Positions 1 through 35,773 of a stretch of 35,773 nucleotides of DNA are shown here, piece by piece. The notes beneath the pieces are model-generated. The model did not search any database, was not told the origin of the DNA, and was given only the letters and a program-made list of their open reading frames with translations. A program made the translations under genes and the position numbers. Source of the DNA: Planctomycetota bacterium (GTDB taxonomy: Bacteria > Planctomycetota > Planctomycetia > Pirellulales > Pirellulaceae); the NCBI GenBank assembly GCA_026692885.1, contig JAPLNJ010000284.1:1-35773 (forward strand), read 5' to 3'. Numbering within the stretch: position 1 is the first letter of the stretch; every line of letters starts with the position of its first letter.

Positions 1-130
1 CGTCGCGGTGTTAGGAGTTGGCGGGACTGCTCTCACCGACTTACGTCGGGAGCTTCTCGCGAGCGATCACGACACTGCTACTATTTCGCAACGTTATGAT
101 CAAGGTCCCGCGTCAAGCAACATAAAGAGA

Positions 131-181
131 CCAGAAACGCGGGAGGCCAGAAGCACGGGAAGACCCGCGTTTTCTGGCCTC
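131..181 (-). terminator. Hairpin pair downstream of tRNA-Lys
   Basis: Two overlapping inverted repeats lie just past the 3' end of the tRNA, which is read leftwards. Bases 131-143 pair with 164-177 (about 13 bp, one bulged base). Bases 144-153 pair with 172-181 in a second, competing helix. The arms are interleaved, so both helices cannot form fully at once. The position fits a transcription terminator for the tRNA, but there is only a short T-rich stretch on the minus strand (near 121-130) rather than a clean T-run. A remnant of an integration site is also possible. Confidence 0.5.
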
Positions 182-190
182 TAAAGCGAG

Positions 191-263
<73 letters not shown>

Positions 264-318
264 AAGACGTGATTTCTTCTGCGTATTATTAGGATTTCCA
301 GTTTCCGCTGTTCCTGCC

Positions 319-424
319 TGTACAACCTTTTGTACAACCGCTATGCTATCAGGACATGCAGCGCCCCGCCGGATTGCGGCCGACGGAGCAGGCCATCACC
401 TAACCCTGGTTGTATGTACAACCG
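319..424 (+). repeat. Three TGTACAACC copies and an inverted repeat upstream of the integrase
   Basis: The 9-mer TGTACAACC occurs at 319-327, 331-339 and 415-423. The third copy forms a perfect inverted repeat GGTTGTA-TG-TACAACC at 408-423. The first two are 12 bp apart. Their position directly in front of the integrase start at 445 fits recombinase arm or core sites, or an operator that controls the integrase. No protein partner can be named from the sequence alone. Confidence 0.5.
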
Positions 425-444
425 CGTTCCGGAAGGTGAAAACC

Positions 445-1836
445 ATGTCCCCAGAGTCTACCCCATCTCACGATCGGCCGAAAGCACCCTCACGCAGCAA
501 GCCTCATCGGGATTTCCCGCTGACTCGGCACCCCCGCGGCTACTGGTGCAAGAAGGTCAAGGGCAAGCTCCACTACTTCGGCAAAATCCAATCCGACCCC
601 AAGGGCGAAGCCGCGTTGGCCGAGTGGTTGCGGGTCAAGGACGAACTGCTTGCCGGGCGAAAGCCGCGCAGCAAGCAAACCGGGGTGACGGTCAAGGATG
701 TGGGTAATTCATTCTTGAACGCCAAACGGCAGGCACTGGAAGCCGGCGAGATAACCGCCCGGACACATGCGGAGTACGTCGCAACCTGCGAACGGGTCGC
801 AACGGCGTTTGACAAGAGCCGGCTTGTCGAGGACCTTGGGGCCGAAGACTTTGAATCCCTTCGGGCCAGCATTGCTAAGACGTGGGGGCCGGTCCGGCTG
901 AGCGGAGAAGTCCAGCGGGTCCGCACCATTTTCAAGTACGCCTACGAAGCCGGCTTGATCGAGAGGCCGGTCCGGTTCGGTCCCAGCTTCAAGAAGCCGA
1001 GCAAGCGGGTCCTGCGGGTGGAAAAGGCGAAGCGGCCAGCGAGGATGTTTGAAGTCGGCGAGATTCGCCAATTACTCGCCGCGGCGACCGTGCAGATGAA
1101 GGCAATGATCCTGTTGGGCTGCAATGCGGGTTTCGGCAACCACGACGTGGCCGGTTTGCCACTGGCTGCGGTTGATCTAACAACCGGGTGGTTGAGTTTC
1201 CCACGGCCGAAGACCGGCATCGCGAGACGTTGTCCATTATGGCCAGAAACCTGCCAGGCGCTGCAGGCCGCCATTGCCAGCCGCCTCACCCCTAAGACGT
1301 CCGAAGCGCAGGATCTTGTCTTCGTTACCAGGTGCGGCAAGCAATGGGGCAACGGCTTGAACAGCAACCCGATTTCGAGTGAGTTTCACAAGCTGCTGGT
1401 TAGCCTGGGGCTGCACAAGGCCGGGCGAGGGTTCTACTCGCTCCGCCACGTCTTCGAGACGATCGGGGGCCGGTCGAAGGATCAAACGGCTGTAGATCAC
1501 ATCATGGGCCACGTGGACGGCACGATGGCCGGCGCCTACCGCGAGGGCATTGACGATGGCCGGCTGCAGGCCGTGTCCGAGACGGTTCGGAGCTGGTTGT
1601 TCGGCGAGACTACCAGCGGCACGACGACCAGCGTGGCCAGCCAGGCGGGCCAACAGCCCCCTGCGGACGATCCCTTCGCTGTTGCCATTGAGCGTTGCCG
1701 AAAGGCCATTCAAGACGCGACAGGACCAACCAGGCGAACGCTGGAAAGCGTTTGGCTTCGGGAGCTGCAGCTTGCCGGAGAGGGCGAAGCGGGAGCCATG
1801 ACGAGGCTGATGGAGGTCTGGGGCGACGGTTCCTGA
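445..1836 (+). CDS. Tyrosine recombinase/integrase
   Basis: 463-aa site-specific recombinase that would catalyse integration or excision of the adjacent element. ATG 445 is chosen because AAGGTG lies 9 bp upstream; the frame is open further upstream but without a good ribosome site. Residues about 80-170 resemble the SAM-like core-binding domain and 200-370 the catalytic domain. Visible active-site residues are Lys256 (RPKTG), Arg334 (YSLRH), His356 (MGH) and the likely nucleophile Tyr365 (GAYRE). The usual first catalytic Arg box is replaced by a CNAGFGNHD-type segment at 226-234, and the usual His before the second Arg is Tyr331. From memory, this variant box occurs in a planctomycete integrase family. 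The last about 75 residues form an extension with no recognised domain. The gene sits next to tRNA-Lys. Confidence 0.88.
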   Translation: MSPESTPSHDRPKAPSRSKPHRDFPLTRHPRGYWCKKVKGKLHYFGKIQSDPKGEAALAEWLRVKDELLAGRKPRSKQTGVTVKDVGNSFLNAKRQALEAGEITARTHAEYVATCERVATAFDKSRLVEDLGAEDFESLRASIAKTWGPVRLSGEVQRVRTIFKYAYEAGLIERPVRFGPSFKKPSKRVLRVEKAKRPARMFEVGEIRQLLAAATVQMKAMILLGCNAGFGNHDVAGLPLAAVDLTTGWLSFPRPKTGIARRCPLWPETCQALQAAIASRLTPKTSEAQDLVFVTRCGKQWGNGLNSNPISSEFHKLLVSLGLHKAGRGFYSLRHVFETIGGRSKDQTAVDHIMGHVDGTMAGAYREGIDDGRLQAVSETVRSWLFGETTSGTTTSVASQAGQQPPADDPFAVAIERCRKAIQDATGPTRRTLESVWLRELQLAGEGEAGAMTRLMEVWGDGS

Positions 1837-1978
1837 TCTTGCTCGTCAGTGGTGCGACTCGTCGGATAGCCGGGGAGCGTATAATCGTCAAAGACTGGGC
1901 TAGATACCGAACAGCGGTTCACGACTGCTTCGCCCGGTTGCTTGCTTGCATCATCGGGAACAACAACGGGGTTGGATC

Positions 1979-2803
1979 ATGCCACGCGAAACACGCCAGA
2001 CGCGTGCCGCTCTGATAGCGGCAACTCTGTCAGGGCATGCGTCGGGGGATGCTCTGGAGCAGGTAATAGCTCGCCTGAGACAAGGAGGTCTTGGAACGAG
2101 CGAGCTACAGCCTGTCTGCTCCTATTTGTGGCCCATCCGGGACAAACTTCTATCCGGGAAGCCCATCGACCGGGATGACGTTCATCGGCTGCGACTCTTG
2201 GTGCAGCACCTCCCGCAAATCCGGCAGATTGCTGCGGAGGTTCTGGACTTCAACTCTCCGCCGACCCGTGGTTTGGGTGCCGAACTGCTGAACTACGGAT
2301 TGTTCATCAAGAATCTTCCCGAAGTAATTCTCGACGCCGGCAAGCAACTGGGCGTGGACATGACCCCCGTGTGCCGCTTCGTGCGAGCGTTGGACAACGA
2401 ACCAACCGACGAAGAAACCGCCCGCATGATCGTTGACGTCAGAGTGTGTTGGGACCAATGCGAAGCCAGGTTGAGGGGCGCCGCTGATTCTGCGGAAAAC
2501 CGTGAGCCTTGCGACTTGACCGCGTACCGCCCCGCGCGTGAGCTGTGGCGGGGGCATTTTACGACCTACAAAGCCTTTACGGTTTGGTTGGCCAAACACG
2601 GGAAGAACATCCGGCGAGATCCCACAGCCCCCAAGAACCGGCTGCGTTTGCACGCCGGAGAGTTCCTAGCAGCTTGGGACGAATACGAAAGACTAACGCT
2701 TGGGGCCGATGGTCCCGCTCTTGATCTTTTCAAAGAGGGAGCCGCCAAACGGCTGGCCGACTTGAGGGCGGAAAAGGATCGTTCAAGGCAGCAAGGGAAG
2801 TAA
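1979..2803 (+). CDS. Hypothetical protein of the mobile element
   Basis: 274-aa soluble protein with no family that I recognise. ATG 1979 follows a weak GGGG sequence; an in-frame ATG at 1946 is the alternative and lacks a ribosome site. The product is charged, with many Arg and Glu, and has no signal peptide or membrane segment. The C-terminal part (about 190-265) is rich in Arg, Lys and Trp and could be helical. The final 20 residues are strongly charged. A TATAAT sequence at 1880-1885 could be a -10 box, but no matching -35 is evident. The gene is followed by a clear intrinsic terminator, so it appears to end its own transcription unit after the integrase. Confidence 0.7.
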   Translation: MPRETRQTRAALIAATLSGHASGDALEQVIARLRQGGLGTSELQPVCSYLWPIRDKLLSGKPIDRDDVHRLRLLVQHLPQIRQIAAEVLDFNSPPTRGLGAELLNYGLFIKNLPEVILDAGKQLGVDMTPVCRFVRALDNEPTDEETARMIVDVRVCWDQCEARLRGAADSAENREPCDLTAYRPARELWRGHFTTYKAFTVWLAKHGKNIRRDPTAPKNRLRLHAGEFLAAWDEYERLTLGADGPALDLFKEGAAKRLADLRAEKDRSRQQGK

Positions 2804-2842
2804 CGTCTTACTTCCCTGTTCACTTCCCCAAACTGTACACCG

Positions 2843-2867
2843 AACCCCGGAAATACCGGGGTTTTTT
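2843..2867 (+). terminator. Intrinsic terminator after the hypothetical gene
   Basis: An 8-bp GC-rich stem (AACCCCGG at 2843-2850 with CCGGGGTT at 2856-2863) has a 5-nt AAATA loop. The T-run extends from the end of the stem through 2867. This is a textbook rho-independent terminator 40 bp after the stop at 2803. Confidence 0.9.
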
Positions 2868-2955
2868 CGTTTATGTACTTCCACACTCGCACACCATTTT
2901 CCTCCATCGAAAAAGATCTGGTCGTCCGAGCACCTGACACCCGGAGGGCCGAGCG

Positions 2956-3132
2956 ATGTCCAAGGCGAACACCCAAAAACGAACAAGTCAAACGGTGGCG
3001 AAACTACTAAAGGCCGTCGACCGTGCCGCAAGAGCGCTGGCTGAAGCGCAGCAGGCGGAACGCGAACTTGCAGCGATGAACAATCGCGACATCAAGGGAG
3101 CAGGTGCGACAAAGACAGCGGCCGAGCGATGA
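2956..3132 (+). CDS. Small basic helical protein coupled to the HTH gene
   Basis: 58-aa ORF starting MSKANTQKRT and ending TKTAAER. GGAGG at 2943-2947 gives a good ribosome site. Its stop overlaps the start of the next gene by four bases (ATGA at 3129-3132), which is typical of translational coupling. The middle (about 15-42) is Ala/Arg/Glu-rich and probably one long helix or coiled coil. No family is recognised. The ribosome site and ATGA overlap argue that it is a real gene. It may be a leader or partner of the excisionase-like protein. Confidence 0.65.
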   Translation: MSKANTQKRTSQTVAKLLKAVDRAARALAEAQQAERELAAMNNRDIKGAGATKTAAER

Positions 3133-3395
3133 GTGAGACCCCCGCCTACCTGACCGCGAGCGAATGCGCCGTGTTGCTGCGATGTAGGCAATCCAAGGTG
3201 CTGGCGTGGATTCGTGCTGGCGAGTTGCCCGCGGCCGACGTGAGCGAGCACCCGGGCACGGGCAAGGCACGCTGGCGTATTGCTAAGGCCGACCTGGACG
3301 CGTTCTTGGCTGGCCGGCGCCCCACGCCACCGGCGACCGCTGGCAGCCGGCGGAAATCGCCGAAGAGGCCAACCGGTTGGGTCGAATACCTCTAG
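3129..3395 (+). CDS. Excisionase-type helix-turn-helix protein
   Basis: 88-aa protein with a MerR/excisionase-like winged helix (HTH_17 type) over residues about 6-62. It has the family pattern of an N-terminal 'YLTASECA' helix, an 'SKVLAWIRAGELPA' recognition region, an 'RWRIAKADLDAFL' wing and a final helix. The basic tail contains SRRKSPKR. Such proteins in integrative elements act as recombination directionality factors or as small transcription regulators. It is translationally coupled to the 58-aa ORF and precedes the replication genes. Its actual role, excision factor or regulator, cannot be decided here. Confidence 0.82.
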   Translation: MSETPAYLTASECAVLLRCRQSKVLAWIRAGELPAADVSEHPGTGKARWRIAKADLDAFLAGRRPTPPATAGSRRKSPKRPTGWVEYL

Positions 3396-3526
3396 CCCTG
3401 TTTCACATACCTCCAAACGCAGGCCGTTGCGTCTGTTTTCGCAACGGCCCCACTACGCCAATTAGGTTCGCTTCCGTCAGGCTGCCAACCGATCAGGAGG
3501 CGAGATTTCCGAGAAAGGAACTATCC

Positions 3527-4282
3527 GTGAGTATACCGTCCGCCAATATCAAGAATAGGCCAACGCAGGTGAAACCGGTCTTGCCTCTGCTCGTGAATCG
3601 CCATCGCCTCATCATCCTGACACTGCAACACCTGCAAAAAGCGGATACGACCGCTCGCGTCCGGCAAGCCGTCGAAAGCTCGGCGGAGGCTGTTCGCATT
3701 TCCCTCGTCCACCTGCCGGAGGCATCTCGCGAGGAACGGCATCTAGCCCTTGCGTTTGTTGCCTCGCTGAAAGCAGACTGCGTGTACTACGATCGGCAAC
3801 GCCAGCCCGTAGGAAATGACCTGTTTGACGCCATGCTGGCGATTGTACCGGGGCCTTACGATCCACACGCCCACGAGCAGGTCAAGGTGGCCGTGATCGA
3901 GACGGTAGTGCAACTCTATCCTGACACGCTGGCGGACAAGGTCGACCGCATGGCGGCACGCCTCCGTGAGTTGGGCGTCGAGGATATCACGCCTGCCAAA
4001 CTCATCAAGCAGGCGCGTGCGATCTGCAAACGTGACGGCCTCGATATCCGGGAGGTACGGTCCCAACGCGTCAAAACGGGCACCGATCGTTTCCGGTCGA
4101 CTCTGCCAGTACGAGTCGACCTGGACGGCGATGTACTGTGGGTCCGGCTGCGGCGGGGCATCCCGTTCTTCCGGCGCGGTCCCGGCCTCGGCTCGACTCG
4201 CTGCAGCGCGGAAACGTTTGAATGCGTCCGGGAGGAACTCGAAGCCGCGCCGTCGTCTGCCCCAGACCTGCCGGATTGGTGA
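3527..4282 (+). CDS. Short paralogue of the helicase N-terminal domain
   Basis: 251-aa protein. GTG 3527 is chosen because AAAGGA lies 7 bp upstream; the frame is open to 3377 but the extra segment looks non-coding. Residues about 35-165 match residues about 40-168 of the downstream helicase protein: shared motifs include 'SLVHLPEAS'/'SLAYLLKAS', 'GNDLFDAML'/'GDDLFGATL', and 'RLRELGVEDI'/'RLRELGVKGI'. The helicase core is absent, and the last 80 residues (Arg-rich, ending APDLPDW) have no counterpart. It may be a separate loader or partner subunit, or a truncated duplicate. No known domain is recognised in the shared region, which is mostly helical. Confidence 0.75.
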   Translation: MSIPSANIKNRPTQVKPVLPLLVNRHRLIILTLQHLQKADTTARVRQAVESSAEAVRISLVHLPEASREERHLALAFVASLKADCVYYDRQRQPVGNDLFDAMLAIVPGPYDPHAHEQVKVAVIETVVQLYPDTLADKVDRMAARLRELGVEDITPAKLIKQARAICKRDGLDIREVRSQRVKTGTDRFRSTLPVRVDLDGDVLWVRLRRGIPFFRRGPGLGSTRCSAETFECVREELEAAPSSAPDLPDW

Positions 4283-4412
4283 CCTGCAACATCGGCCGCG
4301 TACGTCGAAAGCTGTCGGACTAGGACTGTCGAGAGATCTATCGCAACATTGCGAAATTCCTCAGCATGCCTGCGGAATGGGTATCAGCGGAACCAAGGAC
4401 CGCTAGAAACGA

Positions 4413-4438
4413 CGACGCCCGCTGTTAAGCGGGCGTCG
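4413..4438. terminator. Strong hairpin between the paralogous genes
   Basis: A perfect 10-bp stem (CGACGCCCGC at 4413-4422 with GCGGGCGTCG at 4429-4438) closes a 6-nt loop TGTTAA. It has no T-run on either side, so it is a weaker terminator candidate and could instead stabilise an mRNA end. It lies 131 bp after the stop of the short paralogue and 140 bp before the helicase start. The rest of 4283-4577 shows no gene. Confidence 0.5.
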
Positions 4439-4577
4439 CAGACGAACCTGTTTAGCTCGTACATCGCCGGTCACGTGTTGTACCGACCGGCGCAACCTAA
4501 AGATCGGTCGTAGCGCCGCTGGGATCAACAGCAGCGCCACGCAGTTCAGTTCTACCTGATTAGAAGGCAAACGGAAC

Positions 4578-6911
4578 ATGAATAGTGTAGCGTCTTCCCA
4601 CGGCAAGAACAAGTCAAAGGAGGAAACACCGGTCTTGGTGCTGGCGATAAACGACCGTCGAGTCAAGTTGACAGGCGAAGACCTGCAAAGTGAGGAAACG
4701 GTCGATCAAGTCCGGCAAGAGGTCGCAAGCTCGCCAGATACGGTTCGCGTTTCCTTAGCCTACCTCTTGAAGGCGTCCCACGAGGATCGCTTCCGCGCGA
4801 TCGACTTCCTGGTTTCACTGAACGTGGATTGCACGTTTCATGGCGAACAGAAGCAAGTCCTGGGAGATGATCTCTTCGGAGCTACGCTGCAAATGCTCCG
4901 GGCACCGGATGATCTGCAAGCCTACGAGCGAGCCAAACTCGCTGCGATCGAGACGGCCGCCCTGTGTTACCCGGATGCGTTGGACGGTGCGTGCAACCGC
5001 ATCCTGGGTCGTCTGCGGGAACTCGGGGTCAAAGGGATCAAGTCCTCTGACTTGATGCAACAGGCCCGCGAGATCCTCAAACACATTCGCAAACCGCGGC
5101 CCACGGCGGTTGGTGAATCGTGCGAACGACGAGTGTGCGAAGTTTTTCCAGATTCGCCCGCGCCGGCAGAATCGGTCGTACCACCCGGTTGGGAACTTTC
5201 AGAAACTGGCATTCGGCGGCTGGGTGACGATGCTGACAACGGCACGATTCCGCTCCCGCTCGTTGTCGTCGGTCGCTGCCTCGATGTCGAGAACGGTACT
5301 GAGCTCATGGAGGTCGCGTGGTGCCGAGACGGTCAGTGGACCAGACAAACCGCCGAACGCGTCAGGTTGGCAGCCGCACGAACCATCGTCGACGAACTCG
5401 CTCCCTTCGGGGCCCCCGTCACCTCGAACAACGCCCCCTGTGTCGTGCAGTACCTGGCCGATTCCGCGCACGTCAATTCCACTGTCCTCCCCGTGGTTCA
5501 CGTCACCCACCGACTCGGTTGGCAAGGGGATAATGGAAGTGACGGCTTTTTGTGGGGATCAACGATTATCGTCGGTCCGCCGAGCGAAGCCCTGGAAGGA
5601 CAGCCAGAACCGCAAGCGGCCAAGGTGATCACTTTTGCTGGCCACGATGAGGGTGACGATCAGATTGCGGCTGGGTTCACGGCGGCAGGCACACTGGATG
5701 GCTGGTTGGCCGCTGTCGCGCCGATCGCCGACTTCCCGGTCGCGAAATTCATGTTCTATACCGGTTTCGCACCACCGCTTCTGGACATCTTCGGCGCGGA
5801 CAATTTTGTGGCAGAGATCGCCGGACCAACAACGGGCGGCAAGACCACAACGCTCCGCGTTGTGGGCAGCGAGTGGGGCTGCCCAGATGAACGTAGACCA
5901 AATGCGGTCGTCAAGACATGGACGGGCACCAAAGTCTTTCGGGAACGAGTACCTTCGGTCGTCCATAGCCTGCCCACCATTTTCGACGAAACAAAACACG
6001 TCGAGCAACCTGAAGATGTGGCGAAAATGATCTACCTTGTCGCCCAGGGGGTCGGGAAGGGCCGGGGCACGACGAAAGGCATCGCTCGGCAGGCCACGTT
6101 CCGGACGATCTTGTTCAGCAGCGGCGAGCAGACTTGTACAAGCTTCACCAAGGACGGCGGCACGCAAGTGCGAGCGATGACGCTGTGGGGCTCGCCGTTT
6201 GGCGAGATCAGTCCCGATGTCGGCAAGATAGTCAGCGAGATCAATCTCGCCGTGCTCAGCAACTACGGACATGCCGGCCCCATCTTTGTGCAGTTCCTTC
6301 TCGATAACCGTGCGCAGTGGGACGATTGGCGAAGCGTATACCGGGATTTGGTCCGCGACTACGAGCACTTCAGCGAAGGTAACCCGTACGCTCGGCGCCA
6401 AGCACCGATGTTGGCGACTATCCACATGGCGTCGTGGCTGGTTCATCAGGCTATCGAACTGCCCTGGGACGCGGGGGACCCGATCGAGCCGGTGTGGGAC
6501 CAGATCGCCAGGGAGACGAGCGATGCAGATCGCGCCGGCGCCGCACTCCGGCATGTCATGGGGTGGGCTGCCTCGAACCAAAATGCGTTCTACTGCCAGA
6601 AACATTACCGAAGGCAACCCAACCAGGGCTGGGCCGGACGCTGGGATTATCGGCACGAGGTGCAGGGCGAGATCCAGGAGTCAAATTGGGAGTGGATCGG
6701 TTTTTCCCGCGGCGTCCTCACGCAGGTTCTTTGCGACGGCGGGTTCGACGCCGAGTCGATGACTCGCACTTGGTTCGACCGCGGCTGGCTCAAGGTCACT
6801 GAGGAAGCATCTGGTAAATGTCGCCGCGAGTACAAGACCCGGATCGGCAACACAAGTAGCTGGGTGGTGGCGATTCGTCGAACTGCGATTGAGGAACTCG
6901 ATGCCGAGTAG
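4578..6911 (+). CDS. DUF927-family replicative helicase/ATPase
   Basis: 777-aa protein. Residues about 40-170 form the domain shared with the upstream short gene. Residues 203-545 match the DUF927 superfamily of plasmid and phage helicases. They include a Walker A GPTTGGKTT at 416-424, a Walker B-like TIFDET at 467-472, and a 'VRAMTLWGSPFG' segment at 531-541 typical of the family's C-terminal core. The last 170 residues are Trp-rich and probably form a DNA-contacting domain. Such proteins unwind DNA at an element's origin and work with a primase-polymerase, which is encoded next downstream. ATG 4578 follows a weak GGAA. The gene ends directly before the GGGAAC repeat cluster. Confidence 0.85.
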   Translation: MNSVASSHGKNKSKEETPVLVLAINDRRVKLTGEDLQSEETVDQVRQEVASSPDTVRVSLAYLLKASHEDRFRAIDFLVSLNVDCTFHGEQKQVLGDDLFGATLQMLRAPDDLQAYERAKLAAIETAALCYPDALDGACNRILGRLRELGVKGIKSSDLMQQAREILKHIRKPRPTAVGESCERRVCEVFPDSPAPAESVVPPGWELSETGIRRLGDDADNGTIPLPLVVVGRCLDVENGTELMEVAWCRDGQWTRQTAERVRLAAARTIVDELAPFGAPVTSNNAPCVVQYLADSAHVNSTVLPVVHVTHRLGWQGDNGSDGFLWGSTIIVGPPSEALEGQPEPQAAKVITFAGHDEGDDQIAAGFTAAGTLDGWLAAVAPIADFPVAKFMFYTGFAPPLLDIFGADNFVAEIAGPTTGGKTTTLRVVGSEWGCPDERRPNAVVKTWTGTKVFRERVPSVVHSLPTIFDETKHVEQPEDVAKMIYLVAQGVGKGRGTTKGIARQATFRTILFSSGEQTCTSFTKDGGTQVRAMTLWGSPFGEISPDVGKIVSEINLAVLSNYGHAGPIFVQFLLDNRAQWDDWRSVYRDLVRDYEHFSEGNPYARRQAPMLATIHMASWLVHQAIELPWDAGDPIEPVWDQIARETSDADRAGAALRHVMGWAASNQNAFYCQKHYRRQPNQGWAGRWDYRHEVQGEIQESNWEWIGFSRGVLTQVLCDGGFDAESMTRTWFDRGWLKVTEEASGKCRREYKTRIGNTSSWVVAIRRTAIEELDAE

Positions 6912-6930
6912 CGTGGTCTGCGGCCTGCGG

Positions 6931-7219
6931 GGGAACAGGGGGAACAAAGTGGGAACACGGAAAACGGCAGGAAAACCAATAATTCATGAGTATCTGCGCT
7001 CTCATTTCAGTTCTGTTCCCCCGTTCCCACTGGTAGGTAGGCTTCTAGGGCGATTTTCCTCCCACCAGTCTTGTGACCACTCGGGGGTGGAGTGGTGGAG
7101 AAATCCGTCCAGGAGGATCAGGCGTATCGGCGGGGAACGGGGGAACAGACATCCGAAAACCGCTTTCCGCACAGTGTTTTACGGCTCCGAACGCGTTCCC
7201 CCAGCGTGGGAACGGGAAC
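6931..7219. repeat. GGGAAC repeat cluster, candidate replication origin
   Basis: Ten copies of GGGAAC lie in a 326-bp gap between helicase and primase genes. Seven are on the plus strand (6931, 6940, 6951, 7133, 7141, 7208, 7214) and three on the minus (7015, 7023, 7195). They come in tight groups spaced 6-11 bp. The 16-mer GGGAACGGGGGAACAG is present at 7133-7148 and, exactly inverted, at 7013-7028. A near copy starts at 6931. An AT-rich stretch lies at about 6972-6990. Iteron-like repeats between replication genes are typical of element origins; the function is inferred. The gap shows no other gene. Confidence 0.6.
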
Positions 7220-7237
7220 ATTTAGAAAGGAAACAAG

Positions 7238-8374
7238 ATGAACGCTCGTCCGCTTCGGCACCGATCGATCGTAGCCTGCTGTCCTCGCCCGCGTTGGGAC
7301 GATGTGCACTACGCGGCACGAGCCTATCAGGCTGCCGGCTATTCACTCATCCCGATCGCGGCGGATGGAAGCAAGAGGCCTGTCGCGAAACTGCTGCCCG
7401 ATTGGAAGTGGACGGAGTTTCAGACGCGTCTGCCAACGCTCGAAGAAATCGACTACTGGTTTCACGGCTGTCGTGGTGATTATGGAATCGGCATCATCGG
7501 CGGACACGCCAGTGGCGGCCTGGAAGTCATCGACGTGGATGATCTTGAGTGGCTTGGTGCCTTCCGGCAGAACGTGGAGATGCTGGCGCCAGGGCTTTGG
7601 CCCAAACTGATAAAGGTGCGATCACCCCGCCCGGGAATGCATCTGTACTACCGCTGTGATATCTACTCCAGGAGCGGATCACTGGCCCGCGCCCTGATCC
7701 TCAACAAGGAAACGGGCAAGCTAGAGCCCAAGCCGTTCATCGAGATCAAGGGTCAGGGAGGAGTTGGCCTGTCTCCGCCATCTCCCTGCGGCTGCCATCA
7801 CACCGGACGCCCCTACGTGTTCGAGGACGATGCCGACTTAACTATGATCGCCCGCATCACTCCGAAAGAACGCGATGCTCTGCTGGTGGCAGCTCGTAGC
7901 CTGAACCAGTGGGAGCGGGAGAAGAAACATCCAAGGAAGCGGGAGGTTCGTGTGCCCGCCTACGGCGCCGACAGGCCTGGCGACGATTTCAACAATCGGG
8001 CCACGTGGGCGGAGATACTGGAACCTCACGGATGGGCGTTCGTTCACGAAGACGGTTTTGACGTGTGCCACTGGCGGCGTCCTGGGAAAAACGTTGGGAC
8101 GAGCGCCACGACCAACTATAGCGGCGAAGATCGTTTGTACGTCTTTAGCACCTCCGCTGCTCCGTTCGACGAAGATCACTCGTACTCGAAATTCGAGGCG
8201 TACACGTGGCTGGAGCACGACGGTGATTTCTCCGCCGCCGCGAGGGATCTGGCGAGCCGTGGCTTCGGTGGCAAACGCAACCGGAGCCAACATCCGGCGC
8301 CACATCCGCACGATCGCTACTCGCAGGCGTCACTTCGTTCCACGAACGTCACCGTTGATCGGTACCGGCGCTGA
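7238..8374 (+). CDS. Primase-polymerase (bifunctional Prim-Pol, AEP type)
   Basis: 378-aa protein. ATG 7238 follows AAAGGAAA at a good distance. Residues 20-190 match the N-terminal bifunctional DNA primase/polymerase domain. The N-terminal 'AYQAAGYSLIPI' helix is followed by motif I VIDVDD at 97-102 with the metal-binding acidic pair, motif II 'SPRPGMHLYYR' at 129-139 with His135, and motif III 'FIEIKGQGG...LSPPS' at 167-182. Members synthesise primers and extend them in plasmids and phages. The C-terminal 190 residues include a Trp/Cys/His region ('HWRRPGKNVG') that resembles the segment often found after Prim-Pol cores. It lies directly after the repeat cluster and the helicase, which fits one replication operon. 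Confidence 0.88.
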   Translation: MNARPLRHRSIVACCPRPRWDDVHYAARAYQAAGYSLIPIAADGSKRPVAKLLPDWKWTEFQTRLPTLEEIDYWFHGCRGDYGIGIIGGHASGGLEVIDVDDLEWLGAFRQNVEMLAPGLWPKLIKVRSPRPGMHLYYRCDIYSRSGSLARALILNKETGKLEPKPFIEIKGQGGVGLSPPSPCGCHHTGRPYVFEDDADLTMIARITPKERDALLVAARSLNQWEREKKHPRKREVRVPAYGADRPGDDFNNRATWAEILEPHGWAFVHEDGFDVCHWRRPGKNVGTSATTNYSGEDRLYVFSTSAAPFDEDHSYSKFEAYTWLEHDGDFSAAARDLASRGFGGKRNRSQHPAPHPHDRYSQASLRSTNVTVDRYRR

Positions 8375-8595
8375 ATCCGGCAGGTAGAAGACCCAGTGAC
8401 TGACGTCAGCCTGCGAAAACGAAGTACCCCTTTAACCTTTTAGCTTTCGACATAGGAGAACGATCGACCAGCATGGCGGGCGGTGCTGCTTGGACTCTAC
8501 CTGCCGACGTCGTCCGCCAAAGGGTCGGCTGGGAAACTCCGTGCCTAACGTGGGCCTGGAGTACAAATTGCCCTTTTGATGTAGGAGATCTCGAA

Positions 8596-9417
8596 ATGGA
8601 TGCTGAACTGAGCCTTCGCAAGTTCCTCGGACTGGACAAGAGGACGAGCGCGGACGGTAAGCCCGGACAGGGCGGAAAGCCCACGCCACGCGTCGTTGCT
8701 GCCACGGGCCCGCGACGATGCAAGCTGCCGCCTGGGACCCTGCTGAGCAAATTGCCGACCACGCACCAGGCGTTAGACTGGCTCCGTGGGCAGGGCTTCG
8801 ACCCCAAGGTCATCTTCGACCGCTGGGGACCGTACTATGCTGACCACAACGCCGCGGTTGACCCGCTGTTCACGGACGCCCGTGTTGTTGTCCCGATCCA
8901 TTCAATCGAATTAGGCCCGATCGGCGAAAAGGTCGCGTGTCTGGCGGGCTGGGAAGCCATGTCGATCGCCGGGAAGGACCGTTGGATGGGCCGGGCATCG
9001 GAGCCGGTGTGTTCCAAGGACGTAGGCAAGGGCAGCTTGCTCTACGGTTTGCACCATGCGATGGGGACTCGTGGGCCGGTCGTTGTCGTCCAGAAGATTA
9101 CCGACGCTTGGCGTGTTGGGTCAAGTGTGGTTGCGTTTCGGCTTCAGCGCATTTCGCACATCCAGACATACCTGCTCGTGCGCAATCTCAGGAATCGCCC
9201 CCTCGTCGTGCTCCTCGATTCTGAATGGGATTCCGCGAAAGTCGCCGATACGATCCGCTCGTTTCGTCAGAGGGAGTGTGATCCCGCTCCGGTAGTTGAG
9301 GCACACCTGCCGGGGAATTGCGCGACCCTGGCTGGATGTACGACGGAGCAGGCCCGGCAGGCCGTGCGGACGGCACTGAAGGGGATGGCTGCAGGTGGCA
9401 AGGGATCTGATTGTTGA
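8596..9417 (+). CDS. Toprim-domain primase-like protein lacking the usual catalytic Glu
   Basis: 273-aa protein. ATG 8596 is preferred because TAGGAGAT sits 7 bp upstream; an in-frame ATG at 8473 also has an AGGAGA, but its extra 41 residues look non-coding. Residues about 95-220 follow the DnaG/phage primase Toprim plan: 'VVVPIHS' strand, 'GKGSLLYGL', then 'VVVVQKITDAWRVG' at 162-175 and 'VVLLDSEWD' at 204-212. In the family the residue at 166 is normally Glu within an EG.TD motif; here it is Gln, followed by Lys. The acidic residues of the second motif (Asp208, Glu210, Asp212) remain. No zinc finger is present. It probably assists primer synthesis of the element or is a catalytically weakened relative. 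Confidence 0.72.
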   Translation: MDAELSLRKFLGLDKRTSADGKPGQGGKPTPRVVAATGPRRCKLPPGTLLSKLPTTHQALDWLRGQGFDPKVIFDRWGPYYADHNAAVDPLFTDARVVVPIHSIELGPIGEKVACLAGWEAMSIAGKDRWMGRASEPVCSKDVGKGSLLYGLHHAMGTRGPVVVVQKITDAWRVGSSVVAFRLQRISHIQTYLLVRNLRNRPLVVLLDSEWDSAKVADTIRSFRQRECDPAPVVEAHLPGNCATLAGCTTEQARQAVRTALKGMAAGGKGSDC

Positions 9418-9504
9418 CTTCGTTCCACGTGTCGGACAGCGGGCTGGGCGTTCCACACCCGTCTTGTGCGAACAAATTTCCGTTCTTCACGAAAGGAAAA
9501 ACAG

Positions 9505-10455
9505 ATGAGAGACCACACCTACAGCATGAATAGCGACATCCAGCCGACGCCAAGACTAGCCAGGATAGGATTGGCCGAGTTCGGCATCGATGTCGGCACC
9601 AAGTGCAGCCACGGCTGCACGTACTGCACCAACAACGCAATGCGTGATACTCACTGTCACGAGTCTTTCCGGCAGGCCGGCGAGGACCCCTTCGGTACTG
9701 AATTCAGCATCGTCGATCCCGACATGGCGAGCAAGGTCTCATACCGCGCAAAGAAATCCCGTAATCGCGGCCTTGTGCAACTCTGCAACTCGTCGGATGC
9801 ATGGGCACCGGAGGCTCGGAAGCACAATCTCGGACGCCGTTGCTTGGAAGCGCTCCTGGCTGAGCCGGGGTGGACAGTCAGGGTGCTCACCAAGAACGCC
9901 GCGGTCGCTGAGGATTTCGACTTGATCCTCAAGCACCGGGAGCGTGTGCTCGTGGGCCTGAGCCTCACTGGCACACCGGACAAGGAAGAGGTCTTGTCGG
10001 TGGTGGAGCCCCTCGCCTCACCGCTCTCCGAACGGTTCGCTGTGTTGGAAAAGGCCCGCCGGATGGGGTTGCGCACGTACGGGATGCTGTGCCCGCTCTT
10101 GCCGGGGATCGCCGATGACCTGTTTCAGATCGATTATCTGGTGCGTTTTCTCGCCTACTGCAGAGTCGAGGAAGTGTTCGCGGAGGGGGTCAGCCCTCGC
10201 GGCCATAGTCTAAAACGGACCAGCGAGGCGCTGCGGGCTGCCGGGTTCCATGCCGAAGCCGATGCGGTCTTGGGGATTCGGAGTTGGGACCAGCGGTCAC
10301 GCTACCTGAACCAACTGCTTGTGAATCTCCAGCAATCGGTGCGACGGCACATGTGGTCGATCGACATGCTGAAGTTCCCTCTATTCCACTTCTCTCGATA
10401 CGGGGGTGAGGATGCGCGCATCCGCGAGACCGATCAGGGCGTGGTCTGGTTGTAG
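9505..10455 (+). CDS. Radical SAM protein within the replication module
   Basis: 316-aa protein. ATG 9505 follows AAAGGAAA. The [4Fe-4S] cluster motif CSHGCTYC gives Cys34, Cys38 and Cys41 (CX3CX2C). The rest follows a radical SAM half-barrel, with strands at 'LVQLCNSSD', 'VRVLTKN', 'VLVGLSLTG' and 'GMLCPLLPGI'. The layout recalls the spore-photoproduct-lyase-like/DNA-repair-associated radical SAM proteins, but a specific substrate cannot be named. It sits between the Toprim gene and a remnant of DNA polymerase, suggesting a link to nucleotide or DNA modification or repair in the element. A strong hairpin follows the gene. Confidence 0.8.
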   Translation: MRDHTYSMNSDIQPTPRLARIGLAEFGIDVGTKCSHGCTYCTNNAMRDTHCHESFRQAGEDPFGTEFSIVDPDMASKVSYRAKKSRNRGLVQLCNSSDAWAPEARKHNLGRRCLEALLAEPGWTVRVLTKNAAVAEDFDLILKHRERVLVGLSLTGTPDKEEVLSVVEPLASPLSERFAVLEKARRMGLRTYGMLCPLLPGIADDLFQIDYLVRFLAYCRVEEVFAEGVSPRGHSLKRTSEALRAAGFHAEADAVLGIRSWDQRSRYLNQLLVNLQQSVRRHMWSIDMLKFPLFHFSRYGGEDARIRETDQGVVWL

Positions 10456-10470
10456 ACTCAGGTCGTTCGA

Positions 10471-10499
10471 CAGCCGCCCTGGCTTGCACAGGGCGGCTG
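10471..10499 (+). terminator. Hairpin after the radical SAM gene
   Basis: A perfect 11-bp GC-rich stem (10471-10481 with 10489-10499) has a 7-nt GCTTGCA loop, starting 16 bp after the stop. No T-run follows, so it is a terminator-like or mRNA-stabilising structure rather than a canonical terminator. Confidence 0.55.
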
Positions 10500-10522
10500 A
10501 GGCTTGTGTTGTCGGCGCTGGG

Positions 10523-10948
10523 ATGCCAAGGGGACCTGATCATCAAACTGCACGAGTGCTGGAGGGTATCCTCGGCTGTCGGCTGATCGCGCGACCTTGG
10601 CACTCCCCGACGTGCACGCCAAACGCCTCGTACTGCGCCAGACACAACACTGTGTTTCAGGGTTTGGCTGCCGACGGCGCAAAGTTGGGATTGTGGCGTC
10701 TTTGGCGTGCCGGATTTCGGATTGTCAACTTCATTCACGACGAGGTTCTGATCGAGGTGCCTGCAGGATCGAATCTGGCGCATCAAGCCGAAATCGTCCG
10801 GTACCTCATGGTCAAGGGAATGAGGGAAGTGGTGCCGGATATCCTGGTGGATGTCGAGTATGCGGTCAGCGAGCGGTGGTTCAAAAAGGCAAAAGTGACT
10901 CTGGATCGAGACGGCAAGTTAACGACGTGGCAGCCGGCCGAGGGATGA
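10523..10948 (+). pseudogene. C-terminal remnant of a family A DNA polymerase
   Basis: Only the last about 110 residues resemble DNA polymerase I. There is a fingers/palm piece 'NTVFQGLAADGAKL', then motif C 'FIHDEVLIEVP' with the catalytic His-Asp-Glu, and a C-terminal 'VDVEYAVSERWFKKAK' helix. Motifs A and B, the 3'-5' exonuclease domain and any N-terminal part are missing. Upstream sequence in the same frame (about 10406-10610) does not look like a polymerase and has no good ribosome site; ATG 10523 is only a possible start. A full-length family A polymerase needs at least 400 more residues, so this is a truncated relic of what was probably the element's own replicase. Homology begins near 10630. 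Confidence 0.8.
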
Positions 10949-11130
10949 TGCATGGCTGACATCGCGTTTCGTACGTCCCTGCTCGGACAACCGAACAGGG
11001 CACCACCACGTCTTCACCGAGCCAAGCATCGGAGGCGTCACGTAGGTTTACCGGTAGACATGGGCAACGTCGGGTCCTGGGATGCTCGACGCCGACGTCC
11101 CATGCGCAGCCTACTCGCTGCGACGACGGA

Positions 11131-11823
11131 TTATCCCCCGTCGCCCAATCCGTCCCACCTACCTTTCTTCTTCGGCTTGGGGAGTTTCGCATCAAGCGAT
11201 CCCATCGCTTTTTCCACCTTCCGCAGAGCATCCTGCAGTTCAGGTTGTAGGTCCGACAGCCTCACCTGCAATGTTGGATCATCTTCGTCGGATAGCCGCC
11301 GGAACCAGCGACGCCAAACGGTCGTCGTGTTCTGGATCTGAAGCAAAACTCCAGCTCGGTCTTCGGGGATGTACGCTTTGCGTCCACCTTTCCGATGACG
11401 CCCGAACTGTCGGATTCGCTCGGCCACCGTACGTGAACCTTTCCATCCTTTGCGTATCATCATCCGCTGGAACTGGCGTCGCTTTTCCCTGTCGCAGATC
11501 GTAACCAGATAACTCACCTGAGTCAGAGTCACCACGCGGTTGGACTCTTCGCACTGCGCACACAGTTCGTCGAGATCGGAGTCGGTGTACCCCTGCTCGT
11601 CATCGGCGAACCTGCGCAGCACGCGGACCACGTGAGTGGGTAGTCTGTAGCGTTCGCAGATCCCTGCCATGGTGTTCTTGTCAGGCTCTGCATCAACACC
11701 TGGTTCAGTTTGCGCGGCGGGCTTCGCGCGTCGACCGTACCTGGCAAGGATTTCCGTGCCCACCTGATGGTACTTGCGAAGCTGGTCAATCCCGGCCTGC
11801 ACTTCCGCTGGGGACGGCGACAT
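11131..11823 (-). CDS. Hypothetical protein, antisense to the element genes
   Basis: 230-aa protein. ATG at 11823 is chosen because GGAG lies about 9 bp upstream (plus-strand CTCC near 11833); the frame is open to an ATG at 11883 with a poor ribosome site. The product is highly charged, with 'RRQFQRMMIRKGWKGSRTVAERIRQFGRHRKGGRK' type basic segments spread over residues about 120-155, and a Pro/Lys-rich C-terminus. There is no signal peptide or membrane helix. The basic middle suggests nucleic-acid binding, but no family is recognised. It is the only gene of the left half that is transcribed leftwards, so it may have its own promoter in 11824-12177. Confidence 0.72.
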   Translation of the reverse strand: MSPSPAEVQAGIDQLRKYHQVGTEILARYGRRAKPAAQTEPGVDAEPDKNTMAGICERYRLPTHVVRVLRRFADDEQGYTDSDLDELCAQCEESNRVVTLTQVSYLVTICDREKRRQFQRMMIRKGWKGSRTVAERIRQFGRHRKGGRKAYIPEDRAGVLLQIQNTTTVWRRWFRRLSDEDDPTLQVRLSDLQPELQDALRKVEKAMGSLDAKLPKPKKKGRWDGLGDGG

Positions 11824-12177
11824 GGTTGCGCTCCAAGTGGTGTCGATCAGTTCGGCCACGCCAAATCTGCAGCCGTTGGTCATGCTTCAGGATTTGGTTC
11901 AGAGTCTAACGCCTCGCAGCAGATGAATCCAGTTTTAGATGCCATTTTCCGCGGACAGGCAATTTCGTCTGATGCTCCCGACGTGCCGACGATTTGCGGG
12001 TGTCCGCAGCGAGGAAAGCCTCTGCCGTTGCTGGGTCAGCGGCGTTGCCATTGACAATATGAAAGCACTTTCAACACAATGTCGTGCAGAAGTAGTCTGT
12101 TCGTGGCCTCTCCGGGACACGGGTTTGCAAGTCTGCGTGAACTCCTAGTTTTGTCAGATCCGTTGGAAAGGAATCCA
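11824..12177. other. Gene-free stretch between divergent genes
   Basis: This 354-bp interval lies between the leftward hypothetical gene and the next rightward gene. Only short overlapping open frames without ribosome sites are seen. It presumably holds divergent promoters, but I cannot point to convincing -35/-10 pairs. Nothing else was recognised. Confidence 0.4.
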
Positions 12178-12641
12178 ATGCACACACACCCTAGCACCAT
12201 TGCTCCGCGAATCGCGATCGAAGCTGGAAGCCAGCGAATCGCGGATTTTCTTCGGCGGCAGGCCAATCTGGCACACCTGCTCGTGGTGTGGGACGGCGGC
12301 CGCGAAATTGTGCTTCAGGCACTGCCGAACCCAGACGCAGCGTCCGAGATCCTGCGGGAGTCGCACGGCGGCAGCTTGCACCAGAGCCCGGCCGTACGAA
12401 TACGAGTCCGGTACCTGACCGTTTCAGACGCCTTGATACCCAGATCGAGGCCTGCATCCGTGGGCTGCAGAGGACTGGGACTGAATTCGTGTTCTATTTC
12501 AAGATCGGTGACCAAGCTGCACGGATGGAGCATGATGTTCACCGATCACTGCACAGTGTTGGAACGGATCTCGTGGCGTTGCTGGAGCGGGTGAAACGGT
12601 CCAAACAGGAATGCGCCGAGACCGTCGCTGATTGGATGTAA
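12178..12641 (+). CDS. Hypothetical gene with an apparent frameshift
   Basis: ATG 12178 has AAAGGAA at a good distance. The first about 80 codons read well in frame 1 (MHTHPSTIAP..., 'HLLVVWDGGRE', 'ILRESHGGS'). Near 12410-12450 the sensible reading changes to frame 3 ('LDTQIEACIRGLQ', 'EFVFYFKIGDQ', ending ETVADWM with stop at 12641). Frame 1 continues to 12594 but gives a Ser/Cys/Trp-rich sequence that looks random. The frame-3 part has no start codon of its own at the right place. I read this as one about 154-aa gene broken by a single indel, or as a sequence error. No family is recognised. The next gene starts 25 bp later. Confidence 0.45.
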
Positions 12642-12666
12642 ACACTAACAATAAGGAGGTGACATT

Positions 12667-13606
12667 ATGCCACAGGGAAGAAACGACTCGAAAAAGCGGA
12701 AGCGACAACAGTCGGCAGAAGTCCCTGACCCGATTCATGAGTACTTGCGGCTTGATGCTGAACAAAATCCCCCGCCTCCGCCGCCACCGCCGCCGGCCAG
12801 TCCACTCCGGCAGGCACAACTAATCGCGCAGCAGCTTTTTCCGATGCTGATGGCTGCTGCTGTCGATTTCTCCCAACTACAGGCTGAAGGCTTCTTTCGG
12901 TACATGGAGTGGATAATCAAGGAGGCAGGCAACCCGAGGGACCCGCTGGAGCAGATACTGCTTGGGCAGACCGCGCTCGCCCATTTTCGCATCGGTGTGC
13001 TGCACACGGCTGCAGCCGGGAGCACGGACAAGGACGCAGTCGAGGTCTACGCGAATGCAGCCACCCGGCTCACCGGTGAGCTTCGGCGGCTGATACTTAC
13101 CTTGGCGGAATATCGCGAGCGGTCAACGACGGCAACTCGCGCGGAAAGTACTGGCGCTCTGATCGGTTATCCTGTAGAGACACCCATGCCGACTTCAGCG
13201 CCTGCGGCTGAAGTCAGCAAGGTTGAGACGGTCGACGCAGAAGAGGAAAAAACGCACTGTGGATCAAGCAAACAGGGAAGTAACGCCGACAGCGGTTCCG
13301 GCTCAAAGTCGGGTGCCAAATCCAAAACGCGTGGCGGCCGGTCGGAAGAATCACCTGCAACGTGGCCCTCTAACGGCGGCCGGACGCGAATCCCTGCGCC
13401 GGTGCGCTCTGCGAGACCGACCTTGGGAAAAAGCCACAGGACCACGGACGCCGGAGGGAAAGGCCAAGGTCGCCCGAAACGGCAGCAAGAGACAGAAAGG
13501 CCCGAAGTCCCCGCGGAAGTTGTGGGCGGAGTTGGCTGACGTCGGTGGTTTGGTCCGGATGATGGCAAGCTACCGGAAGTTGGTGGCCGAGTTGTCGGGA
13601 CGCTAA
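12667..13606 (+). CDS. Hypothetical gene with poly-Pro segment and frame change at an A6 run
   Basis: ATG 12667 follows a nearly perfect ribosome site (AAGGAGGTGA at 12651-12660). The N-terminal part contains nine consecutive prolines (residues about 35-43), then a helical region to about residue 165. After the A6 run at 13247-13252, frame 1 (stop at 13539) turns into low-complexity Ser/Gly/Lys text. Frame 2 then carries a convincing ending with 'LTAAGRESLRRCALRDRPW' and 'TGPRTPEGKAKVARNG', stop at 13606. From memory, that Pro-Trp...Thr-Gly-Pro...Pro-Glu-Gly-Lys motif is common in small hypothetical proteins of planctomycetes and phages. The simplest reading is one about 312-aa protein with a one-base insertion in the A-run. 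Two overlapping genes or programmed +1 shifting are alternatives. Confidence 0.6.
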
Positions 13607-14439
13607 AGAACGGCCGCATGTCCGGGCGGCAGCAGGGGGAGGCGAGCAGCGGCGCATGCTCGACCAGCGAGTCCTTGGGCTTGGCGCTGAGTGCGAGCCG
13701 GTCCCCCTGCTGCCTCAGATCGCGACGATGGGCTGCACTGTGGCAGACTCTCCGGCAGCTGTTGATGCTGCTCCTCAGAATCTACCTTCGGACGACAGCC
13801 GTGCGGATCGGTGCTTTGGCTGCACGACAGCTTGAAGGCTCGCGAGCAGGTGACTCTGACTTGCCAAAATCGATACCAAGCATGGATCTCGGTACGAATC
13901 ATGGTTGCCCAGGAGCCGGAGGACCCGAATATGGCCCGTGACGTGCGATGAGACGCATTGGCATACCGAAGCCACCCCCAAGAGACGTCAAAACGCGAGA
14001 TCTCGCCTAGCAAGACCCCAGGGCCTTTCTTGGTCACGCTGGACAACGGCGAAGGTCGGTAAGACAGGCAATGTAGTGCATCGTCAATTTCCAGGTGGTG
14101 TTTGCCTGCCGAGATAACTCGCACCCAGACGGCCTGCGTTAGAGTGCCGTAACCTGTGAAACGTCGGCCGCGGCATGGTATGCCTCAGGCCCAGTCTGTG
14201 CGATGTTCTCGTGCGTCACGATGCTGATCCAGGAGGCCGTGGGGCCGCACAAGCACAGGTCGGCTGCGTGTGCTTCGAGCGTTGGTGATGGATGCCGACG
14301 CGGTGTTGCACCGTCCACTCGCAGGAGCACAGGCGACGCGATCTCCGATAACAACTGGTGACGCGACGGCAAGGTTGCCGCCGCAGGGTGGACCGCGTAC
14401 ACTGGCCGCATTCTTCGGCGGGACGGCTGGTGACTTTCC
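13607..14439. other. Gene-poor interval, probable edge of the element
   Basis: 833 bp without a convincing gene. A 59-codon frame at 13656-13835 (starting MLDQRVLGLG) has acceptable composition but a poorly spaced ribosome site, and could be a remnant. A leftward open frame of 173 codons (13603-14124) has no recognisable features. The interval separates the element-like genes from the beta-CASP nuclease and may contain the element's right boundary. I could not find a repeat of the tRNA-Lys end there. Confidence 0.4.
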
Positions 14440-16917
14440 ATGACGGTTCGGACATCCATTGAACTCTCGTTTCTGGGCGGTGCCACGGCGATTGGCGCTT
14501 CGTGCACGCTGGTCCGGGTCGGCGGCACAACCTTGCTCGTGGACTGCGGCGTACGCTACTCGGGATCGAGCTCGCTGCCGGACTTGTCGGCGCTGGCTGA
14601 GACGACGGTCGACGCGGTGCTGGTGACCCATGCCCACATGGACCATTCCGGCGGCCTGCCGGTGATCTCGGAAGCCTGCCGCGGGGCGCCGGTGCTGGCC
14701 ACGCCGCCCACGATCGATCTGGTGGGTATCTTGTTGCAGGATGCGCTGCGATTGATGACTGGCCCGGAACGGGAGGCGGAGTTGCCGCTCTACAGCGAGC
14801 GTCAAGTCGAGCAGTTGCTGGCTGCTCTGGTGCCGGTGAAGTTTCACCAGCCGATGCGCATCAAGGACATCGAAGTCCGCTGGCTGCCGGCCGGGCACAT
14901 CCTGGGAGCCGCCATGCTCCAGCTCAAGACACCTGCCGGGACGGTCCTGTTCACCGGCGACTACAGCGTCTCGGCCCAACAGACCGTGCCGGCGCTGGGC
15001 CGCCCCGATTTCCAGGCGGACTTAGTGATCAGCGAGGCCACGTACGGCGAGCGGTTGCACGAGGATCGGGCGGCCGCCGAAGAACGGCTGCTGGGGCAGA
15101 TCGGTGAAGTGATCGCGCGGGGCGGGCGCGTGCTGATCCCCGCCTTCGCCGTCGGCCGGGCGCAGGAAGTCCTGCTGATCCTGAAACGCGCCCAACGCAA
15201 TGGCACGTTGCCCCCGGTACCGGTCTTCGTCGATGGCATGGTCCGTGCAGTCTGCGCCGTCTATGGCAGGCACGAGCCGTACGTGTCGCGCTCGTTGGCC
15301 CACGAGATTCGGCGGGCGCCCCATGCCTTCTACACGGACATGATTCAGCCCGTCACGCGGCCTGAGGAGCGGAAGCGGGTGCTGGCGACGAGCCCCTGTA
15401 TTATCGTCACGTCCAGCGGCATGCTGGCCGGGGGACCTTCGCTGCTATATGCCCAGACACTGATCCAGAACTCGCAAGATGCCATCATCCTGACCGGCTA
15501 CCAGGACGAGGAATCCCCCGGCCGAGCCTTGCTGGACCTGGCCCCCACCGCAGGCCCCAAGGAACTGCGGCTCGGTCAAGCGACCGTTCCCGTCGCATGC
15601 TCGTTCGCCACCTACGGGCTGTCCGCTCACGCCGATCGCATGCAGATGGTTTCCTTTCTGGAAGCCTTGGACCCGCACACCGTGGTGCTGGTTCATGGCG
15701 ACGAGAATGCCAAGGAGGCGTTGGCCCGCAGTCTCCGCTGCTCGGACGTGGTGGCGGCGCGAGATGGCAACGTCCTGCGACGTGATTACCCCTCGCGTCC
15801 CGGGACCGGCGTCAAATCACCGCCGGTGATCCCGACGGCGGCGGACCTGGACATCGACCGGGCTCGCCACCTGCTGGGACCCGCAGGCGGAACACCGGTG
15901 CAGGCTGCCGCAGTGGCGGAAGCCTGGTTCGGCCAGGCCGTGGACCGGAGCACCGTGGAACGCTTCTCGCGGGTGCTCGAAGGGATCGGCTTGGTGCGGC
16001 GCGACGACGAACGCCGCGACCGACTCTGGGTGCTCGGCCCGCAAGACACGCATCTGTTTCCGGAGGAGGCGGAGTTAGAGGAACAACTCAAGCAGGCCAA
16101 TCCCAAAGGTCGGTTGCTGGAATTCTGCATGCGTCAACGGATCGATCCGCCGCAGACCGAAACGGAGTCGCAGGGGCCGTTCTACCGGGCCCAGATGTCA
16201 CTCGGCTATCAGGGTGAAACGCTGGTCAGCGGGCCTCAGCAGGCAGCCTCCAAAAAGGTCGCCGAACAACTGGCGGCCCAAGTCCTGCTGAACTTGGTGT
16301 CCGCACGCAGTTCCGCGGCGGACGTGATCCGCGTCCACGAAGAAGATCTGCCTCGTTTGCAGTCCGTCAATCCGAAAGGCCAACTGCTGGAATGGTGCGC
16401 GAAACAGAAATGGCCGGCGCCGACGTTTGAACAACAAGCCAGCCCGGAAGGATATCGGGTCCGCACGCTGGTCGGTGCGGAGAGCGAAGCCCGGACCTGC
16501 TCCGCCTGGCACTTGGCGGTCACGCTCAAGGCTGCCGAGCAGGCGGCGGCTGAGGCCGTGCTGGAGAGCGTCCGCGGCCAGCCGGCCGGCGGTCAGACGG
16601 TGGTCATTGCTGGTCCACCTCAGCAGCCGTCGCCGCCCGGGCCGCCGGGACCAGATCGCAACGCCGCGATGGTCTTGAACGAACTACGACAGGTCGGAGT
16701 GCTGGATGCCTCAGGCTACGAGGTCGTTCATGAAGAAGGCCCGAGCCACCAGCCCGTCTTCTCCACGGTCGCGTGGGCAACCACGCCTGATGGGCAGACT
16801 TGGCGCGCCAGTCCTGTTCGTGCCTCCTCCAAGAAGGCCGGCCAGCGTTCCGCCGCCGAGAATCTGTTGGAACTGCTTGTGGCACACGGCATCACGGGGC
16901 GAGCTGGGGCGTGTTAG
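14440..16917 (+). CDS. Beta-CASP metallo-RNase with three dsRNA-binding domains
   Basis: 825-aa protein with a complete metallo-beta-lactamase/beta-CASP nuclease core of the CPSF-73/RNase J class. Metal ligands are HAHMDH at 64-69, His153 (PAGHILG), Asp174 (FTGDYS) and His419 (LVHGDE). The beta-CASP motifs are Glu199 (ISEATYGE) and His397 (LSAHAD), with the CPSF-like 'TSSGMLAGGPS' at 324-334. Residues about 466-535 look like a winged helix. Three dsRBDs follow: about 552-620 ('NPKGRLLEF', 'ASKKVAEQLAA'), 642-712 ('NPKGQLLEW', degenerate end) and 738-816 ('VLNELRQVG', 'SSKKAGQRSAAENLL'). A Pro/Gly linker at 724-739 separates the last. This predicts a cytoplasmic endo- or 5'-exoribonuclease aimed at structured RNA. 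ATG 14440 has a weak GGTGA. In bacteria the dsRBD is normally confined to RNase III, so this fusion is unusual. Confidence 0.9.
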   Translation: MTVRTSIELSFLGGATAIGASCTLVRVGGTTLLVDCGVRYSGSSSLPDLSALAETTVDAVLVTHAHMDHSGGLPVISEACRGAPVLATPPTIDLVGILLQDALRLMTGPEREAELPLYSERQVEQLLAALVPVKFHQPMRIKDIEVRWLPAGHILGAAMLQLKTPAGTVLFTGDYSVSAQQTVPALGRPDFQADLVISEATYGERLHEDRAAAEERLLGQIGEVIARGGRVLIPAFAVGRAQEVLLILKRAQRNGTLPPVPVFVDGMVRAVCAVYGRHEPYVSRSLAHEIRRAPHAFYTDMIQPVTRPEERKRVLATSPCIIVTSSGMLAGGPSLLYAQTLIQNSQDAIILTGYQDEESPGRALLDLAPTAGPKELRLGQATVPVACSFATYGLSAHADRMQMVSFLEALDPHTVVLVHGDENAKEALARSLRCSDVVAARDGNVLRRDYPSRPGTGVKSPPVIPTAADLDIDRARHLLGPAGGTPVQAAAVAEAWFGQAVDRSTVERFSRVLEGIGLVRRDDERRDRLWVLGPQDTHLFPEEAELEEQLKQANPKGRLLEFCMRQRIDPPQTETESQGPFYRAQMSLGYQGETLVSGPQQAASKKVAEQLAAQVLLNLVSARSSAADVIRVHEEDLPRLQSVNPKGQLLEWCAKQKWPAPTFEQQASPEGYRVRTLVGAESEARTCSAWHLAVTLKAAEQAAAEAVLESVRGQPAGGQTVVIAGPPQQPSPPGPPGPDRNAAMVLNELRQVGVLDASGYEVVHEEGPSHQPVFSTVAWATTPDGQTWRASPVRASSKKAGQRSAAENLLELLVAHGITGRAGAC

Positions 16918-17190
16918 GGGAGATCCTGGGTCGAATGCGGGAGGGTAGGTAAACGTAGCTCGGCAGGCACCGTGGACCGTGGTCGTCTTGCTCGGCATGA
17001 GCCTCCCCAATAATCCTGCTCAGTTTTGAGCGAGCGAATCGGCCCGACATGAAACGTCGCTAGGTCTATCGTCACGAAGGAAGTGTGATTGGCGATCAGC
17101 GGTCCGGCTGGCTGCCTTCCCGGAAGACTGTCTTCTTGCTCCGCTGGGACAGGCTTAACGTGTACGCCGGTGCGCAGGGCTAAGAACGAG

Positions 17191-17314
17191 CAAATGTCAT
17201 TTTTAGGCCCTTAACCCGTCGCAAATGTAGATTCGAGGACCTTAGCTTGGCCCAAATGCGCGCGACGGCCACTTAGCCTGCCCTAAATGACGGGTGGGGA
17301 GACATTAACGCCGA
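17191..17314. repeat. 31-bp-periodic array with CAAATG and CTTA(A/G)C boxes
   Basis: (C/T)AAATG occurs at 17191, 17222, 17253 and 17284, exactly 31 bp apart. A second box CTTAAC/CTTAGC follows 19 bp later in the first three units (17210, 17241, 17272) and as ATTAAC, shifted by one base, in the fourth. The bases between the boxes vary. A 31-bp period is close to three helical turns, so all boxes would lie on one face of the DNA. The period is not a multiple of three and the array has stops, so it is not coding. It resembles a set of protein-binding sites or a degenerate tandem repeat. Confidence 0.65.
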
Positions 17315-17344
17315 TCTTCCACCGGCGCTCCATTATTCATCTTT

Positions 17345-17366
17345 CCCTGGTTTTCTCAGGGTTTTT
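17345..17366 (+). terminator. Intrinsic-terminator-like hairpin after the array
   Basis: A 5-bp stem CCCTG/CAGGG (17345-17349 and 17357-17361) with a 7-nt GTTTTCT loop is followed directly by TTTTT (17362-17366). The stem is short, but the T-run is clean. It would end rightward transcripts crossing the 31-bp array. Confidence 0.55.
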
Positions 17367-17815
17367 CGATTCGGCCGCAATCAGGGCAAGTCATTCGGGC
17401 GGAAAACGGCCTTCTTTTCGCCACCCCACAGTCCGAAGGGTCGTGCGCGTATTGTAGGGGTATGGCGGACGCCCGTACGCGGCGACCACACCGGCGCTGA
17501 GCAACGGCGGACTCGCGTGGTCAGCACGGTAGTTGCCACCTGGATCGCCGAACTCAGGACTCGCGAAACGGTCACCGCGGCGCACGGCATCGGCTCGCCC
17601 TGGCTCAGGCGTCACGACGCGGGTCGCCTGAGCACGATCCGACGAGTGATGACCGCACGTTGTTCTTAGGCCGGGACATTACAGGTTCGTAGCACCGGCC
17701 AGCATGTCCCAAGTTGATCTCGGGGCAGGTTTACGGATCGGGGCGGGACGAGTAGGCTGGGCGTCTGATCAGGCTGGTTGACCTACCTCCGATTCCGTTG
17801 CAGCAGTACTGACTG

Positions 17816-18430
17816 ATGAACCCTACGTCCACCTCCTCTTCGTCAATCGGCTCGACATCGTCCAGTCTGATCCAGCGCATCAAGGCCCAGGATGCCGACG
17901 CCTGGACTAAGCTGGTGCGGCTCTACGGGCCGCTCGTGGACTTCTGGCTGAGCCGCGAGGGGCTCGATGGGGCTGATGTCGAGGATGTCTTCCAGGACGT
18001 GTTTACGACGGTGGCGCGGGGGATCGCGGACTTCCGCAAGGATCGTCCCGGCGATACCTTCCGGGGTTGGCTGCGGACGATCGTACACAGCCGTGCCGTG
18101 GATCATTTTCGACGATCACGAGGGCGTCTTCGGGCAGCCGGTGGTTCCGAGTTCCAGCAACGGCTGCAGAACATCGAGGCCCCGGCCGCCAGCGATGGCG
18201 ATGGCCCCGAAGAAACCCGCCAGATCCAAGATGTGCGATTACGAGCGTTGGAGCTGATCCGATCCCAGTTCGAGCCGCGGACCTGGGAAGCGTTCTGGCG
18301 CGTTACCGTCGAGGGCCACACGACTGCCGATGTGGCCCAGGACCAGGGCATCACGCCGTCAGCGGTTCGCTTGGCGAAATCGCGTGTGCTGCGGCGGTTG
18401 CGGGAGGAATTGGGTGACCTGGAGCCGTGA
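17816..18430 (+). CDS. ECF RNA polymerase sigma factor
   Basis: 204-aa sigma-70-family factor. Region 2 spans about 18-104, with 'DVEDVFQDVFTTV' (core binding and -10 contacts) and 'FRGWLRTIVHSRAVDHFRR'. Region 4 spans about 140-199, with 'FWRVTVEGHTTADVAQDQGITPSAVRLAKSRVLRRLREE' type HTH elements for -35 recognition. A Ser/Thr-rich N-terminal tail of 17 residues precedes region 2. Regions 1 and 3 are absent, as in the ECF group. It is followed 205 bp later by a Ser/Thr kinase with a zinc-finger-like N-terminus. This gene pair is common in planctomycetes, where the kinase and its anti-sigma-like domain may control the sigma factor. Confidence 0.92.
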   Translation: MNPTSTSSSSIGSTSSSLIQRIKAQDADAWTKLVRLYGPLVDFWLSREGLDGADVEDVFQDVFTTVARGIADFRKDRPGDTFRGWLRTIVHSRAVDHFRRSRGRLRAAGGSEFQQRLQNIEAPAASDGDGPEETRQIQDVRLRALELIRSQFEPRTWEAFWRVTVEGHTTADVAQDQGITPSAVRLAKSRVLRRLREELGDLEP

Positions 18431-18635
18431 CTGGAATCTCACAAGACGACAAAGGCGAACGGGGTGGACCAGCCTGGGGCGTGTTGCGGTCCTGCGTTAT
18501 TTCCAGTGGCAGAAGTGATGCCGGTGCTGGGTTCTGGCACGCGACCGGTACGAGGACACCACCAGACCAGTCATGTTGCCGTTGTTCATGTGGTGCGGAA
18601 ATGACTAAGCCCGTCCTGGCAAAGGGCACATTGCG

Positions 18636-20747
18636 ATGACACGCAAACCGGACCCAACCCATGAAGTCTGTTATTCCCGCGAGGTGCTGGCGGACTTCGT
18701 ATTGGGCAAGTTGCCGCCCCAGGACTTGGAGCGGATCGCCGCGCAGGTCGAGAATTGTCCGACCTGCAATGCGGTGCTGCAGACGTTAGACGGCCTGGAA
18801 GATTCCGTGGTGAACGATCTGAAAAAGGAGTTGTCGTCGTTCTCCGGTCAGCCAAGCCCGGAGCTTGAACGAAGACTACGGCGAGCGGAGACGCTTGGTC
18901 ACGAGCTTCAGCGGACGCAGCCAGTGGCAGCCGGCGTCGCAGCGCAACCGCCCATGCACGACGACAACCTGCCCAAGACGTTCGGCCAGTACCAGCTACT
19001 GGAACGCATTGGCCAGGGCGGCATGGGCACGGTGTACAAGGCCCATCATACACGGCTCAAACGGCCTGTGGCCATCAAACTGCTGCCCACGGGACGGACC
19101 CGTGACCCGCAAGCCGTCGCCCGATTCCAGGGCGAGATGGAAGCCGTTGGCCGATTGGACCATCCCAATTTGGTCCGTGCCCATGATGCTGGGGAAGCGG
19201 AAGGGCAGCATTTCCTGGCGATGGAGTATCTGGACGGAATCGACTTAGCTCGGTTGGTCCGCTCGTCGGGGCCGTTGCCGATCACCGATGCCTGCGAGGC
19301 CATCCGGCAGGCAGCGATTGGCCTGCAATACGCCCACCACCACGGACTGGTCCATCGGGACGTGAAACCGTCCAACTTGATGCGCACGGCCGGTGGAGTC
19401 ATCAAGGTCCTGGATTTGGGCTTGGCACGGTTGTCGAGCGATCAGCCGGGGGCGGATCAGATGACCGAGACCGGCCAAGTGCTGGGCACCGGCGACTATA
19501 TCTCGCCGGAGCAAGGCCAGGATGCAAGGCACGCGGACGCAAGGTCTGACATCTACTCGCTCGGCTGCACGCTGCATTTCCTGCTGGCCGGCCGGGCGCC
19601 ATTCGCCAGCCCGGAGCACAGTACGTTCGCCAAGAAGGTGGTGGCGCATACGGAGCAGCCGATCCCACCGATCATGGCCATTCGCGGTGACGTCCCCGAT
19701 GCCCTGGTGATGATCCTGGGGCGGATGACCGCCAAGTTACCCGCCGAGCGGTTCCAGACAGCCGCCGAGGTCGCAGCAGCGCTGGAAACCTGCGTGACGG
19801 ACAGCGATCCAAAAGGTGTTGCCCCGGAACAGACCACGGGGCCCACGCGGTTCCCGGACGGGAGCGTTCGGCCGCTTCCACGATTCGCTCGCAGGGGCCT
19901 GTTACTCGTGGGATTCCTCGTGCTCGTTGCGGTGCTCACTATCCTGGCCCATCGCTACGGCGGACGCGTCGCTTACGCGGTTCGCAACCTGCCCGATCCC
20001 ACCGAGAACGAGCGGGCAAGCGAAGAGGTCAACGCCGACCTTGGGCAGTTGGTCCAGGAAGTCCAGCACGACCTGGCGGCAATGCAGCGCGAGCGTGAAT
20101 CCGAGTCCAATCCGACACCGCCGACGCAGCCACCGCAGCAGAACGTCCCTGTGGTCACGGCTGGTGTACGTCAAAGCGACCGATTCGACATCTGGTTGGT
20201 CATCGGGCCGTTTCTGTACGACTCGCGTGACGAGGCGTACGACGCGGAGCACGCCATTGAGAAGGAGCCATTCGACGCGAATCGTCGCTTCGACACGACC
20301 GAAGGCCAAGTCGGCTGGCGACGATTTGAGGCCGCGCCGGAGGTTGATGGCAAGGTTGTACTGGTTGAGGCTGCCGGCCGGGCGCCGCCAGCGGGTCGGG
20401 TCGGGGTCTACTACGCGGTGTGCTGGGCCAAGTTCGCGGGCAGCCACCGCGCCGTAGATCTCCGATTCCGCTCCTCATGCCCGTACAAACTGTGGGTCAA
20501 CCGCACGTCTGCCAATGGCAGCCCCGGAGAAAGCGGAAACTTCGGAGGCGGGGTCCTGTCACACGGTGGCACAGGCGGCTGGAACGAGCTGTTCTTCAAG
20601 TTTGTGGTTTTTGTGGACCGGAAGCCACCGGCAGACTTCCGGCTCCGCTTCCGTCACCCAGAAGACACGTTCGGGCGGCTGATCAACCAACCGCTGCCGT
20701 CCATCACAATCGAGTCGCCGCAGGATGGGAGACGTTCGGCAAAGTGA
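18636..20747 (+). CDS. Membrane-anchored Ser/Thr protein kinase
   Basis: 703-aa PknB-like kinase. The N-terminal segment (10-60) has a Cys41-Pro-Thr-Cys44 pair, like a degenerate anti-sigma zinc finger that has lost its His ligand. The kinase domain spans about 117-386: glycine loop GQGGMGTVY at 126-134, Lys148 (VAIK), catalytic loop HRDVKPSN at 240-247, DLG at 260-262 in place of DFG, and GTGDYISPEQ in the activation segment. A single transmembrane helix at 421-438 is followed by a Gln/Pro-rich linker and an extracytoplasmic-type beta-rich domain (about 515-695) with no family that I recognise. It probably senses an external cue and phosphorylates cytoplasmic partners, perhaps the sigma factor upstream. 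Confidence 0.93.
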   Translation: MTRKPDPTHEVCYSREVLADFVLGKLPPQDLERIAAQVENCPTCNAVLQTLDGLEDSVVNDLKKELSSFSGQPSPELERRLRRAETLGHELQRTQPVAAGVAAQPPMHDDNLPKTFGQYQLLERIGQGGMGTVYKAHHTRLKRPVAIKLLPTGRTRDPQAVARFQGEMEAVGRLDHPNLVRAHDAGEAEGQHFLAMEYLDGIDLARLVRSSGPLPITDACEAIRQAAIGLQYAHHHGLVHRDVKPSNLMRTAGGVIKVLDLGLARLSSDQPGADQMTETGQVLGTGDYISPEQGQDARHADARSDIYSLGCTLHFLLAGRAPFASPEHSTFAKKVVAHTEQPIPPIMAIRGDVPDALVMILGRMTAKLPAERFQTAAEVAAALETCVTDSDPKGVAPEQTTGPTRFPDGSVRPLPRFARRGLLLVGFLVLVAVLTILAHRYGGRVAYAVRNLPDPTENERASEEVNADLGQLVQEVQHDLAAMQRERESESNPTPPTQPPQQNVPVVTAGVRQSDRFDIWLVIGPFLYDSRDEAYDAEHAIEKEPFDANRRFDTTEGQVGWRRFEAAPEVDGKVVLVEAAGRAPPAGRVGVYYAVCWAKFAGSHRAVDLRFRSSCPYKLWVNRTSANGSPGESGNFGGGVLSHGGTGGWNELFFKFVVFVDRKPPADFRLRFRHPEDTFGRLINQPLPSITIESPQDGRRSAK

Positions 20748-21713
20748 GTGCTGAGGCGTTGGGCTTGCCAGCGCCCAGCGATGGCACGAGCACAGTACCA
20801 CCATCAATACCACGAACTCCCGCCAGAGTCGCCCTGAGCAGGCTGCTCGCACACCGAGGGCGTGCCGGATTGCCAAGGCCAACCTGATGGTGGCTCATCC
20901 ACGTGCGACCTCACTTCAGCCATCCGCTCGATCTCGCGCCTGTGCTTGGCTCCTGCACCACCGGTGCGCGACCACGAACTTTACGTTGCCAGAGGCGGGC
21001 GCCACTTGATGTGGGGATTTTCATCCGATGCGTCGCCTTCGAGCCGGTTGATAACGTTTCGGTCGCCACAAAGTGGCCTCCGGTTATGGCAAACCGCAGG
21101 GCGACTGGTTAGATTTGTGGCTGATGCGGGAGCAGTCGCTCCCGGACCCACACCAACACGTGGAGGACGGCGACAAGAACAACGACATGACACGTAACCG
21201 GTTGCCAGCCAAGCCGGCTGGCAACCGACAATCTGAATGACGCGCGAGCGTCAAGAACTGCTTCCTCCGAAACCGCCAACTTGAGCCTTAGGGTTCTTGA
21301 ACCAAAGAAGCAGCACTTGAGCCGCGCCCCGTCTGGGGCGCTGGCCATGTGCTGTTCTTTGGTGCCCCTTGGCGGGGGCCGGAGGAGCGGTCGTGGTTCA
21401 GCGCTCCTTTTTTGCGCCTACTACGCCGCTGCTTGTCGACTCGCTATTGGTCTGCGACGGAACGAGAACTGGCCTGTCTGCAGTCAGTCACCATCGGGAA
21501 GGCTCAGTCAAGGGTCACGAAAATGCTGTTGCGGCCCAGCGTTATCTGTAATTGGGACAACGTTAAGACAGCAATCCGATAGGCACGGGAAGCCTGCATG
21601 ACGACTGCGACCCTGGAAACGCTCCGACAGGACACCGGAAGAATTGAGCCCCGATCTGAATTGGAGTCTACGGCATCGCACCCCGCAACACGCTCCAGAA
21701 AGGACTGACGACC
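20748..21713. other. Long gene-free interval with hairpins
   Basis: 966 bp without a convincing gene; the short open frames here have no ribosome sites or recognisable motifs. Besides the 12-bp hairpin listed at 21199-21227, a GCGCCCC-GTCT-GGGGCGC hairpin lies at 21324-21341. The interval separates the kinase from the tandem membrane-protein genes. Confidence 0.45.
21199..21227. other. Perfect 12-bp hairpin
   Basis: CGGTTGCCAGCC (21199-21210) pairs exactly with GGCTGGCAACCG (21216-21227) around an AAGCC loop. It has no T-run, lies 450 bp after the kinase stop and 490 bp before the next gene, and may be part of a dispersed palindromic repeat or a small RNA. Confidence 0.5.
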
Positions 21714-23066
21714 ATGCCCGACGACACAGACAGACGCGATCATCCGGAGGTTCAACAGGGTGCGACCGCGTCGGACGCCCACGCTTCCAAAGGCCCTGAT
21801 ACCGTCGGGAATGACCGCCGGACCAAGGCACAGGCAGCACTGCGCGGAGCGGCGGTCCACGCAGGTGTCATTGCACGTTACCTGTGGGCTGAGTTTCGAG
21901 CGATAGCGGTGGCAACCGCCTTGCAGTCGTGGCGTCTCATCCAGCATGGAATCGCCCTGGCACGCCTGCGTCTCCTCACGGCAGACCGAGATGCGGCCCA
22001 TCGTAATCTTGGGGCTGCGATGTACCGGCGCGGAGTCGGCGGCACAACCGTGCGAGAAGCCATTGGCGAGCTCGACGAGCAAATCGACAAGCAGACGGCG
22101 GCCAAACAATCCGTGTCTAGGCTCATCCGGGACCGAGGCCGGCTTCTCATCCGATTGTCCGAGGCCCCGCTGCCCGATGGCGACTCCCTGGACGGGCCGG
22201 AACGAGACCGAGCGCTCGCTTGCCAGCAAGACGTGGAACGACAACGGGGAAGAGTGGAAGCAACTCGGGCGAGTCTGAGGCTGCGAGACACCGCGGAAAC
22301 CAAACACGTAGTGATGGGATTCGTGGCCATCTTGATGGCGGTCACGTTCGCGGGGTTCGGCATTTTCTCAGTTGCTGTTGTGGGTGAGGTTGTCCTGGCT
22401 CGTGGACACAAATCACGTGTAGGTGTCACTACCGTTGATGCAGTTGCTCCCGTGCAAGCTGAACGGACCAGCGGACTGTGGAACCGCCCGAATACGTCGG
22501 ACTCATCAGGACCATCGCCCACTCCCATTGCCCAGCAGGCTTTGGCTCCAGCGCCGGAGGCACCTGTCATGTCTCCCGGCTTCTGGGACAAGGACCAAGC
22601 TGCAGCTGCTCCGGTGAAGCTGCCGCAGCCAAAATACGATCGGCCAGGTCCTCAGAGATCACAGGCAACTCCATTGCCCTCGTCGCGAGAGCGGACTGGG
22701 GGCAACCAAGCGAGCAGCGATGAATCGCGTCCCGGCCTGCATCGCGCCGGGTATTCAGAGAATGACTGTCTCATTTGCAGGAACGGGCGTTCGCTTCAAG
22801 CTCGTGGCCTGCACAGCGATAAGCGTGAATTTGGATTTTGCGATTCGTGCGGGCGAGCCTACCAGGGGTGGACACGCTTCCTGCAGAACTCTCAGGCTGG
22901 CCTGCCTTCCTCCTTCGCGGATCAGCAGTCGGCAGAGCAGTTCAAGGCGATCATGTCGGCTCATTTCCACAGTTACGATGACGAAGGAAGGCGAGGCATG
23001 GGCGTGATCTTCCTGCTGGGGAAGTTCGCATCTTCCGAATGGCACGCCCTAACCGGCGCGAACTGA
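21714..23066 (+). CDS. Membrane protein with coiled-coil module and C-terminal zinc ribbon
   Basis: 450-aa protein. AAAGGA precedes ATG 21714. The N-terminal module (about 35-230) has a 'RYLWAEFRAIAVATALQSWRL' type helix (55-75), a long Arg/Glu-rich helical region (80-195) that is probably coiled coil, and a transmembrane helix at about 199-228. The same module is found in the next gene. A Pro/Ser-rich linker (240-345) leads to a C-terminal domain with Cys352-X2-Cys355 and Cys376-X2-Cys379, a zinc-ribbon pattern, and ends in an aromatic-rich helix. No known family is recognised. The gene lies 53 bp before its neighbour and is probably cotranscribed with it. Confidence 0.8.
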   Translation: MPDDTDRRDHPEVQQGATASDAHASKGPDTVGNDRRTKAQAALRGAAVHAGVIARYLWAEFRAIAVATALQSWRLIQHGIALARLRLLTADRDAAHRNLGAAMYRRGVGGTTVREAIGELDEQIDKQTAAKQSVSRLIRDRGRLLIRLSEAPLPDGDSLDGPERDRALACQQDVERQRGRVEATRASLRLRDTAETKHVVMGFVAILMAVTFAGFGIFSVAVVGEVVLARGHKSRVGVTTVDAVAPVQAERTSGLWNRPNTSDSSGPSPTPIAQQALAPAPEAPVMSPGFWDKDQAAAAPVKLPQPKYDRPGPQRSQATPLPSSRERTGGNQASSDESRPGLHRAGYSENDCLICRNGRSLQARGLHSDKREFGFCDSCGRAYQGWTRFLQNSQAGLPSSFADQQSAEQFKAIMSAHFHSYDDEGRRGMGVIFLLGKFASSEWHALTGAN

Positions 23067-23119
23067 GCGAGAACGTTGGGCCGTGCATGTTCGATGGCTA
23101 AGGCGGTGGAGGCTATGTA

Positions 23120-25636
23120 ATGGACTCGAACGATAACGACCATGGGCAAGTCCCTGTTCGTGAAGGGCAGGATCAATCCGTGGTCCGACGGGGAACGACG
23201 ATTCCTGAACCACGCGCTGCTGAGCAACCAGAGGGAGCGCCGGTCCGCACCTCCGAGCAGGAACGCCGTGCCAAGGTGCGGACAACGCTCACCCGGGTGG
23301 CAGTTCGCGCCAGCATCATTGGGCGTTACCTGTGGGCTGAGTTCTGGGCGACAACGGTGGCAACCGCCTCACAGACGTGGCGTCTGGTCTGCTACGGTAG
23401 CGAGTTGGCACAACTGGCCTTGTCCAAGAGGTCCCTGCGTCGATCCCAACTCGACCTCGGAGAGAAGTTGTACCAAGTCGGCTCCGGCGATCCAGCCATG
23501 CGAGACGCCGTCCGCACACTCGACGACCAAATCAAGACGGCCGTGGAAGCCAAACGTTCAGCATCGAAGTTCGCCACCAAGCGACGTGAGCAGCTGATCC
23601 ATATTGTTGAATCGTCGACTTCCACCAGCGATGCGTCCCCCGCGGTGCCTGAACGAGAACGGGTACTGACCTGCCAGCGAGACGTGGAACAGAATCGTGG
23701 TCGGCTGGAAGAAATGCGATTACGTCTGTGGCCAAGCCGTACCGCGGAGATCACGCGGGTCTGCGTGGGAGGTGGCATGTCCACGATCTTGCTGGTCGCG
23801 GCTGTAATGCTTGCCACCGGTCACAACTCTCGCTCCGACTCAAGGATGGACGGCGCGACTGCTGAAGAACTGGCTGATGGGAAGGAAGGACCCGCGGAGT
23901 TGACGAACAGCATCGGGATGAAGCTGCGTCTGATCCCGCCCGGTAAGTTCATGATGGGATCGCCAGAGTCCGAGGCGAAGCGCGAAGGCAACGAGACGCA
24001 ACACCAAGTGCGGATCACCAGGCCGTTCTACCTGGGCGTGTACGAGGTGACACAAGAAGAATACGAGCGGGTAATTGGGAAGAATCCGAGCATTTTCAGG
24101 TCCGGCTCAGGGCAGGACACGAGTCGTTTTCCGGTGGAGTCGATCTCCTGGGACGATGCCGTTGAGTTCTGCCGTGAACTTTCATCGCTGCCGGGGGAGC
24201 GTTCGGCGGGACGGGTGTATCGCTTGCCGACGGAGGCGGAGTGGGAGTATGCGTGTCGTGCGCGGACGACGACGACGTTTCATTTTGGGTCGGAACTGAA
24301 CGGCCGGGAGGCGAACTGTGATGGGAATTATCCGTACGGGACAAGCAGCAAGGGGCCGTGCTTGACGCAGCCGACGACAGTAGGCTCCTATGCGCCGAAC
24401 GGCTTTGGCCTATACGACATGCACGGAAACGTTTGGGAGTGGTGTGCGGACTGGTTCGATGGGAAGTCGTACGGTGCGTCCCCTATGGACGATCCAACGG
24501 GGCCGACGACGGGCTCGGAGCGAATACGTCGCGGTGGCAGTTACAGCCTCCCCGCAGCACACTGCCGGTCGGCGTTGCGGTTCTGGGGCTTGCCGGGCAG
24601 TCGTGACATGTTTCTAGGCTTTCGTGTGGCCTTGGTTTCAGCGGATGCAGGAGGCGGAGCGATTCAAGCTGTGGAGCCAACACCAAAACCTAAAGCGAAA
24701 ACTCAGTTGAAATCGCCACCCGCAGCCGAAACTAAGTCTAATGCCCCGCCGTCGGCAATCGCTCCCTTTGACGCCGCCCAGGCGAAGCAGCACCAGCAGG
24801 CTTGGGCGTCGCATCTGGACGTACCAGTCGAGATCGTCAATTCGAGCGGGATGAAGCTACGGCTGATGCCCCCCGGTGAGTTCCTGATGGGTTCGCCAGA
24901 GGCGGACAGCAAAGTCAGCAGCGACGAGAAGCCACAGCATCGGGTGCAGATCACCAAGCCGTTCTACTTGGATGTGTACGAGGTAACGCAGGCCCAATAT
25001 CAGAAGGTCATGGGTAGCAACCCCAGTAACTTCAAGGGCGAATCGCTCCCGGTCGAGACTGTCTCGTGGGAAGACGCGGTGGCGTTCTGCAAACGCCTAT
25101 CGAAGTTGCCCGCGGAGCGCGCGGCGGAGCGCACCTATCGTTTGCCGACGGAGGCCGAGTGGGAGTACGCTTGCCGGGTCGGCAGCACTAGCAAGTTTTC
25201 GTTCGGTGATTCCGACGCGGAAGTGGGGAAGTCCGTCTGGTACGACAAGAACTCGGGCAACACGACGCACCCGGTGGGTGGGAAGCAGGCTAATGCCTGG
25301 GGGTTGTACGATATGCAGGGCAATGTGTGGGAGTGGTGTTCGGACTGGTATGGTACGTTTAGGGCGGGAACGGCGAGTGATCCGTCGGGGCCCGGGTCGG
25401 CCTCGGACCGGGTGTCCCGGGGCGGCAGCTGGCTCGACAACGCCAGGCACTGCCGGTCGGCGAGCCGCTCCATGGGTGGTCCGGCGAACCGGCTCGGGTA
25501 CCGGGGCTTCCGTGTGGCCTTCAGTTTGGTGGAAGTATCGACGAGCAAACCCAGAAATGGCGATAAGTCGCCGCAGTCCAGAATACCGTCGTCCACCAGT
25601 GTTCCATCCCACAATGGAACCCCGGCCGGAAGTTGA
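23120..25636 (+). CDS. Membrane-anchored protein with two FGE/SUMF1-like domains
   Basis: 838-aa protein. GGAGG lies 7 bp before ATG 23120. Residues about 50-235 repeat the coiled-coil/transmembrane module of the upstream gene ('IGRYLWAEFWATTVATASQTWRL', TM about 213-232). Two formylglycine-generating-enzyme-like domains follow at 258-506 and 568-803. Each has 'GMKLRL.PPG.F.MGSP', 'YRLPTEAEWEYACR', 'GLYDM.GNVWEWC' and 'GFRVA'. The paired catalytic Cys of true FGE is not evident; both copies have HCRSA instead, so sulfatase activation is unlikely. The C-type-lectin-like fold probably binds a ligand or modifies peptides outside the cytoplasm. The last 25 residues read into the antisense of a decayed nuclease gene, so the natural C-terminus may have been lost. 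Confidence 0.88.
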   Translation: MDSNDNDHGQVPVREGQDQSVVRRGTTIPEPRAAEQPEGAPVRTSEQERRAKVRTTLTRVAVRASIIGRYLWAEFWATTVATASQTWRLVCYGSELAQLALSKRSLRRSQLDLGEKLYQVGSGDPAMRDAVRTLDDQIKTAVEAKRSASKFATKRREQLIHIVESSTSTSDASPAVPERERVLTCQRDVEQNRGRLEEMRLRLWPSRTAEITRVCVGGGMSTILLVAAVMLATGHNSRSDSRMDGATAEELADGKEGPAELTNSIGMKLRLIPPGKFMMGSPESEAKREGNETQHQVRITRPFYLGVYEVTQEEYERVIGKNPSIFRSGSGQDTSRFPVESISWDDAVEFCRELSSLPGERSAGRVYRLPTEAEWEYACRARTTTTFHFGSELNGREANCDGNYPYGTSSKGPCLTQPTTVGSYAPNGFGLYDMHGNVWEWCADWFDGKSYGASPMDDPTGPTTGSERIRRGGSYSLPAAHCRSALRFWGLPGSRDMFLGFRVALVSADAGGGAIQAVEPTPKPKAKTQLKSPPAAETKSNAPPSAIAPFDAAQAKQHQQAWASHLDVPVEIVNSSGMKLRLMPPGEFLMGSPEADSKVSSDEKPQHRVQITKPFYLDVYEVTQAQYQKVMGSNPSNFKGESLPVETVSWEDAVAFCKRLSKLPAERAAERTYRLPTEAEWEYACRVGSTSKFSFGDSDAEVGKSVWYDKNSGNTTHPVGGKQANAWGLYDMQGNVWEWCSDWYGTFRAGTASDPSGPGSASDRVSRGGSWLDNARHCRSASRSMGGPANRLGYRGFRVAFSLVEVSTSKPRNGDKSPQSRIPSSTSVPSHNGTPAGS

Positions 25637-26005
25637 ACCGGCCACGGTCCAGTGCGTCGAGATACTCCCGGATAACCGCGAACAGCCGGCGGAAATGGAC
25701 CTCCGTACGGGCAGAGTAGTGGTGGAACTCGATTTTCGGCGTCTTGGTTTTGATCAGGGATCGGATCTCCAGGCCGGCTTCCGTCTGGTCGGACAGTTGC
25801 CGGAACAGGTGGCTGTAGCTGGTCAGCTGGATTTCGTGGAAAATCTCCAGCGGCTCACTGCTGTGGGCTGCGGTCTTGAAGTTGGCGATCACGGCGCCGT
25901 CCGGGCTGCCGACGATCAGGTCGATGGCGGTTGAAGATCTCCAGTGTTGTGCACGACCTTGCCCATGAACAGGCTTGGTGTGGTCGGCTGGCGCAGACCG
26001 ACCGG
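25605..26005 (-). pseudogene. Decayed copy of the PD-(D/E)XK nuclease gene
   Basis: The minus strand matches the nuclease gene at the right end of the window; over the first about 165 bp of the match identity is near 90% by eye. The copy has lost its start, about 90 residues between a 'PTTPSLFMGKVVH' segment and 'IDLIVG', and the C-terminal cysteines after 'FHCGM'. The catalytic DFK is changed to NFK, and the two surviving parts are out of frame with each other. The stop of the upstream two-FGE gene lies inside this relic. It is the left member of a 9.4-kb direct repeat pair. Confidence 0.82.
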
Positions 26006-26202
26006 ATTTACCGCGTGAGTGTGGTACGTGTGAAATGACTGACCGTGTGCGGCTACGCGTGACCCACAGGAAACGCAGAACGATCGGCGCAACACTACGA
26101 TGCGAGTGTCACACATCGCGCCGTCAATCCAGCCCGCCTAACTGCCGCAACAGCAGCCGGATTTCTTTTCGCGGGTGTCGTGGTGCAAGATCCCAACGGG
26201 CG

Positions 26203-28512
26203 CTAGGACAAGCACCGTTGCAGGATCTTCTGAAACTCGTTCATGGTGATCGGTTTCGCCAAATAGTCGTTGCAGCCGGCCTGCAGGCATCGCTCCCGAT
26301 CCCCGGCCATGGCGTAGGCCGTCACGGCCACGATCGGGCCGCGCCAGCCTTGCTGCCGGAGCCGTTGTGTGGCTTCAAAGCCGTTCAGGCGAGGCATCTG
26401 CATGTCCATCAGGATCAGAGCGTAGGGCTTGCCCTCAGCCTGGGACCGCTCCGCCAGTTCGCACGCCACTTGACCATCTTCGGCCAGGTCGACATCCAGC
26501 TTCCGCTTCTTCAGCAGATGACGAATCACCATCTGGTTGTCGGGCGAGTCCTCTGCGAGGAGCACGCGCCCCTGGAGTTCTCGTGCCGGCTGGACGGCCG
26601 GGAGGGATTCTCGCGCGTAAGACAGTTCCGGCAGCGCTGGCGGCAAGCAGACGCCCTCCGGCAAGCCGGTATCGATGGTCAGGCTGAACGTACTGCCACG
26701 GCCGATTTCGCTGGTCACCACGATCTCGCCACCCAGGGCCTTGGCCAGGCGTTGGGAGATGGCCAAGCCCAGGCCCGTGCCACCGTAACGACGAGTGTTG
26801 CTGCCGTCCACTTGCATAAAGGGCTGGAACAGTTTGCCGAGCTTGTCCGCCGGAATCCCGATGCCCGTATCCGTGACTGCGAACTGTAACCGCGAACCCT
26901 CTGCCAAGGCCTGGATCGTTAGGTGGACCTCTCCTTGCTCGGTAAACTTCACGGCATTGCCCAGGAGGTTTACGAGCACCTGGCGCAGACGGGCCGGATC
27001 GGTGTGGATGGTTTCGGGCAGCGGAAGCCGGCAGACCCGTTGGAGACCGATGCCCTTCCCGGCGGCCCGCAGCTTCACGACCTCCAACACGTCCTCAATG
27101 ATCCGTTGGAGCTGACAGGGGGTCTTTTCGATGACCAATCTGTCCGCCTCAATCCGTGATAGATCCAAAATGTCGTTGATCAGTCTCAGGAGGGCATTTC
27201 CATTGTTCTGAATCGACTCCACGAATTCGGCTTGCTCGGTATGTGTCAGTTCGGTGTCCGCCAACAAATCGCTGAAGCCTAGAATGGCGGTCATCGGCGT
27301 GCGGATTTCATGGCTCATGTTGGCCAGAAACTCGCTCTTGAGGCGGCTGGCCGTTTCGGCCGCAGCTTGGGCCAAGTGCAGTTGCTCCTCGGTCCGCTGG
27401 CGCTGAATGCCCAACGCATAGGACTCGGCCAGCCGCCGGACAGCCCCCACGTCCTCGTCGGTGTACTCGCGTCCCGGATTGGCCAGGGCGATTTGACCGA
27501 CCAACTCATCTCCCAACAAAACCGGGACGGCGAGCAACTGCCGCAGTGGCACATGACCGGGAGGCACGCCCAGCGCGGCTGGGTGCTCCGGGGGCGAGTT
27601 CGTGAAGAATCCTTGGCGCGTGTTGAGGGCTGCTCCCCATAGGCCGCGATATGTCCCGTCGCTGCTTCGTGGCATGACAATCGGTCGATTTCCCTGATGA
27701 CCTTCCGGCAGCATCTCGGTGAAGGTGTGGGCCACGTGCTCACCGGTCGCCGGATCGACAATTGAGACAAAACCGTGCTCGCTGCCCGACAGGAGGAGGG
27801 CTTGTTCCAGCACCGCCTGAGCCATCGCGACCAGAGAAGCGGCGGGCGAAATCAACGGTTTGTGCAAGATGGCCAAGGCCGAGGTCACGGCCCCATCCCA
27901 ACGCACATGTTCCTCCGCCCGTTTCCGCGCGGTGATGTCGCTCAGCGTGACCCGGCAGACAGGCGTCTGGCACTCCCCGTCCTGCCTCACCGTCGCCTCG
28001 AGCCTGGCCCAGAACCAGGTGGCATCGTGCCGGGCCATCCGCAATTCGCACACCTGCGGCTGGGCCGTCGCCAACAACTGCCGACGGTGCCGGTAGTAGG
28101 TATCCTCGTCTTCGGGGACGATGAAGCGGGACAGCAACTGCTTGACCAACTGACCGCGGGGCATTCCGAGCAGGGTAGCGGCAGTGAGATTCGCCTTCAA
28201 GATTAGACCCTGTTCGCTCAGGGTGACATGGCCCACGGGGGCCAGGTCGTACAGGTCGAAATACTCAGCTCGCGAGGTCTGCAGTTCCAGCTGCGCGCGG
28301 CGCAACTCCTCGTTCTGCAACTCCAATTCGACCTGATGCACACGCAGTTCATGGAACAGACGCCGCGTCTCGTCGAGCGACATCGTCGCGATGTTCTCCG
28401 ACGCCTGTGCCGCGTTATTCCGGGTGATCTCTTCGGCCTGCTGGCGCAGCAACTGTCCTGCCGAAGGCGTCGCGGGGGCTGCTTGTTCGAGTCGGTCATC
28501 CTGGTCTTGCAT
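26203..28512 (-). CDS. Hybrid histidine kinase with PAS, GAF and receiver domains
   Basis: 769-aa cytoplasmic sensor; no membrane helix is seen. It starts with a helical region (20-80), then PAS (about 81-200, ending in the 'DITARKRAEE' tail) and GAF (about 210-375). HisKA follows with phospho-acceptor His401 in SHEIRTP, then HATPase with Asn519, DTGIGIP at 548-554 and GTGLGLA at 578-584. The C-terminal receiver has acidic residues at 654-655, phospho-acceptor Asp703 in LMDMQMP and Lys753. It lies 15 bp after the CheB-CheR fusion and is probably cotranscribed with it. The signal probably comes from a small ligand bound by PAS or GAF. No separate output regulator is adjacent, apart from the phosphatase further right. 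Confidence 0.94.
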   Translation of the reverse strand: MQDQDDRLEQAAPATPSAGQLLRQQAEEITRNNAAQASENIATMSLDETRRLFHELRVHQVELELQNEELRRAQLELQTSRAEYFDLYDLAPVGHVTLSEQGLILKANLTAATLLGMPRGQLVKQLLSRFIVPEDEDTYYRHRRQLLATAQPQVCELRMARHDATWFWARLEATVRQDGECQTPVCRVTLSDITARKRAEEHVRWDGAVTSALAILHKPLISPAASLVAMAQAVLEQALLLSGSEHGFVSIVDPATGEHVAHTFTEMLPEGHQGNRPIVMPRSSDGTYRGLWGAALNTRQGFFTNSPPEHPAALGVPPGHVPLRQLLAVPVLLGDELVGQIALANPGREYTDEDVGAVRRLAESYALGIQRQRTEEQLHLAQAAAETASRLKSEFLANMSHEIRTPMTAILGFSDLLADTELTHTEQAEFVESIQNNGNALLRLINDILDLSRIEADRLVIEKTPCQLQRIIEDVLEVVKLRAAGKGIGLQRVCRLPLPETIHTDPARLRQVLVNLLGNAVKFTEQGEVHLTIQALAEGSRLQFAVTDTGIGIPADKLGKLFQPFMQVDGSNTRRYGGTGLGLAISQRLAKALGGEIVVTSEIGRGSTFSLTIDTGLPEGVCLPPALPELSYARESLPAVQPARELQGRVLLAEDSPDNQMVIRHLLKKRKLDVDLAEDGQVACELAERSQAEGKPYALILMDMQMPRLNGFEATQRLRQQGWRGPIVAVTAYAMAGDRERCLQAGCNDYLAKPITMNEFQKILQRCLS

Positions 28513-28527
28513 GGTGCACCCACACTA

Positions 28528-31500
28528 TTAGATCACTTTTGGCCTTTTCACCCGTTCCGTGGTCGCAATCGCATACACTTGCCCGGCTTCATTCACCAAA
28601 GCGGTCGAGGTCATCGAGACATCTAGCACCGTACCGTCTTTACAGATCCGTTGGGTACGATACGGCTCCAGGATTTCCGTCTGGCTCAGCTGATGGACCT
28701 TGACCAGAGCTTTCTCACGCTGCTCTTCGGGGATGCGGTCGCGGACGTTCATCACCAGTGCCTCGGCTTCCGTCCAACCATACAGCCTGACCGCTCCCCC
28801 GTTCCAGGCCAGGATGCGGCCCTCCAAGTCCTGCAGGGTGATGGCATCGCGTGCATCGCGCACGACCACCGCCAGACGGTGCAACTCATTGGCTTTCCGC
28901 AACGCTTCCCGCGTCTGCTTCATCTCCGTGATGTCCACAAAGGTGAGCACCGCGCCCTCGATCACGTTGTCCAGCGTGCGGTAAGGCTGGATGCGCATCA
29001 TGTACCACTTGCCACTGGTGGTCTGCATTTCCAGCTCTTTGCGAACCAGCGTGTCCAGCACGGCCTGCACGTCTGCCACCAGACGGTCGTAGCCGACCAG
29101 ATTGGAGACTACATGACCCACAGGTCGCCCCACGTCGCTCAAAATCAGGTTGATGATCTGGGTGGCGGCGGGGGTGAATCGCAGGATGCGCAATTGATGG
29201 TCCACGAAGACCGTGGCGATGCCGGTGCCCGCCAGCAGGTTGTTCATGTCGTTGTTGGCCCGCGACAAGTCAGTCAACTTGTTCTGCAATTCGGCGTTGA
29301 CCGTAGCCAGTTCCTCATTGACCGACTGCATCTCCTCGTTCGAGGACTTCAGCTCTTCGTTGGAAGTCTCCAACTCCTCGTTGGCGGCCTGGAGGTACTC
29401 CTCCTTGGCCCGCAACGCGTGCTGGAGCGCGGCGATGCGGGCGCCGGCGTCCCCAGTCTCCGAGCTGTCCGCCCCCACGACAGCTGGCACGGCGGCGGCC
29501 AGCTGCGGCACCTGTTCGGGGTTGCTCGGCGGCGATTCCTCCAGAGTGATGAGGTACACGGGCGTCTCCAGAGTTGTTGCGGCGGGGCCTGCCGTCACCG
29601 GCCGGACGGTCAGGTTGACCGTCGTGAAATCGCCATTGGTTTTGACGTGCAGGCCCAGGTGACGCACGACCTCTCTGGTCCTCGCCGCATTGTGCAGGGC
29701 CGCGGTCAACTCGTGCCGCAAGCCTTCGCGGGCCATCTTCAGGATGTTGCTGACGCCGGGCTCACCAGGGGTCGGTTCCAAGTACATGCCAGTGCGGCCG
29801 TGCAGGTAGTGGATGTCGCCCTGCCCGTTGACCAGCGCGCCGGCCGGAGCAACATGCTGCAGGAGCAGCTGTTCGGTCCACTCGCGCAGCGACCGTTTCC
29901 CAGAGTTGGCCGTCTTCTCGGCGGTCCGTGGGACCGCCCCATCGGTCGCCGTCATGGGCGGGACAAAGCGACTCAGGGCCGCGTGCGGTGCGTTGGAAAT
30001 ACCCTCTTTGCGCTGATACAGCTTCAACTTACGTTCCACCGTGGCAAACAGATCGTCAAACTCGCCCACGGTCTCCGAGGTACCCAGGAAGAGAAAACCG
30101 CCCGGGTTCAGGGCGTAGTGAAACAGGAACATGAGCTTCTTCTGGAAGTCCCCGCCCAGATAGATCAGCAGGTTGCGGCAACTGATGAGATCCAGTTTGG
30201 AGAACGGCGGGTCCTTGATCACATTCTGCTCGGAAAACACCAGCATGTCGCGGATGCCTTTGTGGATGCAGTAGGCACTGCCGCCGGGCTCGGCCGCGAA
30301 AAAACGCGCCAGCCGTTCCGGCGAAATGTCGGTGGCAATGCTGGCCGGATAGAGGCCGGCCCGGGCCGCGACAATCGCCCGACTGTCAATGTCTGTGGCG
30401 AAGACCTGCACCTTGAAACTCTGCTTCAACGTCTCCAGACGCTCCTGCAGCAGGATCGCGAGGGAATAGGCTTCCTCGCCGGTGGAACAGCCCGGCGACC
30501 AGACGCGAATCACGGCGCTGGCGGGCTTGCCGGCAAACAGTTTGGGGATGACTTGTTCCTCGACGGTCTGGAAGGCCTGGGGATCGCGGAAGAAATTGGT
30601 CACACCGATCAGCAGGTCGTGAAACAAGGCTTCCACCTCCACCGGCGTCTGCTGCAGGTACTTGACGTACCCGTCCAGCGTTGCGATCTGGTGGACGGCC
30701 ATGCGCCGCTCGATGCGGCGATTGATGGTACTCGACTTGTACTGGGAGAAGTCGTGGCCAGTCTGTGCACGCAGCAGGATGAAGGCTTTCTTCAAAGCAT
30801 CCTGGGTCTTGGACGCCGGGACAGTGGTGGGCCGGAATGGTTTGCCGAAGGCATGGGTCGCATAGGCGATCAGCTGGGCCGGCATCTCGGCTGGCGGTAG
30901 CTCGAAGTCCACCAGGCCGGTGGCGAGAGCGCTACGCGGCATGCCGTCGTATTCGGTGGAGGCGGGGTTCTGGGCCATGACCATGCCGCCCTCACCCTTG
31001 ATGGCCCGCACGCCAAGCGTGCCGTCACTGCCGGTGCCTGAAAGCACAATGCCGACGGCCCGTTCATGCTGATCTTGGGCCAGGGAGCGGAAGAAGAAGT
31101 CGATCGGGAGTCGCTGCCCACGGGGTGCAGATGGTTCCAGCAGTTGGAGCGTGCCATTCAGAAAGGCCATGTCGCGGTTGGGCGGGATGATGTAGGTGCA
31201 GTTGGGTTGCACCACCATCCCGTCCTCGACCTCGAAGACCTGCATGCGGGTGTAGCGTCGGATGAGGTCGGTCAGGATGCTCTTGTGGTCCGGGGCCAGA
31301 TGCTGCACCAGGACAAAGGCCATGCCGGGATCGGTGTCAGCAGGTAGGCCGGAGAAGAATGCCTCGAAGGCCGCCAGCCCACCTGCCGACGCGCCGATAC
31401 CGACAATCGGAAAGACTTGCTCCGGAGCTACGTCCTGGGGGGGTGTAGTTAGTGCATCAAGTGGGGCCTCTGCCGGAATCTGAGACACGCTCGCCGGCTC

Positions 31501-31536
31501 GGCGGGTGGTGCCTGGGGTTGTTCGTTCTCGTTCAT
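28528..31536 (-). CDS. CheB-CheR-PAS fusion sensor protein
   Basis: 1002-aa protein. ATG at 31536 follows GGTGG; the frame is open to 31572. Domains are a CheB methylesterase at about 42-225 with catalytic Ser50 (GASAGG), His79 and Asp171 (GTGSDGT), then a CheR methyltransferase at about 245-510 with the SAM loop 'SPGCSTGEEAYS' at 347-358 and 'DLISCRNLLIYL'. A coiled coil of repeated Asn-Glu-Glu units (about 690-750) joins it to two PAS domains. It has no kinase of its own; the hybrid kinase downstream is the obvious partner. Fusions of this type are common outside classical chemotaxis. No methyl-accepting receptor or CheA is visible here, so the methyl-group target is unknown. Confidence 0.93.
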   Translation of the reverse strand: MNENEQPQAPPAEPASVSQIPAEAPLDALTTPPQDVAPEQVFPIVGIGASAGGLAAFEAFFSGLPADTDPGMAFVLVQHLAPDHKSILTDLIRRYTRMQVFEVEDGMVVQPNCTYIIPPNRDMAFLNGTLQLLEPSAPRGQRLPIDFFFRSLAQDQHERAVGIVLSGTGSDGTLGVRAIKGEGGMVMAQNPASTEYDGMPRSALATGLVDFELPPAEMPAQLIAYATHAFGKPFRPTTVPASKTQDALKKAFILLRAQTGHDFSQYKSSTINRRIERRMAVHQIATLDGYVKYLQQTPVEVEALFHDLLIGVTNFFRDPQAFQTVEEQVIPKLFAGKPASAVIRVWSPGCSTGEEAYSLAILLQERLETLKQSFKVQVFATDIDSRAIVAARAGLYPASIATDISPERLARFFAAEPGGSAYCIHKGIRDMLVFSEQNVIKDPPFSKLDLISCRNLLIYLGGDFQKKLMFLFHYALNPGGFLFLGTSETVGEFDDLFATVERKLKLYQRKEGISNAPHAALSRFVPPMTATDGAVPRTAEKTANSGKRSLREWTEQLLLQHVAPAGALVNGQGDIHYLHGRTGMYLEPTPGEPGVSNILKMAREGLRHELTAALHNAARTREVVRHLGLHVKTNGDFTTVNLTVRPVTAGPAATTLETPVYLITLEESPPSNPEQVPQLAAAVPAVVGADSSETGDAGARIAALQHALRAKEEYLQAANEELETSNEELKSSNEEMQSVNEELATVNAELQNKLTDLSRANNDMNNLLAGTGIATVFVDHQLRILRFTPAATQIINLILSDVGRPVGHVVSNLVGYDRLVADVQAVLDTLVRKELEMQTTSGKWYMMRIQPYRTLDNVIEGAVLTFVDITEMKQTREALRKANELHRLAVVVRDARDAITLQDLEGRILAWNGGAVRLYGWTEAEALVMNVRDRIPEEQREKALVKVHQLSQTEILEPYRTQRICKDGTVLDVSMTSTALVNEAGQVYAIATTERVKRPKVI

Positions 31537-31987
31537 CGTTTCCACCCTCGCAACGCGGTTCAACCGCAACAAGAATCGCGGTCGGCCAAAAAGGGACGTG
31601 TCGTTTCCGTATCCTTGGATTGTAACCGTTTGTCCGCTGTCAAGCGCCTAGGCGAGAGAATCCGTCCCGGTACGGGACGCCGCAGAGACTGAGGTGAGGC
31701 GATGCACCTGCCCCGCCCGCTCATATGGGATTCCACTCTGCGGGTTGTTTTCCCCGTTCCGAGTCGTAGAATTACCCCAGTCCGAAGATGCTGTAAGGAA
31801 TTTGAAAGCGTCTCGGCGCGGGAACCTTGAACTCGTCGGATGACTAGATGAAGGGTAACCCGTTCGTGCCGGGGGGGCCCGTCGAAGAGTAAACCGACGT
31901 GGTTGAATGCCTTCGGGTGTTTGGCCACGTCGGTTCTTTTTGAGCTTGGCGGCGCGATCGCAGTCGCAACCAGCAGGGACGAACCTC
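31537..31987. other. Divergent intergenic region
   Basis: 451 bp between the leftward CheB-CheR operon and the rightward DUF2294 gene. The right half carries the structured leader described separately. The left half must hold the promoter of the sensor operon, but no clear -35/-10 pair stands out. No gene is seen. Confidence 0.4.
31814..31942 (+). promoter_or_regulatory. Structured leader with terminator-like hairpin upstream of the DUF2294 gene
   Basis: A stem CGGCGCG/CGTGCCG (31814-31820 with 31865-31871, one G-U) encloses about 44 nt. It is followed by a long hairpin: AACCGACGTGG (31892-31902) with CCACGTCGGTT (31925-31935), an inner CC-TTCG-GG tetraloop stem, then CTTTTTG. The second hairpin has the form of an intrinsic terminator and lies 46 bp before the ATG at 31988. 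With no gene upstream on this strand, an attenuator or riboswitch-like control of the following gene is a reasonable inference. No known riboswitch class was recognised. Confidence 0.5.
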
Positions 31988-32404
31988 ATGGACAAGATGG
32001 ACAAGTCCGACCGAACCATGGCGCAGCAGGTTGCCGTCGCAGCCAGTGATTTTCAGCAGCAATCGACGGGGGTTACGCCCAAAGCGGTGACCGCGGTCCT
32101 CAGTGAGGACACGCTGGTGGTCACGCTGCGCGGGGCTTTGTCGCCAGCCGAGAAAGCCCTCACCCAGCGAAACCCGGCCGGCGCATCGCAAATGCAGGAG
32201 TACCACCGACAGTTGTTCGCCGATGCCTGTCAACCGCTCCGACAGGAAATCCAGAGAATCGTCGGGGTGGAGGTACGCGAAGCAACTGCCGAAGTCGCAA
32301 CGACCGGAACAATAGTCCAGGTATTTCTACTCGCCCACGGCGTCTCGGCGGAGATCTGGAACGGGCAGTACGTGCAGGACAACGGACGGACGCGGAAATC
32401 GTGA
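31988..32404 (+). CDS. DUF2294/MpsC-like protein
   Basis: 138-aa protein resembling the DUF2294 family (Pfam MpsC). It has 'TGVTPKAVTAVLSEDTLVVTLRGALSPAEKAL' type sequence at about 25-57, a conserved helix 'MQEYHRQLFADACQPLRQEI', and a final 'VEVREATAEV...VQVFLLA' strand pair. ATG 31988 is chosen because AGGGA sits about 10 bp upstream; the longer open frame upstream runs through the leader hairpin. MpsC-type proteins have been tied to Na+/membrane-potential systems in other bacteria, but no partner membrane subunit is encoded nearby, so a regulatory or sensory role is as likely here. It is small, soluble and lies behind a structured leader. Confidence 0.75.
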   Translation: MDKMDKSDRTMAQQVAVAASDFQQQSTGVTPKAVTAVLSEDTLVVTLRGALSPAEKALTQRNPAGASQMQEYHRQLFADACQPLRQEIQRIVGVEVREATAEVATTGTIVQVFLLAHGVSAEIWNGQYVQDNGRTRKS

Positions 32405-32626
32405 TGCACGCCCCCAACGAGAAGTTCGGCGACGCCATCGACTTAACGCTCAAAGACACCGACTTGCTGGTGCAGAACGCTGTGTTCCGGTCGCGACCGG
32501 GTGTGGGCTTGTTGCTCAGTTCGACCGCACTGCGTCGTAACGTCGTGTCACCTGGTGTTGATCACGCTGGGCGCGGAGGTCTTTTGCCGACGTAGGCCAC
32601 TGCCATCATCGAACCCGTCGGGGCGG

Positions 32627-34216
32627 CTAACTTACCGCGGCTCGGGGCAATTTGGGTGACGCCCCATCTGTTGCACCGGGTGCGACCTTGACCACCAACG
32701 CCGTGACATCATCGATGATCTTCGCGGGGAGGGCAAAATCGCAAACGGCTCGGCACAGTCGTTCGACGATTTCACGGGCGGTGCAGTGGCGGTTGGCGAG
32801 CAGCGTCTGTAACGCGCGGGCCGCGCCGAAGGGTTCCCCTTGCTGGGAGCAAGTCTCGAGGATTCCGTCGGTCATAAGCAACAGCGTATCGCCGGGTTCC
32901 AGAGTGACAGGAATCCCTGTCGGAAACTCGGCGTCGGCAGACACCGCCAGTGGCAGAGCCGTGCTTTCCAGGCACGCCTTCACCCCGCCGTCCCGGCCGA
33001 TGAGGTAGCCGGCGGGATGCCCGGCGTTAGCGTAGACGAGGGTGCGACTGCTGAGATCGAGGCGAGCCAAGAGCAAGGTCACGAAGTGCTCATCGGTTTC
33101 CTTTGCCAGGAAGCAGTTGGCCCGCGTCAGGATCTCGCCGACCTCCTGGTGGGTCTCGGCCAGCAACCGCAGCAAGGTGCAGGTCGACGCCATCAGCAAC
33201 GCAGAACTCAGGTCGTGTCCACTGACATCGGCGACCACCAAGCCAATCGCTTGATCGGTCATGGCCAGATAGTCGAAGTAGTCGCCCGCAGTGAATTCGG
33301 CCGGATGCACGGCGCCGAAGATATCCAGTCCCGGCAAGTGCGGTACCGTCTGCGGTAGAAGTCTCGCCTGCGTCCGTCGCGCAGCGAGTAAATTGGCTTC
33401 GTCTTCCCGAAAGGCCTGCTCCGCCCGTTTCTGCTCCGTGACGTCTTCCACCAACCCGTCGTAGCCCACCAAACGGCCAGTGTCGTCGCGATAATGGATG
33501 ATCTTGTCACGCATCCAGCGAATCGTACTGTCGCGATGAATGATCCGGTGTTCCAGGGCCAGCAGTTCCTCGCCGCCCAGGATACAGGCCACGTACTGCT
33601 GTACGCGTTCTCGGTCCTCGTGATGCACCATTCGGAACCATAGGTACGGATCGGCGCCGTAATCTTCGGGCGTGTAGCCGGTGGCCAGCTCGCAACCTGC
33701 ACTATGGGCGGTCGACACCGGCACACCATCGACCAACTGGACCGAGTAGGTGTAGGTCGTCACTGCCGACAACAGCTGATGGTAGCGCCGCTCGTTTTCT
33801 CGCAGCGTCTCTTCCTCAATCCGTTGGCGTGCCACGCGAGCCGACGCACACCGCAGTACCTGAATGAGCCGTTGCGGTTCGAGCCGACGTTTGGCCACGC
33901 CTGCCTCCGCACCCGCTCGCATCGCTTCTGGTAGAACCCCGGCGTCGTCGCTCTCGATCAACGCCACGATTGGGACGTCAGGGCAGCGCCGGTGCAACTG
34001 ATACACCACATCAAGCCCGCGGCCGTCTCTGCGTCGCAGGTCGACCAGGATGGCGTCGAAGACCTCCTTGCCGAATCGCCGCAGCCCGCCGGCTAGAGTC
34101 TCCTCGCACTGCAAGTGAAATTGGTGGTGCTCGACGTCCGCCAAGGTCGCGCAGAACCGACGCGCGAACTCAGTGTCGTCCTCGATCAGCAACACGCGAA
34201 GGAGCGGGTTATCCAT
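32627..34216 (-). CDS. Receiver-PAS-PP2C phosphatase (RsbU/SpoIIE type)
   Basis: 529-aa protein. ATG at 34216 is preferred (GGAG three bases upstream, rather close); a TTG at 34240 is the alternative. The receiver (about 5-125) has acidic Asp13/Asp14, phospho-acceptor Asp59 (LVDLRRRDG) and Lys109. PAS spans about 140-262, with a 'GYDGLVEDVTEQKRAEQ' tail. The PP2C-like SpoIIE domain (about 280-512) shows metal-site aspartates in GDYFD (312), ADVSGHD (330), MTDG (450) and DDVT (503). Such proteins dephosphorylate anti-sigma-factor antagonists when their receiver is phosphorylated. The hybrid kinase 4 kb away could feed it. No anti-sigma or antagonist gene is adjacent, so its target is unknown. 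Confidence 0.93.
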   Translation of the reverse strand: MDNPLLRVLLIEDDTEFARRFCATLADVEHHQFHLQCEETLAGGLRRFGKEVFDAILVDLRRRDGRGLDVVYQLHRRCPDVPIVALIESDDAGVLPEAMRAGAEAGVAKRRLEPQRLIQVLRCASARVARQRIEEETLRENERRYHQLLSAVTTYTYSVQLVDGVPVSTAHSAGCELATGYTPEDYGADPYLWFRMVHHEDRERVQQYVACILGGEELLALEHRIIHRDSTIRWMRDKIIHYRDDTGRLVGYDGLVEDVTEQKRAEQAFREDEANLLAARRTQARLLPQTVPHLPGLDIFGAVHPAEFTAGDYFDYLAMTDQAIGLVVADVSGHDLSSALLMASTCTLLRLLAETHQEVGEILTRANCFLAKETDEHFVTLLLARLDLSSRTLVYANAGHPAGYLIGRDGGVKACLESTALPLAVSADAEFPTGIPVTLEPGDTLLLMTDGILETCSQQGEPFGAARALQTLLANRHCTAREIVERLCRAVCDFALPAKIIDDVTALVVKVAPGATDGASPKLPRAAVS

Positions 34217-34980
34217 GTGCTCCGTATTCAGCGCCGGCAAAACGCATCAGGGAGTCCCAAGTTGCCACTGGAAGGGAACCCGGGTGTGCGCAGCTGTTCG
34301 GCCTGGACCCTACTGCCATGCACATCTTTGACTTGGCTTGGGTGAGGTGGTGTCTCGGACACTCGCGTCGGTCTGACGCCTGTGGTGCATTGTCCCACTT
34401 CGACGGAAGGATGCAACACAAAGTTTGGGGGAATGCGGGGAACATCTCCGGCTCCGCGGTGGAGTAAGCCGATACCCGGTGTTCAATTCCGTCGCTACCA
34501 GGCATTGCTCCATCGCCGCAACCTGTGCCCGCGTTCCTGCCAAGCATTTGAAGATCTGCTATGTACCCAACGTTTCCATCACCATCTCGCCAACCTTCAA
34601 GGTGTCGCGCAGCTCCATGGCTCCGATCCTCGCGGCTGCCGTCCCAACGCAAATTTCCGTAGGGACCGGCGCGACATCATGATCCTCGGCAGCGTCAACG
34701 TCCGATGGAAATCTGCCGCATTGCAGTCGATTCCCTCGATCAGAGCGGCCGAGTTCGGGGGGGGGGGCGCAGGAGACGACCTTGCCCCCGCAGCCGCCGG
34801 TGAAGGTGTCCGATACCTAAAAAAAGGCACCCCGGCCACCAACTGGACTCAGACCAGCTACGCAGCGAAGGACGCTTAACAGCTTCCATGTCGGCATCGG
34901 CCGATCTTCAGTCCGCACTCCCACCCACGCCGAGGCGCGAATGCGCCCCGACGTGAACGGGCCGGTATGGAGGCATTGGA
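34217..34980. other. Gene-free interval with an 11-G run
   Basis: 764 bp with only short open frames of mixed quality on both strands, none with a ribosome site or recognised motif. It contains a run of 11 G residues at 34757-34767, which is a likely place for sequencing or replication slippage. A broken gene in this interval therefore cannot be excluded. No transposon end or RNA gene was seen. Confidence 0.4.
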
Positions 34981-35773
34981 TCAGCCTCCCCACTCTTGGC
35001 ACTGACTCCTGGCGAAGTCGCACATCCCACAGTGGAACCCCGGCCGGAAGTTGAACTGAGCACGGTCCAGTGCGTCGAGATACTCCCGGATAACCGCGAA
35101 CAGCCGGCGGAAATGGACATCCCTGCGGGCAGAGTAGTGGTGGAACTCAGTTTTCGGCGTCTTGGTTTTGATCAGGGATCTGATCTCCAGACCGCCCTCA
35201 TCTCTGCCGGTCGCCTGCCGAAACAAGTACGCGTAACTCGACAGCTGGATCTCGTGCGTGATCTCGAACGGTGTCGTTGACTTCGCGGACGTTTTGAAGT
35301 CGCAGATCCGCGGGCCCTGGTCCTCATCCAGGATCAGATCGACCACACCGAGCAACGGGATGCCGAGCTCCTCGCCGGTCACCGGATCGACAAGCGGGGT
35401 CTCCAGCGACGTCTCGACTGCGATCGGCCTGAGTTCCTGGTCACCGACGTGCTGCAGGTAAGCCTGTACCAGCCCGGCTGCCTGCTGTTTGAACTGCTGA
35501 CTTTCGTCAGCCGATCCAAACTGCAGGTTCTCAGCTGCAACGGCTTCGTCCCAGCTGTCGGTGACACGTTGGATAACGGCGCTCGCGTCCAGGGCGATGC
35601 CGAGCTGTCGATGGCGATAATGCGTCTCAAGCCCATCATGGACCCGTGTCCCGATGAACAGAGCCGGTGTCGTCGGAGACTTGATGCCGTCGATGTAACG
35701 TGCCTTGAACGCGAGGGGACACCGCAGCCATAGGTTGAGGCGACTGGGGCTGATGTAGTCCCAGACGCCGTTG
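34981..35773 (-). CDS. PD-(D/E)XK nuclease with Fe-S cysteines (5' end outside window)
   Basis: 263 residues are visible; the frame stays open to the right edge, so the start is outside the window. It belongs to the RecB/Cas4/AddB-like PD-(D/E)XK class. In visible numbering, a 'ISPSRLNLWLRCPLAFK' start carries Cys18; catalytic residues are His45 (VHDGLE), Asp145 (GVVDLI), Asp158-Phe-Lys160 and Gln176...Tyr180 (EIQLSSY). Cys248, Cys251 and Cys257 follow at the C-terminus. The CXnCX2CX5C pattern matches a [4Fe-4S] cluster as in Cas4 and AddB. It would cut or resect DNA. A decayed second copy lies 9.4 kb to the left in the same orientation. No cas genes or helicase are seen in the window. Confidence 0.9.
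   Translation of the reverse strand, partial: NGVWDYISPSRLNLWLRCPLAFKARYIDGIKSPTTPALFIGTRVHDGLETHYRHRQLGIALDASAVIQRVTDSWDEAVAAENLQFGSADESQQFKQQAAGLVQAYLQHVGDQELRPIAVETSLETPLVDPVTGEELGIPLLGVVDLILDEDQGPRICDFKTSAKSTTPFEITHEIQLSSYAYLFRQATGRDEGGLEIRSLIKTKTPKTEFHHYSARRDVHFRRLFAVIREYLDALDRAQFNFRPGFHCGMCDFARSQCQEWGG

Follow-up and report, generated by a model that had tools for sequence, protein, structure and literature searches.

A conserved bacterial beta-CASP protein carrying three double-stranded RNA-binding folds, a predicted structure-guided RNase

A gene in a 35,773-bp stretch of DNA from a Planctomycetota bacterium (contig JAPLNJ010000284.1; the whole stretch is called the window below) was found to encode an 825-aa protein in which a metallo-beta-lactamase/beta-CASP core is followed by a winged-helix-like segment and three double-stranded RNA-binding domains (dsRBDs; Table 1). 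In the reading that we prefer, and to which we give a probability of about one half, the protein is an RNase of the CPSF/aCPSF type whose dsRBD arm docks on paired RNA (a hairpin or a duplex), leaving the core to cut the single-stranded RNA next to it. From the analysis, this reading draws on the domain make-up, the intact ligands, the conservation, the RNA contacts of dsRBD3 and a KH fold found in the same place in a sister family.

Table 1. Features of the gene for the 825-aa protein, in window coordinates
Feature	Position	Strand	Evidence
Whole gene, 825 aa, beta-CASP RNase-type core + winged helix + three dsRBDs	14440..16917	+	ORF list, translation
Metallo-beta-lactamase domain, first part, residues 19-186	14494..14997	+	Pfam Lactamase_B 2.4e-14
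HAHMDH metal-ligand motif, residues 64-69	14629..14646	+	H64, H66, D68, H69 in 121/121 rows
H153, presumed metal ligand (motif 3)	14896..14898	+	121/121 rows
D174, presumed metal ligand (motif 4)	14959..14961	+	121/121 rows
E199, presumed beta-CASP motif A	15034..15036	+	121/121 rows
Beta-CASP domain, residues 241-364	15160..15531	+	Pfam Beta-Casp 2.3e-23
Signature QDEESPG, residues 355-361	15502..15522	+	121/121 rows; largely common to KH sister family
RMMBL region, residues 383-432, with H397 (presumed motif B) and H419 (presumed motif C)	15586..15735	+	Pfam 5.3e-12; both His in 121/121 rows
Winged helix, residues 472-531	15853..16032	+	Element order in structure model; hhalign to sister family
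dsRBD1, residues 541-623	16060..16308	+	Pfam dsrm 34.7 bits scanned alone; fold in model
dsRBD2, residues 634-713, divergent	16339..16578	+	dsrm 17.0 bits (cut-off 23); homology to dsRBD1 E 9e-26; fold
Low-confidence linker, residues 715-738	16582..16653	+	pLDDT < 50
dsRBD3, residues 742-815	16663..16884	+	Pfam dsrm 27.6 bits scanned alone; RNA contacts kept
GPSH loop of dsRBD3, residues 767-770	16738..16749	+	G767 119, P768 112, H770 120 of 121 rows
KK of dsRBD3 helix 2, residues 798-799	16831..16836	+	K798 113 K + 7 R, K799 109 K + 11 R, of 121 rows

The gene is a single open frame with an ATG start and a GC3 of 0.78, and 25 aligned relatives showed 44-89% identity to its product. Lactamase_B, Beta-Casp and RMMBL all scored above their Pfam cut-offs. 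In an alignment of 121 rows (the 825-aa protein and 120 full-length relatives), nine ligand or motif residues (H64, H66, D68, H69, H153, D174, E199, H397, and H419) were invariant, as was the stretch Q355-G361, and D35 was an aspartate in all 119 rows with a residue at that position. We take H153 and D174 to be the metal ligands of motifs 3 and 4, and E199, H397, and H419 to be the beta-CASP motifs A, B, and C. With this catalytic residue set intact, RNase activity is predicted from the sequence. The first-pass annotation had reported all metal ligands as present, in agreement with the alignment, and had called the core CPSF-73/RNase J-type, of which the RNase J part does not hold: the NCBIfam models for RNase J (TIGR00649, 41.9 of 400 bits) and RNase J1 (27 of 820 bits) were far from reached, and sequence as well as structure scores were nearer to CPSF, aCPSF, and TTHA0252, a gap that also rules out RNase J membership. 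TTHA0252 of Thermus thermophilus was among the nearest solved structures to the core in a fold search. The core is thus of the CPSF-73/aCPSF/TTHA0252 type and not RNase J-like.

An AlphaFold2 model built from an alignment of 73 family members (mean pLDDT 88.9, pTM 0.77) showed three alpha-beta-beta-beta-alpha units C-terminal to the core. Fold searches with the full-length model covered approximately residues 3-456; the assignment of the dsRBD and winged-helix folds comes from Pfam, from profile comparison and from the succession of helices and strands in the model. The dsrm model matched the whole protein in three stretches (7.4e-18); scanned singly, dsRBD1 and dsRBD3 were above its gathering score and dsRBD2 was below (E 0.009). 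Although dsRBD2 misses the Pfam cut-off, it folds like the other two in the model, and profile comparison showed it to be homologous to dsRBD3 (E 2e-8) as well as to dsRBD1. The profile and structure checks thus bear out the beta-CASP core with three dsRBD folds described earlier. The whole protein also matched an RNase III model (E 3.5e-10; residues 542-618 aligned best, to model positions 140-217), with no single stretch below 0.01; this match is a weak pointer, and an RNase III origin of dsRBD1 is not claimed.

Domains of the dsRBD family contact RNA through three regions, a glutamate in helix 1, a GPxH loop and a KK pair at helix 2. All three are kept in dsRBD3 only, where the glutamate is E748 (108 of 121 rows). 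The first domain keeps E561 (114/121) and a basic pair at 605/606 (87 K and 23 R, and 107 K and 11 R, of 121 rows), and dsRBD2 keeps E651 (120/121) and one basic helix-2 residue at 697 (102 K and 16 R); across the 121 rows both are without the GPxH loop, and dsRBD2 is also without one residue of the basic pair. The array therefore consists of one canonical and two divergent dsRBDs. Because the GPxH loop is missing from both and dsRBD2 has a single basic residue, dsRBD1 and dsRBD2 may not bind dsRNA, as judged from the residues kept. RNA binding may also be weak, since the net charge of each domain is near zero (family medians -1, +1, and -1 for dsRBD1, 2, and 3). The earlier proposal that the enzyme selects structured RNA stands in a weaker form, in that dsRBD3 keeps its contact residues in most rows.

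Type-B dsRBDs, which are without RNA contacts, are described as binding proteins (PMC5716075), and by analogy dsRBD2 may be type-B-like and protein-binding. The array might even serve mainly as a platform for protein-protein contact or dimerization, with dsRBD1 and dsRBD2 as type-B domains and dsRBD3 as a weak RNA clamp. The residues missing from dsRBD1 and dsRBD2 would fit this explanation, as would the function of the aCPSF protein MTH1203 as a dimer (PMC3095777). We nevertheless regard it as unlikely, given that dsRBD1 keeps the basic pair 605/606, which is absent from type-B domains, and that no partner gene is shared nearby.

In the preferred reading of hairpin- or duplex-guided cleavage, the C-terminal arm of three dsRBDs would tether the enzyme to a hairpin or duplex of the RNA, and the narrow active site would cut the single strand beside the duplex, not within it. 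The active sites of MTH1203 and TTHA0252 are described as approximately 10 Å wide and as admitting ssRNA only (PMC3095777), and in RNase J structures the channel likewise holds single-stranded RNA (PMC4652760). Because the MTH1203 and TTHA0252 site admits only ssRNA, cleavage beside a duplex would, by analogy with these structures, most likely be what the enzyme does, rather than cutting of the dsRNA itself as the first-pass annotation had it. A minority possibility is that the array keeps a grip on structured RNA and passes it to a core that acts as a processive 5'-3' exonuclease, degrading from a 5' end as in TTHA0252-like decay. TTHA0252 is reported to act as a 5'-3' exo-RNase, probably with endo activity as well, and to influence mRNA globally (PMC4229858). 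Stems would, however, block a single-strand-sized cleft unless they were unwound, and no helicase domain was found in the protein or among the six of 20 neighboring ORFs with a Pfam match.

A search with residues 440-825 returned 94 proteins, and a search with a 22-row alignment returned 835 proteins at E <= 1e-150, in both cases among the 7997 candidates sharing most words. Among the matches listed of the second search, 117 of 120 had a precomputed dsrm domain (P0084, P0091, and P0095 had none). From 141 proteins fetched by both searches, 120 with at least 760 residues were kept and the remaining 21, which were shorter, were set aside. The domain-architecture survey that had been called for showed the five parts (core, winged helix, dsRBD1, dsRBD2, and dsRBD3) in order in 119 of the 120 full-length relatives, at E < 1e-3 for each part, the exception being P0024, which was without a good dsRBD3; the part profiles derive from 22 rows (the 825-aa protein and 21 of the 141), which match by construction. 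The fusion is real and conserved, and the family is rare. That the fusion is an assembly artefact or a decaying gene could be suspected from a family known mostly from metagenome assemblies and rare in genome samples; this is extremely improbable, considering the order of parts just given, the invariant catalytic residues and the presence of relatives on megabase contigs (P0112, 8.0 Mb; P0115, 6.4 Mb; P0122, 9.1 Mb).

A tree of the core region made by a quick method from 110 proteins (33 of the dsRBD type, 72 of the sister type and five more distant paralogues) placed the dsRBD family on one side of a branch with an SH-aLRT of 100, and the array was therefore probably gained once; the sister group was not recovered as a single clade. 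The 825-aa protein fell within a 13-row clade together with those of L001 (Pirellulaceae) and L095, and its near relatives include Thermoguttaceae names.

The sister family comprises bacterial beta-CASP proteins of similar length from Clostridia, Lachnospiraceae, Chloroflexota, Latescibacterota, Myxococcota, and others (L020:11282-12481 and 44 other loci in the alignment), and was commoner than the dsRBD family in the samples examined. Its consensus TGYQDEESPGR largely matches the QDEESPG signature of the dsRBD family, a sharing that is partly due to selection, as TGYQDEE was one of two scan patterns. Between core and dsRBD1, the model of the 825-aa protein showed the order helix-strand-helix-helix-strand-strand of a winged helix, with no Pfam winged-helix model above cut-off for residues 472-531; the winged-helix-like segment noted earlier is thus found again. 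Aligned by hhalign with the C-terminal part of the sister family, residues 436-540 gave a probability of 79% (E 1.5e-5), and the whole C-terminal part 48%. The winged helix is probably common to both families.

In a structure model, the C-terminal part of the sister family consisted of KH folds, with the N-terminal KH pair of archaeal aCPSF1/FttA as best match; no Pfam KH match was found in nine members scanned. The TM-score by query was 0.15, low because one KH pair makes up about one third of the model. A second KH pair is suggested by a repeat of elements in the model. A single KH unit superposed well, with an rmsd of 2.1 Å over 64 residues (9bct), and the full aCPSF pair gave a large rmsd of 8.5 Å over 124 residues (2ycb). 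NusA followed closely in the fold search (rank 6, 2.5e-4), many KH-like ribosomal chains scored almost level with aCPSF, and two receptor fusion constructs outranked the aCPSF rows in a sequence-profile search. For these reasons the modeled KH fold is better supported than a special kinship with aCPSF. The dsRBDs occupy the position where the sister relatives carry KH modules; that they are remnants of the sister C-terminal domains was rejected, there being no profile similarity between them. One sister-family protein from Anaerolineae (L016:5401-8202) has a frame that ends in a match to a ParB N-terminal domain (1.1e-7).

Genome samples were drawn around G001, a Pirellulaceae assembly, and around G002 and G005. 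The dsRBD form was present in 2 of 392 from the G001 phylum (two candidates scored per genome) and in 2 of 235 from the G002 phylum, all already in the locus set, in 2 of 196 from the G001 order, one of them new to the set (this search yielded L095), and in 1 of 8 from the G005 phylum, namely the seed genome itself; absence in these samples is soft, the completeness of the genomes not being given. Matches at threshold without the dsRBD part were found in eight more genomes of the phylum of G001 and one more of that of G002. The gene is rare and patchy in its distribution.

No neighbor was shared among the window, L001-L006 and L010 (BLASTP, 1e-8; L095 was not in the comparison), the matches between loci being to the gene and to antisense frames within it, plus one kinase-like pair (window 18636-20744 and an ORF approximately 5 kb from the gene of L002). 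Among 20 neighboring ORFs at seven loci, 14 had no Pfam match at 1e-4, and the other six (glutamine synthetase, GTPase, MMPL, PPDK, flagellin, and WD40) differed from locus to locus; neither these ORFs nor the locus comparison hinted at a substrate through a neighbor or co-occurring gene. The nearest ORFs were on the opposite strand or distant in the window, L006 and L010; L003 had a same-strand ORF within 60 bases on either side, and L001, L002, L005, and L095 had one small same-strand ORF close by. The gene is thus not clearly a stand-alone one. A promoter and terminator scan gave results at chance level.

These data bear on the proposal that the enzyme selects and cuts dsRNA itself, perhaps in antisense control or defense. 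Three dsRBD folds, one of them canonical, would suit such an enzyme. We consider it quite unlikely in view of the single-strand cleft described above, a separate RNase III in all seven carrier genomes searched, and the results for defense: PADLOC-DB (known and candidate defense systems of 2023 only) gave no family at E 0.001, no defense-like neighbor was seen among the loci compared, none of 16 pattern matches in viral contigs was confirmed as a relative, and 80% of the protein was covered by none of the 228 matching records of a plasmid collection and none of the 18 of a phage collection. The defense role suggested earlier thus finds no backing in these collections. Five unannotated human faecal phage records (H9-H13) hold relatives of the beta-CASP core, at approximately 28-32% identity over about half of the query.

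Elsewhere in the window, a tRNA-Lys gene (190-263, - strand) adjoins a phage-integrase gene (343-1836), an arrangement like that at the border of an integrated element. A DUF927/Cch-type protein (4578-6911) and a radical SAM protein (9466-10455) lie further on, with two ORFs (7238-8374 and 8473-9417) without Pfam match; the genes of 4578-10455 may form an integrated element together with the integrase. Insertion by the tRNA-Lys/integrase pair was considered and dropped: the window contains no second copy of any 13-base word from the tRNA region, so no border and no link to the dsRBD-family gene was found. Downstream, 17816-20747 carries a Sigma-70-type (ECF-like) sigma factor gene followed by one for a protein kinase whose N end weakly matches a zinc finger. 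A signaling block at 26203-34240 contains a hybrid histidine kinase with PAS/GAF, a CheB-CheR-PAS fusion, a response regulator-PAS-SpoIIE phosphatase and an ORF with an MpsC domain (31907-32404).

In archaea and eukaryotes, RNA ends are produced by beta-CASP nucleases that take their guidance from RNA-reading modules or subunits attached to them. The dsRBD-array family and the KH sister family would allow the specificity of the core to be tested with single-chain enzymes, and with the former, bacteria would have a structure-guided RNase in addition to RNase III. FttA is described as acting in archaeal transcription termination (PMC11616081). By analogy, the 825-aa protein could be a bacterial counterpart of FttA/aCPSF1 in which the ssRNA-reading KH module has been swapped for a hairpin-reading dsRBD array, cutting beside terminator or attenuator stem-loops to make transcript 3' ends. 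We hold this to be speculative and improbable; if true, RNA ends in bacteria from several phyla would be made by cleavage under the guidance of RNA structure.

Archaeal aCPSF1/FttA (PDB 2xr1, 2ycb, 3af5, 9bct) is among the closest known systems. It has KH domains at its N end (PMC3095777), whereas the 825-aa protein begins directly with the metallo-beta-lactamase domain, its winged helix and three dsRBDs lying C-terminal to the core. N-terminal KH domains are absent from it, the first core strand of the model being at residue 7 and the listed ORF beginning with the earliest start codon downstream of a stop, and the NCBIfam aCPSF1 model TIGR03675 was not reached (310.2 of 580.2 bits). TTHA0252, of 431 aa, consists of the core only, with no C-terminal RNA-binding arm. 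The KH sister family has the same core and probably the winged helix, with KH folds in place of the dsRBDs. CPSF-73/YSH1 and INTS11 share core fold and ligands with the 825-aa protein but, unlike it, are subunits of eukaryotic complexes, and we know of no dsRBD in either. RNase III has a dsRBD of the same Pfam family, and no RNase III catalytic domain was detected in the 825-aa protein (Pfam, E 1). Cas14 of type VII CRISPR, whose C-terminal domain is described as resembling that of Cas10 (PMC12669027), was set aside: NF045584 gave 271.7 of 800 bits, and no Cas domain was found among the 18 other window ORFs scanned. The portion of a HEPN survey that bears on dsRBDs (PMC3710099) reports them with RNase III and HEPN in cyanobacteria, and not with beta-CASP. 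As the first-pass annotation had supposed, no description of a beta-CASP and dsRBD fusion was found in the open-licence literature among the matches listed, where a subscription paper could be missed; the relatives bear the machine-made database name 'Cft2 family RNA processing exonuclease/dsRNA-specific ribonuclease', with no characterization found. What is new compared with these systems is a family of predicted beta-CASP RNases whose RNA-reading module is of another kind, and for which the literature searched gave no earlier description.
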